Of a DNA stretch of 64,000 nt, positions 1 to 64,000 are shown piece by piece (position 1 is the first letter of the stretch; each line of letters opens with the position of its first letter). The position numbers were made by a program, and so were the translations under genes. The DNA is from a virus. Under the pieces are notes generated by a model, which saw nothing but the letters and a program-made list of their open reading frames with translations, was not told the DNA's origin and did not search any database. The stretch is from the IMG/VR virus record IMGVR_UViG_3300048919_000048, positions 1 through 64,000 of that record, one strand, 5' to 3'.

Positions 1-15
1 TTTTTTTTTTATTGC

Positions 16-43
16 TTGCAATCCGTAAACAGTCGTGTATACT
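16..43 (+). promoter_or_regulatory. sigma70 promoter
   Basis: A -35 TTGCAA (16-21), a 16-nt spacer and a -10 TATACT (38-43) precede the first gene by about 70 nt. The T-run at 1-10 may be the tail of a terminator lying outside the window. Confidence 0.6.
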
Positions 44-111
44 GGTCATGTTGGTTATCCCTTTTAGGGGATAAGTTATTGATTACCCTCTGAAGGGGAT
101 ACAGGAGGTCT

Positions 112-345
112 ATGTCTAACGGTAATATCCCTGCGGGGAAGGTGCTCAACAATCTTGAGCGCCAAGAATTGAGATTGGAGCTTTCGCTACTGAAAGATTG
201 GCTGGAGAAGGCAGTCAGGGTAAACACATATACGGACGAGTACACCCCGTGGCAACGTGTTGAGCACTCTGCGGAACTGACCGCTGCCTCTCATGATATC
301 GAGGCGATCGAAATGTCTTTGGAAACTGGAAGGAGGGTCTATTGA
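112..345 (+). CDS. small protein, unknown function
   Basis: This 77-residue soluble protein starts at an ATG preceded by AGGAGG (103-108). It is charged and probably mostly helical (LERQELRLELSLLKDWLEKA near the N-terminus). No family was recognised. It is the first gene of a plus-strand unit, and its stop overlaps the TTG start of the next gene. Confidence 0.75.
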   Translation: MSNGNIPAGKVLNNLERQELRLELSLLKDWLEKAVRVNTYTDEYTPWQRVEHSAELTAASHDIEAIEMSLETGRRVY

Positions 346-572
346 AGCTGAAATGTACGAACGTGATTACGGACTTCAACAAGGTCTTTCCGAAGGGCCA
401 GGTTTTCACTTCAACCGAGCTTAAAAACGGCTTCTGTGATGTTGAAGGGACCCGGCCTAAGCGTAATGGTACACCGTGGACCGGGGTTCTGTCGCTGGGC
501 CACGTAGTGGTTCTGGGTGTAGCCAAATTTGAGATCCTGCCGGAGGACACTGATGATCCCAAGGTTGACTAA
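342..572 (+). CDS. small protein, unknown function
   Basis: A 76-residue protein that starts at a TTG coupled to the previous stop (ATTGA) and preceded by GGAGGG. It looks beta-rich (TGVLSLGHVVVLGVAKFEI) and ends in an acidic tail. No family was recognised. It is translationally coupled to both neighbours. Confidence 0.65.
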   Translation: MKLKCTNVITDFNKVFPKGQVFTSTELKNGFCDVEGTRPKRNGTPWTGVLSLGHVVVLGVAKFEILPEDTDDPKVD

Positions 573-1041
573 GACCACTCTGCACAAGCTGTTCAAGGAG
601 TGGCAGTGGAAGCAACTTAGCCGTCGGAAGTATGTTGAGCAATTAATTTGGACATCATACGGGGCACACAGGAAGGACAACCGGGTGGTTCAGCGTGTTG
701 GAAAGCCAGAGGTGAAGTTTAAGTTTGAGATCGGCAACTATCTCGGGGGTACGACGACCACAACCCCCCGCCATTTCAGCATCTCAACTACCGGACCTAA
801 GGAGAGGATCAGTTGGATGGCAATGCCAAACGACGACCTGTTCCTGAAGGTACGCGCTGCCGACAAGGTATGGCAACCACCTGTCCCAATGACAGGGTTC
901 TTCGAGGATTGCACAGATATACGGAACGAAGAGCTTGAATTTCTTGAGTTTCTTTATCCGGGCATCTGTGCTCAGATAGAACAATTGCTTCCCGGCCTGC
1001 ATGGTGTGGACGCTGCATTGAAGGAGAGATTTAATGGGTGA
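553..1041 (+). CDS. hypothetical protein with a YPG motif near the C-terminus
   Basis: A 162-residue protein. The ATG at 553 is chosen over a TTG at 529 because GGAGG (541-545) is correctly spaced. The N-terminus is basic (TKTTLHKLFKEWQWKQLSRR). The segment LEFLEFLYPGICAQIEQL resembles FFEILYPGWIAYIRHQ in the gene at 1254-1589, so the two may be diverged paralogues. Function unknown. Confidence 0.75.
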   Translation: MIPRLTKTTLHKLFKEWQWKQLSRRKYVEQLIWTSYGAHRKDNRVVQRVGKPEVKFKFEIGNYLGGTTTTTPRHFSISTTGPKERISWMAMPNDDLFLKVRAADKVWQPPVPMTGFFEDCTDIRNEELEFLEFLYPGICAQIEQLLPGLHGVDAALKERFNG

Positions 1042-1273
1042 CTGCTTACCGAAATGCTTCGACTCACCACGGGTACAGTCTCAGTGGAAAAAGGATCAGC
1101 GTGTGCGTATCCTCCGTGGGAAAAATAAGGGCCGGACGGCCCTCGTATCCTACGAGACCATGCCTCACCCACTATCCCAGAAGCGCCGCTTCTACCTGTG
1201 GCTTGAGTCCCGGCACGATTTCTGGGCACCGAACCACGTTCTGATGAACGAGGATGGGTTTGTCGCGGTCTAG
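1034..1273 (+). CDS. small KOW/SH3-like protein
   Basis: A 79-residue protein overlapping its upstream neighbour by 8 nt. DQRVRILRGKNKGRTALVSY resembles a KOW/SH3-type beta-barrel turn as found in small nucleic-acid or ribosome-binding proteins. That is a fold-level guess from one motif. Several other small proteins in the window show the same style. Confidence 0.7.
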   Translation: MGDCLPKCFDSPRVQSQWKKDQRVRILRGKNKGRTALVSYETMPHPLSQKRRFYLWLESRHDFWAPNHVLMNEDGFVAV

Positions 1274-1589
1274 TGGGAGACCTCCGTACAATGGGCAACT
1301 GGAGCACGATGAATTTGAGTACGGAGGTCACCAGATAAGCCTCCGGTTGCCGAAAGAAATCTGGGATTACATAAAGCAGGTTGGGGAAAAGGACTTTATC
1401 TGGTGCCCGGATGAGGGGGAGTTCTTCGAGATACTGTACCCCGGCTGGATTGCTTACATACGGCACCAGGTTGAGGTTCAGTACGGGTTCATGGTGTTTC
1501 AGAACAGCACCTTCGGGGAGTCTCTACTGGCAACCCGGGAAATTAAGGATCATGTCCCCAGCGAATCTGGATATGTATGGAGTGGTTGA
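1254..1589 (+). CDS. hypothetical protein, possible paralogue of 553-1041
   Basis: A 111-residue protein overlapping the upstream gene by 20 nt. The ATG at 1254 directly abuts GAGG, so a TTG at 1260 with 6-nt spacing may be the real start. EGEFFEILYPGWIAYIRHQV parallels a segment of the gene at 553-1041. Last gene before a 125-nt AT-rich gap. Confidence 0.65.
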   Translation: MGLSRSSGRPPYNGQLEHDEFEYGGHQISLRLPKEIWDYIKQVGEKDFIWCPDEGEFFEILYPGWIAYIRHQVEVQYGFMVFQNSTFGESLLATREIKDHVPSESGYVWSG

Positions 1590-1715
1590 TTTCCACCCCT
1601 ATTTCACGTATGCTGCACAAATCAGGTAGAAAAGTACCGTTTTTGCACGTAAAAGTCAAAAATCTGGCACTTTTCTGCACAAAACTGCAAAATAATGATA
1701 CCTTGGAGGCCAAAA

Positions 1716-2066
1716 ATGGTAACAGTTGATGATGTACGTAAGATGGTATCTGACGCAGAAAGCGACCCGGAACTGATGAGAAGCCTGAAGAATCTTCTCA
1801 ATCCGGACTACTGGTTGGACAAATACTACGATTTCTCCGTGGCAATCGAGGCAGAGTACCCGGGCCTTGTGAAATTGTGGGGGATCGACCTGCACTGTTA
1901 CAAGTTGTACACCCAGTACGCAGAGGGGCTGACGGCCTTACCGGGGAAACAGGTAATGTTACAGACCCTTGTGGACGCACACAAGTTTTCCATCCGGAAA
2001 GACATGCGTGACATCAGTGACATCCTGCATGGAGAGTACGAAGACTTCTTTGATCTGGAGGGATGA
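1716..2066 (+). CDS. small helical protein, unknown function
   Basis: A 116-residue protein. The ATG at 1716 is chosen because GGAGG lies 7 nt upstream; an earlier ATG at 1695 lacks a site. It is largely helical and acidic at the N-terminus (DDVRKMVSDAESDPELMRSL). The upstream gap has a GAAAAGT/ACTTTTC inverted repeat (about 1630-1677) but no clear promoter. Function unknown. Confidence 0.75.
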   Translation: MVTVDDVRKMVSDAESDPELMRSLKNLLNPDYWLDKYYDFSVAIEAEYPGLVKLWGIDLHCYKLYTQYAEGLTALPGKQVMLQTLVDAHKFSIRKDMRDISDILHGEYEDFFDLEG

Positions 2067-2335
2067 TGAAGATTCTGATCGAGCACCACAAGAAAGAGTA
2101 CCCGGGGATGACGGATGAGTATTACTACGTAAAGTTCAAGCTCAACTGGTGGTCTCCGTGGCGTTATGTGCAGCGCCACTACTGTCACGCAGACCCGGAG
2201 AACCTGCGGATTTATTTCCTCGACGAGGCGATAAAGGTTGCAAAGGAACTCCGGACCAAGTACAATGGGCCTAAACACATAGTCCGTGACCTCGATGAGG
2301 ATGGTACGGACCCAAACAAATACTGCGGGGGTTGA
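2063..2335 (+). CDS. small protein, unknown function
   Basis: A 90-residue protein whose start (ATGATG, 2063 or 2066) overlaps the preceding stop and follows GGAGG. It is rich in Tyr, Trp and His (DEYYYVKF, WWSPWRYVQRHYCH). No known motif. Translationally coupled in the same operon. Confidence 0.75.
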   Translation: MMKILIEHHKKEYPGMTDEYYYVKFKLNWWSPWRYVQRHYCHADPENLRIYFLDEAIKVAKELRTKYNGPKHIVRDLDEDGTDPNKYCGG

Positions 2336-2336
2336 T

Positions 2337-2807
2337 GTGTACACAGTTATTTCTTATCGTGAGAACGGGCAGGTTTTCCGTGGTGGTTACTGCGAAGGCC
2401 GCACCGACAGCGACTTCCGCCTGGGGACGGTGGCGGACCGAGATGAGGCTATCGACCTACTGGCCCGGTCAATCTTCATCGACATGGTGGCTCAGACTCG
2501 TGACATGAACAAGGACTACGATTACACCGAAGCGGCTGAAATTGTCCTTGGGATCAACGGATACTTCGGGACTGATCACTCGGTTGATGTCGCCAGTGAC
2601 GAGGTGTACGATAACTACCTTAAAGAGCACTTCGAGATGTTCTCCGAGGCACAGTTACGTGCAGCCCGACTGTACAGTGACAAGGTCCGTCAAGACCGGG
2701 AAGCGAAGGAACGTAAGCAGCAGCAAAACGTTGAGGCGGAGGCTCGTCGCCAAGAGGCGGAAGAGCGTAAACAATTGGCCCGACTGAAAGAAAAATACGG
2801 AGAATGA
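2337..2807 (+). CDS. hypothetical protein with a C-terminal coiled coil
   Basis: A 156-residue protein. GTG 2337 is preferred because GGGGG lies about 6 nt upstream and the previous stop is 2333-2335. The frame is open further upstream. Residues ~110-156 are strongly charged and heptad-like (DREAKERKQQQN, EARRQEAEERKQLARL), predicting a coiled coil. Function unknown. Confidence 0.7.
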   Translation: MYTVISYRENGQVFRGGYCEGRTDSDFRLGTVADRDEAIDLLARSIFIDMVAQTRDMNKDYDYTEAAEIVLGINGYFGTDHSVDVASDEVYDNYLKEHFEMFSEAQLRAARLYSDKVRQDREAKERKQQQNVEAEARRQEAEERKQLARLKEKYGE

Positions 2808-2808
2808 C

Positions 2809-3012
2809 ATGAAGGCATATCTGTACGAACTTGAGTATCTTATCTTGGAAGAAGACTACATCGTCCACGTCGGGTACTTCACCAGCCTCAAAGAGGTTCG
2901 GCAGCGCATCAAGGACAGCAAGGATGATCCGAACCTGTTCTCGTGCTGGAGGCACCCGTTCAACCCTGAGGGGGCATACGACCCCGTCCAGGTGGAAATC
3001 TTCCGCAAATAA
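2809..3012 (+). CDS. small acidic protein, unknown function
   Basis: A 67-residue protein, the last gene of its transcription unit and followed at once by a strong terminator. It begins MKAYLYELEYLILEEDYI, which suggests a beta-strand core. No family recognised. Confidence 0.75.
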   Translation: MKAYLYELEYLILEEDYIVHVGYFTSLKEVRQRIKDSKDDPNLFSCWRHPFNPEGAYDPVQVEIFRK

Positions 3013-3031
3013 CCGCCTCCGGGCGGTTTTC
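3012..3031 (+). terminator. intrinsic terminator
   Basis: ACCGCC-TCC-GGGCGGT hairpin followed by TTTTC, directly after the stop at 3012. The same stem occurs at 5913 and 56941. Confidence 0.85.
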
Positions 3032-3075
3032 ATGTTTAAGGAATGAACTTTTTTCGACAAATACCCCGAAACATG

Positions 3076-3104
3076 TTTACAGCGTAAACATACTGGTGTA
3101 TATT
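3076..3104 (+). promoter_or_regulatory. sigma70 promoter
   Basis: A -35 TTTACA (3076-3081), 17-nt spacer and -10 TATATT (3099-3104). GTAAACA and CTGGTGTAT segments recall the promoter at 16-43. Confidence 0.75.
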
Positions 3105-3133
3105 GGATACATCAACTGAAGAGGAGACCATCT

Positions 3134-3313
3134 GTGACAAACGAAGAGAAAGAGGTTGTACGTGAAAATATCCGTAAACTTACCGAGGGGACTTTGCTAC
3201 AACTAATCATTACGTACACCAAGGCCAGTCTCCACGTCACGATATGTGCTGATGATCTTGAGGTGAAGGAAATTCTGTGCCAAGAGGCACGTTCACGAGG
3301 ACTGATGCGATGA
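3134..3313 (+). CDS. 59-residue protein, unknown function
   Basis: A short gene starting at GTG 3134 after GAGGAG, first in a new unit. It starts MTNEEKEVVRENIRKL and ends QEARSRGLMR. The stop TGA overlaps the next ATG (ATGA), which supports it being real. It looks helical and soluble. Function unknown. Confidence 0.65.
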   Translation: MTNEEKEVVRENIRKLTEGTLLQLIITYTKASLHVTICADDLEVKEILCQEARSRGLMR

Positions 3314-3504
3314 CAACAGAAGAACTGGTAGCCCTTCGAGAGAAGATCAAAGCCCAAACCAACGGGAAGCTGTGCCTGTCAATCCAGTTGACGCGACTGG
3401 GGATTGATCGTGATTCTCGCAACGGCCTGCCGCCTAACGGCAAGCTGGCAATCTTACTGATAGAGCTTCTGCGGGAAGCTGGAGAAAGGGGACTCGTGAA
3501 ATGA
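3310..3504 (+). CDS. small protein, unknown function
   Basis: A 64-residue protein whose ATG overlaps the upstream stop. The helical N-terminus reads TTEELVALREKIKAQ and the C-terminus has a leucine-rich helix (LAILLIELLREAGERG). It could be a small DNA- or protein-binding helical bundle; nothing specific was recognised. Confidence 0.7.
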   Translation: MTTEELVALREKIKAQTNGKLCLSIQLTRLGIDRDSRNGLPPNGKLAILLIELLREAGERGLVK

Positions 3505-3587
3505 TGGGGTTCTGTGTATTCATGGCCTGCGTCGCAGCGGTGATCTTTCTGTATGGTGAACTGTGCCTCGGGCATGGTAGTCATTGA
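3501..3587 (+). CDS. 28-residue membrane peptide
   Basis: Starts at ATGATG 3501, overlapping the previous stop. MMGFCVFMACVAAVIFLYGE is one hydrophobic segment, so a single-pass inner-membrane peptide is likely. It is followed by GAGGAGG for the next gene. Small size limits confidence. Confidence 0.5.
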   Translation: MMGFCVFMACVAAVIFLYGELCLGHGSH

Positions 3588-3598
3588 GAGGAGGACAA

Positions 3599-3736
3599 AT
3601 GATTAACAATCCGAACGCCGAATGGGAAAACTGCGACTTCTATTTCTGGCCTGCATGGTATGCTTGGGTGGCATGGGGACTACTCCTCTCGGCCTTTGCC
3701 TTCGGGGCTTGGTGTGTTTTTGTGGAGGGCCTATGA
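3599..3736 (+). CDS. 45-residue single-pass membrane protein
   Basis: ATG 3599 follows GAGGAGG. After a short polar start (MINNPNAEWENCDFYF), residues ~17-43 form a Trp/Ala/Leu-rich membrane span. The stop overlaps the next ATG (ATGA). Probably an inner-membrane protein; target unknown. Confidence 0.6.
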   Translation: MINNPNAEWENCDFYFWPAWYAWVAWGLLLSAFAFGAWCVFVEGL

Positions 3737-3945
3737 AAGACTTAGACAAGATGTACAAGGCCGGGACCCGGATCATTCACTATGCTAACGGGCACCGCAC
3801 CGAACTGAAGATCCTGTCTACCGGGCTGGTAGTGGAGTATCCTTTGGCAACGAAGGAAGAGGAACGCGATCGAGAGATTGCTCTGCTCAAAGAACGTATC
3901 GCACGAGACACCGCCCGGCTGGCGGAACTGGAGGATAAACAATGA
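3733..3945 (+). CDS. small coiled-coil protein
   Basis: A 70-residue protein coupled to the upstream stop. The N-terminal half is beta-like (TRIIHYANGHRTELKIL). The C-terminal ~35 residues (EERDREIALLKERIARDTAR) form a heptad coiled coil, suggesting oligomerisation. Function unknown. Confidence 0.75.
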   Translation: MKDLDKMYKAGTRIIHYANGHRTELKILSTGLVVEYPLATKEEERDREIALLKERIARDTARLAELEDKQ

Positions 3946-4148
3946 GTTACGAACCATGCAAAGAAACACTGAACGTTCCTCACGTGGTTGAGGACATCAA
4001 CGGCAACATCCTGTGTCTGACTTACAACTGGATCATGGCTCACCAGTTCCGTCGGTATCAGGACGGGTTTATGATGAATACCTGCACCATTCGTCCGGCG
4101 AACGAAGACGATGTAGCCAGCTTCAATCGCCGACTGGGGGATTGCTGA
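3942..4148 (+). CDS. small protein, unknown function
   Basis: A 68-residue protein coupled by ATGA overlap, with four cysteines spread along the chain and no clear zinc motif. It contains VPHVVEDINGNILCLTYNW. No family recognised. Confidence 0.7.
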   Translation: MSYEPCKETLNVPHVVEDINGNILCLTYNWIMAHQFRRYQDGFMMNTCTIRPANEDDVASFNRRLGDC

Positions 4149-4420
4149 TGCTTGCTGCACATAGTGTACTGGACCCCCACGGTAAACTGCTCGCCGTCTG
4201 CCCGAACAAGGAGATAGCAAGAGAAATTGGCGAAACGTTCTGCATCATAACCGACTTGAACTACACGTGCCGGGAAGCCACCCCGGATGAAATACGTGGG
4301 CTGCTTGACAAGCCTGCACCTCAGAGAGGCCAGTGCTACAGGGTGGTCTCGGGTGTTGATAAGACGGCGGTGGTCATCCCGGACTACCGGGATACTCCTA
4401 CCGAACCTGTTGATAACTAA
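4148..4420 (+). CDS. small protein, unknown function
   Basis: A 90-residue protein whose ATG overlaps the previous TGA (TGATG). It contains VLDPHGKLLAVCPNKEIARE and later ATPDEIRGLLDKPAPQRGQC, suggesting a compact alpha/beta domain. No family recognised. Confidence 0.7.
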   Translation: MLAAHSVLDPHGKLLAVCPNKEIAREIGETFCIITDLNYTCREATPDEIRGLLDKPAPQRGQCYRVVSGVDKTAVVIPDYRDTPTEPVDN

Positions 4421-4429
4421 GGGGTTTCT

Positions 4430-4750
4430 GTGAATATTGTAAACTTTCATCCGTCGGATGCGCCGACCCGGTTCAATGTGCATTCGTCGTTTTCGTACAC
4501 TGACCTCCTCATCTTCAAGGAGGGCCTCAATGATGTCCATACCTACCAGATGGCCCTCTTGGGCCGATGCTGGGAGAAGGGCCTGACTATCCGTATCTGG
4601 TATCAGGATGAGGACGGCTACAAGTACGACGAGTTCAAACCGGGGATGTCAGTGTACGGAAAGATCCTGCGTCGAGAGCACAACCTCTATCGACTGTGGG
4701 TAGGTGGGGCATTGGGAGACCATGTGGTGAGCGGTTTTCGAAACCTGTAA
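4430..4750 (+). CDS. small protein, unknown function
   Basis: A 106-residue protein starting at GTG 4430 (GGGG 9 nt upstream). It has alternating strands such as GLTIRIWYQDEDGYKYDEF and LYRLWVGGALGDHVV. No family recognised. Confidence 0.7.
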   Translation: MNIVNFHPSDAPTRFNVHSSFSYTDLLIFKEGLNDVHTYQMALLGRCWEKGLTIRIWYQDEDGYKYDEFKPGMSVYGKILRREHNLYRLWVGGALGDHVVSGFRNL

Positions 4751-4759
4751 GGAGTTTTT

Positions 4760-4936
4760 ATGTCTTATTATTTAGACTATACCGTGGCGCCCAATCGGGC
4801 GCCCCGCACCCTCCGGGACAAGTTCAACGACTTCTTCGAGGACCTGACGGGATATGAGCCGTCCGACCACCCTGACAAGCAGTACGTTGAGGATTTATGG
4901 GACGCATATCAGGCAGGGGCTGAGTCAAATGATTAA
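4760..4936 (+). CDS. 58-residue acidic protein
   Basis: ATG 4760 follows AAGGAG. The product starts MSYYLDYTVAPNRAPRTLRD and is acidic and Tyr-rich. Its stop overlaps the next start (AATGATTAA), which supports coding. Function unknown. Confidence 0.6.
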   Translation: MSYYLDYTVAPNRAPRTLRDKFNDFFEDLTGYEPSDHPDKQYVEDLWDAYQAGAESND

Positions 4937-5147
4937 GGTGCCGATGGAGGTCAAGGTCTCCGAGTGGTATCCGACGTATGGTTTCACGCAGAAGGAACTG
5001 CGTTACCTGTACGTGGACTGTGACGTGCGTATCTTCGAGGACCAGAGGGACGGCGTGATCTACCAGATTATGGACAGCGGCCCCGTGGATAAATACCGCC
5101 GGGACCTGTCCGGTTACTGGCTCAAAAAGCTGGAGGATTACCTGTGA
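4929..5147 (+). CDS. small beta-rich protein
   Basis: A 72-residue protein whose ATG at 4929 overlaps the upstream stop. The strand pattern (MEVKVSEWYP, LRYLYVDCDVRIFED) suggests a small beta domain followed by a helix (YWLKKLEDYL). Function unknown. Confidence 0.7.
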   Translation: MIKVPMEVKVSEWYPTYGFTQKELRYLYVDCDVRIFEDQRDGVIYQIMDSGPVDKYRRDLSGYWLKKLEDYL

Positions 5148-5446
5148 GTAAGATTGCACACCGATGGAGTCCAATCCTCCGGAAGGTGAATCAAAAGCGT
5201 AAAGAGGCAGACCTGTTCAAGGCCCGCCTTGAAATGGATATTCCGGCATGTGGTATTGTCACCTGCGTCAAGAAGAATCCACACGGATTTATACCGGGGT
5301 CCAAGTACCTCTTTCAGAATTCCGACTGTTACGACCGTGGTCACTACAGACGAATCCAGGTGGAGGGTGACGCCCAACGTGGTATCTGGGATTGGATCTT
5401 CATCGGTAACGATGTCGAATTCCACACCTATTTCTCCCTCGTATAA
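5144..5446 (+). CDS. small basic protein, unknown function
   Basis: A 100-residue protein starting at a GTG that overlaps the preceding stop. The N-terminus is basic (HRWSPILRKVNQKRKEADLF) and the C-terminal half beta-rich. Nucleic-acid binding is possible but not shown. It ends directly at a terminator. Confidence 0.7.
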   Translation: MSKIAHRWSPILRKVNQKRKEADLFKARLEMDIPACGIVTCVKKNPHGFIPGSKYLFQNSDCYDRGHYRRIQVEGDAQRGIWDWIFIGNDVEFHTYFSLV

Positions 5447-5463
5447 AAGGGCCGAAAGGCCCT
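5446..5463 (+). terminator. terminator hairpin abutting the next promoter
   Basis: GGGCC-GAAA-GGCCC hairpin with A-tract and TT on either side. It starts at the previous stop and its end touches the -35 TTGACC, so end and start signals share sequence. Confidence 0.7.
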
Positions 5464-5491
5464 TGACCCTATCCCAAAATATCGGTATACT
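5463..5491 (+). promoter_or_regulatory. sigma70 promoter
   Basis: A -35 TTGACC (5463-5468), 17-nt spacer and -10 TATACT (5486-5491). Transcription would begin at the CCCCACATG sequence that recurs in degenerate form downstream. Confidence 0.8.
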
Positions 5492-5527
5492 CCCCACATG
5501 TCCAAAACATGCCAAAGAGGAACACCT

Positions 5528-5914
5528 ATGAAAACCTGCCTAAAGAGACGGACCACTTACACCCAGGTCGCGCCTACCGTGGCTCACCTGTGGGGCGCTG
5601 ACCTACGGGAGCGCCGTAGACTCAAGGCCGACTTAGATGCCATGAAGAAGAGTGTCGATGAGGAGTACGCCAAATCTTTACGGTACAGGGAGTATATGGA
5701 ACTGTGTGACTCCATCATCCATTGCCGCACCAGTAAGGGAAAAGTCGGTGTTGAGTACCCGATACTCCGTAGACGCATCCGGGAATGGGTTACCAATGGC
5801 CCAACCACAACGGGTCAGTGGAACGGCATCAAGGTATGCCTCATGCGCCACAATAGAGAACACCTCCAGTATTTCCCACACTCTGTAGCAGAGCCAGCCT
5901 ACGTCCACATATAA
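5528..5914 (+). CDS. hypothetical basic protein
   Basis: A 128-residue monocistronic gene between its own promoter and terminator. ATG 5528 is chosen because AAGAGG lies upstream. It has an N-terminal Lys/Arg-rich part (MKTCLKRRTTYTQ), a helical middle and several Cys. No family recognised. Confidence 0.75.
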   Translation: MKTCLKRRTTYTQVAPTVAHLWGADLRERRRLKADLDAMKKSVDEEYAKSLRYREYMELCDSIIHCRTSKGKVGVEYPILRRRIREWVTNGPTTTGQWNGIKVCLMRHNREHLQYFPHSVAEPAYVHI

Positions 5915-5935
5915 CCGCCTCCGGGCGGTTCTTTT
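5913..5935 (+). terminator. intrinsic terminator
   Basis: AACCGCC-TCC-GGGCGGTT hairpin followed by CTTTT, overlapping the stop of the preceding gene. It closes the last plus-strand gene before the gene-free region. Confidence 0.85.
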
Positions 5936-5954
5936 GTATCTTCCCTCCGTGATT

Positions 5955-6262
5955 TTGTTTCCCACACTGGTAGACCTGAAGAGGCACACTTGAGTCTAAC
6001 CCACCGCCTGAAGAGGCAGACCTGTGCATAACTTCGGCGTCAGCCAAAATGGTTTACAATCCCGAATGTCGCCCAAAATGGCTGACAAGATTTCCTGATT
6101 TCTCCCCACATTGTCAAGACCTTTCTGAAGAGGCGCACCACCCCGTCCGGGAGGCCCTCTCCCGCCGGGATAAATCCGTTATACCTGTTCCCACAGAGAC
6201 GTACCCGTCTGTATTCCCACATTGCCCAAATATCAAGGGAGCCGGAGAGGCTCACCTGTAAG
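5955..6262 (+). repeat. degenerate start-cassette repeats
   Basis: CTGAAGAGGC-(C)ACA or CAGACCTG-like units occur at about 5978, 6008, 6124 and (as GGAGAGGCTCACCTG) 6241. Three are preceded by CCCACA(T/C)TG. They resemble the working leader at 5492-5528 but are not followed by long open frames. They look like decayed or peptide-encoding gene starts. Confidence 0.5.
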
Positions 6263-6623
6263 GCGCTGTGCCCTCTTTTTATGTCAAAATACCCTCCCGC
6301 CAAAATTTTTAGGACGCGATCAGGGGTGGTCCTTCTTGCCCAGAAACCAGAAAAATATCCCAGCGTATGGATATAGCTGCCAGGCATGGCGATCAGGGGG
6401 TGGGGAGGGGCCTCGTTATTTTCCCCAAATATCCTTATGAATCAATGAGTTAGCCCTTCTCAGCCTTTGCCCAATCGAACCGGGGAGGTCCCCGCTTTAC
6501 GTGATCAACTCCACAAAATGTCTACCATCTTGCCCATCTTTACACTTGTCCTATTGACTCATCGGTCTGACTGTGCATCACGCCGCTGATACCCATTTAA
6601 CATAATACACCTTATACGCACCC

Positions 6624-6644
6624 GGGATAATGATAATCATTCCC
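6624..6644. promoter_or_regulatory. Fur-box-like palindrome
   Basis: GATAATGATAATCATTCCC (6626-6644) matches 17 of 19 positions of the classical Fur consensus. It sits in an imperfect palindrome bounded by GGG/CCC. Binding by host Fur is inference. Confidence 0.6.
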
Positions 6645-6708
6645 AACACGTGGAGAGGCCCGCCAGCACTGGCCCAGATGAGAATGGGTCTCACTCACCT
6701 TGTGGCAT

Positions 6709-6727
6709 GATAATGAGAATGATTCGC
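6709..6727. promoter_or_regulatory. Fur-box-like site
   Basis: GATAATGAGAATGATTCGC matches 15 of 19 Fur-consensus positions. A further TGAGAATGGGTCTCA palindrome lies just upstream at 6679-6693. Confidence 0.45.
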
Positions 6728-6749
6728 ACTCGCCCTTTGAGAATGGTTC

Positions 6750-6768
6750 GCGGATGAGAACCATTATC
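6750..6768. promoter_or_regulatory. Fur-box-like site
   Basis: GCGGATGAGAACCATTATC matches 14 of 19 Fur-consensus positions, with the right half-site intact. Confidence 0.4.
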
Positions 6769-6855
6769 GTTTACGCAAAAACAAAATAAAAATTATTTTT
6801 CTATTGACACGAAGAGCGAATTTTGCCAGGCAATTACGCCATATCTGTACACTTT

Positions 6856-6874
6856 GCGAACGATAATCATTACC
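6856..6874. promoter_or_regulatory. Fur-box-like site
   Basis: GCGAACGATAATCATTACC matches 15 of 19 Fur-consensus positions. Confidence 0.45.
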
Positions 6875-6923
6875 ATCTGAGGCCCTCCGGCCCGTACCGG
6901 GTCCGCCTCTTCAGACATCTTTA

Positions 6924-7372
6924 TGCAGATAAGATGCATTCTCATTCATAATCTTTTTGCAGATAAGACTTGACTTTGTGCGTTTACGCACTAGATTACA
7001 GCCCGGTTTACCGGGTGAAAGTAAGCGTAATAAACTCTTGACTTTCAAGGCTAAAGCCTCAACAAATGACCAATAGAAAACAGGTATAAGCGGTCATCCC
7101 TTGACCGTGGGAACGTGAGCAAAAACCGTTGCGAGTTAGCAACGGGGGTTGATCCGTTACCTGTTTTCTATTGGTCGCGCCTCCGGCGCGCCCTCCCTTG
7201 ATCCGTGGGAACGTAAAACCCGGCTTTTCTCAGAAGTCAATAAAAAGTTAAGTTATTGATAGTAAATGAGGATCATTCTCGCATTATGCAGATAAATGAA
7301 TAAATAGTGTCAAGTTATGTAAAGAAAAGGTGAGTTAGTCAATTGTGGCCTGATACACGTTTGCAGATAGAA
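6924..7372 (+). repeat. TGCAGATA direct repeats
   Basis: TGCAGATAAG occurs at about 6924 and 6960, and TGCAGATA again at about 7287 and 7364. Short spaced repeats in a gene-free region could be iteron-like protein sites. Confidence 0.4.
7068..7176. repeat. 19-bp perfect inverted repeat enclosing hairpins
   Basis: GACCAATAGAAAACAGGTA (7068-7086) is exactly complementary to TACCTGTTTTCTATTGGTC (7158-7176). The 71-nt interior holds CCGTTGC-GAGTTA-GCAACGG (about 7126-7145). A 'CCCTTGA(T)CCGTGGGAACGT' unit occurs inside (7098) and just outside (7195). As RNA it would be a long multibranch stem; as DNA it could be an origin cruciform. Confidence 0.65.
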
Positions 7373-7590
7373 GTCAATAGGGTCTAAAACGCTCTGTAAG
7401 GCTCTATGCGGGCCGCTATTCTCAACCCTGGCTAGTGGGTTAGCGCTTCAGTTATTCAATTATGCGCTTTAAAGTGAATAAAATTAGATGTTGATTTCCA
7501 CAATTGGAGGTGATAAGGGAAAGGATCTAAGAGTTGGGGGAGTCGGACCGATACCGGGCCGGGCCTGCTGGCTTGCCACGTTTGGGACAA

Positions 7591-7617
7591 AAGAAAAGCC
7601 CGCCGGGGTGGCGGGTC
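7591..7617 (-). terminator. intrinsic terminator (minus strand)
   Basis: On the minus strand CCCGCC-ACCCC-GGCGGG is followed by CTTTTCTTTT just after the stop at 7621. It ends the leftmost minus-strand unit. Confidence 0.85.
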
Positions 7618-7620
7618 TCT

Positions 7621-7869
7621 TCAGTTTAGGCAGGTAACCAGGGCGGGCAGTGATAGCGCCAGATCATAACGGTTTATTGATTTGCCACGATAGGCAAGGC
7701 GGGCCGTTGCCAGTGTAGCGCCAAAAACGTTTAAAAATGTTGTGACCATTTGATCGGGTCCAAGTACAGCGGACAAAATCCAATTGTTGACCGTATCGCC
7801 AGAAAAGGCAATGAGGACCGCTAAAGCGGCCCACAATGGTAGATTGATTTTAAAAAGGCGGTTCATCAT
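7621..7869 (-). CDS. small membrane protein
   Basis: An 82-residue protein with hydrophobic spans at ~11-23 (LPLWAALAVLIAFSG) and ~30-55, so probably two inner-membrane segments. It overlaps the upstream gene by 4 nt and shares its promoter. Function unknown. Confidence 0.75.
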   Translation of the reverse strand: MMNRLFKINLPLWAALAVLIAFSGDTVNNWILSAVLGPDQMVTTFLNVFGATLATARLAYRGKSINRYDLALSLPALVTCLN

Positions 7870-8240
7870 GCGCCGAAAGTGCGGGTGTGGTTGTTGTCTC
7901 GCTCAATCATCACCGCCAGGCGGATCAGTTGGTCAGTTGTATCCTTCAGACTGTCCGGCCAGGTTTTACCGTTCCAACAATCTAAGTTTGATTCGATGTA
8001 ACTTTCCAGCGCTTGATCCATGCTATCAAACATGTTTTCTTTCAGGCTTTCGGATGTCTCACACTGAAAAGCGTTTGCCACGCTGTTAATCAGCAAGCAA
8101 GCCAGGTGATCGGCGTTGCGCCAGTTTTTACGGATGTTTTCATCTTTCAGGTAGCCGATCAGGTTGACCTGTGCGCCAGTGGTGGAGGTTGCGATCACTT
8201 CGTAAGCTTTTTCGATTGCGTTGATAGCTGATTTGGACAT
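7866..8240 (-). CDS. helical soluble protein, unknown function
   Basis: A 124-residue protein. The ATG at 8240 has GGAGA upstream. The open frame continues upstream only through the promoter, so the longer version is rejected. It is mostly helical (SAINAIEKAYEVIATS, LIRLAVMIERDNNHTR). Driven by the promoter at 8284-8312. Function unknown. Confidence 0.75.
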   Translation of the reverse strand: MSKSAINAIEKAYEVIATSTTGAQVNLIGYLKDENIRKNWRNADHLACLLINSVANAFQCETSESLKENMFDSMDQALESYIESNLDCWNGKTWPDSLKDTTDQLIRLAVMIERDNNHTRTFGA

Positions 8241-8283
8241 TTTACGGTCTCCAGTGTTTTGGGTGTTTGTTGCTTGAGTGGGT

Positions 8284-8312
8284 ATTATGGGGCCTTTCGG
8301 CCCCCTTGTCAA
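8284..8312 (-). promoter_or_regulatory. promoter with palindromic spacer (class A)
   Basis: Minus-strand -35 TTGACA (8312-8307), 17-nt spacer and -10 CATAAT (8289-8284). The spacer carries GGGGGCC-GAAA-GGCCCC. It begins 4 nt after the stop of the upstream gene, so the palindrome may also end that transcript. Confidence 0.8.
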
Positions 8313-8315
8313 CGA

Positions 8316-8687
8316 TTAATTTAAATCCAGGTTCAGGGCCAGATCCACCAGGGCGGCGATCTGCTGTTCGTTAGCGATGCGGCCCACAACCCAACGAATA
8401 TAAATTTTAATCAATAATTCTTTGTTGCTGGCAAAACCCGGATGGTTCAAAAGGTCTTTTTTGCGGAATTTGTCCTCAGTAGCGAGAGTCATCACGCCGC
8501 CTTTGTACTCAATGGAGATCTGTAAACCATTGTCAAAGGTCGCCATAAAATAGTTTTCAAAGGTAACAGTTTCAACGTGTAACTTTGCGCCGCCTACGTG
8601 CTGTTGCATTTCGAACGAACGATCATAACCGAAATGATTTGCTTGCTCATCGCGGATGTAGTAGCGGTTGAAGTTGGTCAGGTTCAT
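8316..8687 (-). CDS. hypothetical protein
   Basis: A 123-residue monocistronic gene with GAGGAGA before its ATG. It combines beta-like segments (ETVTFENYFMATFDNGLQIS) with a C-terminal helix (NEQQIAALVDLALNLDLN). No family recognised. Confidence 0.75.
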   Translation of the reverse strand: MNLTNFNRYYIRDEQANHFGYDRSFEMQQHVGGAKLHVETVTFENYFMATFDNGLQISIEYKGGVMTLATEDKFRKKDLLNHPGFASNKELLIKIYIRWVVGRIANEQQIAALVDLALNLDLN

Positions 8688-8739
8688 TTTACTGTCTCCT
8701 CTTTGTGGGCCGTCGCGTCATTGCCGCCCTACGTGATAA

Positions 8740-8767
8740 ATAATACCACAATGGCGGATCGATGCAA
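8740..8767 (-). promoter_or_regulatory. sigma70 promoter
   Basis: Minus-strand -35 TTGCAT (8767-8762), 16-nt spacer and -10 TATTAT (8745-8740). It lacks the palindrome seen in neighbouring promoters. Confidence 0.6.
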
Positions 8768-9021
8768 TAGGGAGAATTGTAAAGTTTTGTCAACGTAAAC
8801 CCGGCTTTCAGCCCTTCAGGTCTAACATAAAATTTTCACGTTTGCAAGGGCAAAAAGTGCGAAAGTCCGATTTCGGGAGATCTATATTTTTATGATGTAG
8901 GATACCGGGTAAGGGGAAAACGGCTTAAAACGCGTTTTAGAGCGTTTGGCGGGCATGTACATTTATACAGTGGAGTGAAATAAATTTGACAACGGTTTGA
9001 AAGTATGTACTTGATTTGATT

Positions 9022-9040
9022 GGGAATGATAACCATTCTC
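9022..9040. promoter_or_regulatory. Fur-box-like palindrome
   Basis: GGGAATGATAACCATTCTC matches 15 of 19 positions of the Fur consensus. It lies just outside the left 30-bp repeat, as similar sites lie just outside the right copy. Confidence 0.5.
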
Positions 9041-9077
9041 ATTTGCCCAGCGCGGCCCAGGTCCGGTCCGCCTCCCT

Positions 9078-9107
9078 GAATAGCGGGCAGGTCCGGTGTT
9101 TGTCTCC
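9078..9107 (-). repeat. 30-bp inverted repeat, left copy
   Basis: On the minus strand this reads GGAGACAAACACC...CCGCTATTC and is identical over 30 nt to 19601-19630 on the plus strand. It lies downstream of an outward promoter (9137-9166). The pair brackets the array of small genes. Confidence 0.8.
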
Positions 9108-9136
9108 CCCTGCATCAGGTGCCATCGCATGACATA

Positions 9137-9166
9137 AGAATAACAAAAAAGGGGCGAACAAGTCAA
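9137..9166 (-). promoter_or_regulatory. terminator-promoter fusion (class C)
   Basis: Minus-strand TTGACT (9166-9161), 18-nt spacer and TATTCT (9142-9137). The -35 lies in the loop of a GGGG...CCCC-TTTTTT terminator hairpin serving the gene ending at 9191. The device recurs at 22765-22794. The transcript would run left through the 30-bp repeat. Confidence 0.65.
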
Positions 9167-9190
9167 CCCCTGGAAACACTGTTTATTTGA

Positions 9191-9532
9191 TCAGCACTTT
9201 GTTGCTGTTCGCTGGTGGTCTATGGCGATCCGTTTCTCTGCGATACCGTCCAGGGCTTCGGCTTCGTACCCATCGCAGCGAATGTAAAATAATGCGTTGT
9301 CAATCTCTTTTATCTTCTCCAGAAGATCGGCCCGGCGGGCTTCTAACAGGTCATCAAGGGATCGCAGGGCGGCGGGGATTGTCTCCCCGGTAGCCTCAAC
9401 ATAACCCCGGCCCGATCCTGGCAATGACCCGGCGGCGGTGGATGCCGTCCAGCGCCCACGGATTGACCAAAACACTTTAAAGCCGTTTCCGCTAAAAATG
9501 TGATTCTTTATGACGTGACAAAAGCGGATCAT
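9191..9532 (-). CDS. hypothetical protein
   Basis: A 113-residue protein, last gene of a three-gene unit. Residues ~45-85 (AALRSLDDLLEARRADLLEK) are helical and charged, possibly a short coiled coil. No SD motif was clear, but the start overlaps the previous stop. Function unknown. Confidence 0.7.
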   Translation of the reverse strand: MIRFCHVIKNHIFSGNGFKVFWSIRGRWTASTAAGSLPGSGRGYVEATGETIPAALRSLDDLLEARRADLLEKIKEIDNALFYIRCDGYEAEALDGIAEKRIAIDHQRTATKC

Positions 9533-9723
9533 ATCTCACCCCCGATAAAGTCGGATCGGTCGCTGTCTCTCATGCGGTCGTTTAATTCCTTCAGGGTGGC
9601 GATCCCGTTTTCGGCATCTTTCGCCAGGCATGACCCGGCATAGGTTGGATCACTCCCCAGGCGCAAGCGGTGAAGGTAACGCAAGGCGGCTAACGTTTGG
9701 CGGATCTCGGATTCTGTGATCAT
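9529..9723 (-). CDS. small helical protein
   Basis: A 64-residue protein (MITESEIRQTLAALRYLHRL). ATG 9723 is chosen because it overlaps the stop of the upstream gene (ATGA) and follows GAGGG. Function unknown. Confidence 0.65.
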   Translation of the reverse strand: MITESEIRQTLAALRYLHRLRLGSDPTYAGSCLAKDAENGIATLKELNDRMRDSDRSDFIGGEI

Positions 9724-9893
9724 GGTTCGGCCCTCGGATGGCTCATATTTACCCCGATGAATGGGAAGTGTGCCAGATCGCAAGGCTTCAGCGTTTCATG
9801 CCTTGCCCACATACCAGATCCACGGCGGAAAAGTACCCGGTTACGGCTTATGCGGTAAAAGTTCCCGTTTTCTAAATTCTGATACCAAATCAT
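9720..9893 (-). CDS. 57-residue basic protein
   Basis: Open frame with ATG 9893, GAGG ~10 nt upstream and a stop overlapping the next ATG. It starts MIWYQNLENGNFYRISRNRV and ends in a Pro-rich tail. The coupling and a promoter 50 nt upstream support it. Function unknown. Confidence 0.6.
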   Translation of the reverse strand: MIWYQNLENGNFYRISRNRVLFRRGSGMWARHETLKPCDLAHFPFIGVNMSHPRAEP

Positions 9894-9940
9894 TCTCGTT
9901 TACCTCATTTGCGGGGAGATGTTCCCGGCCTATGTGAGAC

Positions 9941-9969
9941 ATTATCGGCCCTATTGCGCCAGGTGTCAA
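9941..9969 (-). promoter_or_regulatory. sigma70 promoter sharing the upstream stop codon
   Basis: Minus-strand TTGACA (9969-9964), 17-nt spacer and GATAAT (9946-9941). The TGA stop of the upstream gene (9968-9966) lies inside the -35 box. Confidence 0.8.
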
Positions 9970-10427
9970 CCCCGGATCATGAAAAATTTTATTTTGTGGT
10001 GCATACCGTAAAGCCAATCGTGAAAAGCCGGGCCGCGCTCATTAACGGTGTTATACGGCCCCCTGAGCGCTTTTTGATCCTGGTCTGTGGGTAGCCATTC
10101 CCGGCCCTCAATAACCATCATAAAACGCTCCAGATAGTACACATACGCCCCGCACTCAGTAAAGATCACCTTGTTTGCTCGGATGTATGGGATCAGATAG
10201 GTATCCCCCAGATCCCGGATCTTATTGTGGGCACTTTGCCCGTTGATGAATCGGCGGATGTGATACGGGTCGTTTATTGCCCGGTGAATGTTCACCAGGT
10301 AGTCACCCCGTAAGGCGTTGATGTCTCTTTTACGCCATAACGCCACACTTGCAGCAATATTCCGGCGGGCTTCAGCCTGCGCCGCCGGGGTCAGTTCGTC
10401 GTAATACTTCAGATCTGTAAGGTTCAT
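9966..10427 (-). CDS. hypothetical protein
   Basis: A 153-residue protein, third gene of the unit starting at 10901. It begins MNLTDLKYYDELTPAAQAEA, and basic and aromatic residues are common throughout. Its stop codon forms part of the next promoter. No family recognised. Confidence 0.75.
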   Translation of the reverse strand: MNLTDLKYYDELTPAAQAEARRNIAASVALWRKRDINALRGDYLVNIHRAINDPYHIRRFINGQSAHNKIRDLGDTYLIPYIRANKVIFTECGAYVYYLERFMMVIEGREWLPTDQDQKALRGPYNTVNERGPAFHDWLYGMHHKIKFFMIRG

Positions 10428-10819
10428 TATTCCACCTCAATAAACCCGGCATCGTTGATAAACAGATTTTTTGACCCGAAAGTCTGCGCCACGTCGTGAA
10501 GTTTGTCACCGATTGACCCAAGCCCGCGATCCCAGAATCCCACGCCGTGACCTTGACGGCTAAACCATAGATCCCGGCCTGCTTGGGTGTGATCATAGTC
10601 AACCCCCGCCAGCATTGCCCCTTTGAGTAACAGCGGCGCAACGTCCATAAAGCGGGCACAATCCATGCGGGAGGCGTCCAGCGCTTCAGCGCTTAACTCA
10701 TACCCGGCCAGGTTTTCGATCTCTTCACCGTCGCTATCGGTGGCAGTCTCTGCAAATAACATCGCCTCAATGTAACCAGCGATAAAAGCGTTTAAGTGTA
10801 AAGCGTTGAAAGTAGTCAT
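10427..10819 (-). CDS. conserved phage protein of unknown function
   Basis: A 130-residue protein. The pattern AGVDYDHTQAGRDLWFSR followed by GHGVGFWDR resembles a small uncharacterised protein I recall from unrelated phages. The His/Asp-rich motif might be catalytic or metal-binding, but no function is known to me. Overlaps the next gene by 1 nt. Confidence 0.8.
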   Translation of the reverse strand: MTTFNALHLNAFIAGYIEAMLFAETATDSDGEEIENLAGYELSAEALDASRMDCARFMDVAPLLLKGAMLAGVDYDHTQAGRDLWFSRQGHGVGFWDRGLGSIGDKLHDVAQTFGSKNLFINDAGFIEVE

Positions 10820-10823
10820 TTTA

Positions 10824-10901
10824 TTAGTATCCCATTTTTACACAGATTGCGGTTGCGGATGCGATTGCTACGAAAACAGATACCAGGAAGATTACGCTCA
10901 T
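10824..10901 (-). CDS. 25-residue membrane peptide
   Basis: ATG 10901 follows AGAGAG. The product MSVIFLVSVFVAIASATAIC is a single hydrophobic span with a short polar end. It is the first gene after the promoter at 10950-10979. Confidence 0.6.
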   Translation of the reverse strand: MSVIFLVSVFVAIASATAICVKMGY

Positions 10902-10949
10902 TTTGTTTCTCTCTTTGTTTGTTGTGGTCTGTTGTGACCCGATGAAAAG

Positions 10950-10979
10950 AGTATAGCCCGTAACGCTTCCCGGCGTCAA
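10950..10979 (-). promoter_or_regulatory. sigma70 promoter
   Basis: Minus-strand TTGACG (10979-10974), 18-nt spacer and TATACT (10955-10950). It begins just after the stop of the gene at 10993. Confidence 0.8.
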
Positions 10980-10992
10980 CTTTATTTTTAAA

Positions 10993-11352
10993 TTATTTTT
11001 GTGCCACTTCCAGCGCGGCCCGGCGGGCTTTTGCGTCATCGCGTAGCGCTTTCATCTCTTTGATAGTGTCGGCAATGGTGCGGCCCACGGCGCAAGCTAA
11101 AAGCCACACGTGCGGCCCTTTCAGGTCGTGATCTTTGTAAAGCCCTTGCGATGTTACAGTAAGCCCCAAGCGGGAAGCGGCCTTGTGATCCGGCATTTCA
11201 AAAATTTGTTTTACTTCTTTGAAGGTCAAACGTTTGAAGTTAAGCCCACGGATCACGGCAGTAGCGGCGCGGACAATTCCATCCAGTTCGTTTTTGCTGC
11301 ACTCGAACAGGGTGATTTTGTACATTGGTTCCCACGGGGTGTATTTGCTCAT
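10993..11352 (-). CDS. hypothetical protein
   Basis: A 119-residue monocistronic gene. It has a Lys-rich central helical region (FKRLTFKEVKQIFEMPDHKA), a C-terminal helix rich in Arg/Ala and an AGAGAGATCGTAAA leader. A DNA-binding role is possible but unproven. Confidence 0.75.
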   Translation of the reverse strand: MSKYTPWEPMYKITLFECSKNELDGIVRAATAVIRGLNFKRLTFKEVKQIFEMPDHKAASRLGLTVTSQGLYKDHDLKGPHVWLLACAVGRTIADTIKEMKALRDDAKARRAALEVAQK

Positions 11353-11404
11353 TTTACGATCTCTCTTCTGTTTGTGGGCGGCGTTGTGTCGCCCTATGTG
11401 TTAC

Positions 11405-11433
11405 ATTATGGGGCCTAACGTCGGCCCCGTCAA
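11405..11433 (-). promoter_or_regulatory. class A promoter
   Basis: Minus-strand TTGACG (11433-11428), 17-nt spacer holding GGGGCC...GGCCCC, and CATAAT (11410-11405). The leader contains GGGCG...CGCCC just before the ribosome site. Confidence 0.85.
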
Positions 11434-11436
11434 TAA

Positions 11437-11691
11437 TTATTTTGCACCAACCATAAAACAGGCGGATTCGAAAGCATTACGGGCGCGGCGTTCACCGTAG
11501 CGGATTTTTCCGAAACCAGTTTTTGACGTGCGGCCCGTTTGGATAATTTCGTAGCACTCCCCGCCGTTGTGGATAAGGGACACGATAAACAGTTCCGACA
11601 TCTTGCGAGCGATCACGCCTTGCGCCTCCAGCGGTGGCAATTTGTTAGACGGGGCCTTGCGGGTGAAAAGTGATTTGATGAATTTTAACAT
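11437..11691 (-). CDS. small basic protein
   Basis: An 84-residue protein with a basic N-terminus (MLKFIKSLFTRKAPSNKL) and a basic region near FGKIRYGERRARNAF. It may be amphipathic or membrane-associated. Function unknown. Monocistronic. Confidence 0.7.
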   Translation of the reverse strand: MLKFIKSLFTRKAPSNKLPPLEAQGVIARKMSELFIVSLIHNGGECYEIIQTGRTSKTGFGKIRYGERRARNAFESACFMVGAK

Positions 11692-11725
11692 TTTGTGATT
11701 CTCTCTATTCGTTTGGTGTGGTGGT

Positions 11726-11755
11726 ATTATGGGGCCTAAGCGGCCCCGGCGTCAA
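11726..11755 (-). promoter_or_regulatory. class A promoter
   Basis: Minus-strand TTGACG (11755-11750), 18-nt spacer with GGGGCC-GCTTA-GGCCCC, and CATAAT (11731-11726). Confidence 0.85.
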
Positions 11756-11762
11756 CTACTTT

Positions 11763-11969
11763 TTATTTTATTTCTTCGTCGCCTTTCCACTGCGAATAGG
11801 TTTTAAAAGCTTCGTGTAAGTGTGGGGTAACTTCGGACAGCAGGACCGCGCCGCGATCACTTACAGCGGTCACCTGGTAGTGATCCGCACGGCGGGACGT
11901 GTCACCGCAAGCGGACAGGGTAACAGTAACATCAATCAGGCGGGACTTTTGCAGAATCATTGTAATCAT
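11763..11969 (-). CDS. small beta-rich protein
   Basis: A 68-residue protein; ATG 11969 follows GAGGAG. It is beta-like with a single Cys (LIDVTVTLSACGDTSRRADH) and ends acidic. Function unknown. Confidence 0.7.
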   Translation of the reverse strand: MITMILQKSRLIDVTVTLSACGDTSRRADHYQVTAVSDRGAVLLSEVTPHLHEAFKTYSQWKGDEEIK

Positions 11970-11999
11970 TTTACGATCTCCTCGTGTTGGTGTGGGGTC

Positions 12000-12028
12000 A
12001 TTATCGGCCCTTTCGGGCCGGGCGTCAA
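12000..12028 (-). promoter_or_regulatory. class A promoter
   Basis: Minus-strand TTGACG (12028-12023), 17-nt spacer with GGCCC-GAAA-GGGCC, and GATAAT (12005-12000). Confidence 0.85.
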
Positions 12029-12029
12029 G

Positions 12030-12185
12030 CTAATTTTTACCAAATCGTAAATGTTTTTTCGCCATAGCGCGGGCCGTTGCTTTACTATGCCCCGCCTCCT
12101 GATAATAGCGGGTTAAGCGGTCCAAAGTTTCGCGGCGGTCCGCCTTGCTCGGGTAAGCGGTGATTAAGAGTTTATGCGGGTTCAT
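12030..12185 (-). CDS. 51-residue basic protein
   Basis: ATG 12185 overlaps the stop of the gene upstream (ATGA). The product (MNPHKLLITAYPSKADRRET ... FGKN) is very basic and helical, which would suit nucleic-acid binding. Function unknown. Confidence 0.65.
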   Translation of the reverse strand: MNPHKLLITAYPSKADRRETLDRLTRYYQEAGHSKATARAMAKKHLRFGKN

Positions 12186-12478
12186 AAGGTGGCCCCCGCC
12201 GGGATCGTGTCGTTTACCAGGGTGGCGATCGCCTCTTTGATGTAGTCCGCCGGAAGTGGGTCGCTTTTGCTCTGAATATAGCGCCGCCCGTTGTAAATGA
12301 CATCGTAAGAGATCACAAAGTCCGCGCCGTGGCGGTCAACGTTGATTTGCAGGCGGTTCGGCTCTTTGTCATCCATATGACGACAAATGATCTGCACGGT
12401 GCCCGCTACGTTGGACATTGACGCCACGACGTGATCAGCCACGCCGGACAGGATGAAAAGGGTGTTTGCTTTTTGCAT
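12182..12478 (-). CDS. hypothetical protein
   Basis: A 98-residue protein; ATG 12478 lies about 30 nt after the promoter. Strands such as VADHVVASMSNVAGTVQIIC and a DRHGADFVISYDVIYNGRRY segment suggest a beta domain. Function unknown. Confidence 0.7.
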   Translation of the reverse strand: MQKANTLFILSGVADHVVASMSNVAGTVQIICRHMDDKEPNRLQINVDRHGADFVISYDVIYNGRRYIQSKSDPLPADYIKEAIATLVNDTIPAGATL

Positions 12479-12508
12479 TTTTGTAGCCTCGTTTGTTTGT
12501 GTTCGGTC

Positions 12509-12538
12509 ATTGTAAGCCGGGACGATGCCCGGCGTCAA
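12509..12538 (-). promoter_or_regulatory. class A promoter variant
   Basis: Minus-strand TTGACG (12538-12533), 18-nt spacer with CCGGG...CCCGG, and TACAAT (12514-12509). Confidence 0.8.
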
Positions 12539-12541
12539 CAA

Positions 12542-12721
12542 TTATTTTGAATTTTTCGCCGGGAGTGGTTCCCGGAAATAGCGGCGGATCTGCGCTGCTG
12601 TTAGGCGGGCGTCAGCCTGCAATGACTTCAGCGGATAGGGGCGGTTGGCTATAAAGGTATGTTGACCGCAGCCATTGCCGATCACGATGTCAACTAGGGC
12701 GAAAAGTAAAGATGATTTCAT
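12542..12721 (-). CDS. 59-residue protein, possible signal or membrane start
   Basis: ATG 12721 overlaps the upstream stop (ATGA). A short hydrophobic start (MKSSLLFALVDIVIG) precedes a basic C-terminal part. It could be anchored or exported, but the hydrophobic stretch is short. Confidence 0.6.
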   Translation of the reverse strand: MKSSLLFALVDIVIGNGCGQHTFIANRPYPLKSLQADARLTAAQIRRYFREPLPAKNSK

Positions 12722-12960
12722 TTTGCAGCCCCTTCTAAGGTGATTTCAACAATTTTAGCTGTTGCTTGCTCTTCGGTGATTTCGACGGCCCCGATCACGT
12801 CGTGATCTGTCAGGTCGGACGGCTTAAAGCCGGGACGGTAAAGCCAGCCCTTTCGCCCATCGGGGAGACTGTTTGACCAGCGGTAGATCTTCGGATATTC
12901 CCCGGAGGTTTCAGAATCTTCTAAACGGTAAAGGTTGTTTGTAACAAAATAACGTGTCAT
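12718..12960 (-). CDS. small protein, unknown function
   Basis: An 80-residue protein, first in a two-gene unit. Tyr/Trp-rich N-terminal half (YPKIYRWSNSLPDGRKGWLY) and an acidic helical C-terminus (VEITEEQATAKIVEITLEG). No family recognised. Confidence 0.7.
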   Translation of the reverse strand: MTRYFVTNNLYRLEDSETSGEYPKIYRWSNSLPDGRKGWLYRPGFKPSDLTDHDVIGAVEITEEQATAKIVEITLEGAAK

Positions 12961-12996
12961 GTTTTTGGCCTCGTTTGCCTGTTTGGTATGTCTGAC

Positions 12997-13025
12997 ATTA
13001 TCGGCCCTTTCGGGCCGGGTGTCAA
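12997..13025 (-). promoter_or_regulatory. class A promoter
   Basis: Minus-strand TTGACA (13025-13020), 17-nt spacer with GGCCC-GAAA-GGGCC, and GATAAT (13002-12997). Its core is nearly identical to the promoter at 12000-12028. Confidence 0.85.
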
Positions 13026-13028
13026 CGT

Positions 13029-13388
13029 TTATTTTTCATTTTTCACACGATAGAAAATGCGATAGGCGCGGCGCTTGCCGGGGCCGTATTGTGTGGTTAT
13101 GTATTCCAGTTCATACCCAAGCAAGCCTAAGCGGTGAAGGGCGGCACTTGCGCCGTCATTGTGTGACTGTTCGCGGCGATAAGGGGAGGTTAAGATCTCC
13201 AGCTCATTGGCGGCGGCGTACCAGTTTAAAACGGTTTGTTCGTCGCCTGAGACAAGCGCGGCGCGGTATTTGTTGATTGTGTTCCCGTTGATATCACGGG
13301 AAAAATCGAAAGTCTCCAGCGTAAGGAATAGATCACCATTCACCAGGAGATCAGGACGGGCGGCGATTGCTTCAGCGTATGATTTCAT
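13029..13388 (-). CDS. hypothetical protein
   Basis: A 119-residue protein with helix-rich N-terminus (SYAEAIAARPDLLVNGDLFL) and basic C-terminus (YGPGKRRAYRIFYRVKNEK). Monocistronic. Function unknown. Confidence 0.75.
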   Translation of the reverse strand: MKSYAEAIAARPDLLVNGDLFLTLETFDFSRDINGNTINKYRAALVSGDEQTVLNWYAAANELEILTSPYRREQSHNDGASAALHRLGLLGYELEYITTQYGPGKRRAYRIFYRVKNEK

Positions 13389-13431
13389 TTTATTGCCTCA
13401 TTCGGTGGCGTTTCGTTTGTCTATGCCGGAG

Positions 13432-13461
13432 ATTATAACCCCGGCATAATTCAAGCGTCAA
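13432..13461 (-). promoter_or_regulatory. promoter with palindrome around the -10 (class B)
   Basis: Minus-strand TTGACG (13461-13456), 18-nt spacer and TATAAT (13437-13432). ATGCCGG...CCGGCAT flanks the -10. Confidence 0.85.
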
Positions 13462-13464
13462 CAA

Positions 13465-13686
13465 TTATTTTTCAACTACCAACTGATAGCCCGCTTCAAT
13501 GTTGGAAAACACGATCCGCCCGTCCTGGCGTTCACTCATAAGCACACAAGGCGATAACATACGCTCTTCAGCTTTACAATCAGCATAAGCGGCGCGGATG
13601 TCGCCTGGCTTTTTGTCTTCAGTGGTGAAAGTGTCATTGATAAACACGTTGCCAGATACCAGGGTAATAATTGCGAAAGTGATCAT
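13465..13686 (-). CDS. small protein with a hydrophobic start
   Basis: A 73-residue protein beginning MITFAIITLVSGNVFINDTF, possibly an export signal or single span, followed by a polar domain with two Cys. It could be periplasmic. Function unknown. Confidence 0.65.
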   Translation of the reverse strand: MITFAIITLVSGNVFINDTFTTEDKKPGDIRAAYADCKAEERMLSPCVLMSERQDGRIVFSNIEAGYQLVVEK

Positions 13687-13730
13687 TTTGTGCCTCGTTT
13701 GGTGGTTTGCTTTCGTTTGTCTATGCCGTC

Positions 13731-13760
13731 ATTGTAAGGGACGGCATAACCACACGTCAA
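13731..13760 (-). promoter_or_regulatory. class B promoter sharing the upstream stop codon
   Basis: Minus-strand TTGACG (13760-13755), 18-nt spacer and TACAAT (13736-13731). ATGCCGTC...GACGGCAT flanks the -10. The TGA of the next gene upstream (13757-13759) lies within the -35. Confidence 0.85.
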
Positions 13761-13909
13761 GCGTTTTGTAGATAAAGTTTTGTGCCCCGTGGGAGGCGTG
13801 ATCCGTAACCTTCTCGATCACGTAGGCGCTTTCTTGCATCCTGTTCATCATAGCCGAAAACTTTAAGCGGGCCAGCCACACCGGGGATATTTACAAGATA
13901 ATGTTTCAT
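13757..13909 (-). CDS. 50-residue basic protein
   Basis: ATG 13909 is used because the open frame above it runs into the promoter. Contains LVNIPGVAGPLKVFGYDEQD followed by an Arg-rich segment. KVFGYDEQDA resembles GVFGYSDEDVK in the gene at 25000-25242, a possible shared motif. Confidence 0.65.
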   Translation of the reverse strand: MKHYLVNIPGVAGPLKVFGYDEQDARKRLRDREGYGSRLPRGTKLYLQNA

Positions 13910-13940
13910 TTGGTTGTCTCTTTTGTTTGGGTCTGTGGGT

Positions 13941-13969
13941 ATTATGGGGCCTAACGCGGCCCCGGTCAA
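13941..13969 (-). promoter_or_regulatory. class A promoter
   Basis: Minus-strand TTGACC (13969-13964), 17-nt spacer with GGGGCC-GCGTTA-GGCCCC, and CATAAT (13946-13941). Confidence 0.85.
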
Positions 13970-13972
13970 GAA

Positions 13973-14407
13973 TTATTTTTGATAATTTTTCATTCTTACG
14001 GCGTTGTGTTCGGCGGCTTTTACCCAAGCGCCGGGGATAGTGTCGGCGCGGCTTACGAATTCACCACAAAAGCGGGTAACATACAAGGCCCCGCAAGGAT
14101 CGCCGGAAAATTCACGGGTCACGGTGTAGCGCTTATCCTTTTTGATTGTGCGGATCACTTCCCCGAAAAGCTGATTGACAAGCGCGGTCCATTGTGTGCG
14201 GGCGGCGCCGATCTGGTCTTCAACAACCCATTCGATCCGGCCTACATCATCAAAATCGTGTGCCTTAACGTGAAACGCGCCGTGTTCCATGAAAAGCTGC
14301 ACCCGGATATTGTTGCCCGTGATCTTTGTGTCGATCTCTTGGACATAACCGCAAGCCAGCGCGTAAACGGATAAGCCTGCTTTGATACGGAAAATTGGGG
14401 AAGTCAT
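13973..14407 (-). CDS. hypothetical protein
   Basis: A 144-residue protein; its leader has a GCGACGC-type hairpin and GAGAGA ribosome site. Mixed alpha/beta with KRYTVTREFSGDPCGALYVT near residue 100. No family recognised. Confidence 0.75.
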   Translation of the reverse strand: MTSPIFRIKAGLSVYALACGYVQEIDTKITGNNIRVQLFMEHGAFHVKAHDFDDVGRIEWVVEDQIGAARTQWTALVNQLFGEVIRTIKKDKRYTVTREFSGDPCGALYVTRFCGEFVSRADTIPGAWVKAAEHNAVRMKNYQK

Positions 14408-14457
14408 AACGGTCTCTCTTCTGTTAGTGCGGCGCGGTGTGCGTCGGTATGTGGTAG

Positions 14458-14486
14458 ATTATGGGGTAACCGGGGCCATAGGTCAA
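14458..14486 (-). promoter_or_regulatory. class A-like promoter
   Basis: Minus-strand TTGACC (14486-14481), 17-nt spacer with GGCCCCGGTTACCCC, and CATAAT (14463-14458). Confidence 0.8.
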
Positions 14487-14510
14487 GCCCCGGAATGAAA
14501 ATATTTTAAA

Positions 14511-14738
14511 TTATTTCACGGTAACCCGGATCGCCTCAATCGTCGCCACGGTGGCCGGGTCAACAATCAGGGCCTGAGAGGTGGAGATCTTCACCCCTTC
14601 ACGCGCTGCAATGGCGGCTAATGACTTCGAGGTTATACGGTAGCCTTTGCCGTCCGTTACCAGGTAAAGGCAGGTAAAGCCCATCGGGCGACCTGCTAAC
14701 AGGCGGATAAATTCTGTCATGCTGTAAAGGTTTTGCAT
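14511..14738 (-). CDS. small protein, unknown function
   Basis: A 75-residue protein. ATG 14738 (GGGG ~8 nt upstream) is preferred to ATG 14750, which lacks a site. Contains YLVTDGKGYRITSKSLAAIA, then a beta-like C-terminus. Function unknown. Confidence 0.7.
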   Translation of the reverse strand: MQNLYSMTEFIRLLAGRPMGFTCLYLVTDGKGYRITSKSLAAIAAREGVKISTSQALIVDPATVATIEAIRVTVK

Positions 14739-14755
14739 TGTGTACCCCATAGATC

Positions 14756-14785
14756 AAAAATAAGGGGCCTATGCGGCCCCCTGTG
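14756..14785 (-). terminator. intrinsic terminator with the class A palindrome
   Basis: Minus-strand GGGGCC-GCATA-GGCCCC followed by TTATTTTT. It is the same palindrome used in class A promoters, but here with a U-tract instead of a -10. This suggests the promoter palindromes derive from terminators. Confidence 0.85.
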
Positions 14786-14825
14786 CGGTTTAAACGGTTT
14801 GGCCTGGTGTTTCCATGCCGGGCGC

Positions 14826-14960
14826 TTACTCCCAGTTATAGCGCGTTTTACGACGCTGTTGTTTGTTAGCTTTGTCACGTTGCAGGCGCTCGCCTGCTTC
14901 AGCGTATGACAGGCGGGCCGGGCGGGTCTGTTTGTCACGGTTGATATTAGTCTGAATCAT
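14826..14960 (-). CDS. 44-residue Arg/Lys-rich protein
   Basis: ATG 14960 overlaps the upstream stop. The product (MIQTNINRDKQTRPARLSYA ... YNWE) is highly basic and Gln-rich (NKQQRRKTR), so nucleic-acid binding is plausible. Function unknown. Confidence 0.6.
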   Translation of the reverse strand: MIQTNINRDKQTRPARLSYAEAGERLQRDKANKQQRRKTRYNWE

Positions 14961-15274
14961 TTGTAACCTCTTCTCTGTTTGCGTTTATCGTGCATATATT
15001 GGCGCTCATCGATCACGTCGTGGATCTCCTCAATATCCGGGGAGAATTTTTCGTAAGTGATCACGGCCCCCAACTGTTGGCGGTAGTTAATAGCCCCGAT
15101 GGCGTCAATCTCTTGCATCGGCCCATAATCGCGGGACGTTTCGATCTCCCCGTTGTACTCATATTCAAAGTAGCCAAACATTCTATTTTTACGCCTCCAG
15201 CGGCGTCGGTTGTAAAGTTTGGCGGCGTAGCCAACCGCCACCACTAAACCCAAGATGACCAGAATCGTGATCAT
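14957..15274 (-). CDS. membrane-anchored protein
   Basis: A 105-residue protein with an N-terminal span (ITILVILGLVVAVGYAAKL), then RRRWRRK (positive-inside) and an acidic cytoplasmic domain. Coupled to both neighbours. Function unknown. Confidence 0.75.
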   Translation of the reverse strand: MITILVILGLVVAVGYAAKLYNRRRWRRKNRMFGYFEYEYNGEIETSRDYGPMQEIDAIGAINYRQQLGAVITYEKFSPDIEEIHDVIDERQYMHDKRKQRRGYK

Positions 15275-15636
15275 TCAATAACCCCATACTTACGGCCCAA
15301 GATGACCAGCGAACCCGCCAAACGTGTCCAATATTGATCTAACTCCCATTCCTCCTGGCCTGCTGTAGTGTGGAAGTTAATGTAACCCCAGTCGGTTAAA
15401 AGATCAATGATCTCGTGATTCATGAAAGCATGATTGATTGATGTCGGCAGTCCCCGGAGATATTCAGTGATGGCGCGTTGCATACCCAGGCGGCTAACTT
15501 CGTGCCCATATTCAGACTGAAGGGTATCAAAGAAAAATTTAAGCTTTTCGGACTCGGTGCCTTCAAAGTCGATAACAGATAAAACATATTCACGAACATA
15601 ACGAGTAGCGGCGGTGTTTTTGGTGGTAGTAGTCAT
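15271..15636 (-). CDS. hypothetical helical protein
   Basis: A 121-residue protein, first of a three-gene unit with a GCGACGC/GCGCCGC leader hairpin. Contains YGHEVSRLGMQRAITEYLRG and later EIIDLLTDWGYINF. Soluble and helical. Function unknown. Confidence 0.75.
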   Translation of the reverse strand: MTTTTKNTAATRYVREYVLSVIDFEGTESEKLKFFFDTLQSEYGHEVSRLGMQRAITEYLRGLPTSINHAFMNHEIIDLLTDWGYINFHTTAGQEEWELDQYWTRLAGSLVILGRKYGVIE

Positions 15637-15687
15637 TTTACGGTCTCTCTTCTGTTAGTGCGGCGCGGTGTGCGTCGCTTCGGTGGT

Positions 15688-15717
15688 ATTATAGGCCGGG
15701 AGTTTTCCCGGCGTCAA
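15688..15717 (-). promoter_or_regulatory. class A promoter variant
   Basis: Minus-strand TTGACG (15717-15712), 18-nt spacer with CCGGG-AAAACT-CCCGG, and consensus -10 TATAAT (15693-15688). Confidence 0.85.
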
Positions 15718-15720
15718 CAA

Positions 15721-15930
15721 TTATTTTAAACTATTTGCGAGGCGGTCGATCCCAGCGCTTAGTTTAGTGTGCTGGGTAGCCTCCAGTAAAACGGATACCT
15801 GCATCAAAATATTTTCAGCCTGTTCTGGGTACAACTCAACAACCAGATTAAAGGCGGCGCGGGAACCGTCACGGATCGCCACCTGGTAAGCCTCATGTTT
15901 AACGTCGTTTACTTGCTGTTCGTTGATCAT
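15721..15930 (-). CDS. small helical protein
   Basis: A 69-residue protein that is helical throughout (NEQQVNDVKHEAYQVAIRD, AENILMQVSVLLEATQ). Monocistronic. It could form a small helical bundle; no function assigned. Confidence 0.7.
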   Translation of the reverse strand: MINEQQVNDVKHEAYQVAIRDGSRAAFNLVVELYPEQAENILMQVSVLLEATQHTKLSAGIDRLANSLK

Positions 15931-15962
15931 GGTGTGGATCTCTTTTCTGTTGGTGTGCGGGT

Positions 15963-15992
15963 ATTATGGGGCCTAACCCGGCCCCGTGTCAA
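15963..15992 (-). promoter_or_regulatory. class A promoter
   Basis: Minus-strand TTGACA (15992-15987), 18-nt spacer with GGGGCC-GGGTTA-GGCCC, and CATAAT (15968-15963). Confidence 0.85.
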
Positions 15993-15998
15993 CCACAA

Positions 15999-16379
15999 TT
16001 ATAAATCTTTTTTGCGGCTTACGTCGTACACGTTTTCAGTGTAGACTACCCCGAGATCCGCCGCCGCCTGGCAAGCATAAACCATTTTGCGCCACTTTGC
16101 CGGGGCATCCTTCACCGCCTCGATCATCGCACTCAGGGCGGTTTGTTCAAATCCGCGCTCATATCCATAAGCATAGCCAACATAGGCTAGGTCAATCCAG
16201 ATGTCCCCGCACTTATTCCCGTATTGGTTAGCGCCTAAACGGTCAGCCACTTCAACGGATACCAGCGCCGCCACGCTTGCGCTGTGGTAAGTATTCCCGG
16301 CACTACGTTGGAACCAACGTTTACCAGTTACGGAAATTTCTTTGATCTCGTTAGCGTTTACAGTGTTGATGATATTCAT
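15999..16379 (-). CDS. hypothetical protein
   Basis: A 126-residue protein with an aromatic, Gly-rich centre (LAYVGYAYGYERGFEQTALS) and helices on both sides. Not recognised. Monocistronic with its own promoter. Confidence 0.75.
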   Translation of the reverse strand: MNIINTVNANEIKEISVTGKRWFQRSAGNTYHSASVAALVSVEVADRLGANQYGNKCGDIWIDLAYVGYAYGYERGFEQTALSAMIEAVKDAPAKWRKMVYACQAAADLGVVYTENVYDVSRKKDL

Positions 16380-16431
16380 CGTTTACTATCCTTTCGGTTT
16401 GGTTGTTTGCTTTCGCTTGCCTATGCCGGGG

Positions 16432-16461
16432 ATTGTATACCCCGGCAGAAACCAGCGTCAA
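16432..16461 (-). promoter_or_regulatory. class B promoter sharing the upstream stop codon
   Basis: Minus-strand TTGACG (16461-16456), 18-nt spacer and TACAAT (16437-16432). TGCCGGGG...CCCCGGCA flanks the -10. The TGA of the gene at 16458 lies within the -35. Confidence 0.85.
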
Positions 16462-16688
16462 GCGGATTTAATGATATTATCAAAAAATTCCTGTGGGCGG
16501 GTCTCGCAGCCTTTTCCGGCCCAAGCGTTAACATGCCTTGAGGTGGTTGCGCTGTGCTTTGTGGCGGTTACCAGGTAGCCTTCACCGGGCAGGTATGCCG
16601 CTACCGGGGTGTTGTAAGAGAAGAAAACCTGTGAGCCGTCCGCCAGGGTAATCATGGTTTGGTTTGCGCCGATAGTAGTCAGATTCAT
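16458..16688 (-). CDS. conserved small phage protein (SYxTPVA type)
   Basis: A 76-residue protein. DGSQVFFSYNTPVAAYLPGE followed by a TTSRHVNAW motif resembles a family of uncharacterised phage proteins I have seen with SYxTPVA...TTSxHxxxW. Probably a small beta-rich domain. Function unknown. Confidence 0.75.
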   Translation of the reverse strand: MNLTTIGANQTMITLADGSQVFFSYNTPVAAYLPGEGYLVTATKHSATTSRHVNAWAGKGCETRPQEFFDNIIKSA

Positions 16689-16728
16689 TTTGTAAGCCTC
16701 GTTTGCTTGTCTGTTTGGTATGTCTGGT

Positions 16729-16757
16729 ATTATGGGGCCTAACCCGGCCCCGGTCAA
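16729..16757 (-). promoter_or_regulatory. class A promoter
   Basis: Minus-strand TTGACC (16757-16752), 17-nt spacer with GGGGCC-GGGTTA-GGCCCC, and CATAAT (16734-16729). Confidence 0.85.
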
Positions 16758-16769
16758 CAACTATTTTAA

Positions 16770-17015
16770 TTAATTTGCAAAATATGGAGCCATTGCTGAG
16801 GCGGTAGGGCTTACGGTTATCTGAGAATCAATCAGATATTCCACGTTGTCAATTCTTACAGTGTCGATTGAGTGATTACTGAAAGGTTTACTTTTTACCT
16901 TTCTAACTACCGTCCGGCGGCGGTTACCTTTCATCTCTTCGAGTTGAATCCAGGCATATCCTTTATCATTCATGAAAATTTCATTATGATGGGTAATTGT
17001 GGAAAGCTTTTTCAT
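16770..17015 (-). CDS. small basic protein
   Basis: An 81-residue protein. The N-terminal part (STITHHNEIFMNDKGYAWIQ) is followed by a basic stretch GNRRRTVVRKVKSKP, suggesting nucleic-acid contact. Monocistronic. Function unknown. Confidence 0.7.
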   Translation of the reverse strand: MKKLSTITHHNEIFMNDKGYAWIQLEEMKGNRRRTVVRKVKSKPFSNHSIDTVRIDNVEYLIDSQITVSPTASAMAPYFAN

Positions 17016-17067
17016 ACTGTTACCTTTTGGTTTTGGCGGCGGGTTATTCCGTCGCCCTATGTGATAC

Positions 17068-17096
17068 ATTATGGGGGTAACGCCGCCGGGCGTCAA
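17068..17096 (-). promoter_or_regulatory. class A-like promoter
   Basis: Minus-strand TTGACG (17096-17091), 17-nt spacer and CATAAT (17073-17068). The leader holds a GGGCGAC...GCCGCC hairpin before the ribosome site. Confidence 0.85.
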
Positions 17097-17114
17097 CCCC
17101 CTAAACGAAAATAA

Positions 17115-17465
17115 TTAATAAAAAGATCCGCCGGGGCTTACAGGATCGATCCGCCCGCCATTGTCCAGGATGCAACGGATCACGGCGTCGCCCATTGCTT
17201 TACATTCTGCCCAGGTTGGCGCTAGAATTTCGATGTAAGGCCAGCAGGCCGCGCCACCTGGAAAGTGGGACGTCTCCGCCTCTTTGCTTGTCTCCGCGCC
17301 TTCGGCGGCCCGGCTAACAAGATCATTAAGCTGGTCCCATTCCGGGTACGGGTGTTTTTCGTCGCTGTCATCGCTTAACCATTCCCCGGCCAGCGGGTGG
17401 CAATCGTAAGATATTGAGCAACGGAAAAGCGGCGTGATCTGTACAGTGGGGATCTGTTTGGTCAT
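17115..17465 (-). CDS. hypothetical protein
   Basis: A 116-residue protein; ATG 17465 follows GGAG. It has four Cys, a Ser/Glu-rich centre and a C-terminal part with AECKAMGDAVIRCILDNGGR. It follows the terminator at 17481-17502 without an obvious promoter of its own. Confidence 0.7.
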   Translation of the reverse strand: MTKQIPTVQITPLFRCSISYDCHPLAGEWLSDDSDEKHPYPEWDQLNDLVSRAAEGAETSKEAETSHFPGGAACWPYIEILAPTWAECKAMGDAVIRCILDNGGRIDPVSPGGSFY

Positions 17466-17480
17466 GGTACTGACTCCACA

Positions 17481-17502
17481 CGAAAGGCCCCCGCCGGGGG
17501 CC
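17481..17502 (-). terminator. intrinsic terminator
   Basis: Minus-strand GGCCCCC-GGC-GGGGGCC hairpin followed by TTTCG, in the 45-nt gap after the gene at 17512. The U-tract is short, so some readthrough to the next gene is likely. Confidence 0.75.
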
Positions 17503-17511
17503 TGCAATTGG

Positions 17512-17733
17512 TTAGCGGTGAGTGTTACGGGAAAGTGTGCCGCCGTTATGCTTTGCGCCAACGTGCCAGCCGTCCGCCTTTTTGGTTGGCGTTGTGGGGG
17601 TCACGCCAGCGGCGCGTAAACGGTTAGCAACGGCGCGGGCATCGTCACGGGTACGATAAGCGGGCAGGGTGGCAACCGCCGCCAGATTAACAGAGGAAAC
17701 GCCACGTGATTTTTTATAGATTACTTTTGCCAT
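17512..17733 (-). CDS. small basic protein
   Basis: A 73-residue protein (MAKVIYKKSRGVSSVNLAAV) with Arg-rich helices (RDDARAVANRLRAAG) and TPTTPTKK linker. Possibly nucleic-acid binding. Monocistronic. Confidence 0.7.
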   Translation of the reverse strand: MAKVIYKKSRGVSSVNLAAVATLPAYRTRDDARAVANRLRAAGVTPTTPTKKADGWHVGAKHNGGTLSRNTHR

Positions 17734-17782
17734 TTTCTTTACTCTCTGATTTTGCCGGGCACCATTTGCCGGGCTTGTTTGT

Positions 17783-17811
17783 AGTATGGGGCCAGGTGGC
17801 CCCGGTGTCAA
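17783..17811 (-). promoter_or_regulatory. class A promoter
   Basis: Minus-strand TTGACA (17811-17806), 17-nt spacer with GGGGCC-ACCT-GGCCCC, and CATACT (17788-17783). Confidence 0.85.
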
Positions 17812-17814
17812 CAA

Positions 17815-18252
17815 TTATTTTACGATAGTTACAGATTTATATTCCTGCTCTGCACTCATGCCGCCGCTACTGTTGGCGCGGAGGATCTCCAGGTGGGCAG
17901 GCATCCAGCCAGTAGAGCGACCCACAATAAAGCGGCGCTTTTCGCCGTACATGGTGATCACTTCTACCCGGCGACCCTCCAGGCCTTTCAATTGCTTAGT
18001 GAGACCAGCAAGACAGCGCTTGCCCGTGCGGGCATGATAGGCACAACCAGCGGAGATCATATCCTGGCAGGCTTTATAATGCTTTTTTGTGCCCTTGCGA
18101 TATGGGAGATCCTCAACTGTTGCACCTTCAGATTCTAACCATTGTTTAACCTTACGGGCGTTTCTGTCCAGGACTTCGAACCCGTAGCAGGTAAAGCCGT
18201 TGCCACACTTCAGGACATACAGTTTTTGCTCTTTGTTGATTGAATGTAACAT
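17815..18252 (-). CDS. conserved phage protein of unknown function
   Basis: A 145-residue protein. The pattern YVLKCGNGFTCYGFEVLDR, then GLEGRRVEV, RRFIVGRSTGWMPAHLEI and SSGG resembles a widespread uncharacterised phage protein. The C-terminal part looks like a small beta barrel. Monocistronic with a leader hairpin. Confidence 0.8.
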   Translation of the reverse strand: MLHSINKEQKLYVLKCGNGFTCYGFEVLDRNARKVKQWLESEGATVEDLPYRKGTKKHYKACQDMISAGCAYHARTGKRCLAGLTKQLKGLEGRRVEVITMYGEKRRFIVGRSTGWMPAHLEILRANSSGGMSAEQEYKSVTIVK

Positions 18253-18305
18253 GATAACGATCTCTCTTTTGTTTATGCGGCGCGGTGTGCGTCGCTATGT
18301 GGTGA

Positions 18306-18334
18306 ATTATGGGGCCTATCGTCGGCCCCGTCAA
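18306..18334 (-). promoter_or_regulatory. class A promoter
   Basis: Minus-strand TTGACG (18334-18329), 17-nt spacer with GGGGCC-GACGATA-GGCCCC, and CATAAT (18311-18306). Confidence 0.85.
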
Positions 18335-18337
18335 GCA

Positions 18338-18583
18338 TTATTTTTTAAAAGGCCAATTATTTTCTTCAGCCCAAGAAACGGATAAAACTTCACCTTTTAC
18401 CAGCTCCCACTCCCAGAAAAGCCCTTTGTGCTCAATGTAAGCATACGTTACCAAAGTTCCGTTCTGGTCAACATCCGAAAGGTGGTGGATCTTCCCGTAT
18501 CGGCGTACATCTTTGTAAGCCTCGTCTAATGAAATATTATTTTTATACTTTACGGCGGCGATCAATTGGTTTTTCGTAAACAT
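18338..18583 (-). CDS. small protein, unknown function
   Basis: An 81-residue protein with helical N-terminus (NQLIAAVKYKNNISLDEAYK) and aromatic C-terminus (HKGLFWEWELVKGE). Monocistronic. Function unknown. Confidence 0.7.
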   Translation of the reverse strand: MFTKNQLIAAVKYKNNISLDEAYKDVRRYGKIHHLSDVDQNGTLVTYAYIEHKGLFWEWELVKGEVLSVSWAEENNWPFKK

Positions 18584-18613
18584 TTTACTGACTCCGTTTG
18601 TTGGTGTGGTTGT

Positions 18614-18643
18614 ATGATAAGCCGGGACGGTTCCCGGCGTCAA
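18614..18643 (-). promoter_or_regulatory. class A promoter variant
   Basis: Minus-strand TTGACG (18643-18638), 18-nt spacer with CCGGG-AACCGT-CCCGG, and TATCAT (18619-18614). Confidence 0.8.
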
Positions 18644-18650
18644 CAACATT

Positions 18651-18983
18651 TTAAATCTTTTTGTAATTTAATTTTGTGCTTTCCCGGTACGGCTTGCCCG
18701 TGGTCATATCGTAAATGACATAATGCCCGGCGCGGTCCGCCTGTTGCAGGGTAACGGCGCGATCCTCACACTGTTTGACGCCACCAATATAAACCGGGTC
18801 CAAATCGGACAGCTTAACAGCGCCCACACCAGGGAGGATCTTAAACACGGCATAGCCACGATCCACACTATCGAACCCGGCGAACCATTCCCGGCGGTTC
18901 TCTTCTTTATTGTAGCGGCAGGCGCGGATCTGCCCGGCGTGGGCGGCGGCGTTACCTTCAATAAAATATTTCGTCTGTTGCAT
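18651..18983 (-). CDS. hypothetical protein
   Basis: A 110-residue protein. The N-terminus (MQQTKYFIEGNAAAHAGQIR) suggests a strand then helix; Arg-rich region NKEENRREWFAGF follows. No family recognised. Monocistronic. Confidence 0.75.
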   Translation of the reverse strand: MQQTKYFIEGNAAAHAGQIRACRYNKEENRREWFAGFDSVDRGYAVFKILPGVGAVKLSDLDPVYIGGVKQCEDRAVTLQQADRAGHYVIYDMTTGKPYRESTKLNYKKI

Positions 18984-19011
18984 CGGTCGATCTCCTTGTT
19001 TGTGAGCGCTT

Positions 19012-19040
19012 ATTGTGGGGCCTTGTAGGCCCCGTGTCAA
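19012..19040 (-). promoter_or_regulatory. class A promoter
   Basis: Minus-strand TTGACA (19040-19035), 17-nt spacer with GGGGCC-TACAA-GGCCCC, and CACAAT (19017-19012). It abuts the TAG stop of the gene at 19041. Confidence 0.8.
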
Positions 19041-19301
19041 CTAATACCAGCCTCTTTGATGTTGTAGGACGCCAAACCAATAAGAAATTAACATAATCCC
19101 GTCAAGGTCCTCCGGCTTGCCAGATAAACGGCCTTGCGACGATTCCCAAGCGCCACGGCGGCGGGGTGTATTGTGAGCGCAATAGTCTACCGTGTGCAAA
19201 TCCAATACCTGATCCACGGTCAAGCCCGTGGCGCTGGCTACTTGGTGAACCGTGCCGCCTTGCCAGCCTAGCGCCTTCATTAAATATTCTGTATTGGTCA
19301 T
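19041..19301 (-). CDS. small protein with a possible helix-turn-helix
   Basis: An 86-residue protein. GGTVHQVASATGLTVDQVLD has the spacing of a helix-turn-helix (helix, GL turn, recognition helix), so DNA binding is a candidate role. It is the first gene of the array. Not assigned to a known family. Confidence 0.7.
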   Translation of the reverse strand: MTNTEYLMKALGWQGGTVHQVASATGLTVDQVLDLHTVDYCAHNTPRRRGAWESSQGRLSGKPEDLDGIMLISYWFGVLQHQRGWY

Positions 19302-19330
19302 TTTACGGCCTCCTTTGTTGGTGTGCCTGC

Positions 19331-19359
19331 ATTGTGGCCCGGCTTGCCTGGCAGGTCAA
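19331..19359 (-). promoter_or_regulatory. sigma70 promoter
   Basis: Minus-strand TTGACC (19359-19354), 17-nt spacer and CACAAT (19336-19331). It has a GCCAGGCAAGCCGGGC spacer rather than the usual perfect palindrome. Confidence 0.75.
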
Positions 19360-19383
19360 CAAAAATTTATTTTATTTTGGGTA

Positions 19384-19412
19384 TTGACGCCCGGCGGGCC
19401 AGGGTCCATAAT
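19384..19412 (+). promoter_or_regulatory. outward plus-strand promoter
   Basis: TTGACG (19384-19389), 17-nt spacer and CATAAT (19407-19412), close to the class A consensus. No gene follows, so it may drive an untranslated RNA. Confidence 0.6.
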
Positions 19413-19545
19413 GATCACATACAGGAAAGGACACGCCACCCCACGGCGAAAAGGCGGGGCTAACGTACCGGGCACCGGGGCCAGGTCGGAAGGTGGATCG
19501 CCGGGAGTTCGTCTAAAATAGTTTCGTAAAGAAACGTAAAGACGC

Positions 19546-19574
19546 TTGCAACCGGGGCGGGCCGGGGCTATATT
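19546..19574 (+). promoter_or_regulatory. outward plus-strand promoter
   Basis: TTGCAA (19546-19551), 17-nt GC-rich spacer and TATATT (19569-19574). The transcript would start near 19581 and run through the 30-bp repeat and the Fur-like palindromes. Confidence 0.6.
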
Positions 19575-19600
19575 ATACACATAGCGGGGAGAATTGACCC

Positions 19601-19630
19601 GGAGACAAACACCGGACCTGCCCGCTATTC
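19601..19630 (+). repeat. 30-bp inverted repeat, right copy
   Basis: Identical over 30 nt to the minus strand of 9078-9107. Six bases beyond it lies a Fur-like palindrome, mirroring the left side. Confidence 0.8.
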
Positions 19631-19635
19631 TGGAG

Positions 19636-19652
19636 ATGAGAATGATTCTCAT
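19636..19652. promoter_or_regulatory. perfect Fur-like palindrome
   Basis: ATGAGAAT-G-ATTCTCAT is a perfect 8-1-8 inverted repeat of the TGAGAATNATTCTCA form found among Fur-type sites. Confidence 0.5.
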
Positions 19653-19667
19653 TCAACAACCTGAATG

Positions 19668-19745
19668 CGAATGATTATCAGTTGCATTTGCAAATGAGAA
19701 CGATTCTCATTCCGCCCCGGGCGAGACGAGAATGATAACGATTTG
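19668..19745. promoter_or_regulatory. cluster of Fur-like sites
   Basis: GCGAATGATTATCAG (19668-19682), ATGAGAA-CGA-TTCTCAT (19694-19710) and a GAGAATGATAACGATTT site (about 19729-19745) follow in close succession, with CATTTGCAAATG between them. Confidence 0.45.
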
Positions 19746-19775
19746 CATTTCGATTTTCACCTCTGTATAGATTTT

Positions 19776-19955
19776 GAGAATACGTTTTCGAAAATGAAAT
19801 TTCGATCGAGACCCCGGCGCGAGACCTGTACCTGTACCGAGAATACGATCTGGAAATTGAAAAACCGATCGAGACCCCGATTGCTGTACCGAGACCCGGG
19901 TCCGAGTAACCCGAGAGAAAATACGATTTGGAAAATGAAAAGTCGATCGAGACCC
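19776..19955 (+). repeat. three imperfect ~40-bp direct repeats
   Basis: Units at 19776-19814, 19839-19877 and 19915-19955 share GAGA(AA)ATACGA.., GGAAAATGAAAA-like and terminal CGATCGAGACCC blocks. The GATCGAGACCC block recurs at 30894-30904 inside the promoter of the rightward operon. Confidence 0.7.
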
Positions 19956-20136
19956 TCAAATTTCTTGATGGTTCATAACTCCAGTATTGTAACGTTTATG
20001 TACCATTAGTGGTGCATAAGCCCCCGAATGTAACATTTATGGTGCAACATGTGCTGATCCCGTGTGGGGTGTGCTGGTACATTGGCGAATAAATCTGAAA
20101 AAGAAATCGGATCTGAGTTCCCGCCCGGCGGGCCAT

Positions 20137-20225
20137 CCCAAATCAAATCTCAAATTGAATTTCGAATTGAAATCTGGTTTCAAATATCCTTGCAAATATC
20201 AAGGGTAAATATCAAATCGAAAATC
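20137..20225. repeat. AT-rich short repeats
   Basis: About nine CAAAT(A)TC / TCAAAT / TTGAAAT words occur in 90 nt, giving a low-GC tract. This could be a DNA-unwinding or origin-like element; no function is proven. Confidence 0.45.
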
Positions 20226-20230
20226 GACCT

Positions 20231-20254
20231 GAAAACTGAGCCGTCCTTGGCTCA
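20231..20254 (-). terminator. intrinsic terminator
   Basis: Minus-strand GAGCC-AAGGAC-GGCTC followed by AGTTTTC, just after the stop at 20261. It ends the 20.3-22.7 kb unit. Confidence 0.7.
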
Positions 20255-20260
20255 CAAATA

Positions 20261-21109
20261 TCACAAGGCTACAGAGATGAAGTTGCGTATGTCTGCCCCT
20301 GTTTTTGGTTTGTTGCTGACGTAGTTATTCTCTTGGTAGTCACGCAGGTATCGCAGAACTGTCCAGTCAGCGCCGGGATGTACCACATCAAACAGGGCTA
20401 TCTCTTCCTCTAATGGCTCCGCCCAGTTCTCGAAGTGGGACATGAAGTCAGCCACAGGCATTACGAAAGCACCGCTCTTTTGCCGGGATGGATCTTTACT
20501 ACTGAGTACAATTTTGTTGTCACTAGTAAACACCATGTGGCCCGGCTTCCATTCAGAATCAAAACGGAGTATACCATTCGAACAAGCCTTTATGCTGAGA
20601 CGCCCCATTGCATCATCACGAAGGTATCCGTGGTACATGTCGTCGGTATGGTAGCTGATCGGCATGAACTTCAAGGCATGGTAATTGTGGATAAACGTAC
20701 CAACCTGATACCCGAACCATGCGTGTGCAACGTCCTTCATTGTCTTCGAGGATGGGAGGTTCTCCTCCAGGTTGCCTTGGAGTTTTTCCACAAAAGCAAT
20801 CATCTCATCCCGAGTCATGTTGTCCGGGTCCCATTCTTGGTTAAGCGAGGCACAGGCATCTCGGATACCCCGGTGGAGGAGGTCGATCTTGTCGTATGAC
20901 TTTTCCACATACTGCTCGATCTCGTCATCGAAATCAAAATCGCTGGCAATACCTTTGACGTCATCAACAACATCATCTAAGTCGGCGCATCGTTGGACCC
21001 CAGACAGACGTTTCTGTAGATCCTTGAAGTCTGGTATGGCAGGCATTGGTTTGGCCCCACGGGAATAGTCCATCACACCGTGAAGGAAAATCGCATCAAA
21101 TGAAGACAT
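20261..21109 (-). CDS. hypothetical acidic protein
   Basis: A 282-residue soluble protein. The N-terminal region is acidic and helical (DDVVDDVKGIASDFDFDDEI). The central part contains HAWFGYQVGTFIHNYHALKF. No domain recognised. Last gene of a seven-gene minus-strand operon. Confidence 0.75.
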   Translation of the reverse strand: MSSFDAIFLHGVMDYSRGAKPMPAIPDFKDLQKRLSGVQRCADLDDVVDDVKGIASDFDFDDEIEQYVEKSYDKIDLLHRGIRDACASLNQEWDPDNMTRDEMIAFVEKLQGNLEENLPSSKTMKDVAHAWFGYQVGTFIHNYHALKFMPISYHTDDMYHGYLRDDAMGRLSIKACSNGILRFDSEWKPGHMVFTSDNKIVLSSKDPSRQKSGAFVMPVADFMSHFENWAEPLEEEIALFDVVHPGADWTVLRYLRDYQENNYVSNKPKTGADIRNFISVAL

Positions 21110-21167
21110 GCTCTATTTGCTCCTGTAACGCATCAGGAGAGGCGCTAGCCTCTCCCGGTATGATTTA

Positions 21168-21437
21168 TCAAAGTCCCTTTACCATGCCCATATGCCAGCC
21201 CTCAGGCCGCTCATTTTTGAGCTTGGTGTGGTCATCCACGTAAGCCTGTTGACTTGCAATCAGACTTCCGCAATTAACAGCCGCCGTCATGGTATCGAGG
21301 ATAGCATGTGGGCAGACACCATCTTTGATGGCCTGCGCCGTGATCTCTTCTGCCACCTGGCGCAAGCGATCCCATGCTGATTGCTGGTACTTAGAGAACT
21401 CAGGGGTCATCTTCCCGTATTTATCGTAGCAGATCAT
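21168..21437 (-). CDS. small helical protein
   Basis: An 89-residue protein. It has EITAQAIKDGVCPHAILDTM and a C-terminus KNERPEGWHMGMVKGL. Overlaps its upstream neighbour by 4 nt. Function unknown. Confidence 0.75.
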   Translation of the reverse strand: MICYDKYGKMTPEFSKYQQSAWDRLRQVAEEITAQAIKDGVCPHAILDTMTAAVNCGSLIASQQAYVDDHTKLKNERPEGWHMGMVKGL

Positions 21438-21661
21438 AAAATCCCCTCATGCAATTTGATGCCCATCACTTGGGCCTCAAGACCTTTGGATCGGAAATGG
21501 ATGACCGCCTTGCGGAAACCATCCTCGTTGTCAACCTGGTTGATATCCACCTGGTCAAGAACCACCTCACCAGTGTGTCCGAACAACTTATGCCACCAAC
21601 GGACCCGGCGGATAGCCATGCTATTGTACATGATGTTGGACAGGAATACGTATGTCTTCAT
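21434..21661 (-). CDS. small protein, unknown function
   Basis: A 75-residue protein starting MKTYVFLSNIMYNSMAIRRV, with the ATG overlapping the upstream stop (ATGA). RRVRWWHKLFGHTGE is basic and aromatic. Function unknown. Confidence 0.7.
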   Translation of the reverse strand: MKTYVFLSNIMYNSMAIRRVRWWHKLFGHTGEVVLDQVDINQVDNEDGFRKAVIHFRSKGLEAQVMGIKLHEGIL

Positions 21662-21933
21662 GATACGAAGTCCAGTGTTGTGTCGAGTTCTTCCATGCGG
21701 TTCAGCAGCCACACGCAGGCTTTGTTAAACTCAACTTCTTCCGTTACATCGGCTGACAGCCAATACTGGCAGAACTCTGCATCATCAACGTTAAGAGCCA
21801 CCACTTGAGCGAAGTCTTGTTCAGCAAACTCTTCGATGATCTTGTTTTCAATCTCGTCGTACTGATCTTCATTGTGAGGAATGAAGAACATAACCCCGGT
21901 GGTGATAGTGCGGGTGATTTTCAGGTCAGCCAT
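21658..21933 (-). CDS. small acidic protein
   Basis: A 91-residue protein (MADLKITRTITTGVMFFIPH). An acidic helical C-terminal half includes EEFAEQDFAQVVALNVDDAE. No family recognised. Same operon. Confidence 0.7.
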   Translation of the reverse strand: MADLKITRTITTGVMFFIPHNEDQYDEIENKIIEEFAEQDFAQVVALNVDDAEFCQYWLSADVTEEVEFNKACVWLLNRMEELDTTLDFVS

Positions 21934-21934
21934 T

Positions 21935-22162
21935 TTATTTCTCCACGTAATAGGTAAGGAATGTTTCAACGGCTACTGCCGCATTGGGTTGGTAGAAGAA
22001 GTCATGCTCCCCACCATGAAACAGCGCCGCAACGTCAGGGTAATCCTCGTTGACGTAGTTCCAGAGGTTCTGTCCCACACGTAACTGAGGGTGCGCCCGG
22101 GTCAACTCATATGCACGGTTGATGAGTTTACCAGCTTCTTTGTGACTGATCAACTTAGTCAT
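21935..22162 (-). CDS. small helical protein
   Basis: A 75-residue protein (MTKLISHKEAGKLINRAYEL). The last third has HGGEHDFFYQPNAAVAVETF. It overlaps the upstream gene by 8 nt. Function unknown. Confidence 0.7.
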   Translation of the reverse strand: MTKLISHKEAGKLINRAYELTRAHPQLRVGQNLWNYVNEDYPDVAALFHGGEHDFFYQPNAAVAVETFLTYYVEK

Positions 22163-22496
22163 CGGTAGCCTCCGCAGTGATTCGGTTAACCCAAGACTGA
22201 AGGCCCAAGTTAACCCAGTTGGAGAACTCTTCACCCTCTTGGATGCGCTCCAAGGCTTCAACGGCACCCAGAGCTTTGATAGTCTTGATGAACTTCAGCA
22301 TCTGGTCTTGGTTATCCAAGTTTAGGTTACGCACCAGTTCGGTGAAGTGGTAGTTGTTATCATCCATTTCACAGACGAATGCCTCAATCTCCCAGCTTTC
22401 AGCCGACCCGGCCCGCATTTCTTGATACTGGCGAATGTCTTTCTGACACTGTACCGCCGATGATTCAAGGATACGGATATTGTCAAAGATGCTCAT
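22155..22496 (-). CDS. helical acidic protein
   Basis: A 113-residue protein, mostly helical and acidic (DNIRILESSAVQCQKDIRQY, LGAVEALERIQEGEEF). Overlaps both neighbours. Function unknown. Confidence 0.7.
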   Translation of the reverse strand: MSIFDNIRILESSAVQCQKDIRQYQEMRAGSAESWEIEAFVCEMDDNNYHFTELVRNLNLDNQDQMLKFIKTIKALGAVEALERIQEGEEFSNWVNLGLQSWVNRITAEATDD

Positions 22497-22726
22497 TTGC
22501 TTTCCTCCATTTCAAACAGAGCGTTGTCGTACTCACCGCCGATTTTGTCTTCGTAGAAGCCGATGTTGGCATTAATGATTGCCAGAGCCTCGTTCACTGC
22601 CACACCCTTCACACCAGCGGCGCGGAGTTCCAGTTCGAAAGCCTGCTGCAAGCGGCGAACTGCTTCGATGTGACCTTTCTGCACTGCTACACGTGCCAGG
22701 TCGTTTGCTTTTTTCTTCATGCTCAT
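22493..22726 (-). CDS. small helical protein, first of operon
   Basis: A 77-residue protein with a basic start (MSMKKKANDLARVAVQKGHI) and an acidic end. It looks like a helical hairpin. About 39 nt lie between the -10 box (22765-22770) and the ATG (22726). Function unknown. Confidence 0.7.
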   Translation of the reverse strand: MSMKKKANDLARVAVQKGHIEAVRRLQQAFELELRAAGVKGVAVNEALAIINANIGFYEDKIGGEYDNALFEMEESK

Positions 22727-22764
22727 TTTGTTGTTCCTTTTGTCTGTTTCGTTTCGATGAGGTA

Positions 22765-22801
22765 AGAATAGCAAAAGGGGCTGACCGAAGTCAACCCCTT
22801 T
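22765..22801 (-). promoter_or_regulatory. terminator-promoter fusion (class C)
   Basis: Minus-strand TTGACT (22794-22789), 18-nt spacer and TATTCT (22770-22765). The -35 lies in the stem of GGGGTTGAC-TTCG-GTCAGCCCC followed by TTTT, which also ends the gene at 22804. Close relative of the device at 9137-9166. Confidence 0.8.
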
Positions 22802-22803
22802 GA

Positions 22804-23013
22804 TTAAATAATTTCAAATTTTACTGTGAACCCCAAGAGGTCCATATTGTTACCTACAGTCCGCTCTGCAAACCATTCTTCCCCTTCCTCATCCACCACA
22901 ATCATGGCTGTTGGGTCTGTGGCCTGGTGATCCTGACTGCAATCGTACTCTTTGCCTACGGAGAAATGGCACACCATCTCTCTTTCAGCGAACGTGCAAC
23001 GAGCTTTCATCAT
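22804..23013 (-). CDS. small acidic protein
   Basis: A 69-residue protein (MMKARCTFAEREMVCHFSVG), beta-rich with an acidic turn (MIVVDEEGEEWFAERTVG). It may be a small beta barrel. Last gene of the next unit. Function unknown. Confidence 0.7.
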   Translation of the reverse strand: MMKARCTFAEREMVCHFSVGKEYDCSQDHQATDPTAMIVVDEEGEEWFAERTVGNNMDLLGFTVKFEII

Positions 23014-23542
23014 TACCTCCGGGTTTTATAACCTCACGGACAAGGTTAAGGATACGCTCAAGATATGCGTATTTGTGAGACGGCATCTGGGGCCAGTCAA
23101 AGTGCCACGGCTCACAGATACCCTCGATAATTTCCAACTCCTCCGGGATATGTCCGTAGCACAGGCTGTTACGGTCTGGAGAGTAGTTATCAATGTAGTA
23201 CCAAGCATTCTTCGCTTGGAACTTGGTGATGTTCCCCGCCCGGCGATCTTTCAGGATCAGAGACTTCAGATAGTCTGAATCGCCGTCGATGTCCGGCTCC
23301 ATGGCGCGGTAGTCAGACATCTTGTCGATCAGATAGTCATTGCTGACACGTTGGAAGAATTCCTCGACTGTGCCGCCCATGCTGCCCCAGAACCCGGTCC
23401 AGACTTCACCATAACAACTGATAGTGATTTTTCCTGCACCCTCGTCAAAGTTCTCCACAATCACCTCTACCGGGTCTAATCGGTGGGACTCATGCAGGTC
23501 TTCGATTCGGATCTTTTCTACTGTGGTGCGTTTAATCTGCAC
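22985..23542 (-). CDS. hypothetical protein
   Basis: A 185-residue protein. GTG 23542 is selected because GGAGG lies 6 nt upstream; the frame is open further. Contains VEKIRIEDLHESHRLDPVEV and later Trp/Tyr-rich segments. No family recognised. Confidence 0.7.
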   Translation of the reverse strand: MQIKRTTVEKIRIEDLHESHRLDPVEVIVENFDEGAGKITISCYGEVWTGFWGSMGGTVEEFFQRVSNDYLIDKMSDYRAMEPDIDGDSDYLKSLILKDRRAGNITKFQAKNAWYYIDNYSPDRNSLCYGHIPEELEIIEGICEPWHFDWPQMPSHKYAYLERILNLVREVIKPGGNDESSLHVR

Positions 23543-23729
23543 TTCGTACCTCCAGTTCACGCGCCACCTGACCACCCTCTGAGGTGAGAACCCAGCCAAA
23601 AGGCGGCAGATAACGGATAAGCCCCAGTGCTGACAGGTTATCCTGTACCTTGCCCTTTAGGTCTCGGGTGTGTTCACCACGGAGTGCTGCCAGAAGGAAC
23701 TTTTGTTGTGGTTTAGTCAGTTTAGCCAT
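23532..23729 (-). CDS. small winged-helix-like protein
   Basis: A 65-residue protein: KPQQKFLLAALRGEHTRDLK followed by ALGLIRYLPPFGWVLTSEGG. This has the layout of a winged helix (helices, then a short beta wing). DNA binding is a hypothesis. Confidence 0.65.
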   Translation of the reverse strand: MAKLTKPQQKFLLAALRGEHTRDLKGKVQDNLSALGLIRYLPPFGWVLTSEGGQVARELEVRSAD

Positions 23730-23760
23730 TATTTACCTCTTTATCAATAGGAATTTGCCG

Positions 23761-23964
23761 TTAGTTCTCGACGATGGTTATCTTCCCGACCATCAAATTG
23801 CACTGAGTGCCCGGCGACAACATCTTGTGGGCGCGGGTTTTAGCCGCCTCCGATGCCTGCTTGAGGATTTGATTGACGGTACACTCTTCGCCCCAAGCCC
23901 CAAGATCATGGAGCTTCAGGGTTATGGTTACTTCAGCAGATGCTGTAATGGTTTTACTCGCCAT
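23761..23964 (-). CDS. small protein, unknown function
   Basis: A 67-residue protein, beta-like N-terminus (TITASAEVTITLKLHDLG), helical middle and hydrophobic end (QCNLMVGKITIVEN). Function unknown. Confidence 0.7.
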   Translation of the reverse strand: MASKTITASAEVTITLKLHDLGAWGEECTVNQILKQASEAAKTRAHKMLSPGTQCNLMVGKITIVEN

Positions 23965-23965
23965 A

Positions 23966-24208
23966 TTACCGCCCTAATAGGTATACCTTCCCGGCCTTCG
24001 AGATGGTATATTGTGGATAAGTTTTACCTTCTTCGGTAGTGTACGTACCTTTATCGGCAAGGCCCTTTTTAACCAAGGTCTCAATGATCTTGATGGTCCC
24101 TTGGCGGGTGTTCCACACCCACCCGCACCCCCAAGGGAAGGCGATATAACCATACCGACCATCCCCAAGGCACTTCAGGACGCCGATTTGGTTTTTCCCA
24201 AGTACCAT
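23966..24208 (-). CDS. winged-helix-like small protein
   Basis: An 80-residue protein. QIGVLKCLGDGRYGYIAFPW, then IKIIETLVKKGLADKGTY and YTISKAGKVYLLGR, follows the helix / recognition helix / beta-wing order. Likely a relative in fold of 23532-23729. Regulatory role is inference. Confidence 0.7.
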   Translation of the reverse strand: MVLGKNQIGVLKCLGDGRYGYIAFPWGCGWVWNTRQGTIKIIETLVKKGLADKGTYTTEEGKTYPQYTISKAGKVYLLGR

Positions 24209-24421
24209 TTACTTCTCCTTGCAGAAGGTATAGGCAAAGTATGCCTTGTTTCGATTATCCTTGACGCCGAAGTAAGCGTCGTGGTCATATCCAAAGAGCC
24301 ACCCGGTAATCACGAGGGTTCGCTCCCAGAACTGCCATTTATACCTCAGGTAAGTTTTCTTCACGGGCCTTTTCCTTCCGTTTGTTGTGGAGATGTTCCA
24401 CAATTCGTACAAGTGGTCCAC
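24209..24421 (-). CDS. small aromatic protein, start uncertain
   Basis: The frame is open from GTG 24421 (70 residues), which would overlap the upstream gene by 83 nt. A GTG at 24313 with GGGAG upstream gives 34 residues (ITGWLFGYDHDAYFGVKDNR...). Trp/Tyr-rich. Function unknown. Confidence 0.5.
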   Translation of the reverse strand: MDHLYELWNISTTNGRKRPVKKTYLRYKWQFWERTLVITGWLFGYDHDAYFGVKDNRNKAYFAYTFCKEK

Positions 24422-24689
24422 GCCAGCGCTTACGGATCTTACGCTGAAGACTCCAGCTTATGTAATCGGGACGCTGCTTGAATTTCTTCCACCACTTATC
24501 GAGGAAGAAGCAGAATTCCACCAGTGCAATACACGGCGCGAACAGATAGCTCGCCGGGGTCATCGCCAGGAGAACCATGAAGCGATCATCGCTGTTCACT
24601 TTACCGTTGATAGACATCAGCACGATAATACGCCAGAGGCTGTATGCAGAGAACAGTACCCACAGGGTCACCAAAATGATCATTCCCAT
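24339..24689 (-). CDS. two-span membrane protein
   Basis: A 116-residue protein with spans at ~3-26 (IILVTLWVLFSAYSLWRIIV) and ~38-65, followed by a highly basic cytoplasmic tail (RKIRKRWRG). An inner-membrane location is likely. Function unknown. Confidence 0.75.
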   Translation of the reverse strand: MGMIILVTLWVLFSAYSLWRIIVLMSINGKVNSDDRFMVLLAMTPASYLFAPCIALVEFCFFLDKWWKKFKQRPDYISWSLQRKIRKRWRGPLVRIVEHLHNKRKEKAREENLPEV

Positions 24690-24812
24690 TTAGGCCCCCG
24701 GTTGCACGTTAGAAGGCCACCAAAAATATTGCTGGGCGTATGCACGTTTACCGTCGCCGCCCTCGTTGTCATTGGCTGGTGCTGCCAATGCCCACCATTT
24801 CACGTTAACCAC
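24690..24812 (-). CDS. 40-residue protein
   Basis: GTG 24812 follows GGAGG, and the TAA abuts the next ATG. The product starts MVNVKWWALAAPANDNEGGD and ends in a Trp/Pro-rich tail. Tight packing in the operon supports it. Confidence 0.55.
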   Translation of the reverse strand: MVNVKWWALAAPANDNEGGDGKRAYAQQYFWWPSNVQPGA

Positions 24813-24927
24813 TGAAACCTCCACACATTGAAATTAACAGGAGGATGACCTTCATGATCACCCCTAAGAAAACAAGCAGCCCTCCACTAAGGATCAGCCA
24901 CTCTGTTATTTTATCCCCAGGTTCCAT
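24805..24927 (-). CDS. 40-residue membrane peptide
   Basis: MEPGDKITEWLILSGGLLVF leads into a long hydrophobic span with one Lys. It overlaps both neighbours out of frame. A single-pass inner-membrane peptide is likely. Confidence 0.55.
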   Translation of the reverse strand: MEPGDKITEWLILSGGLLVFLGVIMKVILLLISMCGGFSG

Positions 24928-25003
24928 ATGGATTCCTTCGATACTTTGCATAGAAGAAATCCACAACGATCACCAGTAAGATACCACAGATGATCAGTTT
25001 CAC
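24911..25003 (-). CDS. 30-residue membrane peptide
   Basis: GTG 25003 overlaps the upstream stop (GTGA). MKLIICGILLVIVVDFFYAK is a single hydrophobic span followed by a basic end. One of several tiny membrane peptides in this operon. Confidence 0.55.
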   Translation of the reverse strand: MKLIICGILLVIVVDFFYAKYRRNPYGTWG

Positions 25004-25242
25004 TTTACATCCTCATCTGAGTATCCAAACACACCCAGACCAGAGACATTGATGAGGTAGGTGTTCCAACCAATGCGCTCATCATAACCCTGTGGGATCA
25101 GGAAGATCGAACCAGGTCCGATATTAACCGGGTAGTTCATTACCGAGTTAATGTGATCTGCCAGTGCCTCTTTGGTGGCAGGGATCTGCTTAACCGTCTT
25201 CAGACTTTCCACCAATGAACCACGGTGTTGACGTACTCTCAT
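25000..25242 (-). CDS. small protein, unknown function
   Basis: An 80-residue protein starting MRVRQHRGSLVESLKTVKQI. It ends ISGLGVFGYSDEDVK-like (VSGLGVFGYSDEDVK), echoing KVFGYDEQDA at 13757-13909. First gene of the unit after the promoter at 25296. Confidence 0.7.
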   Translation of the reverse strand: MRVRQHRGSLVESLKTVKQIPATKEALADHINSVMNYPVNIGPGSIFLIPQGYDERIGWNTYLINVSGLGVFGYSDEDVK

Positions 25243-25295
25243 ATTATTTCTCCTCATGTTTGATGTTGTGTTGGGAGTCATCTCCCTTGAAAACA

Positions 25296-25324
25296 AGCAT
25301 ACATAACTGAAATGTTGGTGTCAA
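25296..25324 (-). promoter_or_regulatory. sigma70 promoter
   Basis: Minus-strand TTGACA (25324-25319), 17-nt spacer and TATGCT (25301-25296). Confidence 0.75.
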
Positions 25325-25395
25325 TACAATTTCGAAGAAATTTAATAAAACTGACTCCGAACGAATGTGAGTGGGGAAGTTTTATTATAAGATAA

Positions 25396-25463
25396 GATCT
25401 AACACCCAAGGCCCGGATGGGTGAGCGTAGCGAAGGTGTTAGATCATATACTCTTGTGTGCCT
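25396..25463. repeat. 11-bp inverted repeat and adjacent hairpin
   Basis: GATCTAACACC (25396-25406) pairs perfectly with GGTGTTAGATC (25435-25445) around a 28-nt GC-rich loop. A GTGTG...CACAC hairpin follows at about 25454-25474. They lie between two units and could form a terminator or small structured RNA. Confidence 0.55.
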
Positions 25464-25464
25464 T

Positions 25465-25854
25465 TTAGGACACACCCTCTGTTGTCATTTCTGTCCACTT
25501 TTTCAGTGTGGGACGAATCACTTCGTGGAACATTTCCTCCGAGTGACCCGCCGCCCACTTCGCCACCAGGAAGGAGCACAATCGGATGAAATCGTGGTCT
25601 TCCTTCACAGGTGCCATGGACAACATGTCCACAAAATCAAGTTCTTCATCCTCTACACGATCCGGGTAAAGGAATGTCTCGAAGGTCGCAAGCTTGGTCT
25701 CTGCCCCTTCCGAGTTTGACCTGACCACCTCCATCCCCTTGCTGTTGAAAGTGGAGATCCAAGTATACTCCACCCGGCCTTGCTTATCCAACCTGTACAC
25801 GCAGAGGGTCGCCCCCCGGCGACCGAACTCCAATTCATAACCGTATTGAGACAT
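25465..25854 (-). CDS. hypothetical protein
   Basis: A 129-residue protein: beta-rich start (YGYELEFGRRGATLCVYRLD), acidic helical end. Last gene after the VWA gene, 8 nt apart, so probably co-transcribed with it. Function unknown. Confidence 0.75.
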   Translation of the reverse strand: MSQYGYELEFGRRGATLCVYRLDKQGRVEYTWISTFNSKGMEVVRSNSEGAETKLATFETFLYPDRVEDEELDFVDMLSMAPVKEDHDFIRLCSFLVAKWAAGHSEEMFHEVIRPTLKKWTEMTTEGVS

Positions 25855-25862
25855 ACTGCTCC

Positions 25863-27416
25863 TTAGTTAATATACTTGTCGAAGTCAATGGCATTCCCGA
25901 AAGGTGGCTCCCAATCCTGACCATGACGACCAAGGATGACCCACAAAGTTTTAGGCCCGTACTTCTTGGCCCAATCCTTCGTTTTGGACACATCGGAGAA
26001 ATACCCATCGGTATAAATAACCACTTGATCCGTCTCATGCTTACGGGAATCAAGCTCCTCGAAAACACACTTCACGTCTGTGCCGAACGTCGTTTTGATC
26101 TTATAGTCAGAGATCTCTTTGACGTTCTTCTTCGTATATGACTTGACTTCCCCGACTTCTGTGGACCAGCAGGCCAGGGTCACCTCAAAATCGTCATACT
26201 GGTTACAAAGTCCCTTGATCTCACGGATCGTGGGCTTCAGTAGGCTGTCATTAAAAGATCCGGACACGTCAAAGAAAATGTCCGCCCTGATTGTCTTCGC
26301 CTTGCTGTGCGATGGCAGGCCGATCGTCTGCCGGGTACTGAGATACCCTGCCTTCCGCAAAGATCGCGTCAGGGAGTAGCTACGGCGGCTTAAACGACGA
26401 TATGTCACGTTGTCTTTGAACAAGCGCTCAATGGTCCGGCGCAACAGGCGAAGATAGTTGATCTTCGGTTTACCTGACTCCTCTATAAACTTACGGGCAT
26501 CCGGCGGCGCTCCCGACCCCGCTGCCTGCACAGCATTCTCGATGGCACGACGCATAACCGTGTCATTGTAATTCTTCTGGTCTTGGGTCAAAGGCTTGAT
26601 TGCCCCGGGATCTGTACCCATTGCTTTGGACAGACCATCCTCACCTTCCGGGCGGTCAAATGTACCATCTGGATTTGGGTGCTGATCGGTGCCGATCTGG
26701 CCCTGTGCGGAGCCTTTCTGGTCACTCTTGTCCCCACCTGTGCCACTTCCACCGCTACCACCCATCGGCGGAGGTGGAGGGGTGTTCTTAATCAGCAAAT
26801 CATAGATCTGCTCTGCGTACATGTCCACATACTGGAAGTCGCAGTAACCCCATTTCATGAAACCAAACTCTTTGTTTGGATCAAACACAGTTTTATCACC
26901 AAGCGGGAACCAGGCGGTGCCCATGGCATCGGCCTTGGTGTGGCTGAGTACCGCATTCGTATTGATACGGTGATCCGCTGCGATGTTGAACACATCAAAG
27001 TTGAAGCCTTTCCCACGGTACATGTGGTCAGACACGACGTGATCACACTCGTGCTCCAGTACCAATGCCACTTCACGGGCAGTCTTTTTGCGGTAGAAGA
27101 CATCCACCATTAGCTTCATGTCGTCAGCCTTGGCCTTATCGAGACCCATCTTGTCGATGCGCCCCTTGACAATAGCTTTTCGCTTATCACACATCCCGGC
27201 AATAAACTCCGGGGAGTAATACAGGTTTCGGCCATCAGTAGCCATGGTGTTGATGGTTTCTGTTGCACGGGTCAGTGGCATGGATGCCAGCATTACGCCG
27301 TAAAACGGCTTGTACCGCATCAGTTGCAGGCTTGCCGCCTCAAGGATCTTCTCAGCTTCATCTGTGGCAGCATTGGCAAGCTCAAGCTCTTCTGCACTCA
27401 TAATATCGTCGAACAT
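25863..27416 (-). CDS. VWA-like protein with an N-terminal metallopeptidase-like domain (DUF2201 type)
   Basis: 517 residues; ATG 27416 follows GGAGG. The N-terminal half contains VLEHECDHVVSDHMYRGKGF, an HExxx-type zinc motif of the putative metallopeptidase domain in DUF2201 proteins. A Pro/Gly-rich linker (PPPPPMGGSGGSGTGG) follows. The C-terminal third has FFDVSGSFND, a MIDAS-like VWA motif, then IYTDGYFSDV. The gene lies directly downstream of a MoxR-type ATPase, as in known MoxR/VWA pairs that remodel or assemble protein complexes. The target in this phage is unknown. Confidence 0.85.
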   Translation of the reverse strand: MFDDIMSAEELELANAATDEAEKILEAASLQLMRYKPFYGVMLASMPLTRATETINTMATDGRNLYYSPEFIAGMCDKRKAIVKGRIDKMGLDKAKADDMKLMVDVFYRKKTAREVALVLEHECDHVVSDHMYRGKGFNFDVFNIAADHRINTNAVLSHTKADAMGTAWFPLGDKTVFDPNKEFGFMKWGYCDFQYVDMYAEQIYDLLIKNTPPPPPMGGSGGSGTGGDKSDQKGSAQGQIGTDQHPNPDGTFDRPEGEDGLSKAMGTDPGAIKPLTQDQKNYNDTVMRRAIENAVQAAGSGAPPDARKFIEESGKPKINYLRLLRRTIERLFKDNVTYRRLSRRSYSLTRSLRKAGYLSTRQTIGLPSHSKAKTIRADIFFDVSGSFNDSLLKPTIREIKGLCNQYDDFEVTLACWSTEVGEVKSYTKKNVKEISDYKIKTTFGTDVKCVFEELDSRKHETDQVVIYTDGYFSDVSKTKDWAKKYGPKTLWVILGRHGQDWEPPFGNAIDFDKYIN

Positions 27417-27431
27417 ATTTCCTCCAAAAGA

Positions 27432-27463
27432 AAAAGGGGCCATCCCGAAAGATGACCCCATTT
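27432..27463 (-). terminator. terminator overlapping a promoter start
   Basis: Minus-strand GGGGTCATC-TTTCG-GGATGGCCCC followed by TTTTTC. It ends the MoxR transcript, and the same hairpin would form the 5' end of the transcript from the promoter at 27460-27487. Confidence 0.8.
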
Positions 27464-27487
27464 TATCAGTTCAGGATTGACTGTCAA
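27460..27487 (-). promoter_or_regulatory. sigma70 promoter sharing the MoxR stop codon
   Basis: Minus-strand TTGACA (27487-27482), 16-nt spacer and TAAAAT (27465-27460). The MoxR-gene TGA (27486-27484) lies inside the -35. Confidence 0.75.
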
Positions 27488-28710
27488 GCTTTAACTTGGA
27501 AGTCTTCCATAATTTTACCGTAGCGAGTCTGATACTCGATTACGAGATCCGCCACAGAGGAACAGTGCTTACGCAGCATCGGGATCATCTTCTCGCGTCG
27601 AGGGTTCTGAAGCAGAATTGGCTGCTCCCCATCCTTCGGCGCACGGAAGATACCGATCATCAGTGCAATCAACGTATCCTTGTTGGTCTGATAGTAGTTG
27701 CTGAACATAAAGTTCATGAAGTTAGAGGCACGTTGGATGAAGTCCTCGTCATTCAGGCTATTATCCATGACCTCTTTCTCCAGGTGACGGAGACAGGTTT
27801 GTGCCAGTACATACACCAGGTCGTTCTTCTCACGTGGCAGGTGGTGTTTAGTCTCCTTGCCAGAGAAGATGTCTTCCACCTTCGGCAGTTCAGCCGCACG
27901 TAAATGGTACGCCATCACAGACGTTTCTAGACCTTCACCTACGGTGCCTGCGATGGCAATTTCAGTGATGAATTCATCTTTGGTCTTCTCGTAATCAAAC
28001 AGGATGTCTGATGTGGTTTTCCACTGACGAGGAGATGCAAATACGCCGTTGTCTGGACGGTTTACAACGTCACCCGTGTAGAAATGTTCCGGGAACTGCT
28101 TCAGGAAGCCGATGATATGCGGGTGCAGTTTGAACGGCACAGCATAGTCTTCAATCCACACATCCAGGTTGTATTCAACTTCACACACGATCATACGGTT
28201 GATCAGCGGACCCGGCATTTCAGTAGTGCCAGCATTATCGGTAGAACGGTTACCCGCGCCTACGAACACACAGCCTTTAGGGAACTTGAAGTTACCCGCC
28301 ATGTGGTCCAGAATTACCTGATACGCCGAGTGCTGGGTGCCCAGAATGGCGTTAGGAAGTTCATCAAGGAAGATGATACCTTCCCAGTTTGGATCGGTAG
28401 GCCAGAAGTCCGGCACCGCATACATGGTACGGACAGTACCGTCCTGCATCTCGATCGGGAGCGGGATACCCGCGATGTCCTGAGGCTCTTTGTCCGACAG
28501 ACGAACGTCACACAGGTTATCGCCGATGCGATGTGGGAACATCTTGTTGGCAATCTGACGCATCTTTTCTGATTTACCCAGGCCAGCACCGCCATAGAAG
28601 AAGGTGGTCTTGCCGATGCGAGCACCCAGCATTACCATATCTTCCATCTGACGAATGGAAATGCGCTTCTGGAACATCGTCTGTTTTTCACGTTGGTACG
28701 TCTTCTGCAT
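27484..28710 (-). CDS. MoxR/CbbQ-type AAA+ ATPase
   Basis: 408 residues; ATG 28710 follows GAGGAG. FYGGAGLGKSEKM (residues ~38-50) is a Walker A motif, GIIFLDELPNA (~114) a Walker B, and FVGAGNRSTDN (~150) a sensor-like motif. MoxR-family ATPases act with VWA proteins as chaperones in complex assembly or metal insertion. The adjacent VWA gene supports that pairing; the substrate here is unknown. Single-gene unit with its own class B promoter and terminator. Confidence 0.85.
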   Translation of the reverse strand: MQKTYQREKQTMFQKRISIRQMEDMVMLGARIGKTTFFYGGAGLGKSEKMRQIANKMFPHRIGDNLCDVRLSDKEPQDIAGIPLPIEMQDGTVRTMYAVPDFWPTDPNWEGIIFLDELPNAILGTQHSAYQVILDHMAGNFKFPKGCVFVGAGNRSTDNAGTTEMPGPLINRMIVCEVEYNLDVWIEDYAVPFKLHPHIIGFLKQFPEHFYTGDVVNRPDNGVFASPRQWKTTSDILFDYEKTKDEFITEIAIAGTVGEGLETSVMAYHLRAAELPKVEDIFSGKETKHHLPREKNDLVYVLAQTCLRHLEKEVMDNSLNDEDFIQRASNFMNFMFSNYYQTNKDTLIALMIGIFRAPKDGEQPILLQNPRREKMIPMLRKHCSSVADLVIEYQTRYGKIMEDFQVKA

Positions 28711-28743
28711 CTGAAAATCTCCTCTTTGTTGTTAATGAGGGCC

Positions 28744-28771
28744 ATTATACATGGCCCGTTCGTGAAGTCAA
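28744..28771 (-). promoter_or_regulatory. class B promoter
   Basis: Minus-strand TTGACT (28771-28766), 16-nt spacer and TATAAT (28749-28744). GGGCCAT-GTATA-ATGGCCC straddles the -10. Confidence 0.85.
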
Positions 28772-28777
28772 TACTTT

Positions 28778-29392
28778 TTATCCACCAAAAGAACTGCTGC
28801 TTCGACCAACTGAAGAACCAAACCCACCACGGGTGGTTGTCTTGGACGAAGAGAAGCCTGATTTGGAACCAGACCAAGTGGATCGTGGTGCCTCTACCTT
28901 CGGCTTAATGGCAGATTTTGTCACCTTAAATGACTTGCCCGGCTTGATGTCGTAAGAGCGGGCCTTGTTGTCAACCCACTTCCCAGATCGGCTCTGGTAC
29001 ATCGGGGCAGCATGATAGGAGTTGCTTGACCCCATCATATTGCCTAGCATGTAACCCATCATCAGGGGCATCCACGGGGACTCCCCGCCCGTGCTGGCAG
29101 CAGCGGCAGAGTTGTGCTGGCACATATTGCCAAACTCTTCGTAGCACTCAGCATAGGTGCCGAATTTAGGCGCGGTCTCTGCCGCAACCTTTTGGGCTTC
29201 CTTCTCTGCTGTTTTGCACTGCTCCAGAGTATTGCCGCTCTCTTTGGCACACTGCTCGGAGTTCGTGTACAGCTTCACCGTCTCGTCAGCTTTCTCACAG
29301 CCGGAGAGGGTGAAAGTAACAGCCGCCGCCACTGCAAACCCAATGAAAGATTTGCGGAAGCGGGACTTATTCATCACTTTGGTACGCTTCAT
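28778..29392 (-). CDS. YgiB/DUF1190-like lipoprotein
   Basis: 204 residues. A basic start is followed by a hydrophobic signal and the lipobox LSGC (cleavage before Cys ~32). The mature part has ADETVKLYTNSEQCAKESGN, paired Cys, PWMPLMMGYMLGNMMG, then a Ser/Gly-rich end (TTTRGGFGSSVG). This order matches the enterobacterial YgiB (DUF1190) family by memory, including its typical length. Family function is unclear; an envelope location is expected. Last gene of the alarmone-hydrolase operon. Likely host-derived. Confidence 0.85.
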   Translation of the reverse strand: MKRTKVMNKSRFRKSFIGFAVAAAVTFTLSGCEKADETVKLYTNSEQCAKESGNTLEQCKTAEKEAQKVAAETAPKFGTYAECYEEFGNMCQHNSAAAASTGGESPWMPLMMGYMLGNMMGSSNSYHAAPMYQSRSGKWVDNKARSYDIKPGKSFKVTKSAIKPKVEAPRSTWSGSKSGFSSSKTTTRGGFGSSVGRSSSSFGG

Positions 29393-29393
29393 C

Positions 29394-29924
29394 TTAACCC
29401 CATGCTTTCAGGCCGTAACGCCCGGTAAAGAAGATTTCGTTATCCTGGAAGATGCCATCCGGGTTCTTGCGGAACAGATCCATGTAGTAATCTCGGACTG
29501 CATCCCACTCCTTCTTATCGAAGTACACCACAGCCTCTCCAGTACCCACCACGCCGTCTTTATAACCGTCAGACACCTTACCCATCACCCGGACGGTGGC
29601 CTTTTTACGGTGGATACGGACGTTCTCGTGATATCCGGCGCAACCGCCGTGACCACAAGAACAGGTAAAGAACGTGTTCCACGTCCAACCGTCCTGATAA
29701 TCGCCCTTGTAGCCCGGCTTCATTGCCTGAAGGAAGTAGTACATGCAGTACGTCTCCTCCGGCTCCTTACCGTTGATCAGGCAACCCAAACGGGTGATAG
29801 GGTATTGCTTGTCCTCTTCAAGGTCCAACCAATCACCATCGTCCATAACCTCGGCACTGCCGTAGCGGTCAGGGCACCCGAGGTATGTGGAGACCGCAGG
29901 TTTAATGCTCAGTGTCTTTTTCAT
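29394..29924 (-). CDS. hypothetical cysteine-rich protein
   Basis: 176 residues. TFFTCSCGHGGCAGYHENVR clusters three Cys and two His, which could bind zinc. The remainder is mixed alpha/beta. No family recognised. Overlaps the upstream gene by 4 nt. Confidence 0.75.
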   Translation of the reverse strand: MKKTLSIKPAVSTYLGCPDRYGSAEVMDDGDWLDLEEDKQYPITRLGCLINGKEPEETYCMYYFLQAMKPGYKGDYQDGWTWNTFFTCSCGHGGCAGYHENVRIHRKKATVRVMGKVSDGYKDGVVGTGEAVVYFDKKEWDAVRDYYMDLFRKNPDGIFQDNEIFFTGRYGLKAWG

Positions 29925-30109
29925 TCCGGCTCCACAAAAATTTTCAGGGTTTGTTCGAGGCGACCATAGATATGAATCAGGTCGCGGACAAAGTAACGCT
30001 CACCACGGATTACCACGACCTCGTTTTTGCGAGGACATACGAATGTCGCATTGATGCGCTCATCCAGTAGTTGAACTTCATTAATACCCGTTACGATTTC
30101 AAGTTTCAT
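29921..30109 (-). CDS. small beta-rich protein
   Basis: A 62-residue protein (MKLEIVTGINEVQLLDERIN) with strands around VVVIRGERYFVRD. Coupled to its neighbours. Function unknown. Confidence 0.7.
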   Translation of the reverse strand: MKLEIVTGINEVQLLDERINATFVCPRKNEVVVIRGERYFVRDLIHIYGRLEQTLKIFVEPE

Positions 30110-30269
30110 TTTCCCAAACCTCCCATTCCAGATCCATTAAAAAGCAGGACTCACAGTCATCGTCGAAGACGTAAGCCTGACGTTCACCCAACGTAAAGCC
30201 GTAGACGTGGTAGGGCTTGTCGTCAGTAAATTTATGCCCCAACGGGGCATCAGTAATCTTAATTTTCAT
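30099..30269 (-). CDS. 56-residue acidic protein
   Basis: ATG 30269 overlaps the upstream gene and the stop overlaps the next start region. It includes a DDDCESC segment and a Trp-rich acidic tail. Coding is supported by tight overlaps on both sides. Function unknown. Confidence 0.6.
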   Translation of the reverse strand: MKIKITDAPLGHKFTDDKPYHVYGFTLGERQAYVFDDDCESCFLMDLEWEVWENET

Positions 30270-30822
30270 CGTATGCACACTCCATTATTGCCTTCACTTG
30301 TTCATCACGGGCAGAGAAATAATCGCCCGGGAAAGAGAACATGCTCAGATGGTTATCTTCGTACCATGCGATCATGTCTTTAATCTGCATGTGCATTTTA
30401 TGATACTTCTGGATTCGCTGCAAGTCTTTTTTACGCAGTCCTTTCAGACGACGGATATCGGTGTTGTGACGCAAGTCTGCCAGCTTAACACGGCAGGCAT
30501 CATAACTCTCCAGGACACCCTTCAGATATTCGTCGTGGGTCTGACCTTCTACCTTGGTGAGCCGGGCGATCCCGGAGATAACCCTGTTGGACATACCCAG
30601 CCGTTCCAAATCACAGGGTTGTACCGGAGTATCTTCAACGATGTCGTGACCCACGGCAATACAGTTCAGTTCGTCATCATCCTTTACTTTAAGGTAGTGC
30701 ATTACCTTCAGGACGTGCAGAACATAAGGACGCCCGCCCTTATCAAACTGTCGCATGTGGTGTGTCGCCGCTAACTTAATCATCATGGCAAGCTGCTCTG
30801 CCGGGGATAATACTTTGTTCAT
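30259..30822 (-). CDS. HD-domain (p)ppGpp hydrolase-like protein
   Basis: 187 residues. GRPYVLHVLKVMHYL, AVGHDIVEDT and KLADLRHNTD keep the order of HD motifs in the SpoT/Mesh1 hydrolases: substrate-proximal H, the HD...ED box, then D near the C-terminus. It lacks synthetase and C-terminal regulatory regions, matching a small alarmone hydrolase. It would degrade the stringent-response signal in the cytoplasm. First gene of the minus-strand unit. Confidence 0.85.
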   Translation of the reverse strand: MNKVLSPAEQLAMMIKLAATHHMRQFDKGGRPYVLHVLKVMHYLKVKDDDELNCIAVGHDIVEDTPVQPCDLERLGMSNRVISGIARLTKVEGQTHDEYLKGVLESYDACRVKLADLRHNTDIRRLKGLRKKDLQRIQKYHKMHMQIKDMIAWYEDNHLSMFSFPGDYFSARDEQVKAIMECAYDEN

Positions 30823-30851
30823 GGTGTTCTCCTTTGGTTAATGTGGGGCAT

Positions 30852-30880
30852 AAGGTAGCATGAAGAAAAATACAATTCAA
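30852..30880 (-). promoter_or_regulatory. divergent promoter (minus)
   Basis: Minus-strand TTGAAT (30880-30875), 17-nt spacer and TACCTT (30857-30852). Its -35 is 3 nt from the plus-strand -35. Confidence 0.65.
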
Positions 30881-30883
30881 GGG

Positions 30884-30912
30884 TTGATTTCTTGATCGAG
30901 ACCCTATATAGT
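30884..30912 (+). promoter_or_regulatory. divergent promoter (plus) with a GATCGAGACCC site
   Basis: TTGATT (30884-30889), 17-nt spacer and TATAGT (30907-30912). The spacer contains TGATCGAGACCC, the same block that ends each 40-bp repeat at 19.8-20.0 kb. Confidence 0.75.
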
Positions 30913-30942
30913 TCACACATCACTGACGAAGAGGAACGATAA

Positions 30943-31149
30943 ATGTTGAGAATGAAAGAAGAAGACTTCAAAAAATTACTGCTGATCGCCACCACTATCG
31001 AGAATCTCCAGAACCTCGGCTTCCATCCCGGCAAATGCCCGGAAGTCCTTGAGGACCTATATGGTAAGTACGGGGCATATGTAAAGCACATGTCCCCGGC
31101 GGATTTGTTGGCATTCGCTCAATTTATGAAAGGAGAGGGGAATGTTTGA
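30943..31149 (+). CDS. small helical protein
   Basis: 68 residues (MLRMKEEDFKKLLLIATTIE), helical throughout, first in the rightward operon; AGGAAC serves as a ribosome site. Function unknown. Confidence 0.75.
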   Translation: MLRMKEEDFKKLLLIATTIENLQNLGFHPGKCPEVLEDLYGKYGAYVKHMSPADLLAFAQFMKGEGNV

Positions 31150-31672
31150 GCGCACAGAAGATCGAGATGAAGAGCATGTGGATGAACGTGCAAAGGGGTT
31201 CTTCAGTTGGTCCTACGGTCGTGGAAATACACGCGGATGGGATTCAACCAAAGAGGGTCTCCGCCCTACTGCCACAATAGGAAGTGGTGATGGATTCCGT
31301 GCTTGTGCCTATTGTGGGCGGCAGGCATTACCGATCCAAGAGAAGCGTTGGGACAATTTCGAAGAGCGTTACGAATATATTAAGAAAGGCCACTGTTGTG
31401 TCTGCAAAGATGCAATGGACGAACTGGAAATGATGGACCAAGTTGATATCATTACCAAACAGTTCAATGCTGCCATCAGTAAGTGCCACCAGGCTATGCC
31501 GAAGACAAATCCAGACGTTCTTTTTGCCTTGGTTGACAGACAGCATGAAGAGAAGAAAAAGTCATTGCGTTTTTGGAATAATGATGGCAGAATTTCCCCA
31601 CACTCCTTGAGCGACTTCAATATGAACCTCAAGGGTAGTCGATACGCTAACGGCGATGAGGATTATGACTGA
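31142..31672 (+). CDS. zinc-binding-like protein
   Basis: 176 residues. ACAYCGRQ (~55) and HCCVCKD (~84) form two CxxC knuckles about 30 residues apart, typical of a zinc ribbon. Acidic and helical elsewhere. Could bind nucleic acid or protein. Overlaps the first gene by 8 nt. Confidence 0.75.
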   Translation: MFERTEDRDEEHVDERAKGFFSWSYGRGNTRGWDSTKEGLRPTATIGSGDGFRACAYCGRQALPIQEKRWDNFEERYEYIKKGHCCVCKDAMDELEMMDQVDIITKQFNAAISKCHQAMPKTNPDVLFALVDRQHEEKKKSLRFWNNDGRISPHSLSDFNMNLKGSRYANGDEDYD

Positions 31673-31896
31673 TGATTTATACTATTGTTGACGAAGGGTA
31701 CAACATCACTGTATCCAAAACCCAAAAACGCTTGGCTATTCTTTTAGATGGTTTCTTCCTTGAGGACGGAACCCCGGTAAGTGAGCGGACAGTGAGTCGC
31801 CAGCTTTCCAAAAACACCGTATTCTACGTGTATTCTTCGGATGAGACTCGCCACTGGTCAGAGGAATGGCACTACCGGGTGGAGTGCCACAAATGA
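31672..31896 (+). CDS. small protein, unknown function
   Basis: 74 residues; start overlaps the preceding stop by 1 nt. Beta-like N-terminus (IYTIVDEGYNITVSKTQK). Function unknown. Confidence 0.7.
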   Translation: MIYTIVDEGYNITVSKTQKRLAILLDGFFLEDGTPVSERTVSRQLSKNTVFYVYSSDETRHWSEEWHYRVECHK

Positions 31897-32192
31897 AAGA
31901 AAAATTAATCTTTTTGTGGAAACGGTTCTTCCCTGACCCCATTGACACCAACCCAGAACACTTTGATGCTTGGTTCCAGCACAAGATTGGACAAGGGTTG
32001 AAGGGTGGGGATGTGTATTTCGCCATCCGGGAGGAGGGAGGCACCAAGCTCCCAACCTTGAACAAAAAGTTCCAGTTGTTCAAGGAACTTGAAAATGCAG
32101 AAAGGTTCAGAAAAGAGTTGCAACGCGATAATCCTCATGTTACATTGGAGATCGTGGTTGCAAGAGCATTTTACTCATTCCCGGAGGTATAA
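31893..32192 (+). CDS. small protein, unknown function
   Basis: 99 residues (MKEKLIFLWKRFFPDPIDTN); coupled by ATGA overlap. Helical C-terminus (LENAERFRKELQRDN). Not recognised. Confidence 0.7.
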   Translation: MKEKLIFLWKRFFPDPIDTNPEHFDAWFQHKIGQGLKGGDVYFAIREEGGTKLPTLNKKFQLFKELENAERFRKELQRDNPHVTLEIVVARAFYSFPEV

Positions 32193-32422
32193 TGAAAATT
32201 AACGAGCCAGAACGTATCAATCTGCGTCTGTCCAATGCGCCAAAAACCAACGAACCGGACAAGCGCCTTATCGGCTTTGTGATCGACAAGGATGAGTTGG
32301 AATGCATGGGGCTGTTCTCCGACACACTGGAGAAATATTGTGTCTTGCTGCTGCAATCGCGTGGCTACAAGGTGAATAAGAAAAAGGTCAATGACCGTTT
32401 AACTATTGAGGGGACAGAATGA
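32192..32422 (+). CDS. small protein, unknown function
   Basis: 76 residues (MKINEPERINLRLSNAPKTN), with a basic C-terminal end (KVNKKKVNDRLTIEG). Coupled to both neighbours. Function unknown. Confidence 0.7.
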   Translation: MKINEPERINLRLSNAPKTNEPDKRLIGFVIDKDELECMGLFSDTLEKYCVLLLQSRGYKVNKKKVNDRLTIEGTE

Positions 32423-32691
32423 AACGTACACGTTTGGTATTGATGGCGGCGCTGATGGGCTTTGCCTTGGCTGGCTGTGATGCCGTCACCAAAGAAAAAA
32501 CTGAGAACTACATCATGCCAAAAGACTTGGCAGATAAGTCTTGCAAGGTCTACCGTATGGAAGGTGAAGGTGGCAACCAAACCCTGACGGTCGTATACTG
32601 CCCCGGCGCACAGGTGACCACCAGTACGTACCAGAACAAGCAGAATTACGACACCACCGTGATCGATCGGAGCGTGGACTATGGTTACTGA
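32419..32691 (+). CDS. small lipoprotein
   Basis: 90 residues. A basic start, hydrophobic stretch LVLMAALMGFALAGC with a lipobox (LAGC), then a polar mature domain with two Cys. Expected at the envelope; could be a superinfection-exclusion or lysis-related protein, but no evidence beyond the signal. Confidence 0.8.
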   Translation: MKRTRLVLMAALMGFALAGCDAVTKEKTENYIMPKDLADKSCKVYRMEGEGGNQTLTVVYCPGAQVTTSTYQNKQNYDTTVIDRSVDYGY

Positions 32692-32962
32692 AGAGATCGA
32701 ACTGGATCATCTGGGACTTTACTTCGGGAAAGAACTCTGTCAGCATGATCGCTGGGCGATAAAGAATTTCGGGATGCCGAAATACCGTTGCGGTACGCCA
32801 GTGGCTATCTGCGGCGGAGACTCCTCTACAGAGGGTCATGAGTTTGTAGTGGAAGGGATGTTTTGGTCGGACTTACTTCACTCTTGGGTGTATTATGTCC
32901 CGACGTACAATTTCTATCAATGTGAGTCTGATCTAAGGGAGACCTATGGAAGCTTTAATTAA
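32681..32962 (+). CDS. small protein, unknown function
   Basis: 93 residues; overlaps both neighbours. Contains several Cys and aromatic residues (FWSDLLHSWVYYVPTYNFY). Function unknown. Confidence 0.7.
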   Translation: MVTEEIELDHLGLYFGKELCQHDRWAIKNFGMPKYRCGTPVAICGGDSSTEGHEFVVEGMFWSDLLHSWVYYVPTYNFYQCESDLRETYGSFN

Positions 32963-33209
32963 TTTCTTCACCATCACCCCGCCTGAAGCACTGCTGTTTG
33001 TTCTGACGTTCGGCGTTATTGGCATCGCCATCGGTTGGGTAAATGAAGTGTTTGCGACAGCTCGTCGTATTCGCTACCTGTTCAGCCCGGCAACACGGGG
33101 TCTGTTCACCTGGCACACGGCGGTGTGGATGCCTGTGCGCCTGTTCGTGATTGTTATCCTCCCGCAAGTCCTCTTCCAATTATTCACCGAAGTATTAAAA
33201 TTCGGTTGA
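32946..33209 (+). CDS. two-span membrane protein
   Basis: 87 residues with spans at ~14-33 (ALLFVLTFGVIGIAIGWV) and ~58-80 (WMPVRLFVIVILPQVLFQLF), basic residues between. Inner-membrane protein of unknown role; last gene before a class B promoter. Confidence 0.75.
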   Translation: MEALINFFTITPPEALLFVLTFGVIGIAIGWVNEVFATARRIRYLFSPATRGLFTWHTAVWMPVRLFVIVILPQVLFQLFTEVLKFG

Positions 33210-33240
33210 CAGTAAGAAACGGGGCCTGTAATATGGCCCC
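33206..33240 (+). promoter_or_regulatory. class B promoter
   Basis: TTGACA (33206-33211), 17-nt spacer and TAATAT (33229-33234). GGGGCC...GGCCCC flanks the -10. The TGA of the upstream gene lies within the -35. Confidence 0.85.
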
Positions 33241-33266
33241 ATACCAACACAAATGAGGAAACACCA

Positions 33267-34424
33267 ATGAACAATTACAAATCCCAAGGTCAGACTTTCG
33301 AAGAAGCCCGTGCAAACATGGACGAAGGTATCTTTGTCGAAGACCCATTCTTCAAGAATCACTTGGAAAATATTCGCAAGCAGCGTGAGATGGGCTTGGG
33401 ATTTGATATGGACAAGGTGAAGGAGATTGTCGGATGGGCCTGTGATTTTGGTTGTGACAGCCCTCAGGCTGTACGCAGGGCTATTCTTGACATGGACCAA
33501 CTCCGGGCTGTACACGGTGCAAAAACTGAAGTCCAAGCCGATCAGTTAATGGACATGATCACCATGCTTCCACCACACACGGCAGCGGATGGCGAGTTTG
33601 TTTCCTTCGAGGTACTGAAAGGCCGCAGCCCAACCGGGCGTTTGGAGTACCAGTTCCTGCCGGATCTGCACCAGATGCCGCGCGTGAACAAGACGTATAT
33701 GCCACCAAAAGAGGGTGATGCCTTTATCTGTATGGAGAGTGAGATCGATTGGTCTCGTTTGGAGCAACTTTGCAAGGCGGATGTTCCACGCCCGGACCTG
33801 CATATTTCCGGAGACGACCCGGCTATTAAGGCACGTAAGCATCCGATGATCTTCAAGATCACCGACTTGGTGGAAGAAGAACAAGAGATGAAGCGCCTGC
33901 AAGAGACCTTAGAACGCAACAAGCAGACTGAAGAGATGATAGGCTGGCCTGCTCCGCCTATGTTCATCGAAGCAATCCCCGATGCCAACATTGTAGCCCG
34001 GGCGGCAGCAGATGTAATGTCTGAGTTGACAGCGCTCGCAAGAAAGTATAAAGTGCAGATCTACTTCGGCACCAAGCCCGCATTAAAGACAGCCTTGTAC
34101 TCTTTGATGTACGGTGCCAAGAAAGAAGACCTCGACATGTCGCAGCTTGACGAGATCTCTGTGGAGAAGGCCATAGAGATGTATGAAAGCAAGCTCCGCA
34201 AGGTTGCTATTGTAGGTGGCGGCGGACTTGGTTTTGGGAAGATGGCGAAGCTGTTAGCTGACCACTACAGTTCAGAAACAGTCTGTATTGATTCTATGGA
34301 TACGTGGAACCTGGAAGATTTCTTCGCTATCTCTAAGATAGATAAACCTGCCCGTGATTGGGAGCAAAGCAAGCTCCGTCGTGGAAAGGGTCACAACAAA
34401 TTTAAACGTAAGGGGAAGAAATAA
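33267..34424 (+). CDS. hypothetical protein with Gly-rich C-terminal motif
   Basis: 385 residues, first gene of a long operon. The C-terminal third has KVAIVGGGGLGFGKMAKLLA followed by an acidic residue region, a Rossmann-like or nucleotide-binding pattern. The tail is basic (KLRRGKGHNKFKRKGKK), as in nucleic-acid-binding proteins. A possible nucleotide-handling enzyme, but no family was recognised. Confidence 0.75.
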   Translation: MNNYKSQGQTFEEARANMDEGIFVEDPFFKNHLENIRKQREMGLGFDMDKVKEIVGWACDFGCDSPQAVRRAILDMDQLRAVHGAKTEVQADQLMDMITMLPPHTAADGEFVSFEVLKGRSPTGRLEYQFLPDLHQMPRVNKTYMPPKEGDAFICMESEIDWSRLEQLCKADVPRPDLHISGDDPAIKARKHPMIFKITDLVEEEQEMKRLQETLERNKQTEEMIGWPAPPMFIEAIPDANIVARAAADVMSELTALARKYKVQIYFGTKPALKTALYSLMYGAKKEDLDMSQLDEISVEKAIEMYESKLRKVAIVGGGGLGFGKMAKLLADHYSSETVCIDSMDTWNLEDFFAISKIDKPARDWEQSKLRRGKGHNKFKRKGKK

Positions 34425-34669
34425 TGGAAAAGTATCTCGAAGTTGAAGAGAACACCGAGTTCTACCATGGTCGTGCAGAAGTGATGGAATCCCTGTGCAA
34501 TCCCGGCATGGTCTTGATTCAACTGTGGATGAATGACAAGACAGACGGTTCCCGTGACAGTGCGGGTATCCGCCTGACCCGTGAGCAGGCCCGCCAGGTA
34601 GCCAACCACCTGAATGACCTGGCAGATAACCTGTTTTTTGAGGAGCAGAGATCCCATGGAAATGAATGA
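34424..34669 (+). CDS. small protein, unknown function
   Basis: 81 residues; start overlaps the stop of the preceding gene. Contains GIRLTREQARQVANHLNDLA, a helical hairpin-like segment common in small regulatory phage proteins. Not assigned. Confidence 0.7.
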   Translation: MEKYLEVEENTEFYHGRAEVMESLCNPGMVLIQLWMNDKTDGSRDSAGIRLTREQARQVANHLNDLADNLFFEEQRSHGNE

Positions 34670-34862
34670 TTTTGTTGGTAAGCCACTTGCAATCGACGAC
34701 GAAGTGGTGTTTACTGAATACAACCGTCACGGGATGACCCGTGGCAAGATTGTCGGCTTCTCGAAGTCTTTGCACATGGCGATCATCGAGTACATCTCTG
34801 AAGGCGGTGCGGTTCGCAAGACAAAGAAAACTTCGGGCTACGTAGTGAGGGTGGTGAAATGA
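34656..34862 (+). CDS. small SH3-like protein
   Basis: 68 residues. ATG 34656 follows GAGGAG; ATG 34662 also possible. PLAIDDEVVFTEYNRHGMTR then GKIVGF matches a small beta-barrel (SH3/KOW-like) layout. Basic C-terminus. Function unknown. Confidence 0.7.
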   Translation: MEMNDFVGKPLAIDDEVVFTEYNRHGMTRGKIVGFSKSLHMAIIEYISEGGAVRKTKKTSGYVVRVVK

Positions 34863-35065
34863 GTAAGGCTCAGATTTTGTTTTCTGTTAATGACCCGTGG
34901 GGTCATCTCTCAAACAACGACCTGAACTTTGAAAATCATGCCCGTCTTAAAAACGGGGATATTTACCCAAATAAATTTTTCCCACGAGGGAAAAGCTATT
35001 GGAATCTATACGCTGTCCAGTGCGACAGCAAGGTAGCCAAAGAGGAGGCTGCACGTTATGACTAA
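34859..35065 (+). CDS. small protein, unknown function
   Basis: 68 residues (MSKAQILFSVNDPWGHLSNN); coupled by ATGA. Soluble; not recognised. Confidence 0.7.
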   Translation: MSKAQILFSVNDPWGHLSNNDLNFENHARLKNGDIYPNKFFPRGKSYWNLYAVQCDSKVAKEEAARYD

Positions 35066-35795
35066 AGAGCAAATCAAACCATATCCGAAAGAGCGCCCAA
35101 CGATCCGTTCCGAAATGACAGGTTCCGGCTGTGATCGTGTTATTCAGGAACATCCAGCATACGGTCGAATCACCCTGACGCATCCTTCAGGTGGTAATAC
35201 GGAGATGTTCGGTTCAGACATCGTCCATAACGAGCGCATAGCGCTCCGTATTGACCTCGCGTATGAAGAGACGGCGTATGGTATTCCTAACTACCGGAGC
35301 CAGCCACAGAGCCGTGGAGGCCGTGTGCTGGAACTGGAACTGACGGCGTACCAATGGGCGGGTCTGGTTGCATCCCACAGTGGTAATGGTGTACCATGCA
35401 CCTTGCGGTACATTACTCCGCACGGTAAGGGCAATCTTCCGCTTATTGATGGGCAGAACACCAGTACCGAGCAGGCCAATCGTGAGGTTGAGGCATCCCT
35501 CAAGGTCATGATGAAGCGACATGCGGAGGGCCTTGAAGTCCTTTCGGCACTGATTGCTAAGGGCAAGGCCAACAAGGGTGAGTTGCAGGCAGCGATGGAG
35601 AAGTTCCAGAACATCCATGCCAAGCTGCCAGAGGTTACTGCGTATGCACTCCACACCTTTACCGAGCACTCTGAGACGGTGATGGCCCGTGCCAATGCAG
35701 AGATCGAGGCGTCAATCAACAGCCTGATCCAGCGTACCGGGATGAAGGCCCTCGGCATGAAGCCGCTGGCACTGGAGGACAAATCTGATGAATAA
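35058..35795 (+). CDS. conserved phage protein of unknown function
   Basis: 245 residues. GGRVLELELTAYQWAGLVAS then GNGVPCTLRYI resembles a motif found in uncharacterised phage proteins (TxxQWAxxV...GxPxTL). A long helical C-terminal half follows (EVEASLKVMMKRHAEGLEVL). Perhaps a scaffold or adaptor; function unknown. Confidence 0.75.
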   Translation: MTKEQIKPYPKERPTIRSEMTGSGCDRVIQEHPAYGRITLTHPSGGNTEMFGSDIVHNERIALRIDLAYEETAYGIPNYRSQPQSRGGRVLELELTAYQWAGLVASHSGNGVPCTLRYITPHGKGNLPLIDGQNTSTEQANREVEASLKVMMKRHAEGLEVLSALIAKGKANKGELQAAMEKFQNIHAKLPEVTAYALHTFTEHSETVMARANAEIEASINSLIQRTGMKALGMKPLALEDKSDE

Positions 35796-35991
35796 GTCAC
35801 AGATTGTCCAGAAAATGTTGCTGGAATTGCAGAGTTCCGGTATGAATATGGTGGTGGACACCGCCGCTGTTAAGGATTCGTTGGTAATCAGCGTGTCCGG
35901 CGACCAAGGGGCGTTGTTTTTCCGCACGGCGGAAGGCTCTGTCTTAGTATCGGCTGAGATTCAAGACGTTCGTTTTGAGGAGGTCGAATGA
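35788..35991 (+). CDS. small protein, unknown function
   Basis: 67 residues (MNKSQIVQKMLLELQSSGMN), helical start then beta-rich end. Overlaps its neighbours. Function unknown. Confidence 0.7.
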   Translation: MNKSQIVQKMLLELQSSGMNMVVDTAAVKDSLVISVSGDQGALFFRTAEGSVLVSAEIQDVRFEEVE

Positions 35992-36332
35992 CAGATTGGG
36001 CTACAGTAGAGGATCTGCTGACCCGGATCGATGCCAAGATCCACGGTATCAGTAACGACGAAGAGGACGTGGAGTTCGAGCTTCGTGAGGTTATGGATCT
36101 CCGTGGGGCGTTTGAGGGAGTTCGACATGAGCTTTATAACGTCCGTGTCTGCGGTATGCCGGGATTCACCCGTGGGGACTTTGTCCGCGATAAGTTCAAC
36201 GGTAAGTCTTTCTACGTGACAGATGCGGAAGTGTCTGAAGGCACAGACGGGTACGAGTGGTTCTATCGTAGCGGGTTCTATTTCATCCCGCAATCGGATC
36301 TGGAATTGGTAAAACCAAGGGGCGTTGTATGA
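35988..36332 (+). CDS. hypothetical protein
   Basis: 114 residues; acidic helical N-terminal half (EDLLTRIDAKIHGISNDEED) and a beta C-terminal half (YEWFYRSGFYFIPQSDLELV), the latter SH3-like. Function unknown. Confidence 0.7.
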   Translation: MTDWATVEDLLTRIDAKIHGISNDEEDVEFELREVMDLRGAFEGVRHELYNVRVCGMPGFTRGDFVRDKFNGKSFYVTDAEVSEGTDGYEWFYRSGFYFIPQSDLELVKPRGVV

Positions 36333-36448
36333 CGGTGAAGTCTGTAAAGCAACAAAATTGCCAGCATAAGTTCATCACCACCGGGAGTGTCCACGCTTTT
36401 GTTCGTGAATGCACAAAATGCGGCTGGTACGAAGTCTGCGTGGGGTGA
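36329..36448 (+). CDS. 39-residue zinc-finger-like protein
   Basis: ATG 36329 overlaps the preceding stop. NCQHKF with CTKCGWYEVC provides CxH plus CxxC ligands, a minimal zinc-binding fold. Start and end fit the operon exactly. Confidence 0.6.
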   Translation: MTVKSVKQQNCQHKFITTGSVHAFVRECTKCGWYEVCVG

Positions 36449-36451
36449 TCG

Positions 36452-36667
36452 ATGTACGTTTATGCACACGATATAAAGTGTGGAGACACTTTCCGGTACG
36501 CATGTGACTGGGATATACTCGGAAAAGCTATCATGAGCCATCCTATTTTGGCAAGTGATGACGCAATTGTGATCGGGACTCAGGTAATGATCCCGTTCGG
36601 CGGTGATGAGGGTCGTACTTTCATGGCCTGTTTTGGTGACAAAGTGGAGAAAATTGATGTTGAATAA
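36452..36667 (+). CDS. small beta-rich protein
   Basis: 71 residues (MYVYAHDIKCGDTFRYACDW). Strand-rich, SH3/OB-like in appearance (AIVIGTQVMIPFGGDEGRTF). Function unknown. Confidence 0.7.
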   Translation: MYVYAHDIKCGDTFRYACDWDILGKAIMSHPILASDDAIVIGTQVMIPFGGDEGRTFMACFGDKVEKIDVE

Positions 36668-36971
36668 TAATGGCACCACCCTGATGTTTGCGATTGACGA
36701 TACTGCCGCCGGGCATAACGTTCCGTCAATGCCCCTGGGGACGACTGATGCGGGTGATACCATTCTGGCTAAGGCGGTGTTCGCCGACGAGCCAAGCGCC
36801 CAACTGATGGCTAATCACATGGACAAACAGCCGGGTGCTTTCCCGGGCCGCTTTGCGGTGGTTCCTGTAGAGATCTGGCGTCCAACCGACATCGAGATCT
36901 ATGTTCGTGAGCGCCTGCGTGAAGCGAAGAAAGAAGAAGGTCCTAAACTGGTTCTGCCGGGGAGCATCTAA
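36657..36971 (+). CDS. hypothetical protein
   Basis: 104 residues (MLNNNGTTLMFAIDDTAAGH). ATG 36657 follows GGAG and overlaps the previous gene. Helical charged C-terminus (YVRERLREAKKEEG). Not recognised. Confidence 0.7.
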   Translation: MLNNNGTTLMFAIDDTAAGHNVPSMPLGTTDAGDTILAKAVFADEPSAQLMANHMDKQPGAFPGRFAVVPVEIWRPTDIEIYVRERLREAKKEEGPKLVLPGSI

Positions 36972-37156
36972 TGCACAACATCGAGGTTACGAAAGAAGAC
37001 TTCGCTGCCCTGGTGAAGCAATTCACAGGTGCATCTGGCTGGCGACGTTCCAACGGCAAAGGCTCTTTCAACGCTAACCATCCAAGCGATGACAAGCGCC
37101 GTAAGCTGAAGTATGGTGACATTACCTTCATCGAGAAGGTTGACACCGAAGAGTAA
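36971..37156 (+). CDS. small basic protein
   Basis: 61 residues (MHNIEVTKEDFAALVKQFTG) with basic middle (SGWRRSNGKGSF). Last gene before a hairpin. Function unknown. Confidence 0.7.
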   Translation: MHNIEVTKEDFAALVKQFTGASGWRRSNGKGSFNANHPSDDKRRKLKYGDITFIEKVDTEE

Positions 37157-37168
37157 GTCATGTAATCT

Positions 37169-37197
37169 GCCCTCATTGGAAACAGAGAGGGCTTTTT
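37169..37197 (+). terminator. terminator that contains the next ribosome site
   Basis: GCCCTC (37169-37174) pairs with GAGGGC (37187-37192), followed by TTTTT. The GAGGG arm is also the best ribosome site for the ATG at 37200, so the hairpin may hide it. Confidence 0.7.
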
Positions 37198-37199
37198 AG

Positions 37200-37649
37200 A
37201 TGAAATTTACGATTGAAGATTTTGATGTGACAGTGCAATTTGGTCGTCCAGAGATTCAGTATCTCAAAGGTGAGGATGGTCAATATCGTGTGGTGCATTT
37301 CTATGCCCCGGAAGCACTGATCCATCCGGCGTTCAAGAAGGAGTTCGAGGAGTATGTAGTTAAGTGCATCAAGATGCACATGAACAAGGTAAACATGAGC
37401 AAGTATTTGCCTAATGGACAACCTGTTTCTCACTACATTCCGCCCAGAATCATCACTTCGGGGTATTCCGCTTATGAGTTCCGTAAGCAGATCGAGGCCC
37501 GTGTTGGTGATATCGAGGAGGCGAAGGAGGCCTGGGACTACAACAGAGCGCCAGCGGGAGCGGTGGCAACAGGGAGGTTTGGTGACCTGAAGGCATTCTT
37601 GGAGATGCGGACAGGTCGTGAACTGAACATGACTGGGGATGGGAAATGA
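37200..37649 (+). CDS. hypothetical protein
   Basis: 149 residues (MKFTIEDFDVTVQFGRPEIQ), the start lying right after the hairpin. Mixed alpha/beta, with EEFEEYVVKC-like helices. Function unknown; expression may depend on hairpin opening. Confidence 0.75.
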   Translation: MKFTIEDFDVTVQFGRPEIQYLKGEDGQYRVVHFYAPEALIHPAFKKEFEEYVVKCIKMHMNKVNMSKYLPNGQPVSHYIPPRIITSGYSAYEFRKQIEARVGDIEEAKEAWDYNRAPAGAVATGRFGDLKAFLEMRTGRELNMTGDGK

Positions 37650-38023
37650 GCAGACGACCGGAGTACAAACCAACCGACTACCGATACCAAGAAGAGATCG
37701 ACAAAAGCTGGAACCCACAACTGAAATGGGGTGATGACTTCTGGGTCTTTAACCAAAAAACGGGGAATGTCTGGGGTCCGTACAAATTCAGCCACTACAC
37801 CTTCCTCGGGGCTGTGGGTTGGTGTGATGTTGGGTATAAGTCTTCCATCAAGGTACGCTACAGCAAAGGTGATATTGTGTGCGCCACCGAGGCTATTGCC
37901 ATTGGTCGCCAACTCATGGAGAAAGCCCGAGAGTGGTCCCGTACCACTTTGAGGGCAGAGGAATTGAAAAGGGAGGTTGAAGAACTGTCCCGTAAATTGA
38001 AGGAGGTTGAAGGTGGAGCATGA
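37646..38023 (+). CDS. hypothetical protein with C-terminal coiled coil
   Basis: 125 residues. Trp/Tyr-rich N-terminal region (NPQLKWGDDFWVFNQKTGNV); residues ~100-124 (AEELKREVEELSRKLKEVEG) form a clear coiled coil. Function unknown. Confidence 0.75.
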   Translation: MSRRPEYKPTDYRYQEEIDKSWNPQLKWGDDFWVFNQKTGNVWGPYKFSHYTFLGAVGWCDVGYKSSIKVRYSKGDIVCATEAIAIGRQLMEKAREWSRTTLRAEELKREVEELSRKLKEVEGGA

Positions 38024-38189
38024 TGAATTCGAAGTCATTCAGACACTTGTGACCTTGGCAAGGTCTGGTGCCTACCGCAAGAAAGAGCCACTCTTCGAGA
38101 GGATGTATGAACTCTTTCCCGAACTTACCGAAAAACAACTCCACAAGGCCGTAGGCCGGGCCTTTGGAAACACTTATCTGGAGGGTTAA
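38013..38189 (+). CDS. 58-residue helical protein
   Basis: GTG 38013 is 6 nt after GGAGG and overlaps the upstream gene. MEHDEFEVIQTLVTLARSG plus TEKQLHKAVGRAFGN suggests an all-helical fold. Function unknown. Confidence 0.65.
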   Translation: MEHDEFEVIQTLVTLARSGAYRKKEPLFERMYELFPELTEKQLHKAVGRAFGNTYLEG

Positions 38190-38437
38190 TGGACGAATTA
38201 GAGAATTTCAATGAGGTGGCGGACCGGGTGGAAAAAGAACTCCACGGAGATGTCAAGATCATCATTGACAAGAATTGGGATGACACTTGGCATGTTGAGG
38301 TCCAAGAACGTTCTGATGAAGAGGACGAAGAAGACTGGGCGTGTAACTGCATAGACGGCTGGTTCACCATAAACGAGAAGCGAGACTGCAAGTCCCCTGA
38401 CGAGGCGGCGCAGTGGTTGGAGGGTCAATACTTATGA
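38189..38437 (+). CDS. small acidic protein
   Basis: 82 residues, strongly acidic (ERSDEEDEEDWACNCIDGWF). It might mimic nucleic acid or bind basic proteins, as small acidic phage proteins can; this is speculative. Confidence 0.7.
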   Translation: MDELENFNEVADRVEKELHGDVKIIIDKNWDDTWHVEVQERSDEEDEEDWACNCIDGWFTINEKRDCKSPDEAAQWLEGQYL

Positions 38438-38655
38438 GCGTATCATTAGAAAAGTATGCAGAGAAGGAGCGTTTCGACCGCGGCGCTCGTGATTACCTCG
38501 CTGTCGGGTATGTTGAAGAGGATCGTGACGCAGACTTCCCGTGGAAGGCTGTCCGGACCGGGGGCCATGAAAGCTGGCACTCTTCCTATGCTGAAGCCTG
38601 GCAAGAGGTGGCGAAGGGCTTGGTTCCTCCGTCTACAGTCTACACTTTACCGTGA
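38434..38655 (+). CDS. small protein, unknown function
   Basis: 73 residues (MSVSLEKYAEKERFDRGARD); ATG overlaps the previous stop. Acidic/basic mixed, ending STVYTLP. Not recognised. Confidence 0.7.
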   Translation: MSVSLEKYAEKERFDRGARDYLAVGYVEEDRDADFPWKAVRTGGHESWHSSYAEAWQEVAKGLVPPSTVYTLP

Positions 38656-38662
38656 GGTGACC

Positions 38663-38878
38663 ATGTTTATTTACCTGAACCAACTGAACGGGGATGCCCC
38701 GATCTGTATTGATGTGAACAACGTGTCCCACTTCCACCCGGAGACCATTCAACTGGAATCTGGGCAGGAGATGCATGGGACACTTGTTAATCTATACCGT
38801 GGGGAGCCGTGGATCGTGAGGCAATCCTGCTACAACGTTCATGTGATGTGCCAAAAAGCGAAGCGGGGTGAACTTTAA
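38663..38878 (+). CDS. small protein, unknown function
   Basis: 71 residues (MFIYLNQLNGDAPICIDVNN). ATG 38663 follows GAGGTG. Beta-rich with Cys and His (SCYNVHVMCQK). Function unknown. Confidence 0.65.
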   Translation: MFIYLNQLNGDAPICIDVNNVSHFHPETIQLESGQEMHGTLVNLYRGEPWIVRQSCYNVHVMCQKAKRGEL

Positions 38879-38879
38879 T

Positions 38880-39422
38880 ATGCCTTGTGGTAAAATACGG
38901 TACAAGGTTGGTGACCTGATCACTGCGGCACAGACCGGGGAGGTGAATGTCATCGCTCACGGCTGTAACTGCATGAACACCATGAAGTCGGGTATTGCCC
39001 CAAAAATTGCGTCGGCTTTCCCTGAAGCCTTTGCGGCGGACCAGATGACTACCCGTGGATCTCGGGACAAGTTGGGGACTTTATCCTCGGCCTTCTCTAA
39101 AAACGGCCTGTTGGTTTATAATCTGTACAGTCAGTACACCTTCACTGGTCGTAAAGAAGGCAAGATGGACCTTGATTATTGGGCGCTGCGTTCAGCTTTG
39201 ATGGGGATGGCTGTATCTCTCCATGCAAAATGCCGTATCTTGGACATATCTACTCACGACGTGAAGATCGGGCTACCAAAAATTGGGGCTGGACTTGCCG
39301 GGGGTGATTGGAATATTATCTACCGAATGATCGAAGGTTGCCTGCAAGACTTCGACGTGACCATCTACGTTCTAAAGGAGAGTGAAATTGTCAATCACCA
39401 AGATGGCGGAGTTTGCCCGTAA
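38880..39422 (+). CDS. macro-domain protein (ADP-ribose phosphatase-like)
   Basis: 180 residues; ATG 38880 (GTG 38868 also open). VNVIAHGCNCMNTMKSGIAP and later IGLPKIGAGLAGGDW are the substrate-binding loops of macro domains of the ADP-ribose-1''-phosphate phosphatase (Poa1p) type. It would bind or hydrolyse ADP-ribose derivatives in the cytoplasm. A role in nucleotide salvage or in countering ADP-ribose-based defence is possible. Overlaps the next gene by 35 nt. Confidence 0.85.
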   Translation: MPCGKIRYKVGDLITAAQTGEVNVIAHGCNCMNTMKSGIAPKIASAFPEAFAADQMTTRGSRDKLGTLSSAFSKNGLLVYNLYSQYTFTGRKEGKMDLDYWALRSALMGMAVSLHAKCRILDISTHDVKIGLPKIGAGLAGGDWNIIYRMIEGCLQDFDVTIYVLKESEIVNHQDGGVCP

Positions 39423-39783
39423 GTACGGGAAGAAGTACGGCGGGAATCTGTGCCTGGAAGGATGTAAATCTGGGAATCAGGTTCTTAGCCACGAAAAACT
39501 CCCGGACCTTCAGGTCCCGGAGAAGATTGTCACATTGACAGGCTATATCGAGTTCAATGAGGCAAAGCGCCGGAAGACAGGTAAGGAAGGTGCTCAGGTC
39601 CGGACCGGGTACGTAACGGGCCTTGCTGTCCATTCCGGACAGTTGTACGCCATCACTGTGGATTCTGTGTACCGTATTTACGGGCCATGGTATCCCGATG
39701 TGATTAAGAACGATCCTTTCCTCAATTCCCTCTGGGAAGATGTTAAGAAAGGTGTCCTCGCTCAAGCTTCCAAAAAGGCTTGA
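39388..39783 (+). CDS. hypothetical protein
   Basis: 131 residues. TTG 39388 is preferred (GGAG 8 nt upstream) to GTG 39382, which is too close. It starts MSITKMAEFARKYGKKYGGN and is otherwise beta-rich. Function unknown. Confidence 0.65.
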   Translation: MSITKMAEFARKYGKKYGGNLCLEGCKSGNQVLSHEKLPDLQVPEKIVTLTGYIEFNEAKRRKTGKEGAQVRTGYVTGLAVHSGQLYAITVDSVYRIYGPWYPDVIKNDPFLNSLWEDVKKGVLAQASKKA

Positions 39784-39788
39784 CTTCC

Positions 39789-39818
39789 AAAGGCTCAGTG
39801 TTAAACTGGGCCTTTATT
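39789..39818 (+). terminator. intrinsic terminator
   Basis: GGCTCAGT-GTTA-AACTGGGCC (one G-U pair) followed by TTTATT, right after the stop of the preceding gene. Confidence 0.75.
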
Positions 39819-39832
39819 ATTTAGGAGTTTGC

Positions 39833-40363
39833 ATGAAGAAGAGCATCGCTGCACTATTCGCAGCCAGCGCTTTATCTTTCGCCCCTGCAACAGCTTTGGC
39901 AAAAGATAACGCACCGAAGAAAAAGCTCGCCCCGGTAGTTCACACTTGCAAGAAGAATGATTCTTCTGTGGATGCGTTGGCCTGTAATATTTATTTCGAG
40001 GCCCGTGGGGAAAATATTAATGGACAGATGGCAGTTGGTTTTGTTACTCTTAACAGGTTGAAGCACGACGGATACCCGGAGTCAGTTAGGAAAGTGGTGT
40101 ACCAATCATCACAGTTCTCTTGGACAATGATGCGTAGCGGGTACGCCGTCCGTGATAAAGATTCTTGGATGGTTGCACAGGATATTGCGAAATTCCTTTA
40201 CAAGATCCGGAACAATGATGTATTGTATAACAAGCTTGACCCAACTCATGGTGCGACCCACTTCCACACGAAGAAAGTCAAACCTTATTGGAGAAAGTTC
40301 TTTACGAGAACAGCCACTATCGGCTACCATGTATTTTACAAACCCAAGGAGATCACCACATGA
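39833..40363 (+). CDS. SleB/CwlJ-type cell-wall hydrolase, secreted
   Basis: 176 residues; ATG 39833 follows GGAG. An N-terminal signal peptide (KKSIAALFAASALSFAPATA, cleaved near ALA) leads to a Hydrolase_2 domain, with NIYFEARGEN as its catalytic-Glu motif and SSQFSWT, HYF-like segments later. It would cleave peptidoglycan in the periplasm and may act in lysis. Independently placed after a terminator. Confidence 0.85.
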   Translation: MKKSIAALFAASALSFAPATALAKDNAPKKKLAPVVHTCKKNDSSVDALACNIYFEARGENINGQMAVGFVTLNRLKHDGYPESVRKVVYQSSQFSWTMMRSGYAVRDKDSWMVAQDIAKFLYKIRNNDVLYNKLDPTHGATHFHTKKVKPYWRKFFTRTATIGYHVFYKPKEITT

Positions 40364-40548
40364 GAAACTTATGTATCTGGGCCATCACACTTTTGGCTGT
40401 CTGGATGTACCCGGCACGTTGGGGTGCTAACTACTTCTTCCCTGAAGTTATTGCACAGTTTGGGAGTCAGGTCCCTTGGATAATGGCTTGGGGCGCGGTA
40501 ATGATGTTCTTGTCTCTGGTTATTATGGCATTCATCAGTCACGATTAA
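40360..40548 (+). CDS. small two-span membrane protein
   Basis: 62 residues with spans at ~4-18 (LCIWAITLLAVWMYPA) and ~41-60 (MAWGAVMMFLSLVIMAFI). It overlaps the hydrolase gene by 4 nt. A holin or spanin-like role is possible by location but not shown. Confidence 0.65.
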   Translation: MRNLCIWAITLLAVWMYPARWGANYFFPEVIAQFGSQVPWIMAWGAVMMFLSLVIMAFISHD

Positions 40549-40557
40549 GGGGGTTTT

Positions 40558-40743
40558 ATGGAAGAGAAGACTGTTTTTCTGGTATCGTCCAACGCCGGAT
40601 ATGGCGTAAGCATTCGTGCTAAAGTTGAAGATCCGCAGGCGGCGACGTTGAAAGCGTCCCGTCTCCAAAAGAAAGGCCACACGAATATTGAAATTAGTGA
40701 GGCCCGTATTATCAGCACCACCAAATTTGAGGGTGAAGAGTGA
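40558..40743 (+). CDS. small protein, unknown function
   Basis: 61 residues (MEEKTVFLVSSNAGYGVSIR), beta-rich; overlaps the next gene. Function unknown. Confidence 0.7.
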   Translation: MEEKTVFLVSSNAGYGVSIRAKVEDPQAATLKASRLQKKGHTNIEISEARIISTTKFEGEE

Positions 40744-40931
40744 AACAGGTATATCTGACATCTGATTTCAGCGACCGGGATGACCACCCTAAAAAGGGCG
40801 ACATTTTCAAGGTCCTTGATACGGAATATGATGATCACGGATTCGATTACTGTTATCATTGTGAAAGTTTAGGTGACGGGAAACAATACACCCTGTATCC
40901 CGACGAAGTTGAGGAGTTTATTTGTGGCTAA
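40740..40931 (+). CDS. small acidic protein
   Basis: 63 residues starting at GTG 40740 (MKQVYLTSDFSDRDDHPKKG). Contains CYHCESLGDG, a CxxC knuckle. Overlaps the helicase gene. Function unknown. Confidence 0.65.
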   Translation: MKQVYLTSDFSDRDDHPKKGDIFKVLDTEYDDHGFDYCYHCESLGDGKQYTLYPDEVEEFICG

Positions 40932-42285
40932 GACAGTAATTGGTAATGACGATGCGATGAAAGCTATCATGAATGGCGACAACGTGTTCGTCACTGGCCC
41001 GGGCGGCTCAGGAAAGAGTCTGATGATCGCCTCCCTGCGCGAGTTCTTCGCAGACAGCTTCCTGTTCGTTGCTCCGACGGGTATTGCTGCCCTGAACATC
41101 TCCGGGATCACTGCCCACAAGGCTTTCGGCCTGACCTTCGGCGTGACCACGGACGAAGACTACAAGGCAAAATCGAAGAAGCCTGCTATGCTGATGGCCT
41201 CTGATGCCTTGGATGCGATCGTCTTCGATGAGATCTCAATGATTCGTAGCGACAAGCTGCGAGAGATTGACATGAAGCTTCGCTATCACCGTAAGGTAAA
41301 CAAACCTTTTGGTGGTCTCCAAGTGATCGCCTTTGGCGATGGTTTCCAGATCAAGCCTGTACTGAAGCGAGATGAAACGGCACTGTTCCGTGATATGTAC
41401 GGAAGTGAAATCCCGTTCGGCTCCGAGGTATGGAAAGAACTGAACTTCACCAACGCATACCTGCCGAAGGTACACCGACAGGCGGACCCGGTATTTGCTG
41501 GTCACCTGAATAACATCCGTGTTGGCAACAATATCCCGGCGGCTGTTGATTATTTCAACCAACATTGTTTTGGTCCGGCGCTGCCGGGTGCGGTCACCCT
41601 GACCACCACAAACAAGCTGGCAGAAGAGATCAACCAGCGCGAGTTCGAAAAGATCAAGGCAGAGCCTCATGTGTTTGAAGCCAAGATCAGCGGTGAGTTC
41701 CCGGAGCGCCCGGTCAATGAGGTCCTGAACCTCAAAGAGGGTCTGAAAGTGATGATCGTTGTTAACGACAACGATAAGCAGAAGAAGACTCCGGACTACG
41801 TTAATGGAACGGTGGGGATCATCAAGCGTATTGCCAAGACCTTCGTGATTGTGGACATCGACGGCAAGCCGATCCATATCGGCAAGTACGAGTGGACGAA
41901 CGTGACCCAAGTCCCGGAGGAAAAGCTGGTTCAGGTAGAGAAAGAGATTGATCTTCCTGACGGGACCAAACAGGTTACCAAGGTGATGGAGAAGCAAACC
42001 GTTCTGGTTGATAAAGAGATCGGAAAGTATTTGCAGTTCCCATTCAAACTGGGTTATGCTATCACCGGACACAAAGCTCAGGGTCTTACCCTTGGCAAAG
42101 TGAACATCGACCTTGGCTTTGGCACCTTTACCGCCGGGCAGGCGTATGTGATGTTGTCCCGAGCAACCAGCACGGAAGGTCTTCGACTGATGAAGCGCCT
42201 GCGTGTGAAGGACATTATTGTTGATCAAGAGGTCCGCCGTTTCTACGACGAGACCTTCCCTGAAATTTTCGGAGGAGAAGCATGA
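40924..42285 (+). CDS. Dda/Pif1-like DNA helicase (superfamily 1B)
   Basis: 453 residues; GTG 40924 follows GAGGAG. VTGPGGSGKSLM (~23-34) is Walker A, AIVFDEISMI (~97-107) Walker B and AFGDGFQIKPV a motif III; GHKAQGLTLGK (~382) and VMLSRATSTEGLRL (~408) are motifs V/VI. This is the Pif1/RecD-like pattern of phage Dda helicases, 5'-3' translocases used in replication start and fork restart. It lies upstream of the primase-helicase gene in the same region. Confidence 0.9.
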   Translation: MAKTVIGNDDAMKAIMNGDNVFVTGPGGSGKSLMIASLREFFADSFLFVAPTGIAALNISGITAHKAFGLTFGVTTDEDYKAKSKKPAMLMASDALDAIVFDEISMIRSDKLREIDMKLRYHRKVNKPFGGLQVIAFGDGFQIKPVLKRDETALFRDMYGSEIPFGSEVWKELNFTNAYLPKVHRQADPVFAGHLNNIRVGNNIPAAVDYFNQHCFGPALPGAVTLTTTNKLAEEINQREFEKIKAEPHVFEAKISGEFPERPVNEVLNLKEGLKVMIVVNDNDKQKKTPDYVNGTVGIIKRIAKTFVIVDIDGKPIHIGKYEWTNVTQVPEEKLVQVEKEIDLPDGTKQVTKVMEKQTVLVDKEIGKYLQFPFKLGYAITGHKAQGLTLGKVNIDLGFGTFTAGQAYVMLSRATSTEGLRLMKRLRVKDIIVDQEVRRFYDETFPEIFGGEA

Positions 42286-42506
42286 GAAAGAACCCATTCA
42301 AACTGAACCAGAACGTCCGATTCGCACCGAAGTCGGACACGTGGGAAGAAGATTACACCTCGGCAGGTGTCCGCCCCGGTGACATCGGGGTAGTTGTCGG
42401 CGTGGATTTCGACGACGATGTTGTCGTAAACTTCCTGCGTCAGGACGGGTCTATCTGCGAGCATTTCTTCGCATTTATTGAAGACGTGGAGGCAGTTGAT
42501 GAGTAA
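42282..42506 (+). CDS. small SH3-like protein
   Basis: 74 residues with acidic end. GVRPGDIGVVVGVDFDDDVV resembles the strand-turn of SH3-like barrels, as in its neighbours at 42499 and 52753. Function unknown. Confidence 0.7.
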   Translation: MRKNPFKLNQNVRFAPKSDTWEEDYTSAGVRPGDIGVVVGVDFDDDVVVNFLRQDGSICEHFFAFIEDVEAVDE

Positions 42507-42720
42507 ATACGAAACGGGTATGCGTGTTCGTATCGACGAGGGGTTGACAGGGGAGGACGATTTTCCATACACTGGTGTTGGTCGTCTTGTTTCCAAGGGC
42601 TATGAGACTTGGAAAGTTTCTCTCGAATGGCTTATTGATCCCACAGGGCAGAAAATTGGCGGGCCGGGGGATACCTACACCATCTATGAGAGCGAAATCG
42701 CAGAGGTGCTGAATGATTAA
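42499..42720 (+). CDS. small SH3-like protein
   Basis: 73 residues (MSKYETGMRVRIDEGLTGED), ATG 42499 coupled to the upstream stop. GVGRLVSKGYETWKVSLEWL fits a beta barrel. Function unknown. Confidence 0.65.
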   Translation: MSKYETGMRVRIDEGLTGEDDFPYTGVGRLVSKGYETWKVSLEWLIDPTGQKIGGPGDTYTIYESEIAEVLND

Positions 42721-43126
42721 GGACTGCTTCGGCGTCCAGGCGATTGTGGGGGACCACATCGCCTTTTCAAGGGGCAATGCAGGAGCCAAGCCCTTTGAAG
42801 AAGCCGTTATTACCAAAATCACTGCAAAGTCCATCTATTTCAGTGGGAAAACTGGCTCCATGTACCGCTCGGCGTCGGATGAACTCCGCAGGGGAGAGGG
42901 TTGTTTCGTAATAGACACGACTAAACGAGACCCCGGTAAAGAGGGCCGGGCCAACGCTTGGGCGTCGTTTGACAAGCACGTCCGGAAGATTGACGGCCCG
43001 GCGGCAGAACTCCGCAGGGAAGTCTCCGCAGAGCTTCATTTTAATGGGTGTGCATCTGCGTGGGTTCACCATGCCCACTTTGTTGATGCCTTGGTGGAAA
43101 AATATGAGGAGTCTCTCAATGACTAA
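42713..43126 (+). CDS. hypothetical protein
   Basis: 137 residues (MIKDCFGVQAIVGDHIAFSR). N-terminal half beta-rich, SH3-like (KITAKSIYFSGKTGSMYRS), C-terminal half helical with HHAHF. Function unknown. Confidence 0.7.
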   Translation: MIKDCFGVQAIVGDHIAFSRGNAGAKPFEEAVITKITAKSIYFSGKTGSMYRSASDELRRGEGCFVIDTTKRDPGKEGRANAWASFDKHVRKIDGPAAELRREVSAELHFNGCASAWVHHAHFVDALVEKYEESLND

Positions 43127-43283
43127 AGACCTTGGCAACCTGTCCATGAGCCACTTGCTGGCCCTGCGCGATCTGGGCCGTGATGATCTTCGCCGTGTGG
43201 AGAAGAACAAGGCAGAACTGGAAGGAATGTTGGCGGCAATTAAGCTGGAGATCGAAGCCCGTGGAAACCGAGCAGCAGAGTAG
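43119..43283 (+). CDS. 54-residue helical protein
   Basis: ATG 43119 overlaps the upstream stop and follows GAGGAG. MTKDLGNLSMSHLLALRDLG, then a charged helix (DLRRVEKNKAELEGMLAAIK), likely a coiled coil. Function unknown. Confidence 0.65.
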   Translation: MTKDLGNLSMSHLLALRDLGRDDLRRVEKNKAELEGMLAAIKLEIEARGNRAAE

Positions 43284-43290
43284 GGTCAGA

Positions 43291-43557
43291 ATGACCGCAG
43301 AACGCCACTGGGAGCGTTTTGACGAGGCATGTCATGGAAACGCCCAGCAAATGGCAGAAATCGCTGAGAGCGCGATTGAGGAGCTTTTACAGCGGGAGCA
43401 TGAAACTCCTCGACTGAAGCCTCATTTGTTCAACCAAATGATCATCGACATCATGTTTGCGATGAATAAGTACGGAGCCACGCAACAGATGCGTACTCAC
43501 CTCGTGCAGATCATCTCCAAATATATTGCCCCTGATCATCCGCACACGAGGCCATGA
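43291..43557 (+). CDS. helical protein
   Basis: 88 residues; ATG 43291 after AGGGT. All-helical, with NAQQMAEIAESAIEELLQRE. Function unknown; overlaps the next gene. Confidence 0.65.
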   Translation: MTAERHWERFDEACHGNAQQMAEIAESAIEELLQREHETPRLKPHLFNQMIIDIMFAMNKYGATQQMRTHLVQIISKYIAPDHPHTRP

Positions 43558-43928
43558 TGAAAAAGAAAACTGTTGATTTAAAGGCGCTGACCACAGAAGA
43601 GCTAAAGGCTATCCTGTTCAACAATGCCGGGGGTTGGTACAACACCCCCTACGACTTCTTCCAAGTGAAGGCAGAGTATGATAGTCGTTTCCCAAAGGTA
43701 GAGTTCGAAATAGTCGGACCTTGTCAGAAAGTAATCGACAAATATTTCAACCCCGGGTTGTACGAAGGTCCGGCACATCTGTTTAGGGTGGAAGGAAACC
43801 GGATAACCCATGTTGACGTTAACGAGTTCATGTGGGCCGTTGGGATGTCTGATTACTTCCAGAGCGAGGGTTATGTCCCTGTTACAGAGGGGTCGATGCT
43901 CTTGAGAGGGGTTTCAGATGGAACGTGA
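43554..43928 (+). CDS. hypothetical protein
   Basis: 124 residues (MMKKKTVDLKALTTEELKAI). Start at 43554 or 43557. Mixed alpha/beta, with GNRITHVDVNEFMWAVGMSD. No family recognised. Confidence 0.7.
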   Translation: MMKKKTVDLKALTTEELKAILFNNAGGWYNTPYDFFQVKAEYDSRFPKVEFEIVGPCQKVIDKYFNPGLYEGPAHLFRVEGNRITHVDVNEFMWAVGMSDYFQSEGYVPVTEGSMLLRGVSDGT

Positions 43929-44115
43929 TTCTTACTGCAAGGTGAAAAAGACCCAAGGGGACTTCGACAGGGCCTGCGACCTCGGGTATGGTATCAACCT
44001 GTACGATTGCACGAAGGATGAGATGAGGCTTATTCTGCCAGTCTCTCCGGCGTACATGAAGTTACTGGTTGAGCGTGATAATTTCACTATTTTGACGGAG
44101 CCTGAGTACAGATGA
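43918..44115 (+). CDS. small protein, unknown function
   Basis: 65 residues (MERDSYCKVKKTQGDFDRAC). ATG 43918 follows GAGAGGGG; overlaps both neighbours. Function unknown. Confidence 0.65.
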   Translation: MERDSYCKVKKTQGDFDRACDLGYGINLYDCTKDEMRLILPVSPAYMKLLVERDNFTILTEPEYR

Positions 44116-44291
44116 TTATGCTGATCCCCTTGGGAATTTTCTTGATGGCCTTGTTCATCTTGGCGGTTGGTTTGCCGTACCTCAAGATGATCACGGCTAA
44201 AAACATCGGCGGGTGCCGGGTATACTGTATCCGGGTTGGGTATTCACACATCGTCACTGGCGATGGTCGTTACTGGGAGCACATCTGGTGA
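44112..44291 (+). CDS. 59-residue membrane-anchored protein
   Basis: ATG 44112 overlaps the upstream stop. MIMLIPLGIFLMALFILAVG is a membrane span, followed by a basic, Cys/Tyr-rich region. Function unknown. Confidence 0.6.
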   Translation: MIMLIPLGIFLMALFILAVGLPYLKMITAKNIGGCRVYCIRVGYSHIVTGDGRYWEHIW

Positions 44292-44479
44292 AACCTGTCT
44301 TTGCTTATGAGATCAACGACGTTGTTCTCTTTGACCAGGGCAATCAGCGCTGGGATTATCGAGGGGAAGGAAAGATCCTTCTCCAGCAGGAGTATATCAC
44401 CTGCAATGCTTATCTGGTCGAAATGCCGGATGGAGTCAAAACACAGGTCAGAGAAGACCAAATTTCCGGCAAGAAGTAA
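44288..44479 (+). CDS. small SH3-like protein
   Basis: 63 residues from GTG 44288, which overlaps the upstream stop. FAYEINDVVLFDQGNQRWDY then YLVEMPDGVKTQVREDQI is beta-barrel-like. Function unknown. Confidence 0.65.
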   Translation: MKPVFAYEINDVVLFDQGNQRWDYRGEGKILLQQEYITCNAYLVEMPDGVKTQVREDQISGKK

Positions 44480-44514
44480 CAGATCAGTTAAGAAATCATC
44501 AATAAGGAGTTATC

Positions 44515-44790
44515 ATGCGTAGCACAACTGTAGAGTTCCCATATTTTCACAAGGCGTTCGGTAAAGAAGTAGTAGTCGAGGCTGAAGTGATGCTGTATAA
44601 GGGCATTCCAAACGCCGAGAGCGACTGGGATGCAGAGGATTACCTCGAAATCATCTCCGTTGCTGTATATCACGAAGGTGATGTGCTCGACATTGACATT
44701 CCCCGCAAAGTGATCTACTCTGAGATCTCGGCTCAGATCCGTGATGCCGAAATGCAGCAAGCGTTCTTGGAAGAAGATGGGGGTTTTTGA
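44515..44790 (+). CDS. acidic beta-rich protein
   Basis: 91 residues (MRSTTVEFPYFHKAFGKEVV). Strand-rich N-terminal half and an acidic helical end (EMQQAFLEEDGGF). Preceded by AAGGAG. Function unknown. Confidence 0.7.
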   Translation: MRSTTVEFPYFHKAFGKEVVVEAEVMLYKGIPNAESDWDAEDYLEIISVAVYHEGDVLDIDIPRKVIYSEISAQIRDAEMQQAFLEEDGGF

Positions 44791-44969
44791 TGGATGTTAA
44801 ACTGTTGGTGTATACTCACCCTGGCGAGTTAGAGCGTCAGATCCGAAAGTGGACCCGTGAGTATGGTTACACCTTACAAGGTTCTGTCTCTATCGGGACA
44901 AATCCTAATGGCAGTACGGTTTATGTTGCCACAATGGTCGAATCTCCTAAGAAAGGAGGTAAGAAGTGA
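44787..44969 (+). CDS. small protein, unknown function
   Basis: 60 residues (MMDVKLLVYTHPGELERQIR). Alpha/beta with KKGGKK at the end. Overlaps the primase-helicase gene. Function unknown. Confidence 0.7.
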   Translation: MMDVKLLVYTHPGELERQIRKWTREYGYTLQGSVSIGTNPNGSTVYVATMVESPKKGGKK

Positions 44970-47050
44970 GCCAATTTGGTGAAGGATTGTTTGGTGGTTA
45001 CAAGACGGGGTACACCAACCCGAAGGCGTCTACCACACGTGGTTTTGGAGGCGGAGTGCAGCGAGTTGAAGAGACAGTTGAGGACGTAAAGACGTACCCC
45101 TTCAAGGCGATCCCGGAACGTGGGATTGATGAGAAGACTGCGGAACGCTTCGGTATTCGTACAAAGCTGTCTGCTAAGGACGGCATGACTCCGGAAGCGC
45201 ACTATTTTCCGTACACCCTGGAAGGGAAGATTGTAGGCTTCAAGAAGCGCGATCTGACCGTCCCTAAGCAGCAGAAGGGCCACTTCAGCACGATCGGCTT
45301 CCAGTCTGTAGCCTGTGATCTGTTTGGTCTGGAGGGTGCCAACAAGTCATCCAAGCGTATGATCTTCATCACTGAAGGTGAGTACGATGCGGCGATCCTG
45401 TGGCAAGTTCTCCGTGAGAAGTATAAAGCGAAGGATGGCAACGCACGTAAGCCAAACTTCACGGTGGTGTCCATCTCCAACGGCACCTCTAACGCAGTGC
45501 AGAACCTGTCTCAAAAGAACAACTATAAGTTGTTGAGCAAGTTCGAAGAGATCATTGTGGCATTCGACGCTGACCGTGCGAACGAAGCAGAGAAGGCCAA
45601 GGGTATCATGAAGGGTAAAGACGCTGTGGCAGCGGTGTATTCCGTTATCCCACAGATGAAGGTTGTCGATATCCCGGAAGACATGGACCCGTGCGACATG
45701 TACAACAAGGGCCTCGCTGACCAGCTTTTCTGGGCGGCGATGAAGCCAAAGGAATACGTGCCGGATGGTTTTGCGACTTACTCTCAGTTCCGTGAGAAAG
45801 CGCACGAGATCCCTAAGCTCGGTAAGAAATGGCCTTGGCCTACGATGACCCGCCTGACTCTGGGCCGTCGCCTCGGCGAGGGTATGTTCGTCGGGGCCGG
45901 GGTTAAGATGGGTAAGTCCGAGTGGCTTAACCAGCTTGTTGAGCATATCATCGGGACCGAAGGCCGTAAGGCTGCGGTGTTCAAGTTCGAGGAAGAGAAC
46001 GAGATCACCTGTAAGAAGGTTGCTGGTAAGATGTATCACAAGGACTTTGTGAACGCCGAGAAGGTCCTGATCCCACAGGAAGACGGTACTTTCCGTGACA
46101 TCTGGGGTGAGGAGGTCTTCGAGGGCCAACGTGGTTACTTCAAGCAGGAAGAACTGATTGAAGCCACGGACAAGGTTGGCGATAACATCATCTACTACAA
46201 CAACTATGGTCGTGCAGTTTGGGACGAGGTGAAAGGCGCTATCCGCCATGCGGTTATCGTTGAAGGCTGTGAAGATATCTTCATTGACCCAATCACCCGT
46301 CTGGTGCAGGGTATGTCGGCATCTGAGGCCAACGTGGAACTGGAGCGCTTCTCTGACGAGATCTCCAAGCTTGCGAAGGAACTCGGATTCTGGTACTGTT
46401 GCTTCTGTCACCTGAACAAACCAGAGGCGGGTAAGCCTCACGAGTTTGGTGGTCAGGTCCAGTCGGCACAGTTTGCAGGTTCCCGTGCGATGATGCGTAA
46501 CACCTACTACATGGTGGGTATTGAGCGTAACAAGGACCCAGAGCTTCCAATGAAGCAGAGAAACACGTCGTGGTTTGTGCTTCTGGATGACCGTAAACAC
46601 GGTCGTGCTGGTAAGTTCCCGGTGTTCTATGACATCGACACAGGTGATTATCTGGAGCCGCCAGAAGGCTTCTTGGATAGCCCGTATGAAACTCTTCGTG
46701 AGTGGTATGCTGTGCATCCGGAGCATGACCCTAACAACGAGTCGTATCAGGAGCCTCTCGGAAATGCGGCGCAGCCGTTGTCCGTGGAGAACCAGGATAA
46801 GACCGGGTCTGATCTGACTGAGGATGACATTCCTCCGGCAGATGCAGAGTTCTTGGCGGCTCAGGAAGAGGCCAAGCTGGCAGAAGAGCAACCTCAGGTT
46901 GTTGAGCAGCAAGATCTGAGTCTTGAAGAAGAGGTTACTGATCCGGTTGTGGAGGAGAACGTTGCCCAAGTTCATCACACCTGTAATCCAGAAATCCCTG
47001 AAGTCCCGGACATGCCGGAAGACGACTTCAACGATGAATGTCCGTTCTGA
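44966..47050 (+). CDS. T7-gp4-like primase-helicase (TOPRIM + DnaB), no zinc domain seen
   Basis: 694 residues; GTG 44966 overlaps the preceding stop. TOPRIM motifs FITEGEYDAA and IVAFDADRANE occur at ~130-200. The DnaB/RecA-like helicase part has GAGVKMGKSEWLNQ (~310, Walker A), a DPITRLVQG acidic motif (~435) and GSRAMMRNTYYMVGIER (~505). A C-terminal acidic tail ends in DDFNDECPF, as in T7 gp4, whose terminal Phe contacts the polymerase. No N-terminal CxxC zinc finger is present, so primase activity is uncertain. It would unwind DNA at the fork. Confidence 0.9.
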   Translation: MSQFGEGLFGGYKTGYTNPKASTTRGFGGGVQRVEETVEDVKTYPFKAIPERGIDEKTAERFGIRTKLSAKDGMTPEAHYFPYTLEGKIVGFKKRDLTVPKQQKGHFSTIGFQSVACDLFGLEGANKSSKRMIFITEGEYDAAILWQVLREKYKAKDGNARKPNFTVVSISNGTSNAVQNLSQKNNYKLLSKFEEIIVAFDADRANEAEKAKGIMKGKDAVAAVYSVIPQMKVVDIPEDMDPCDMYNKGLADQLFWAAMKPKEYVPDGFATYSQFREKAHEIPKLGKKWPWPTMTRLTLGRRLGEGMFVGAGVKMGKSEWLNQLVEHIIGTEGRKAAVFKFEEENEITCKKVAGKMYHKDFVNAEKVLIPQEDGTFRDIWGEEVFEGQRGYFKQEELIEATDKVGDNIIYYNNYGRAVWDEVKGAIRHAVIVEGCEDIFIDPITRLVQGMSASEANVELERFSDEISKLAKELGFWYCCFCHLNKPEAGKPHEFGGQVQSAQFAGSRAMMRNTYYMVGIERNKDPELPMKQRNTSWFVLLDDRKHGRAGKFPVFYDIDTGDYLEPPEGFLDSPYETLREWYAVHPEHDPNNESYQEPLGNAAQPLSVENQDKTGSDLTEDDIPPADAEFLAAQEEAKLAEEQPQVVEQQDLSLEEEVTDPVVEENVAQVHHTCNPEIPEVPDMPEDDFNDECPF

Positions 47051-47053
47051 TTA

Positions 47054-47077
47054 ACGGGGCTTCGGCCCCATTTTCTT
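47054..47077 (+). terminator. intrinsic terminator
   Basis: ACGGGGC-TTCG-GCCCCA hairpin followed by TTTTCTT, right after the primase-helicase stop. Confidence 0.85.
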
Positions 47078-47086
47078 GAGGTGAGT

Positions 47087-47599
47087 ATGATTATTGAACG
47101 TAAACGTGGTGGTCAGCGCAACGATTTTGATATGCCTGCGTTAGAGGACCACTCAACCATCGAACTGACCGACATGGTCACGGCGGCATTCCAAAAAGGT
47201 ATGCAGGATGGCCTGAAGGATACAATTGACGTTTCCTATGGCAAGGTGGTGACGGAAGACTCCAAATTCTACCCGATTGACCGAAAAGTGCCGGAGTACC
47301 TGTACCCGGATCTGGCTGAGTTTGTCAGGACCAAGCAGGCATCTACGGACCTGCGTAATTTCATCGCTCAGATCATCTCGGTCCAAGTATCTAACTTTGT
47401 GACGGTTGTTTTACAATCCGGTAAGCGGTCTGTGGAGTTCCACCCTGCGGACACCGTGCAGCATTGTAACACCACGGCGCTTCCAGTGTACGCATTCCTC
47501 GTCCGCCTGGGGAACAGTTTTTATATCCAGACGGAAACTTCTTTCCGGGTATTCGACCCGGAACCAGAGGTTGAAGAGGCTGTGCCCTTCAAAGAATAA
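47087..47599 (+). CDS. hypothetical protein
   Basis: 170 residues; ATG 47087 (GAGG upstream) sits just after the terminator. Contains TIELTDMVTAAFQKGMQDGL and acidic C-terminus (EPEVEEAVPFKE). Single-gene unit ending at a terminator. Function unknown. Confidence 0.75.
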   Translation: MIIERKRGGQRNDFDMPALEDHSTIELTDMVTAAFQKGMQDGLKDTIDVSYGKVVTEDSKFYPIDRKVPEYLYPDLAEFVRTKQASTDLRNFIAQIISVQVSNFVTVVLQSGKRSVEFHPADTVQHCNTTALPVYAFLVRLGNSFYIQTETSFRVFDPEPEVEEAVPFKE

Positions 47600-47600
47600 T

Positions 47601-47626
47601 AAAAGGTCCCTTCGGGGACCTTTTTT
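47601..47626 (+). terminator. intrinsic terminator
   Basis: AAAAGGTCCC-TTCG-GGGACC followed by TTTTTTCG. Confidence 0.9.
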
Positions 47627-47629
47627 CGT

Positions 47630-47658
47630 TTGACGTGCAAGGAAAACTTGTGTAGACT
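47630..47658 (+). promoter_or_regulatory. sigma70 promoter
   Basis: TTGACG (47630-47635), 17-nt spacer and TAGACT (47653-47658), just after the terminator. TTGACGTGCA is shared with the promoter at 56980. Confidence 0.8.
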
Positions 47659-47686
47659 CGAATTAATAGTTAATAGAGGGGGTATT

Positions 47687-47983
47687 ATGGTAAAGTTAAT
47701 GGTTCCTGTAGTTCGTGATATTATTTCAGAAAGAACTGGCATTCCAAGTGCCGTCGGCACATCAGTTGAGGTGGTTAAAAAGATCCCCAAATATTCCCGG
47801 ATCTTGGTGTCTGTGCCGGGCATAGGCAAGCCACGTAAATTCCCGGTGCGTGAAGACCTGTATCTGGTTAATGCACCGAAGACCCGTTGGATGAACGGAC
47901 CTGTGCAATGTGAAGAGGCTATGGTCATGTTCGAAGGCTATGTCGGTAACGATATGTATTCTGCGGAGGAACTCGGCTTATGA
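47687..47983 (+). CDS. hypothetical protein
   Basis: 98 residues (MVKLMVPVVRDIISERTGIP). ATG 47687 follows GAGGGGG. Basic centre with IGKPRKFPVREDLYLV. Function unknown. Confidence 0.7.
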   Translation: MVKLMVPVVRDIISERTGIPSAVGTSVEVVKKIPKYSRILVSVPGIGKPRKFPVREDLYLVNAPKTRWMNGPVQCEEAMVMFEGYVGNDMYSAEELGL

Positions 47984-48120
47984 TCACTCTATTTATGACG
48001 TTGATGGCTCACTGTTTTGGTCGCCGTCCCGTGGAAGACTACATGTGGGTAATTGCCTTCATGATCGGTGCCATGGAAATTATGTTCGGCACGATATTGC
48101 TGGCGGAGTTGATCAAATGA
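47980..48120 (+). CDS. 46-residue membrane protein
   Basis: ATG 47980 overlaps the upstream stop. Met-rich hydrophobic span (MWVIAFMIGAMEIMFGTILL) after a short basic loop. Overlaps the next ATG. Function unknown. Confidence 0.6.
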   Translation: MITLFMTLMAHCFGRRPVEDYMWVIAFMIGAMEIMFGTILLAELIK

Positions 48121-48299
48121 GCATCATGGTAGAGGGCCGGGAGTGGAAGGAATACTCCATCGAGTGGTATGATGTGGAGGGCAGAAAGTTTTCCTTCAAC
48201 ATCCCGGCTATCAGTAAGGAACACGCCTCCTACATTCTGGAGGAAATCAAAAATACCGCCCGGTTGGGCGATGAGGTTGTGGGGAAATATCGTGCTTGA
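48117..48299 (+). CDS. small protein, unknown function
   Basis: 60 residues (MSIMVEGREWKEYSIEWYDV), coupled to the upstream stop; ATG 48126 is an alternative. Beta then helix. Function unknown. Confidence 0.65.
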   Translation: MSIMVEGREWKEYSIEWYDVEGRKFSFNIPAISKEHASYILEEIKNTARLGDEVVGKYRA

Positions 48300-48501
48300 C
48301 AAGGATCTCGAAACCCATTACAGTGTGAAGTGTCGAATGTCCCTTGGGGATTCCTATCACGTCTGCGGCTATGCCCGGGACGAAGAGAATCTCAAGGAAC
48401 TCATGGAACACCTGAAAAAGACCTGGCGGTACGTTGAGTACACTGCGTACAAAGCCAAGGCTTATGTTGAACCACCATCGAAAAGGAAGGTTAAGAAATG
48501 A
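48292..48501 (+). CDS. small protein, unknown function
   Basis: 69 residues from GTG 48292 (GGGG ~9 nt upstream). It begins MLDKDLETHYSVKCRMSLGD and ends in a basic tail (PPSKRKVKK). Two Cys. Function unknown. Confidence 0.65.
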   Translation: MLDKDLETHYSVKCRMSLGDSYHVCGYARDEENLKELMEHLKKTWRYVEYTAYKAKAYVEPPSKRKVKK

Positions 48502-48692
48502 AAATGTTACTCTGCCAGCGTGTAAGAAAAGGCTTCGAAGACGTATTCACTGCCGGGAAGAAGTATAAGATCGTAGCCACGGCACCTAACGGGAAGGCGT
48601 GGAATGTGGAGCGCTTCCCGGGGGATGTCACCTTTGTCGGGGCCGCTGGGTCCATCTTTGGGGACTTTATTGAGGTCGAGGCTGATGAGTGA
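48498..48692 (+). CDS. small beta-rich protein
   Basis: 64 residues (MKMLLCQRVRKGFEDVFTAG). The KYKIVATAPNGKAWNVERFP pattern is a small beta domain; compare 53261 and 49292. Function unknown. Confidence 0.65.
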   Translation: MKMLLCQRVRKGFEDVFTAGKKYKIVATAPNGKAWNVERFPGDVTFVGAAGSIFGDFIEVEADE

Positions 48693-48957
48693 TCTGGACC
48701 GCAGGGACCCCTGCAATCTGCACGAAGGTACGCTGTTCTCCGGTGGGTACGCTTTGGTGTACGGCGGGCCAAAAGAATTCCACGGGAAGATGGTCTTCCT
48801 GAGCCAAGCTGATGAGCACGGTTGGTGGGAGTCTTTTGACCGCAAAGGGGATATGTTGATCCTCAACACTGACTGGCTGATGCCAGTTTCGGAACCAAAT
48901 TGGGATAACAAAACCGATTTGGACACTTTCCTTTATGAAGCGAGGTACGGGTCATGA
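48685..48957 (+). CDS. hypothetical protein
   Basis: 90 residues (MSDLDRRDPCNLHEGTLFSG). Beta-rich, with a GGPKEFHGKMVFLSQADEHG middle. Overlaps its neighbours. Function unknown. Confidence 0.65.
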   Translation: MSDLDRRDPCNLHEGTLFSGGYALVYGGPKEFHGKMVFLSQADEHGWWESFDRKGDMLILNTDWLMPVSEPNWDNKTDLDTFLYEARYGS

Positions 48958-49295
48958 TTGAACGCATCGCAGATTTGGTGGAGGGCAGTATGGACCGGTG
49001 GATATCAGTCCTGTCACCATTCACATCACCAACCCTGCTCTTTTTCCTTTGGTTTGCTGCGTCATCTGTGGCGCTGTTCCTTATCCTTCGCCATCAGTAC
49101 AAGGTTTACCGTATTGTGTGGATATCTGAGGGGCTTGAGGCAATTATCGCAGGTATTTGCGGAGGGCTGGCGGTGTTGGCAATTTATTCTGTGCCTGTGA
49201 TTTTGTTTGGGATGTTGCTTTTACTGGTTGTATACGGCATCCTGATGGTCTTCCAGTTCTTGGCTGTAGCTTCAGTGGAGGGATTTAAACGATGA
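48954..49295 (+). CDS. integral membrane protein (three spans)
   Basis: 113 residues with hydrophobic spans at ~24-45 (SPTLLFFLWFAASSVALFLI), ~60-78 and ~80-103 (LLLLVVYGILMVFQFLAVAS). Inner-membrane protein; function unknown. Confidence 0.75.
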   Translation: MIERIADLVEGSMDRWISVLSPFTSPTLLFFLWFAASSVALFLILRHQYKVYRIVWISEGLEAIIAGICGGLAVLAIYSVPVILFGMLLLLVVYGILMVFQFLAVASVEGFKR

Positions 49296-49474
49296 TGGGT
49301 GGCACAGTACGTGTGGTGAGCACAACTCGCCGGGTCCCGGCTCTGACTGTCAACGGGCGCTATCAGGTGTTTATTCGCCAAGGCAAGGAGTTCATCCTTG
49401 ACTGGTACGGCGGTTATGTCCCGGTGAAAGAGGCCAAAGAGGCGGGGATCGTCTTGGAGCGTATCCATGGCTAA
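49292..49474 (+). CDS. small protein, unknown function
   Basis: 60 residues (MMGGTVRVVSTTRRVPALTV); ATG 49292 or 49295. Strand-rich, barrel-like (GRYQVFIRQGKEFILDWYGG). Function unknown. Confidence 0.65.
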   Translation: MMGGTVRVVSTTRRVPALTVNGRYQVFIRQGKEFILDWYGGYVPVKEAKEAGIVLERIHG

Positions 49475-49700
49475 GAAGATGACCCTGAAAGCCTGCCCGT
49501 TCTGCGCTTGTAAGGCGTACTGGACGAAGGGTGACAGGAATACGAAGATGAACGATCGTGTTCAGTGCCTTGAATGCTTTGCCGAGATAGAGGGTGATTA
49601 CACCACCATGTCTGCGCTTGAAGCTTGGAACACCCGGTGCTCAAGCTACGCGATTTCCCAAAACGATCGCCTGGTCAATATCGAAGGAGAAAATTTATGA
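49467..49700 (+). CDS. Lar-like restriction-alleviation candidate
   Basis: 77 residues. LKACPFCACKAYW (two CxxC-type knuckles), VQCLECFAEIE and EAWNTRC follow the Lar family layout (CPFC...VxCxxC...A...WNxR). Lar proteins of lambdoid phages modulate restriction of unmodified phage DNA by type I enzymes. This match is motif-based; one Gly of the canonical CPFCG is replaced by Ala. Confidence 0.75.
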   Translation: MAKKMTLKACPFCACKAYWTKGDRNTKMNDRVQCLECFAEIEGDYTTMSALEAWNTRCSSYAISQNDRLVNIEGENL

Positions 49701-49972
49701 AATATTGGGTACGTTTAGACAAAGAGCGGATCATGAAAGATTATGATGAGGAAAGCCTGCTGGAAGGTTCAGGTACTGACTCTATCTACCTAATCCGTCA
49801 ACTCCGCCTGCTGATCCTTCATGGGGAGGGAATGTTCGCTGTTGACGAAGAAAGTCTTCTTATGGCCCAAAGCTCGGTCTACCTGAAAGAAGATGTTGAT
49901 GGCGGGATGTACAGCGGCGTGTACGTACCGTGCTTCATCGTAGCCCCTGTGGATGAGGTGGTTAATGGATAA
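49697..49972 (+). CDS. hypothetical protein
   Basis: 91 residues (MKYWVRLDKERIMKDYDEES). Helical then beta-rich C-terminal (GGMYSGVYVPCFIVAPVDEV). Coupled to the Lar-like gene. Function unknown. Confidence 0.7.
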   Translation: MKYWVRLDKERIMKDYDEESLLEGSGTDSIYLIRQLRLLILHGEGMFAVDEESLLMAQSSVYLKEDVDGGMYSGVYVPCFIVAPVDEVVNG

Positions 49973-50636
49973 AGTGGTCTGGAGCCTCTTTGATGGCTCC
50001 GGCTTCATGGGGTATGAGTACGCCAAGAACGGTTGGAAGGTGTTCTGTTTCAACGCAGACACCGCCGACCATGGGCAGTACGAACTGCGCCGGGAGCATC
50101 CTAATATTCAGTACGTTAACTGCTGGATCGATGACAAGTTTGAGGCTTTCATTGCCAAATCAGGCATCCCTAAGCCCGACATCATTTTTGCATTCCCAAG
50201 CTGTACCAATCTATCCGGGGCCGGGGCGAAGCACTCCCGAACGAAGATTGAGTTGATGGAGTCGATCGACAATGCCGTGATGGTGGAGCGTATCGCTAAC
50301 ACCTTCAACTGCCCTTGGATGGTTGAGAACCCGGTTGGGAAGATGAGTACAATCTGGCGTAAGCCGGATCATTACTTCGACCCCTACGAGTATGGTGGTT
50401 ATCTGTCCCCGATTGAGGGAAGTTACCACCCGAAAATGCCGTACCGGAATGCATACACCAAAAAGACTTGCCTTTGGACCGGGAATGGGTTTATCATGCC
50501 GGATAAGAAGCCAGTTCCACACATTGGTTGTTTCTGGGGCTGGAAATACCTCGGCGGTAAGTCAGAGAGGACCAAGCAGTTACGGTCCTTGACTCCTGAG
50601 GGTTTCGCAAGGGCAGTCTATCAATTTAACAGGTGA
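49965..50636 (+). CDS. C5-cytosine methyltransferase-like protein
   Basis: 223 residues; ATG 49965 after GAGG. WSLFDGSGFMGYEYAKNGWK resembles motif I and FAFPSCTNLSGAGAKH the active-site Cys loop in compact phage Dcm-like proteins. MVENPVGKMSTIW and later a His/Trp-rich C-terminus follow. It could methylate DNA or act as a fold relative. Shorter than bacterial C5 methyltransferases, and the target-recognition region looks minimal. Confidence 0.75.
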   Translation: MDKVVWSLFDGSGFMGYEYAKNGWKVFCFNADTADHGQYELRREHPNIQYVNCWIDDKFEAFIAKSGIPKPDIIFAFPSCTNLSGAGAKHSRTKIELMESIDNAVMVERIANTFNCPWMVENPVGKMSTIWRKPDHYFDPYEYGGYLSPIEGSYHPKMPYRNAYTKKTCLWTGNGFIMPDKKPVPHIGCFWGWKYLGGKSERTKQLRSLTPEGFARAVYQFNR

Positions 50637-50640
50637 GAAT

Positions 50641-50913
50641 ATGGGCAAGAAAAAACGTATCATGAGTCCGGGACTTAGGAAACAACTCGACGGGTCTGTT
50701 CGCAAGGGTCGCCGTGAGACTCTCTGGAGAATGGCTATGAAGCACAATGGTGTGGTAAACTGCTACGTCTGTGGGAAGCCGATCACCAAGGAGAGTTACG
50801 CCACTCTCGAACACATCCTTCCGGTGTCCAAGGGTGGGACTGATGATATGAGCAATCTTGCCCTTTCTCATGAAAAATGCAACCAAGCACGAGGTAACAA
50901 TGAAACAAATTAA
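50641..50913 (+). CDS. HNH endonuclease
   Basis: 90 residues. CYVCGKPI, LEHILPVSKGG, NLALSHEKCN and RGN form the HNH motif with CxxC zinc ligands. Small free-standing HNH enzymes can be homing nucleases or DNA-processing enzymes; the flanks do not show a split gene. Overlaps the next gene by 14 nt. Confidence 0.85.
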   Translation: MGKKKRIMSPGLRKQLDGSVRKGRRETLWRMAMKHNGVVNCYVCGKPITKESYATLEHILPVSKGGTDDMSNLALSHEKCNQARGNNETN

Positions 50914-52108
50914 ACTCAGCTTCACAGAAGACTACGTGGGCCACTGGTCCTGGTGGCAGGGTGCCCGTGAACTGATGCAAAACGCCATCGACACGAAGGA
51001 CTATGACATCCAGTTCGACTATGATGCCGGGACGATGAAAATCGTCTCCCGTGGCGGCGCTATCGCAACTAAGGCTCTGCTTTTGGGTGCCACTACCAAA
51101 CGTAACGACTCCAGCACCATCGGTAAGTTTGGTGAGGGTATGAAGCTGGGCTTTCTGGTTCTTCTTCGTGAAGGTGCCAAAGTTGCAATGGAGAATGGCA
51201 AGGACCTGTGGGTCCCTGAGATAGTCCATGATGAGGCTATGGATGCCAACGTCTTGGCTGTCAATATCTGCGAGGGAAATCTCTCCGATCGAGATCCAAA
51301 CACCGTGACGATCAAGATCCAAGGTATCCCTCGTGATGCTATGGACGAGATTATGGACAACTACGCCCCGACAACCGAGCGAGAGATCGTGATCGAGAAC
51401 TCCCGTGGCAAGGCGTACAAAAAGATTTGGCAGGAAGGTGCCAATCAGGAAGAGGATGAAGATGGCAACGCCATCGGCGGCGACTGCAACCTCTTCGTCA
51501 ACGGCCTGTTCGTCACCCGGGTCCGTGGCAATTTCAAGTTCGACTATGACTTTAAGCCGGAGGCTTTTGTCCTTGATCGTGACCGTGATTCTGCCAACCT
51601 GTACGAAGTGAAGTACGAGGCAAACCGCCTGCTGTCAGAAAGCGACGATATCGACCTTCTGGCGCGTTTAGCGCTTGAGGAGTACGATGACCTTGCCTTG
51701 TTCTCAGAACGCCGGGAAAAGGCCACTGGTGGCGTCTGGTGGGGTGGTTCTTCCCGTGGTCAGTCAGAGCAGGAAGTTTTGGCAGCAACGGCTGTCTCTA
51801 TGTTCACCAACAAGTATGGGTCGGATGCCTTCCCAATCGACGATACCTGGACGGATGGCAAGAAGCGTGTTGTCACTCAGATGGCGATCGGCAAGGGGTA
51901 TGTCCCGGTGACCGTCAAGCCTGCGGTTTACAAGATGGTCCAGAAGAAGTTTGAGGTTGACAAGGCTGTTGAGAACGTGTTGACGTTCAAACCTCTGGAG
52001 TTCCTTGAGGGCTTCTTAGAACGCCATAATCGCCGACTCGTAGCGAAACCACGCCGTGAGTTGGAGAAAACTATTCAAATGCTGCGTATTGCGGCAGGTA
52101 AGGAGTAG
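50900..52108 (+). CDS. GHKL-type ATPase domain protein
   Basis: 402 residues; ATG 50900. GARELMQNAID carries the E...N motif of the Bergerat fold, and FGEGMKLGFLV a G2-like loop. This resembles histidine-kinase/Hsp90-type ATPases, as in some phage rIIA-like proteins, but no kinase or membrane region is visible. Acidic linker EEDEDGNAIGG in the middle. Function unknown. Confidence 0.75.
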   Translation: MKQIKLSFTEDYVGHWSWWQGARELMQNAIDTKDYDIQFDYDAGTMKIVSRGGAIATKALLLGATTKRNDSSTIGKFGEGMKLGFLVLLREGAKVAMENGKDLWVPEIVHDEAMDANVLAVNICEGNLSDRDPNTVTIKIQGIPRDAMDEIMDNYAPTTEREIVIENSRGKAYKKIWQEGANQEEDEDGNAIGGDCNLFVNGLFVTRVRGNFKFDYDFKPEAFVLDRDRDSANLYEVKYEANRLLSESDDIDLLARLALEEYDDLALFSERREKATGGVWWGGSSRGQSEQEVLAATAVSMFTNKYGSDAFPIDDTWTDGKKRVVTQMAIGKGYVPVTVKPAVYKMVQKKFEVDKAVENVLTFKPLEFLEGFLERHNRRLVAKPRRELEKTIQMLRIAAGKE

Positions 52109-52110
52109 AA

Positions 52111-52389
52111 ATGATCGGTTATCGTATCAGCATAGGGCCTTGCGGCCCTTATGAGCATACCTTCAAGCCGAGTCACCCGCTGTTTGATCTCACTGACGAA
52201 TGGGATCTCGAAATTGCTGCGGAAGAAGCCTGTGCCGATTTCCGTGATAATCACGACGGCTGGGAGACTTGGAACCGGGGAGATGCTTCTCTTGAACTGT
52301 TCAACCCGGAGAACGGCGAGACGGTTTTAAAATGTAAAGTAGCCTTGTGCTTCGAGCCAAGCTACGAGGTATGGGGAGTCGAGAAATGA
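52111..52389 (+). CDS. hypothetical protein
   Basis: 92 residues (MIGYRISIGPCGPYEHTFKP). Acidic helix (LEIAAEEACADFRDNHDGWE) then beta end. Function unknown. Confidence 0.7.
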   Translation: MIGYRISIGPCGPYEHTFKPSHPLFDLTDEWDLEIAAEEACADFRDNHDGWETWNRGDASLELFNPENGETVLKCKVALCFEPSYEVWGVEK

Positions 52390-52760
52390 GCGGTATGCGT
52401 TTAACCGTTGGCATTATTGCCAAGCTGGAGAAGTCTTTTGGTGACTACAACCAGTCTGAGCACATCGATCTGAACGAGCACTTGGAGAACATCGGGTCCA
52501 AACTGCGTCTGACTTATGGCGGGGACATGATCGTCTTCATCGAGAAGGATAAGCGGACTGATTACGAAGGCTGCGGCTTGATGCTCCTCGATAATGACCT
52601 GATGGCAGACTTCTGGCAAGAACTGGCAACTGCCAATCTGTTTGTGGTAGAGGGTACGCCAAAGGTGTTCGTTGATTACTGGTATGACGGGGCCGACCCG
52701 GGCCATATCGACATCACCCTGGCGGAAGCAGGTTACGAAGAGGAGTGGAAGGATGAATGA
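52386..52760 (+). CDS. hypothetical protein
   Basis: 124 residues (MSGMRLTVGIIAKLEKSFGD). Alpha/beta, acidic overall, with VFVDYWYDGADPGHIDITLA. Function unknown. Confidence 0.7.
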   Translation: MSGMRLTVGIIAKLEKSFGDYNQSEHIDLNEHLENIGSKLRLTYGGDMIVFIEKDKRTDYEGCGLMLLDNDLMADFWQELATANLFVVEGTPKVFVDYWYDGADPGHIDITLAEAGYEEEWKDE

Positions 52761-52965
52761 GTTTGTTGGACGTAAAGTTCGTGTCATTAAAGACACCAGT
52801 GAAGACTCACCTTTGGCTGACAACGGGTGGAAGATCGGTGATGTGGGCATCATCCAGATGGTCCTGACCGATCACCCTGAGTACAACATCATCGTACAGC
52901 GTGGTGAAGACTCTCACGACACCTTGGGCTTCTCTATTGAAGAACTGGAGTTGCTCGATGCCTGA
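52753..52965 (+). CDS. small SH3-like protein
   Basis: 70 residues (MNEFVGRKVRVIKDTSEDSP). WKIGDVGIIQMVLTDHPEYN echoes the barrel-like proteins at 42282 and 42499. Function unknown. Confidence 0.7.
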   Translation: MNEFVGRKVRVIKDTSEDSPLADNGWKIGDVGIIQMVLTDHPEYNIIVQRGEDSHDTLGFSIEELELLDA

Positions 52966-53050
52966 TTGGTTTGGATTGGCATTCTTGGGGGCCGTCGGCC
53001 TCCTGTGCCTTGTCTTGTACGTCTTAGGGGTGAGGAAGCAAGATGAATGA
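52958..53050 (+). CDS. 30-residue membrane peptide
   Basis: ATG 52958 overlaps the upstream gene; MPDWFGLAFLGAVGLLCLVL is one membrane span with a basic end. Tight overlaps support it. Confidence 0.55.
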   Translation: MPDWFGLAFLGAVGLLCLVLYVLGVRKQDE

Positions 53051-53261
53051 TTATCGCGGAACGCCCTTGAAAGAGGGTGACAAGGTGGCTATCTATTGGG
53101 GATATAATTCTCTGGAGACTGCGATTATCCACAATATCCAAGGCAATGCAGCGAAGGTAAGGGTTCAAATCAAACACTGTCCTCGTGGGGCCGAACCTTA
53201 TATCGAGGAGGTCCTCAGCAAATGGAAGAGTGGTGACTGCATGGTCAAGCTGGAGTCGTGA
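53043..53261 (+). CDS. small SH3-like protein
   Basis: 72 residues (MNDYRGTPLKEGDKVAIYWG). KEGDKVAIYWGYNSLETAII is a typical beta-barrel opening. Function unknown. Confidence 0.7.
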   Translation: MNDYRGTPLKEGDKVAIYWGYNSLETAIIHNIQGNAAKVRVQIKHCPRGAEPYIEEVLSKWKSGDCMVKLES

Positions 53262-53458
53262 TGGGGAAATACGTCAAGGTGCTTTGCCTGCGGTCATCCC
53301 CCGGCTACCAAGAGGGTTCAACCTATGAAGCAGAACCCCATGATCCACCTGCGGGGGTAGGGTATTACGGAGTTATAAGCCATGATCGTAGCAGGTGTTC
53401 TTTTTACCTGCTTGGGAAAGACCCTGATTTTGTGATCGACCCAGAGCAAGATGGTTGA
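53261..53458 (+). CDS. small beta-rich protein
   Basis: 65 residues (MGKYVKVLCLRSSPGYQEGS). ATG 53261 overlaps the upstream TGA. Similar in style to 48498-48692. Function unknown. Confidence 0.65.
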   Translation: MGKYVKVLCLRSSPGYQEGSTYEAEPHDPPAGVGYYGVISHDRSRCSFYLLGKDPDFVIDPEQDG

Positions 53459-53516
53459 TCTTTACGAGGCATTGGGATATCCTGAGTGGAGGTATGCCAA
53501 AAAGGAGAGAGTATGA
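53451..53516 (+). CDS. possible 21-residue leader peptide before the polymerase
   Basis: ATG 53451, stop overlapping the polymerase ATG. MVDLYEALGYPEWRYAKKER is short, and coding is only suggested by its tight coupling to the polymerase start. Confidence 0.35.
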   Translation: MVDLYEALGYPEWRYAKKERV

Positions 53517-56149
53517 AAGGGCTGTTTTTAGGAGATGCGGAAGCCAACGGTCTGCTTGATGAAGTGGACCAGCTTCACGTAATCTTGTTCAAGGAGTATA
53601 AGGTCGATAACTGGAATATCTTCCTTGACCCCAACCGGGAAGGGTACGATCAGGCATTGAAGTTCATTAATTCGAAGGGGTACAATTTCAAAATCCGTAC
53701 CTTTGACGAGTTGAACGACTGGTTTAAGACTGAGCCTCGCTCAATTGCGATCCACAACCTGTTCGGCTACGACCTGCGTCTGTTCAAAAAGATGCTGGGC
53801 ACTCAGTATGATATGTTCGGCGACCCCAAGTGCATGGGCACCCTGAACGGAAAACAGGTGAACCTGTTCGACACTCTGTCAATGTCTCGAACTCTTTACC
53901 CTGACCGCCCGCTGCCACGTGGGTGTCCAGAGATGGTGAAGAACCCGGTGACCGGGAAGATGAAACCTGTCGGCCCTCACGGCCTGGAAGCGTGGGGTAT
54001 GCGTGTTGCCAACCAAAAAGTGGCAATCGAAGACTGGCGTGGCCTGCCACTGTGGAAGTATTGCGATCGTATCATCGAAGACGTCATCATCAACGAAATG
54101 GTGTGGACGGCCCTCATGGAAGAGATCGCTTGTGACGGTAAGTTGGTCGATGATAAGCGCTTCATGTACAAGGATGAAGAGAAGGATAAGGATGCCAAGA
54201 AGTACAAGCTGATCAACTGGAAGAACGCCCTACGTCGTGGTATGCTCACTGACTACCTGATGATCGAGCAGGAGATCCAAGGCGTAACCTTTGATGAAGA
54301 GGCCGCTCTTAAACTCCGTGACCGCATTGATACGATGATGCGTGACATCGAGGGCGACGTTGAACCACACCTCCCGAAGAAGGAGATGGCTAAGTCGGCG
54401 CAGCCTACGTTCCCATCCAAACCTTTCAAGGGTGACGGGTCTCTGTCCGGGACCGGGTGGAAGTGGCTGGAGAAACTCGGCTACAATATCAACTGGGAGG
54501 CCCTCGACTTCAAGGGTCCCCCGGCGAAGGCGTTTAAGGCCGACGGTAGCCTGACCGCAGCAGCGATCAAATACTGTAACGAACACGGCATTGAAGATGA
54601 GTCAGTTATGGCCCAGTTCATCCGTGATCAGAACGATAAGCAAACAACCTTGATCCCACTGTCCCCAGAGGACATGGCCCGTGCAATGCTGGACCTGAAG
54701 AACCAGACAATGCCGGACATCATGATCCCGATGCGTATCGGTAACCAGGATGACGTTAAGAAATTCCTGATCCGTGATGCGGGGTGGAAGCCAACGCTCT
54801 GGCGTAGCAAGGATGTGACCAAGGATCAGTTCAAGAAGCAGCGCCCGGATAACGAAGTCGATGGCCTCGTCCGTGAGTACATCGAGCAGTTGGACCAGGT
54901 TGAGTACCGTGATCTTATTCTGGACTACCTCGGGATCACCCTGAAGGCATGGCAGGACAAGGAGAAGATGTACAAGCTCTTGCGTCGTAAGGCGCGTGGT
55001 TTGCCTACATCACCGCAGTTGAAAGATATGAGCGGCCTTTGCCCTAACCTGGAGAAGGTTGACGGTCACATGGCGAAGCAGATTGTGAAATGGCTGTCTC
55101 TGCGAAACCGACGTTCTGTACTTGATCCGCTCAAGGAAGATAAGGTTGACACTGGTTGGCTGAACCATCCACGACTGCGTATTGACGGGAAACTTCCGGC
55201 ACGGTATTCTGGTATCACCAACACCGGGCGTCGTAAGCACACGATTGTGGCTAACGTGCCAAAACCAGACGAGAAGGTTCTGCTGGGCAAGGAAATGCGA
55301 GCGCTGTTTAAGGCGTCTGAAGGGAAGTATCAGGTCGGTATTGACGGATCTAACCTTGAGGGCATGATTGCAGCCTGGGGCGCTTATGAGTTCGACGGTG
55401 GTGCGTATCTCCGGATCATGGAGATGGAGGATGCCCACAAACGAAACGCAGAGGCATACACCAAAGCGGCAGGTAAACCAGTTTCTCGTGGTGAAGGTAA
55501 GGGCGTTACATACGGCATCATGTACGGTGCCCAAGCGGCGAAGATCGCCTCTATGCTCGGCATCTCATTGGAGAAGGCCCAAGCGGTAATCGACGCATTC
55601 TGGGATAGCAACATCGGCTTGAAAGGCCGTAAAGAAGCTCTGGAGAAGTTCTGGGAACTGACGGGCAAGCGCTTTATCTATGGCTTAGATGGTCGCAAGA
55701 TCTATACCCGTTCCAAACACTCCTTGCTGAACGCATACCAGCAGAACGGCGGTGCCGCACTGTTCGACTTGGTTGGTATTCTGTTGCACTGGCAGTTGGT
55801 TAAACGTGGCTGGTATGATGAGGGTGTTCGCCGAATCATCTATTACCACGATGAATACCAGCTTGAGGTGCCGCACAAGTTCAAGAAGGTTTGGAGGTTC
55901 ACCGATGAAGCCAAGGCCAAAGCCTTTGTTGAACAATGCCTTGCAAAAGGTCTTGTTCTTGACGGTCACTGCGTGAAGGAAGGGAAGTTTAAATGTGATC
56001 CTGATGAGGACGGCGTGTACAACATCATCCACTGCCCAGTGGGCCAGATGGTGGTCAAGTGCGTAGAACAAGCCGCCAAGATGATGAAGTCTCCAGTCCA
56101 CATCACAGGTGAGTATTTGACTGGTACGAGTTGGGGTGACTGTCACTAA
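53513..56149 (+). CDS. T7-like family A DNA polymerase with 3'-5' exonuclease
   Basis: 878 residues; ATG 53513 follows AGGAGAG. Exonuclease motif LGDAEANGLL (~7-16) contains the D-x-E pair. Polymerase motif A is VGIDGSNLEGMIAAW (~607), motif B RGEGKGVTYGIMYG (~658) and motif C YYHDEYQLEV (~778, HDE). These match the T7 gp5 order and length class (T7 gp5 is 704 residues; here ~170 more). It replicates the genome, presumably with the primase-helicase; a thioredoxin-binding loop was not identified. Confidence 0.95.
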   Translation: MKGLFLGDAEANGLLDEVDQLHVILFKEYKVDNWNIFLDPNREGYDQALKFINSKGYNFKIRTFDELNDWFKTEPRSIAIHNLFGYDLRLFKKMLGTQYDMFGDPKCMGTLNGKQVNLFDTLSMSRTLYPDRPLPRGCPEMVKNPVTGKMKPVGPHGLEAWGMRVANQKVAIEDWRGLPLWKYCDRIIEDVIINEMVWTALMEEIACDGKLVDDKRFMYKDEEKDKDAKKYKLINWKNALRRGMLTDYLMIEQEIQGVTFDEEAALKLRDRIDTMMRDIEGDVEPHLPKKEMAKSAQPTFPSKPFKGDGSLSGTGWKWLEKLGYNINWEALDFKGPPAKAFKADGSLTAAAIKYCNEHGIEDESVMAQFIRDQNDKQTTLIPLSPEDMARAMLDLKNQTMPDIMIPMRIGNQDDVKKFLIRDAGWKPTLWRSKDVTKDQFKKQRPDNEVDGLVREYIEQLDQVEYRDLILDYLGITLKAWQDKEKMYKLLRRKARGLPTSPQLKDMSGLCPNLEKVDGHMAKQIVKWLSLRNRRSVLDPLKEDKVDTGWLNHPRLRIDGKLPARYSGITNTGRRKHTIVANVPKPDEKVLLGKEMRALFKASEGKYQVGIDGSNLEGMIAAWGAYEFDGGAYLRIMEMEDAHKRNAEAYTKAAGKPVSRGEGKGVTYGIMYGAQAAKIASMLGISLEKAQAVIDAFWDSNIGLKGRKEALEKFWELTGKRFIYGLDGRKIYTRSKHSLLNAYQQNGGAALFDLVGILLHWQLVKRGWYDEGVRRIIYYHDEYQLEVPHKFKKVWRFTDEAKAKAFVEQCLAKGLVLDGHCVKEGKFKCDPDEDGVYNIIHCPVGQMVVKCVEQAAKMMKSPVHITGEYLTGTSWGDCH

Positions 56150-56187
56150 TAGCTATTTAAGGCTATTCGTGATAAAATTCTTACATT

Positions 56188-56210
56188 CCGGGGACTTCGG
56201 TCCCCATTTT
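56188..56210 (+). terminator. intrinsic terminator
   Basis: CCGGGGAC-TTCG-GTCCCC followed by ATTTT, 40 nt after the polymerase stop. Confidence 0.85.
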
Positions 56211-56226
56211 ACTATTTGGGTGACTT

Positions 56227-56940
56227 ATGCTTGAAGATATGTTGATGATCTATAAATCGACAACGCCCCCTGTCGATGCCACAGTGAATCCCGGACCTCA
56301 TGCCGGGACACTTCTTTCCAGTTATGACTTTCAAACACTAACCACCCTCCCGACTTTCAGGACCTCTCAATCTGTTGTTGGTGTTGGGGCGGGTAACTCA
56401 TACACTACTCCAACGTCCGGTCTCTTGGCTGACAAATTGGAGAGGGGAGGTCTGACATTTGTCCGTCAAGATGCTTCCAGTACCGGGGCGGCGGGAGGGG
56501 TGTTTTATTTCCCGGGGGAGATCCCTAACCAGTGTGTTGTCACTCTCGCGGTGGCTCTTAATATTGACGGAGCGCCGGAGTCGGCTGTTGCAAACAACAA
56601 CGCACACTTGGGTATCCATTTCGGGTCAGCAACTCAGACGAACAGGATCGGCGGGCGTTGGATTGTCTCCAAGCGCCAGATCGCCCAGACTGTCCAGACC
56701 TTGGCTACCGATGGGACCAACACTTTCACCCCGGTAACTTCTTCAGGGATCATCAAGATTCGTATAGAGAAGACCAGTTCCAACGTGAAGGTGTATGTTA
56801 ACGATACTCTTATCGTCACCGGGCCAAGTGTGAACAGCATTTACACGGCCTTCGGCTTGTGGTTCGGTCAAAACTCAGAGACGGGCCTTGTGGTACAGAA
56901 AGGTCTTGTGTACAACACAAATGTTTACTCCTACGTATAA
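56227..56940 (+). CDS. lectin-like beta-sandwich protein
   Basis: 237 residues, ending in a terminator. Regular beta-strands (CVVTLAVALNIDGAP, IIKIRIEKTSSNVKVYVNDT) and Gly/Ser/Thr richness resemble a concanavalin-type or decoration-protein domain. It may be a virion or receptor-binding part. The start at 56227 has only a weak ribosome site. Confidence 0.65.
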   Translation: MLEDMLMIYKSTTPPVDATVNPGPHAGTLLSSYDFQTLTTLPTFRTSQSVVGVGAGNSYTTPTSGLLADKLERGGLTFVRQDASSTGAAGGVFYFPGEIPNQCVVTLAVALNIDGAPESAVANNNAHLGIHFGSATQTNRIGGRWIVSKRQIAQTVQTLATDGTNTFTPVTSSGIIKIRIEKTSSNVKVYVNDTLIVTGPSVNSIYTAFGLWFGQNSETGLVVQKGLVYNTNVYSYV

Positions 56941-56964
56941 ACCGCCTTCGGGCGGTTTTTTATT
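56941..56964 (+). terminator. intrinsic terminator
   Basis: ACCGCC-TTCG-GGCGGT followed by TTTTTATT, directly after the preceding stop. Confidence 0.9.
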
Positions 56965-56979
56965 ATCTGAAGAAAAGTG

Positions 56980-57008
56980 TTGACGTGCAGAATCAATCTG
57001 GTAGTATT
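56980..57008 (+). promoter_or_regulatory. sigma70 promoter
   Basis: TTGACG (56980-56985), 17-nt spacer and AGTATT (57003-57008). Confidence 0.7.
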
Positions 57009-57034
57009 CCTCCATCGAAACAAAGGAGGTCATC

Positions 57035-57229
57035 ATGACCGAGAAGAAGATTGTGAAGTTCACGGTTGAGATTGAGTGCTACGAGGAGACTATCAAATCT
57101 GCCGTGACTCAGTATCAACTGAGGCAGATGATGGGGGAAGGTTTCAACGAAGCCACCCCACAGGAGAGGCTGGGACTCCAAGTTGCCAGGTGCTACATGG
57201 CGGGGTTAACCACCCCGGCGGAGGGCTGA
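57035..57229 (+). CDS. small helical protein
   Basis: 64 residues (MTEKKIVKFTVEIECYEETI) after AAAGGAGG. Strand then helix (SAVTQYQLRQMMGEGF). Function unknown. Confidence 0.7.
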   Translation: MTEKKIVKFTVEIECYEETIKSAVTQYQLRQMMGEGFNEATPQERLGLQVARCYMAGLTTPAEG

Positions 57230-57432
57230 TGATAAAGTTCAAAGATCTTCCTGAGGGGGCTGTGTTTCGACTTCATGAAGAGTTCAGCAAAGGAATAAAC
57301 CGACAATACTACAAGTATTATTTCAACAAAGACTTTAATGCAGAAGTCTTCGGAATACACACCCGTGTTAAGATTGACCGTGAAGCATTGATATCTGATG
57401 ACGGATTTGCAGGAAGGAGAACGAGGTCATGA
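57229..57432 (+). CDS. small basic protein
   Basis: 67 residues (MIKFKDLPEGAVFRLHEEFS); ATG overlaps the preceding stop. Tyr/Lys-rich middle and RRTRS end. Function unknown. Confidence 0.65.
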   Translation: MIKFKDLPEGAVFRLHEEFSKGINRQYYKYYFNKDFNAEVFGIHTRVKIDREALISDDGFAGRRTRS

Positions 57433-57596
57433 AAACCCGTGACAACAAATCATTTGACACACTGGAAGAAATAATGCAATATCTTGGTGACCCGGAACGA
57501 GTCGGAAAAGACAACACTTGGGTAGCAAAGAACTATTCGCTGGCACAACTTATCAAAGACCTTCAGAAGGTAAAGGAGAAAGATAATGAATCCTGA
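57429..57596 (+). CDS. 55-residue helical protein
   Basis: ATG 57429 overlaps the previous stop and its own stop overlaps the next gene. MKTRDNKSFDTLEEIMQYLG then LIKDLQKVKEKDNES. Function unknown. Confidence 0.65.
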   Translation: MKTRDNKSFDTLEEIMQYLGDPERVGKDNTWVAKNYSLAQLIKDLQKVKEKDNES

Positions 57597-57870
57597 TGCA
57601 CTTAACCCAACGGTCGCGGCTATTGTTGGCTACGATATTTTCCCGTATTATGCCGTAACAAAAGGGGAGTTGACCAATACGGGAGGAATCCGGGCTGTTG
57701 GTGTCGGTATTTACTCTGCTGATTCGGTCATCCGTATTTTCCCGGAGGGGGAGTATGAGAGTCTTGAAAACCAGCGAGCAGCCATTAAAAATATTTACCG
57801 TGAAAAAGAACGTCAATTACGTATTGACATCCTTGAGCAAGTTGGTGTAGACTTCGTAACAGTTAAGTAA
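57586..57870 (+). CDS. hypothetical protein
   Basis: 94 residues (MNPDALNPTVAAIVGYDIFP). Mostly alpha/beta; helical end (YREKERQLRIDILEQVG). Function unknown. Confidence 0.7.
   Translation: MNPDALNPTVAAIVGYDIFPYYAVTKGELTNTGGIRAVGVGIYSADSVIRIFPEGEYESLENQRAAIKNIYREKERQLRIDILEQVGVDFVTVK
57824..57853 (+). promoter_or_regulatory. sigma70 promoter inside an upstream gene
   Basis: TTGACA (57824-57829), 18-nt spacer and TAGACT (57848-57853), 48 nt before the 670-residue gene. Confidence 0.55.
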
Positions 57871-57901
57871 GCAACCCATTTCATTCACTGAGGAGATTCA
57901 A

Positions 57902-59914
57902 ATGAGCAATAACTATCATGATTTCGTAGTGGCACTTCAGAAGCAACTGACCAAAATGGCTAAAACTGGCCTGTTCGAAGTCACCCTGGATAAAGACCAA
58001 GTTTGGAACCACTATCTGGATTCCTTCCCTGCGGGCACCAACAACCTGTTCCGTGAGCGTCGTGAGTACGACTGTAACTGCTGCAAACAGTTCATCCGTG
58101 ATGTAGGTCGTGTCGTGACCTTCGTCAACGGCAAGCGTGTGACCATCTGGGACATCAAGGTGCCGGGTTATTACCAGACCGTTGTTGACGCGCTGGCGGC
58201 GCTGATCAATACGGCCCCGGTTGGAGACCAGTTCCTGCACTTCCAAGCGAAGGTTGGCACTGCCCAAAGCAACGTGCTGGAAGACGGGAAAGTTGTGACC
58301 TATAACCACTTCCACGCCGTTCTGCCGCAGGAAGTTGTGAAGCCAAACGCTACCATCGCCTCCACCTTGAGCGAGAGCCGCAGCAACGTGCAGGTGTTTG
58401 AACGCAGCCTGAAAGAACTGTCTCTGGATGCAGCGGAGACCATTCTTGAACTGAACGCACAGGGTTCCCTGTACCGTGGCAACGAGCAGATCGGCTCTGT
58501 TACTCTCTTCATTGAAATGAAGAACAAGTACGACGCGATGCCGGATGACCAGAAAGAAGGCTTCGTGTGGACTCAAGGTCTGAAGCTGGGCCATCGTGGC
58601 AAGTTCCGTAACTCTGCGATCGGTACTCTGCTGGAAGACCTGTCCGGCGGTATGGACATCGAATCTGCGGTTAAGCGCTGGGAAAAAGTTATGGCTCCGG
58701 CAAACTACAAGCGCCCAACCGCGCTGGTTACCGAAGCGATGATCAAAAAGGCACAGGAAACCGTGCAGGAAATGGGCCTGATGGACTCCCTCCCGCGCCG
58801 CTATGCTGTGCTGGAAGATCTGACAGTGAACAACGTGCTGTTTGCTGACCGTAATACCAAAAAGGCCGCTGATGTGTTTGGTGACCTACTGAGGGGTGCG
58901 AAGAAGCCAGTGAAAGGCCCGGAGAAGGTCGAAGAGATCTCCATCGCCAAGTTCATCAAAGATGTTCTGCCGACGGCAACAAGCATCGAGGCGTTGGTAG
59001 AAAACCGCCACACTGGCAACCTGGTATCTCTGGTGGCCCCGGTATATCCTGACGCACCAAACATGCTGAAGTGGGACAACAACTTCTCTTGGTCTTACAA
59101 CGGGGAAGTGACCGACTCGATCAAAGAGCGTGTGAAAGCGGCGGGCGGTGCGGTTGAGGGCGCTCTGCGTGTATCTCTGGCATGGCATAACCCAGACGAC
59201 TTGGACCTGCACATGCGTACCCCAAGCGGTGCTCATATCCACTACGCTCGCTATGCCCGTCGTGCATCAGGTGGTGAGTTGGATCTGGACATGAACGGCA
59301 TGGATCGCTCAGATGAGCACAACCCGGTCGAAAACATCATCTTCCGAAATGAGCGTCAGATCGAAGAGGGCATCTATAAGGTGTGGGTAAACCAGTTCAA
59401 CCAGCGTTCTCATGACCGTGTGGGGTTCACTGTCCAACTGGACTACAAAGGCGAGCAGTACGACTTCAACCACCCTCGTGAGCTTCGTACCGACGCAGAT
59501 GTGGACGTGGTGACTTTCCGCTACACCCGTAAGGATGGCGTACAGATCATCGACTCCATGCCTCACACCAAGCAGTCTAAAGAGGTTTGGGGTATTGCCA
59601 CCGAGCAGTTCCAGAAGGTGTCTGTGGTGATGAACTCACCTAACCACTGGGACGGTCAGGAAAATGGCAATAAGCACTACTTCTTCATGCTGGAAGGTGC
59701 TAAACAGCCGGGCACTACTCGCGGTTTCTACAACGAGTATCTGCGTAACGAACTGAACGAGCACCGTAAAGTGTTCGAGCATCTGGCAGGTAAGATGAAG
59801 GTTCCAGCCTCTGACGACCAACTGTCAGGTCTGGGCTTCTCCGACACCCAGCGTAACGAACTGACGGTGAAAGTGACTGGTGCGTTCACCCGCACACTGA
59901 AAGTGATTTTCTGA
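57902..59914 (+). CDS. large two-part protein with a C-terminal DUF2135/YfaP-like domain
   Basis: 670 residues; ATG 57902 with GAGGAG. The N-terminal region has DCNCCKQFIRDVGRV (a Cys cluster), which might bind metal. Residues ~420-560 contain VSLAWHNPDDLDLHMRTPSG and EEGIYKVWVNQFNQR, the layout of DUF2135/YfaP-type beta-sandwich domains that bind metal. The product may be a structural or surface protein. Followed directly by a palindromic promoter. Confidence 0.8.
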   Translation: MSNNYHDFVVALQKQLTKMAKTGLFEVTLDKDQVWNHYLDSFPAGTNNLFRERREYDCNCCKQFIRDVGRVVTFVNGKRVTIWDIKVPGYYQTVVDALAALINTAPVGDQFLHFQAKVGTAQSNVLEDGKVVTYNHFHAVLPQEVVKPNATIASTLSESRSNVQVFERSLKELSLDAAETILELNAQGSLYRGNEQIGSVTLFIEMKNKYDAMPDDQKEGFVWTQGLKLGHRGKFRNSAIGTLLEDLSGGMDIESAVKRWEKVMAPANYKRPTALVTEAMIKKAQETVQEMGLMDSLPRRYAVLEDLTVNNVLFADRNTKKAADVFGDLLRGAKKPVKGPEKVEEISIAKFIKDVLPTATSIEALVENRHTGNLVSLVAPVYPDAPNMLKWDNNFSWSYNGEVTDSIKERVKAAGGAVEGALRVSLAWHNPDDLDLHMRTPSGAHIHYARYARRASGGELDLDMNGMDRSDEHNPVENIIFRNERQIEEGIYKVWVNQFNQRSHDRVGFTVQLDYKGEQYDFNHPRELRTDADVDVVTFRYTRKDGVQIIDSMPHTKQSKEVWGIATEQFQKVSVVMNSPNHWDGQENGNKHYFFMLEGAKQPGTTRGFYNEYLRNELNEHRKVFEHLAGKMKVPASDDQLSGLGFSDTQRNELTVKVTGAFTRTLKVIF

Positions 59915-59944
59915 TTGACAACCGGGGCCGAAAGGCCCCATAAT
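59915..59944 (+). promoter_or_regulatory. class A promoter (plus strand)
   Basis: TTGACA (59915-59920), 18-nt spacer with GGGGCC-GAAA-GGCCCC, and CATAAT (59939-59944). The -35 starts immediately after the previous TGA (59912-59914). Confidence 0.85.
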
Positions 59945-59976
59945 GAACCCGAACTTAATTACTGAGGAGAAATACA

Positions 59977-60375
59977 ATGTCTACCAACATCTTTGAAATC
60001 GCAGCACGTTCAAAAATCCGTTTCGCTTCTCCACGCTTCGCATCACTGGCTACTGAAGACCTGTTCGATCTGTCTCTGACCCAACTGGACGAAGTGGCGA
60101 AAGGCATCAACCGCCAGATCAATGCGGAGAAGGAAGAGTCCTTCCTGTCTCAGAACAAAAACGCTGTGCGTAAAGATCTGGAACTGAAGCTGGACATCGT
60201 TAAGCACGTGATCGGCGTGAAAGAAACCGAAGCGGCAGAGCGCGTGGCGGCACAAACCAAAGCGGCACAGCGCCAGAAACTCATCAACGCCCTGGCGGAA
60301 GCCGAGCAGCGTGAGGTTCAGTCTAAGACCCCGGAAGAGCTTCGCGCTGAACTGGCGGCACTGGACGCTGAATAA
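59977..60375 (+). CDS. helical protein
   Basis: 132 residues; ATG 59977 after GAGGAGA. All-helical, with long charged helices (KDLELKLDIVKHVIGVKETE). Likely a helical-bundle or coiled-coil protein. Function unknown. Confidence 0.75.
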   Translation: MSTNIFEIAARSKIRFASPRFASLATEDLFDLSLTQLDEVAKGINRQINAEKEESFLSQNKNAVRKDLELKLDIVKHVIGVKETEAAERVAAQTKAAQRQKLINALAEAEQREVQSKTPEELRAELAALDAE

Positions 60376-60509
60376 TGAGCAGGGAAGAACTGGCGGAACA
60401 TCTCCAGTCTTTCATGTCCAAAGCAGAACTTGCGGAACTCTTGGCTTGGATTGCCACCCGGCAACACCTGACCTACGAGGATTTGCAGGAGTATCTGAAA
60501 CTAATTTGA
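60375..60509 (+). CDS. 44-residue helical protein
   Basis: ATG 60375 overlaps the upstream stop. MSREELAEHLQSFMSKAELA then EDLQEYLKLI, helical throughout. Function unknown. Confidence 0.65.
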   Translation: MSREELAEHLQSFMSKAELAELLAWIATRQHLTYEDLQEYLKLI

Positions 60510-60510
60510 T

Positions 60511-60540
60511 AAAGGCCACCTTCGGGTGGCCTTTTTATTT
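60511..60540 (+). terminator. intrinsic terminator
   Basis: AAAGGCCACC-TTCG-GGTGGCC followed by TTTTTATTT. Confidence 0.9.
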
Positions 60541-60551
60541 AAACAAAAGTG

Positions 60552-60580
60552 TTGACTTCCTTTCCGACTTCCCTCATAAT
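60552..60580 (+). promoter_or_regulatory. sigma70 promoter
   Basis: TTGACT (60552-60557), 17-nt spacer and CATAAT (60575-60580). Confidence 0.8.
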
Positions 60581-60609
60581 CCTCTCATCGACAACAAAGA
60601 GGAAAAGAC

Positions 60610-60978
60610 ATGAACAACACGAAAATAACGCAGGTAAGTTCTGCAATCATCCACGAAAGTGATTTCATGAACAAGTCTTCACATCGTCGCTTCATGAAAG
60701 GTTTTGACCGGGCCTTCGAGATCCAGCAATTGAAGGACGAAGGATACATGATCCTCATCGACGGAGAGCCGATGAGCAAGGATGAAAACTTTATCTTCGG
60801 CGACCTGCGAGATAAACCCTGCTTCGGCATCGGCGATGGGCGCTGTATGTACGTCTGGCTGGGCAGCACGTTCTGTGCAGAAACAGAAAATGTATGCGTC
60901 ACCACAGAAGAGATGAAGATCTTCAACAACATCTCCTATGTGTCTCCTAAAAACATCAAGAAAATGAGGAAGCTGTAA
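60610..60978 (+). CDS. hypothetical protein
   Basis: 122 residues (MNNTKITQVSSAIIHESDFM) after GAGGAAAAG. Two Cys; alpha/beta with GDGRCMYVWLGSTFCAETEN. Function unknown. First of the last operon. Confidence 0.75.
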   Translation: MNNTKITQVSSAIIHESDFMNKSSHRRFMKGFDRAFEIQQLKDEGYMILIDGEPMSKDENFIFGDLRDKPCFGIGDGRCMYVWLGSTFCAETENVCVTTEEMKIFNNISYVSPKNIKKMRKL

Positions 60979-60979
60979 T

Positions 60980-61207
60980 ATGGGTTGGTTTTCAAGAGCG
61001 ATGTGTGTACACAATTGGCGAGTAACAGAGGCTCTGCAAGTTACCCGCTGTCATGATACCCCAGCATATGTGGTCCCCGAAAGTCACGAGACCCAAGTGT
61101 CACGGGTATGTAAATCTTGCCTGAGGCAGGAAACTCATACGGTTAACGGGCATATCTCGAAGGAAGAGGCAATAGATATTTACGGGGGATTTTATCTTGC
61201 GAAATAA
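60980..61207 (+). CDS. small zinc-binding-like protein
   Basis: 75 residues. Contains CVHNW, RCHDTPAYV and VCKSCLRQETH; together they supply CxH/CxxC ligands for a zinc finger. Function unknown. Confidence 0.7.
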   Translation: MGWFSRAMCVHNWRVTEALQVTRCHDTPAYVVPESHETQVSRVCKSCLRQETHTVNGHISKEEAIDIYGGFYLAK

Positions 61208-61442
61208 CGGAATCTGGTTCAAAATCTTCCTTACAGGCATCGTCATCTTCTGTATTATTGGTATTGTGAATTACGCGATGACTGAGTACCAAGACTTCAA
61301 GGACGGCTGTCAGCCGACCGGGGAGCAGCGAATGGTTAACTCGGTTATCAATGCACCAGACGGCGCGTTCAGCGGTCTGGTGGCAGAAGACAAGTTCGTC
61401 TGTAAAGACGGACGTATTACCTGGAAAGCCCAATACAAATGA
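61197..61442 (+). CDS. single-span membrane protein
   Basis: 81 residues from TTG 61197 (GGGGG upstream). WFKIFLTGIVIFCIIGIVNY is a membrane span; the rest is soluble with two Cys. Overlaps the previous gene. Function unknown. Confidence 0.65.
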   Translation: MRNNGIWFKIFLTGIVIFCIIGIVNYAMTEYQDFKDGCQPTGEQRMVNSVINAPDGAFSGLVAEDKFVCKDGRITWKAQYK

Positions 61443-61451
61443 GGTATCAAG

Positions 61452-62126
61452 ATGAAATTCAACCGTGGCGAAGTACAGTTCGGAAATAAGATCGAGAAGC
61501 CGTCTCAGGACGACATCAAGAACACACAGGGCCTGTGGAACGCATCGTTCGATGATGCTTTCCGCTTCGGCGGGGACGTAACCCGTGCGGCCCTCCAGGC
61601 GATGAACCTGCGTGGCGATAAAAAGCATATCGTGGTTGATGTGAAGACCCACATGCTGATGCCGGGTATGATCCCTGCGATTCCCGGTTGGCACACTGAC
61701 GGCGTTCCTCGTGGTGGGAAGTCTCTATCCCCGGCGTCAGGTGCCCCGCACATCCACATGCAGATCGGTTCGGACTCTCCGCGCTACCACCTGCTGGTTG
61801 TCGGCGGTGACTGCCCGACGAAGTTCATTGCCTCACGAAACATCAACCTCGTGACGGAGAACCTCCCGAACTTGTATGCCGGGATCTCCAGCCAGGTTTG
61901 TGCGATGGATGACAAGGGCCTCTTGGATACCTATGACTCCCCGGATGGTCAGGTGGTTGAATGGGACTGGTGGGAACTTCACACCGCACAGCAGGCCCGT
62001 GCTCCCGGTTGGCGATACCTTATTCGTGTGACCGAGACTGATTATCTTGAGCCACAAAAGGATCTGCGTTTAGTGCTGCGTAACCAGCAGCAGGTTTATC
62101 TTCCCACGGAGAAATTCGGATGGTAA
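61452..62126 (+). CDS. conserved phage protein with an HxD motif (oxygenase-like candidate)
   Basis: 224 residues. KKHIVVDVKTHMLMPGMIPA leads to PGWHTDGVPRGG, then CPTKFIASRN, EWDWWELHTAQQ and GWRYLIRVTETD. HxD and later His/Arg fit the metal/2-oxoglutarate layout of Fe(II) oxygenases. I recall close relatives as uncharacterised proteins in other phages. Activity is not shown. Confidence 0.75.
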   Translation: MKFNRGEVQFGNKIEKPSQDDIKNTQGLWNASFDDAFRFGGDVTRAALQAMNLRGDKKHIVVDVKTHMLMPGMIPAIPGWHTDGVPRGGKSLSPASGAPHIHMQIGSDSPRYHLLVVGGDCPTKFIASRNINLVTENLPNLYAGISSQVCAMDDKGLLDTYDSPDGQVVEWDWWELHTAQQARAPGWRYLIRVTETDYLEPQKDLRLVLRNQQQVYLPTEKFGW

Positions 62127-62398
62127 AGTACGATATTCAAATGTTTGACTGGGTGAAGGTTATTGATGTAGCTCCGGACGGCTACCTGCGGGATGTTTTG
62201 AAAACAGGCATCCCTTCAGACACCCCGCTTCAAGTGATCGAGATTTATCGTCATGAGCGTTGGGGTTGGCGGTACGTGGTGGCTGAAACTGAATACCCGT
62301 TCGGTGATTATGAGGTATCAGGTGACGATATCTACGAGGTGAATCATCCACCAGAAGTCTTCTATGAGCAAAGGAATCCTTATGGCGAAGAAGGTTGA
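62120..62398 (+). CDS. small SH3-like protein
   Basis: 92 residues (MVKYDIQMFDWVKVIDVAPD). Barrel-like strands, with WGWRYVVAETEYPFGDYEVS. Coupled to the HxD gene by overlap. Function unknown. Confidence 0.7.
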   Translation: MVKYDIQMFDWVKVIDVAPDGYLRDVLKTGIPSDTPLQVIEIYRHERWGWRYVVAETEYPFGDYEVSGDDIYEVNHPPEVFYEQRNPYGEEG

Positions 62399-62603
62399 CA
62401 AGAACCAGAAGGAAGAGTACCATTATGAGCGTCACCACTTCTACTTGGACAAACATGCCGGGAAACAAGTGTGTGCATGGTGCGGGCTGGTAGCCCTACG
62501 CAATAAGGCTTCAGAGTGGTGTGTTGAGAAAGGGTGTGACTACAGGCTGCACCCCTCTTATCATAGCACAATGAAAAAGTTGACTAAACAATTTGATTTC
62601 TAA
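62382..62603 (+). CDS. small zinc-binding-like protein
   Basis: 73 residues (MAKKVDKNQKEEYHYERHHF). CAWCGL and EKGCDYRLHPSYH provide Cys/His ligands for a zinc finger. ATG 62382 after AGGA; ATG 62364 is an alternative. Function unknown. Confidence 0.7.
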   Translation: MAKKVDKNQKEEYHYERHHFYLDKHAGKQVCAWCGLVALRNKASEWCVEKGCDYRLHPSYHSTMKKLTKQFDF

Positions 62604-62616
62604 GGAGAATTACATT

Positions 62617-62964
62617 ATGATGACTTTCTGGCAATACCTGTGCGACAATCCGGCAATCCTGATTTCTTGCGTTATCTTCGGGGCGGTTTTTGGGATCATC
62701 ACCTCTTTCTTCGAAGGTTATAATTTCAAAGAACGCATGGGACACATCGGGGTCTCGATCCTTATTTGGGTGGTCATCATGTTCCCAATGGTATCTTGGG
62801 CAGACTATCATGACTATAAGAAACATTACCAGACGTGTGAGAAACCTGTTGCTAAACGTGCCGGGTACATCTTCTCAGAGAACCGTTGCTGGAAACCTAC
62901 CAACACGTATGTGAAGGTAAATGAAACAACCAAAACCAAACAGGAGCTTCTGGATGTCAAATAA
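62617..62964 (+). CDS. two-span membrane protein
   Basis: 115 residues; hydrophobic spans at ~14-36 (AILISCVIFGAVFGIITSFF) and ~48-66 (IGVSILIWVVIMFPMVSW). Inner-membrane location is likely. Function unknown. Confidence 0.75.
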   Translation: MMTFWQYLCDNPAILISCVIFGAVFGIITSFFEGYNFKERMGHIGVSILIWVVIMFPMVSWADYHDYKKHYQTCEKPVAKRAGYIFSENRCWKPTNTYVKVNETTKTKQELLDVK

Positions 62965-63355
62965 GGCGGAACTCGTCGAGAAGAACCGGGAGGAGGTTAA
63001 CGTCTTCCTCTCCAATGTCTTCGGGTACAGCTTCCAGGCGGTTATTCGTAACCGCTTCCCGCTGGCGCAGTTGGACTTCAAACCTGTTGAAAAACTACCA
63101 TACGTCGGCGAAGGTAAAGCGTGGGTATGTGACTGTGGTTGTGGTGAACAAAACCCAATCCTGATCCCTTATGCCACAATGATGGTTGTCGGGGCTGACG
63201 GCCTGAAGGCGGCAGACATCGAAGGTATCTGGGTGTCACCATGCACCGTGAAAGGCTCAGAGCCAGAAGATGGTATGCGCCACTTCGGTATGGACCTCTG
63301 GGACTACGAAACTGACGACCTTGCAGATCCTAAGGTTCGTTTGGAGGGAAACTGA
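62954..63355 (+). CDS. cysteine-cluster protein
   Basis: 133 residues; ATG 62954 after AGGAG. WVCDCGCGEQNPI is a tight Cys cluster possibly binding zinc; another Cys sits near SPCTV. Alpha/beta. Function unknown. Confidence 0.7.
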   Translation: MSNKAELVEKNREEVNVFLSNVFGYSFQAVIRNRFPLAQLDFKPVEKLPYVGEGKAWVCDCGCGEQNPILIPYATMMVVGADGLKAADIEGIWVSPCTVKGSEPEDGMRHFGMDLWDYETDDLADPKVRLEGN

Positions 63356-63591
63356 TGAAGCTGGTACTTGACCCAAGTATTCGCCCGGAGTTTGAGACTT
63401 ACCATGCCAAAATTGATGGTGGGGATCTTGGTGGGGAAACCGAAGTGTGGGTGTGCAAATCCTCCGCTTCTTTCGGGCTGAATCAAGGCGGAGAGGATGA
63501 TGGTTGCGACATCATTCTTCTCGACAAAGAGGGCCTCCTCAAACTGCAATCGTTGGTAAATCAAGCTGTTGAACTGTTGGAGAAGGACTGA
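63355..63591 (+). CDS. small protein, unknown function
   Basis: 78 residues (MKLVLDPSIRPEFETYHAKI). Ends with a helix (LQSLVNQAVELLEKD). Overlaps its neighbours by 1 nt. Function unknown. Confidence 0.7.
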   Translation: MKLVLDPSIRPEFETYHAKIDGGDLGGETEVWVCKSSASFGLNQGGEDDGCDIILLDKEGLLKLQSLVNQAVELLEKD

Positions 63592-63836
63592 TGAAAAGGG
63601 CTTTTGGTATTCTGTTTGAACTTCTCGGGGTCGTTGCCCGTATGTGGTGGTTGGATCTGTCTTTCCACAAAGGCAAGCACAAGGATCGTGTTGAAGTCCT
63701 CCGGGCGCGTGGTAAAGATCTCGTTGAAGAGTTCCACACTCTGTCAGAAAAGCTCGACGAAGAGCACAAAGAGAGTGTTGATCGTTACCGCAAGGTTAAG
63801 GCAGAGATCGATAAACTTAATAAGAAGGGTAGTTAA
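63591..63836 (+). CDS. coiled-coil protein
   Basis: 81 residues. After an N-terminal part with Trp-rich segments (GVVARMWWLDLSFHKG), a long charged helix (LVEEFHTLSEKLDEEHKESV) predicts a coiled coil. Function unknown. Confidence 0.7.
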   Translation: MKRAFGILFELLGVVARMWWLDLSFHKGKHKDRVEVLRARGKDLVEEFHTLSEKLDEEHKESVDRYRKVKAEIDKLNKKGS

Positions 63837-64000
63837 ATGTTGAAGGTATTGTCGAAGTTTGCTAGAGTCATTCTTCTGCTGACGGCACTGATTGTCCTTA
63901 ACCCGCACAGGATTATCCTGATCCCGTTCAGCCTGCTCGCTGCCTTCGGTAGCTGGCTGGCATGGAAACTGGAGGACGGTTGCCAGTGGGTTGCTGACAA
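63837..64000 (+). CDS. membrane protein, truncated by the window edge
   Basis: Starts at ATG 63837 directly after the previous TAA and runs off the window. MLKVLSKFARVILLLTALIV and a second hydrophobic stretch predict membrane spans. Confidence 0.6.
   Translation, partial: MLKVLSKFARVILLLTALIVLNPHRIILIPFSLLAAFGSWLAWKLEDGCQWVAD

Follow-up and report, generated by a model that had tools for sequence, protein, structure and literature searches.

Fur is the master iron regulator of the hosts considered here, and its operator in E. coli, the Fur box (fepA-fes, fepB-entC, cirA, fhuF, fecI and others), is a 19-bp palindrome. In the Fur titration assay, Fur boxes carried on a multicopy plasmid derepress Fur-controlled genes. 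The sole phage Fur box met in the literature searched is located upstream of sitABCD on lambda-like temperate phages, where a single box serves a cargo transporter operon (PMC6969025, in the portion available). That literature, which included few subscription papers and leaves absence unproven, gave no account of virulent phages carrying Fur operators; the available text of the CB7 paper (PMC7344957) has no whole-word Fur, ferric or iron, and the BASEL paper (PMC8594841) has no Fur or iron. For phage T5, the first-step DNA amounts to approximately 8% of the genome (PMC7472727, available portion), while the stop signal is described as containing repeats, inverted repeats, palindromes and DnaA boxes, with the stop mechanism and second-step transfer poorly understood (PMC13250531, available portion).

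The sequence analysed here (the window, 64,000 nucleotides) corresponds to positions 1-64,000 of a virus record of 151,943 bp. It matches Certrevirus phages infecting Cronobacter, Pectobacterium, Enterobacter, Klebsiella and Pantoea, and the phage is a Certrevirus (Vequintavirinae). The window carries 19-bp palindromes with the Fur consensus, which are strongly supported as candidate operators for the ferric uptake regulator (Fur) of the host. They share the base preferences of enterobacterial Fur operators, are conserved, and form clusters in gene-free stretches within and near the early-gene region. They resemble the E. coli Fur box in palindrome length and base preferences, but lie on virulent genomes, arrayed in gene-free DNA and off predicted promoter cores. 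Fur titration assay plasmids also hold multicopy Fur operators off the host chromosome, although these are laboratory constructs and titration by a phage would be by analogy. The sitABCD box is likewise phage-borne, whereas the present sites form arrays with no attached iron gene found. The T5 injection stop region (PMC13250531, available portion) likewise holds an array of the same motif, with a spacing of approximately 35 bp and in a fixed terminal repeat, whereas Certrevirus genomes are reported to be circularly permuted (PMC7344957, available text).

Sites were scanned on either strand with the 19-bp Fur consensus GATAATGATAATCATTATC and in a second register, the palindromic pattern AATGAKAAYNRTTMTCATT, which has 18 scored positions and in which a site starts 3 nt later than the consensus start (6626 becomes 6629). 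They were also scored with a matrix made from 13 sites of Fur-controlled E. coli K-12 regions (the E. coli matrix). The features of the window are as follows, with pattern matches given out of 18.

5915-7620, no strand assigned: gene-free region of 1.7 kb holding cluster 1, between converging plus-strand and minus-strand gene blocks
6629-6647, no strand assigned: site A, 17/19 to the consensus, 15/18 to the pattern, E. coli matrix 15.0, kept in 13 Certreviruses
6677-6695, no strand assigned: site B, weak, 15/18, conserved, E. coli matrix 10.2
6712-6730, no strand assigned: site C, 16/18, E. coli matrix 19.5
6753-6771, no strand assigned: site E, 16/18, E. coli matrix 18.3
6859-6877, no strand assigned: site F, 15/18, E. 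coli matrix 15.5, in the window phage only and absent in relatives
7265-7283, no strand assigned: site H, 14/18 with 15/18 counterparts in relatives, E. coli matrix 13.2
9025-9043, no strand assigned: strong single site, 18/18 (17/18 without mismatch in degenerate form), E. coli matrix 25.9, aligned in relatives
19635-19653, no strand assigned: array site 1, 17/18, E. coli matrix 21.1
19664-19682, no strand assigned: array site 2, 16/18, E. coli matrix 19.0, 29 bp from site 1
19693-19711, no strand assigned: array site 3, 18/18, E. coli matrix 24.8, 29 bp from site 2
19731-19749, no strand assigned: array site 4, 16/18, E. coli matrix 21.5, 38 bp from site 3

The longest open reading frame in 5915-7620 encodes 115 amino acids on the minus strand and no convincing gene was identified; phage CR9 carries no annotation beneath its match to this region, which agrees with its preliminary description as gene-free. 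The consensus scan of the region gave matches at 6626 (17 of 19), 6709 (15), 6750 (14), 6856 (15) and 7262 (14), so that the four matches of 14-17 first reported were recovered, at 17, 15, 14 and 15, together with a fifth. Clustering beyond chance, which had also been claimed, was borne out: none of 1,800 simulated sequences of the region's length (six Markov models of orders 1-3, fitted to the gene-free region or to the window, with 300 sequences from each) had three or more hits of at least 14 or any hit reaching 17, while the real region has five of at least 14. Two of the degenerate copies initially noted also held up, that at 6679-6693 as the 19-mer at 6677 (15/18 to the palindromic pattern and aligned in relatives) and that near 7267 through counterparts which recur in relatives; the copy near 6929 is present but weak (14/18). 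The site at 6626-6644, put forward as the best, is the best of the region by consensus (17/19) but not by the E. coli matrix.

The window holds two further site groups besides this cluster, and the strongest sites fall outside the interval initially reported. The consensus scan also picked up the 9025 site (at 9022) and the array (as a cluster at 19632-19752). In the AATGAKAAYNRTTMTCATT register, ten sites of at least 15/18 were found in the window, in gene-free DNA, all within 4.0-23.5 kb, and a forward scan of 23.5-64 kb gave none at this threshold. Beyond the window, one more match (3 mismatches) was found at position 74,320 of the record, and the E. coli matrix gave a score of 15.6 to one further site in the window, at 40842.

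The region 5915-7620 was matched by 27 phage records, 18 of them at a coverage of at least 80%; 15 of the 27 were retrieved, the rest being second-accession duplicates or sister isolates, and the partial record SS-2025 (L004) was scanned locally. The set of 15 records compared comprised this phage, 12 other Certreviruses, Salmonella phage SSBI34 and Escherichia phage W70; PBES 02 and SSBI34 were joined across the record start for alignment. With up to 3 mismatches, 14 of the 15 records had between 7 and 15 sites, against 0 or 1 for the reversed pattern. The exception was W70, a member of the same subfamily, with 1 match against 1 in the reversed control, and the sites are therefore dispensable in that phage. 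Clusters were at corresponding places in all 13 Certreviruses examined, and cluster 1, the 9025 site and the array all align across relatives, except that site B scores under 15 in PcCB7V and phiTE, the CB7 cluster has diverged, phiTE has no site of at least 15 at the 9025 position and the POP15 array has three sites. Columns within sites A, B, C and E were more conserved than those between sites (0.966 compared to 0.875), a value equalled by 41 of 5,000 random placements. In addition to site F, lineage-specific sites include extra copies in the Pectobacterium phages. Some matches in relatives overlap start codons inside operons; these may be chance matches which dilute the counts.

The identity of the motif was assessed with matrices in both directions. 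A symmetric phage matrix (70 distinct sites from 14 phages, W70 left out) was applied to eight E. coli K-12 segments, totalling 97,364 positions and selected for known Fur targets, and judged against a list of K-12 Fur target regions which we take to be correct. The top-scoring site was in a Fur-controlled intergenic region in all eight segments, and all 11 Fur-controlled regions scored at least 12.6 while the best other site scored 9.8, in segments picked to contain targets. As the phage-trained matrix separates all 11 regions, the phage sites are, by sequence, Fur operators. In the reverse direction, the E. coli matrix placed seven phage sites at the top of the 64-kb window, where the best score from 30 resampled 64-kb windows was 16.0 and the median of left-out E. 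coli sites was 19.1, the latter inflated. The two matrices had a correlation of 0.953, above all 10,000 permutations; this value and the left-out scores are inflated because the E. coli registers were chosen with the phage matrix. An independent check on identity is provided by the ChIP-exo consensus TGAnAATnATTcTCA from nine E. coli strains (PMC10164565, available portion), which is the same motif as the phage sites. The Fur-box identity first proposed is thus strongly supported at the sequence level.

The motif was also found in other phage lineages. With up to 3 mismatches, matches compared to reversed-pattern matches were 8/0 in rV5, 6/0 in PVP-SE1, 11/0 in KB57, 10/0 in Klebsiella phage P8734, 16/3 in phi92, 17/6 in a T5-length record (121,750 bp), 12/3 in another T5-like record, 31/18 in a 345,809-bp jumbo record and 13/2 in a 149,506-bp record, while three T4-like phages were at control level (RB14 4/5, the others 5/3 and 3/4). 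With up to 2 mismatches, each of 11 records chosen for having the motif carried 4 to 18 sites against 0 or 1 in the control, including 18/0 in the record of Salmonella phage SP01 and 8/0 in the jumbo record. Among 38 T5-like loci, 274 sites of at least 16/18 were found (control 0), and 37 of the loci had at least three such sites 3.9-7.3 kb upstream of A1, the remaining one (L350) ending short of that stretch; the loci are not independent, since in some cases one genome contributes both copies of its terminal repeat. The array of the T5-length record, in the terminal repeat, lies at 9,552-9,715 and has four sites (16, 15, 18 and 17 of 18). Of the 12 sites of at least 15 in the jumbo record, some of which overlap, 10 fall within 224,601-227,178, where no open reading frame of 80 amino acids is present. 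In phi92 a block of small genes has an array ahead of it, at 136,991-137,102, and two sites after it, and two more sites lie inside the 343-bp terminal repeat. The 29-bp spacing recurs in the window, KB57, P8734, rV5 and phi92. An IMG/VR scan for site pairs returned at least 120 stretches, against 1 for the reversed pair; the stretches carry no classification, and ordinary Fur boxes in host DNA may account for some of them. The IMG/VR scans for single sites and for 29-bp pairs (35 stretches) served only to reach other phages. A genome_contigs scan with one phage-type 18-mer returned at least 119 stretches, with no Enterobacterales among the matches listed, and was set aside.

Predicted promoters near the sites, identified by consensus match only, were the following.

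19384-19412, plus strand: rightward sigma70 core TTGACG-17-CATAAT, 223 bp before the array
8284-19040, minus strand: 21 predicted early-type sigma70 cores, none overlapping a Fur-type site

The minus-strand cores are in line with the early promoter published for Certrevirus (PMC7344957, available text). None of 11 sites overlapped a predicted core promoter, the nearest core being 223 bp away, in a search which weaker promoters would escape; by eye, a weak promoter (TTGCAA-17-TATATT) is present approximately 60 bp before the array.

A Fur-family protein was detected in none of 17 phage records (this record and all 16 others), while the control was detected in 13 of 14 genomes, so host Fur is the simplest ligand and is likely to be the protein that would bind the sites. 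Evenly spaced palindrome arrays are typical of phage regulators, and only part of the early proteins was examined; that the sites are operators of a phage-encoded regulator sharing the Fur motif by coincidence is nevertheless very unlikely, given the lack of a Fur-family protein in these records, the same motif in T5-like, rV5-like, phi92-like and jumbo phages, and a matrix which discriminates real E. coli Fur regions. Scarcely credible is an origin by chance or base composition, or as RNA hairpins. The motif is AT-rich and palindromic, but reversed-pattern controls were near zero, simulated sequences failed to match the region and the three T4-like genomes stayed at control level; positions 6 and 14 were complementary in only 25 of the 70 sites (34.6 expected), and as this is no more than chance the palindromes are not kept as RNA stems. 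During infection, iron-loaded host Fur would bind the phage sites, and with approximately ten sites per genome and many replicated genomes we propose that the sites could act as a sink, drawing Fe-Fur off host promoters. With Fe-Fur removed, host iron uptake would be derepressed, which is the effect that multicopy Fur boxes have in the titration assay. Class I ribonucleotide reductase needs iron, and a possible gain would be iron for enzymes such as a phage enzyme of this class. CB7 encodes class I NrdA/NrdB (PMC7344957, available text), and NrdA/NrdB of this type is a possible beneficiary of the freed iron.

Such host Fur operators acting as an Fe-Fur sink are our preferred explanation, to which we give an even chance of being correct; an additional local role in the early region is possible. 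Either of the two functions first put forward, a Fur decoy or coupling of phage genes to iron status, may apply. The gene-free location, the several strong sites and the lack of overlap with predicted sigma70 cores lean towards a decoy, while conserved positions within Certrevirus and the 29-bp spacing across genera lean towards a local role and are features that a sink would not need. Two further points count against a sink: W70 does without the sites, and a single entering genome could titrate little, so that replication is required. A local job, in which Fe-Fur at the arrays would repress or block early or noncoding phage transcripts and tie early expression to host iron, is a tentative alternative. 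It draws on the held positions of cluster 1, the 9025 site and the array in Certreviruses, the recurrence of the spacing in rV5, KB57, P8734 and phi92, the greater conservation within sites and the weak promoter before the array, but the sites overlap no predicted sigma70 core and several sites per array exceed the usual need of a bacterial Fur-controlled promoter. We place the sink slightly ahead of the local role, which is nearly as likely. A contribution of array-bound Fur to holding or timing DNA transfer, as could occur where T5 injection stops, is very unlikely: 8% of T5 is approximately 9.7 kb, which coincides with the array of the T5-length record, but this match is positional only, and because Certrevirus genomes are reported to be circularly permuted, the point at which their arrays enter would not be fixed. 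More doubtful than a local role, though less so than DNA entry as such, is the broader reading that convergent Fur-operator arrays in Vequintavirinae and phi92 relatives, T5-like and jumbo phages form an iron-responsive, Fur-titrating device, timing T5-like DNA entry or early expression at the injection stop region.

The distribution of the motif suggests that several lethal phages may exploit host iron control. If Fur binds, virulent infection would be linked to the iron status of the host, infection would be predicted to derepress iron uptake and a specific host protein would become testable at the T5 injection stop region. E. coli K-12, in which genes can be removed, and the phages already available would allow these questions to be addressed.

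A number of other elements were observed around the sites. A block, TTTAACATAATAC...CGCAC (6598-6623), adjoins the Fur-type sites and is common to Certreviruses and rV5 (L288, near rV5 position 105,144), where it is on the opposite side of the sites. The gene-free region contains a perfect 19-nt inverted repeat (7068-7086 and 7158-7176, 71-nt loop), and by eye 6950-7215 has recurrent CTTGAC words followed by small hairpins which differ in sequence among relatives. Perfect 30-nt inverted copies at 9078-9107 and 19601-19630 each lie near a Fur-type site, and 19777-19960, directly after the array, holds a unit around AGAATACG...GATCGAGA in three diverged copies. Tandem Repeats Finder detected no array at the sites. 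Rfam gave no family at gathering strength near them (best suhB, 20.6 bits with 41 needed, and HYMAI, 20.4 with 80 needed) and none for a noncoding element at 19417-19542, which is possibly a small RNA. This element is conserved beyond the subfamily, this part of the query also matching phi92 (82%) and other phages, and 279 records match some part of 19380-20000. RNA folds gave z scores of -1.05 for 19418-19640 and -2.85 for 19580-19980. No relative of the protein encoded at 7866-8312 was found in IMG/VR. The 9025 site stands upstream of the gene at 8316-8687 (minus strand), the product of which is related to T4-like gp30.7 and is matched by 975 phage records.

Follow-up and report, generated by a model that had tools for sequence, protein, structure and literature searches.

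We found that the promoter cores arrayed through the early region of a Certrevirus-like phage carry GC-rich hairpins, and we consider it probable that each such core also serves as the hairpin at the 3' end of the preceding gene's mRNA. The window, the whole 64,000-nucleotide stretch analysed here, belongs to a Certrevirus-like phage of 151.9 kb, and positions 8284–19359 contain 23 predicted minus-strand promoters with a TTGAC element and a -10, approximately one per gene. The geometry of these hairpins, their enrichment, the conservation of their pairing and their association with an upstream gene were all observed.

The 23 promoters span positions 8312 to 19359, in agreement with an earlier sequence-only reading that had described about two dozen minus-strand promoters built to a common TTGAC/-10 plan. 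Judged as sigma70-type promoters (-35 near TTGACA, -10 near TATAAT, spacer of 16–18), all 23 have TTGAC, a spacer of 17–18 and a -10 with at least four (4–6 of 6) matches to TATAAT, and they usually start no more than 15 nt from the preceding stop codon. They also have the A-rich upstream block, TGTTGAC, N17, TATAAT-like -10 and location in a region of short early genes that characterize Certrevirus early promoters. A putative early promoter of this genus, AAAA(N3)TGTTGAC(N)TATAAT, was described in 2020 for CB7, CR3, CR8 and CR9 (PMC7344957); the array analysed here consists of those promoters, and both the genus and the early region are shared. The promoter itself is thus already published. 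The main text of the CB7 paper handles terminators separately and leaves palindromes and inverted repeats unmentioned (PMC7344957), and we found no published report of the nested hairpins.

The hairpins fall into three classes according to their placement. Class A hairpins, of 6–7 bp, lie in the spacer of 14 of the 23 promoters and have the stems GGGGCC/GGCCCC, CGGCCC-GAAA-GGGCCG or GCCGGG/CCCGGC. Class B hairpins hold the -10 in their loop (three promoters: 13461, 13760 and 16461), and in class C the -35 lies inside the hairpin (9166, 14486 and 17096, and weakly also 9969 and 10979). The sequence-only reading had recognized classes A and B, and had missed the third. Only the promoter at 19359 has no good hairpin among the 23; a promoter at 8767, with TTGCAT as its -35, is likewise without one. 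The features are as follows.

8284–8312, minus strand: promoter, class A hairpin 8289–8304, GGGGCC-gaaa-GGCCCC in the spacer
9138–9171, minus strand: promoter, -35 inside GGGG/CCCC hairpin 9150–9171, then TTTTTT; terminator-like
9941–9975, minus strand: promoter, weak class C hairpin 9959–9975 (-6.6)
10951–10979, minus strand: promoter, weak class C hairpin 10961–10978 (-5.4); degenerate form also kept in relatives
11405–11433, minus strand: promoter, class A hairpin 11410–11428
11727–11755, minus strand: promoter, class A hairpin 11731–11747
12000–12028, minus strand: promoter, class A hairpin 12005–12020, CGGCCC-gaaa-GGGCCG
12510–12538, minus strand: promoter, class A hairpin 12516–12533, GCCGGG/CCCGGC
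12997–13025, minus strand: promoter, class A hairpin 13002–13017, CGGCCC-gaaa-GGGCCG
13421–13461, minus strand: promoter, class B hairpin 13421–13449, loop holds the -10
13721–13760, minus strand: promoter, class B hairpin 13721–13749, loop holds the -10
13941–13969, minus strand: promoter, class A hairpin 13946–13963
14458–14493, minus strand: promoter, class C hairpin 14470–14493, loop holds the -35
14764–14780, minus strand: plain intrinsic terminator without promoter, GGGGCCGCATAGGCCCC + TTATTTTT
15689–15717, minus strand: promoter, class A hairpin 15695–15712, GCCGGGA/TCCCGGC
15964–15992, minus strand: promoter, class A hairpin 15968–15985
16424–16461, minus strand: promoter, class B hairpin 16424–16447, TGCCGGGG-tatacaat-CCCCGGCA, loop holds the -10
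16729–16757, minus strand: promoter, class A hairpin 16734–16751
17068–17101, minus strand: promoter, class C hairpin 17073–17101, GGGGG/CCCCC enclosing the -35 and spacer
17783–17811, minus strand: promoter, class A hairpin 17788–17803
18306–18334, minus strand: promoter, class A hairpin 18311–18329
18615–18643, minus strand: promoter, class A hairpin 18621–18638, GCCGGGA/TCCCGGC
19012–19040, minus strand: promoter, class A hairpin 19017–19033
19331–19359, minus strand: promoter heading the array, lacking a strong hairpin (-4.5) and any clear same-direction gene ahead
22766–22801, minus strand: promoter (22794) overlapping the true terminator GGGGTTGAC-ttcg-GTCAGCCCC-TTTT, whose stem includes the -35
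28739–28771, minus strand: promoter resembling class B but outside the array, -10 flanked by GGGCCAT/ATGGCCC
59915–59944, plus strand: class A promoter, GGGGCC-gaaa-GGCCCC

These structures exceed chance expectation. The folding energies of the 23 cores add up to -353 kcal/mol; 200 shuffles averaged -208 and never went below -243. The array promoters have the stable GC-rich hairpin of an intrinsic terminator. Across 274 promoters from 13 Certrevirus early regions, 72% had a hairpin of -9 kcal/mol or lower; the figure was 1.7% for shuffles that preserved the core and 11% for windows taken at random. The hairpins are also tied to the gene ahead: the end of a same-direction gene precedes 184 of 198 hairpin promoters versus 42 of 76 other promoters, and counting by ortholog cluster gave 25 with and 1 without for hairpin promoters versus 6 and 7 for the others (p = 0.0007), an association that falls to p = 0.125 under a looser ORF definition with a false-positive rate of 31%. 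Promoters with no same-direction gene ahead mostly have no hairpin. The gene at 19040 has a strong hairpin promoter here, with a gene ahead of it, and in those relatives where it comes first in the array its hairpin is weak or absent.

What is conserved in the hairpins is pairing. Stem sequences vary widely, sit in three registers and swap between orthologous promoters, with exchanges between GGGGCC and GCCGGG in ortholog clusters 0, 2, 3, 7 and 15. The class B alignment, which covers three genera and contig G003, showed the compensatory change expected of a conserved RNA or structural element: seven of nine pairs were altered on both sides, and the covariation score was 0.501 versus 0.135 when shuffled and at most 0.194 when slid. 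The first base of the -10 tracks its stem partner, being C opposite G in 86 cases and G opposite C in 13, and pairing therefore overrides the promoter consensus.

Since widely differing and exchanged stems with compensatory changes mean that pairing rather than sequence is kept, these data argue for a structural role and against operators. The proposal that a dimeric phage or host regulator binds the palindromes and switches the early promoters jointly draws on the prevalence of GGGGCC/GGCCCC, which outnumbers every other stem (79 of 131 class A hairpins), at a position where a repressor could act. An operator should present a single recognition sequence, common to all promoters and constant in position; we instead found many unrelated stems in three registers, swapped between orthologous promoters and changing in a compensatory manner, and the palindrome is absent at the first promoter. 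We consider operators improbable, and the suggestion of the sequence-only reading that the palindromes serve one regulator was set aside because of this freedom of stem sequence and register. We regard as similarly improbable a role at the level of DNA, in which cruciform or single-stranded hairpins would tune the promoter or be recognized by a polymerase of the phage, in the manner of N4. The early promoters of phage N4 are DNA hairpins, short and fixed, used by the virion RNA polymerase, and they resemble the present elements in that a hairpin overlaps the promoter; the elements here differ in having sigma70-like hexamers and a hairpin that is variable and sometimes absent. Palindromes in or around the promoter core would suit such a role, and a symmetric wobble test is compatible with it: GU versus AC departures numbered 26 to 7 with biased detection and 7 to 7 when counted strand-symmetrically, so this test was given up as evidence for RNA over DNA. 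Sense and antisense folding energies were alike (-353 vs -372) and lend no support to RNA, and Rfam gave zero matches within the window. Against a DNA-level role, GNRA/UNCG-type tetraloops (GNRA/UUCG) occur as 10 distinct loops on the sense strand and none on the other, although C(GNNA)G loops may be stable in DNA too. Moreover, the hairpin moves between the -35 and the -10 while the sigma70-like hexamer pair stays, neighbouring promoters lack a hairpin, and the tandem promoters of a Stephanstirmvirinae phage are without one in 15 of 16 cases. For CB7, the absence of an RNA polymerase gene is reported (PMC7344957); our PF00940 profile search for a phage RNA polymerase gave no match, and its control was likewise unmatched. 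We infer that RNA is the acting molecule and that the hairpin ends or protects the transcript.

Which of these two effects prevails bears on the earlier suggestion that terminators were recruited into promoters. Its first part, a hairpin fused to the promoter and tied to the previous gene's end, holds up through structure-only conservation, the upstream same-direction gene, the sense-strand GNRA/UUCG loops and the copies with true terminator form, 22794 and 9166; most copies are only candidate terminators. A U-rich tract directly 3' of the hairpin is present at only some junctions, such as 22794, which is a true terminator containing the -35 in most relatives. The score d for the tail exceeded 0 after 26% of hairpins in class A, 48% in class C and 0% (0/40) in class B; its median was -4 in class A and -31 in class B. 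These low medians and the class B count weigh against reading the elements mainly as true terminators, in which every hairpin would stop the upstream polymerase efficiently, the A/T-rich -10 replacing the U-tract, perhaps with NusA/NusG or a phage factor. This reading is tentative, and is favoured by those class C copies that have a U-tract behind them (at 22794 d is about 35), by TTTATTAT in two unrelated contigs, G001 and L038, where d is roughly 18 to 25, and by the GGGGCC stem, which also forms the plain terminator that had earlier been placed at 14756 and lies at 14780–14764. We hold no more firmly that the elements mainly serve mRNA 3'-end protection or processing, with read-through, a downstream cut or Rho termination, and REP-like trimming back to the hairpin. 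Strong hairpins without a U-tract, above all class B, lie about 5–21 nt past the stop codon, and in E. coli Rho-generated 3' ends undergo exonuclease trimming (PMC7815308). Set against this, the U-tract copies and G001 indicate that termination is at least sometimes part of the design, and no processing site was identified. Rut-like leaders, as a Rho model would have, are not claimed, since the leaders are A/C-rich and not clearly G-poor (A281 C171 G119 T39).

In the dual-use arrangement that we propose, a polymerase from the upstream promoter would read the stop codon and then, usually about 5–20 nt on, a 6–12 bp GC-rich hairpin for which the following promoter supplies the sequence, either as its spacer or as the stretches on both sides of its -10 or -35. 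As RNA, this hairpin would define and protect the upstream mRNA end. A usable U-tract after it (22794, 9166 and some GCCGGG copies followed by TTATAAT) would give termination; elsewhere the most likely result would be pausing or weak termination, and a block to 3'-to-5' exonucleases after cleavage. The transcript from the same promoter would start downstream of the hairpin, or within its 3' arm in class B, and so would not carry the structure. The outcome would be units of nearly one gene and one promoter, with no separate intergenic space.

Known elements share parts of this arrangement. Intrinsic (Rho-independent) terminators likewise have a GC-rich hairpin shortly past the stop codon, and some copies here have the U-tract, whereas most lack it and are embedded in a promoter. 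REP-type intercistronic hairpins protect 3' ends between genes, have no U-tract and depend on pairing more than sequence, features they share with the elements described here, which are however much shorter, occur once per junction and contain a promoter core. The E. coli frd terminator/ampC attenuator overlaps the neighbouring transcription unit, so that there too a single element closes one unit and opens the next; that is a lone case, while here the design recurs throughout the genome and places the hairpin within the -35/-10 core. The same hairpin-promoter design occurs in related genera and in an unrelated phage of ~91 kb, unrelated phage sequence shows this layout with a -10 that is rich in U, and the exact class A pattern had no match in a collection of bacterial and archaeal genomes. 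The chances seem to us evenly balanced that the 3'-end hairpin and next-gene promoter form an exchangeable unit sharing 30–40 bp, in which RNA pairing is selected over promoter consensus, found across Vequintavirinae and of independent origin in the unrelated phage.

If this is correct, one piece of 30–40 bp closes one gene and opens the next, which would explain both the dense packing of dozens of separately driven small genes and the exchange of cassettes. The array would then be a natural test of promoter consensus sacrificed for RNA structure and a ready-made compact insulator part, as well as a warning that predictors separating promoters from terminators would misread such genomes.

The sequence-only reading had described a minus-strand promoter array carrying GC-rich palindromes, and this was borne out. 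Between 8284 and 19359 we found 23 minus-strand promoters, nearly one per gene, built on TTGAC, a spacer of 17–18 and a TATAAT-like -10. In 14 of them (class A) a GC-rich hairpin lies entirely inside the spacer; in three (class B) its loop contains the -10; and in three, together with two weaker cases (class C), it holds the -35. The folding energy of the 23 cores totals -353 kcal/mol, versus a shuffled mean of -208. No hairpin was found at the array's first promoter, 19359, or at a further promoter, 8767 (-35 TTGCAT), which follows a non-coding gap. The surroundings of these two promoters are as follows.

19331-19412, both strands: divergent promoters at the array head, 19359 (minus) and 19384 (plus, TTGACG..CATAAT), -35 boxes ~25 bp apart, neither with a strong hairpin
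19413-20260 and 8767-9190: stretches without clear genes, bordering promoters without hairpin, no Rfam match; the former is matched in several relatives by ~900 nt carrying no annotated gene

The window covers bases 1-64000 of a virus record of 151,943 bases, and the early region of the window is nearest to Certrevirus phages (Vequintavirinae) such as CR9, phiTE, CB7, POP15 and F1M1E; over one large protein, Cronobacter phage CR9 is the nearest named relative (98.5%). Twelve Certrevirus phages contributed their early regions; together with the window these gave 274 promoters preceding a start codon. In 72% of them the promoter core was overlapped by a single hairpin at or below -9 kcal/mol; the rate was 1.7% in hexamer-preserving shuffles and 11% in random windows drawn from the same loci. 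The hairpin promoters comprised 131 of class A, 40 of class B, 23 of class C and 4 others.

When orthologous promoters were paired by the protein encoded downstream, the hairpin structure was found to be kept and the stem sequence was not. For the gene behind promoter 16757, the stem is GCCGGG/CCCGGC in CB7 and GGGGCC/GGCCCC in most phages; the opposite exchange occurs in POP15 for the gene behind 12538, and P7_Pc carries a compensated GGGTC/GACCC stem at the gene behind 11433. Class B promoters with common flanks from Certrevirus, Seunavirus (GEC_vB_MG), Mydovirus (KPP-1) and contig G003 were aligned, and a 9-pair helix was placed on the alignment; in it 97.6% of cells pair, 7 of 9 pairs show both-sided changes, and the covariation score is 0.501, versus 0.135 when shuffled and at most 0.194 with the partner slid. 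The hairpin also takes precedence over the promoter consensus. Its 3' arm, in most class A copies, ends on the base that opens the -10 hexamer (consensus T). That base is C facing G in 86 promoters and G facing C in 13; in 32 more, T lies just beyond the called stem opposite A, and only 7 leave this base unpaired.

The hairpin goes with the upstream gene. The -35 begins, at the median, 3 nt past the upstream stop codon; the hairpin starts ~11 nt past that codon. Using strict calls (ORFs with a ribosome site), a same-direction gene lay upstream of 184/198 hairpin-bearing and 42/76 hairpin-poor promoters, or 25/1 versus 6/7 by ortholog cluster (p = 0.0007). The single contrary cluster, 16, arose because the caller overlooked short, annotated upstream genes, as in this example.

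KaOmega 14957-15112: annotated gene, followed by a promoter at 15113

Under looser ORF calling the association lost significance (p = 0.125), since 31% of random positions then show an "upstream ORF". Promoter 19040 agrees with the association: in the window it has a strong hairpin (-12.8) and an 86-aa gene (19041-19301) before its gene, whereas in ten relatives that gene, or a homolog, follows the array's first promoter, whose hairpin is weak or absent (-2.5 to -8.6). A 54% identical homolog of the 86-aa gene adjoins the array head on the opposite strand in phiTE and CB7; homologs are widespread in Stephanstirmvirinae and other phages.

The proposal that these hairpins are terminators fused to promoters held for individual copies and is less certain for most, and the plain terminator with the array palindrome was confirmed at 14780. 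Terminators within the window include the following.

22794: terminator containing the -35, GGGGTTGAC-ttcg-GTCAGCCCC-TTTT, conserved in most relatives for which this locus was covered
9166: second clear terminator containing the -35
14780: standard terminator with U-tract and the GGGGCC stem of the array; others lie elsewhere in the window
17486-17502 and 14764-14780 (the terminator at 14780), minus: canonical, each a short way before a start codon
27420-27487, minus: promoter with a strong terminator after it (GGGGTCATCTTTCGGGATGGCCCC TTTTTC), close to where a 532-aa ORF starts

Because no promoter separates the two canonical minus-strand terminators from the start codon, the genes downstream may depend on read-through; the 27420-27487 arrangement is a possible attenuator. 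Most array hairpins lack a terminator tail: by a tail score d, the share of copies with d>0 was 26% in class A and 48% in class C, and no class B copy reached it. As 22794 and 9166 are clear terminators, yet tails are mostly missing, we take the hairpin to be a 3'-end element of which some copies terminate. The remaining copies more likely terminate weakly, or cap or protect a processed end; in E. coli, Rho-generated ends are processed by exonuclease (PMC7815308).

The acting molecule is likely RNA. Among stems detected by strand-symmetric rules, GNRA/UNCG-type tetraloops occurred in 10 distinct hairpins on the sense strand and none on the other. We stop at likely because the sense strand has no advantage in folding energy and a GU versus AC test, favourable at first, came to 7 to 7 once strand-symmetric and was dropped.

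The main text of the CB7 paper describes the array-type promoter as a putative early promoter of Certrevirus, lists terminators apart and does not mention palindromes (PMC7344957); the rV5 paper likewise lists the two separately. We found no published overlapping promoter-terminator design of this kind in the open-access literature, many journals lying outside this coverage. The promoter was thus previously described, and we found no open-access report of a hairpin nested in it.

Exact class A motifs in IMG/VR came mostly from Certrevirus-like contigs, and none matched in a collection of bacterial and archaeal genomes. Hairpin promoters with different stems, fewer per genome, occur in Seunavirus, Mydovirus, rV5 and contig G003. 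Fusion junctions are also present in unrelated contigs.

L040 8666-11440 (contig G001), and L038: promoter/terminator fusion junctions, TTGACA-hairpin-TTTATTAT

Such junctions, with a U-rich -10 and terminator scores between roughly +18 and +25, are found in G001 (a ~91-kb phage contig, without a DNA match in the phage collection) and in the 95-kb contig L038; in both, the fusion probably arose independently. In Escherichia phage BME3 (Stephanstirmvirinae), a comparable series of TTGACA promoters lacks the hairpin in 15 of 16 cases and has it in one; such tandem promoters therefore do not require the hairpin, and the BME3 series offers a useful natural comparison.
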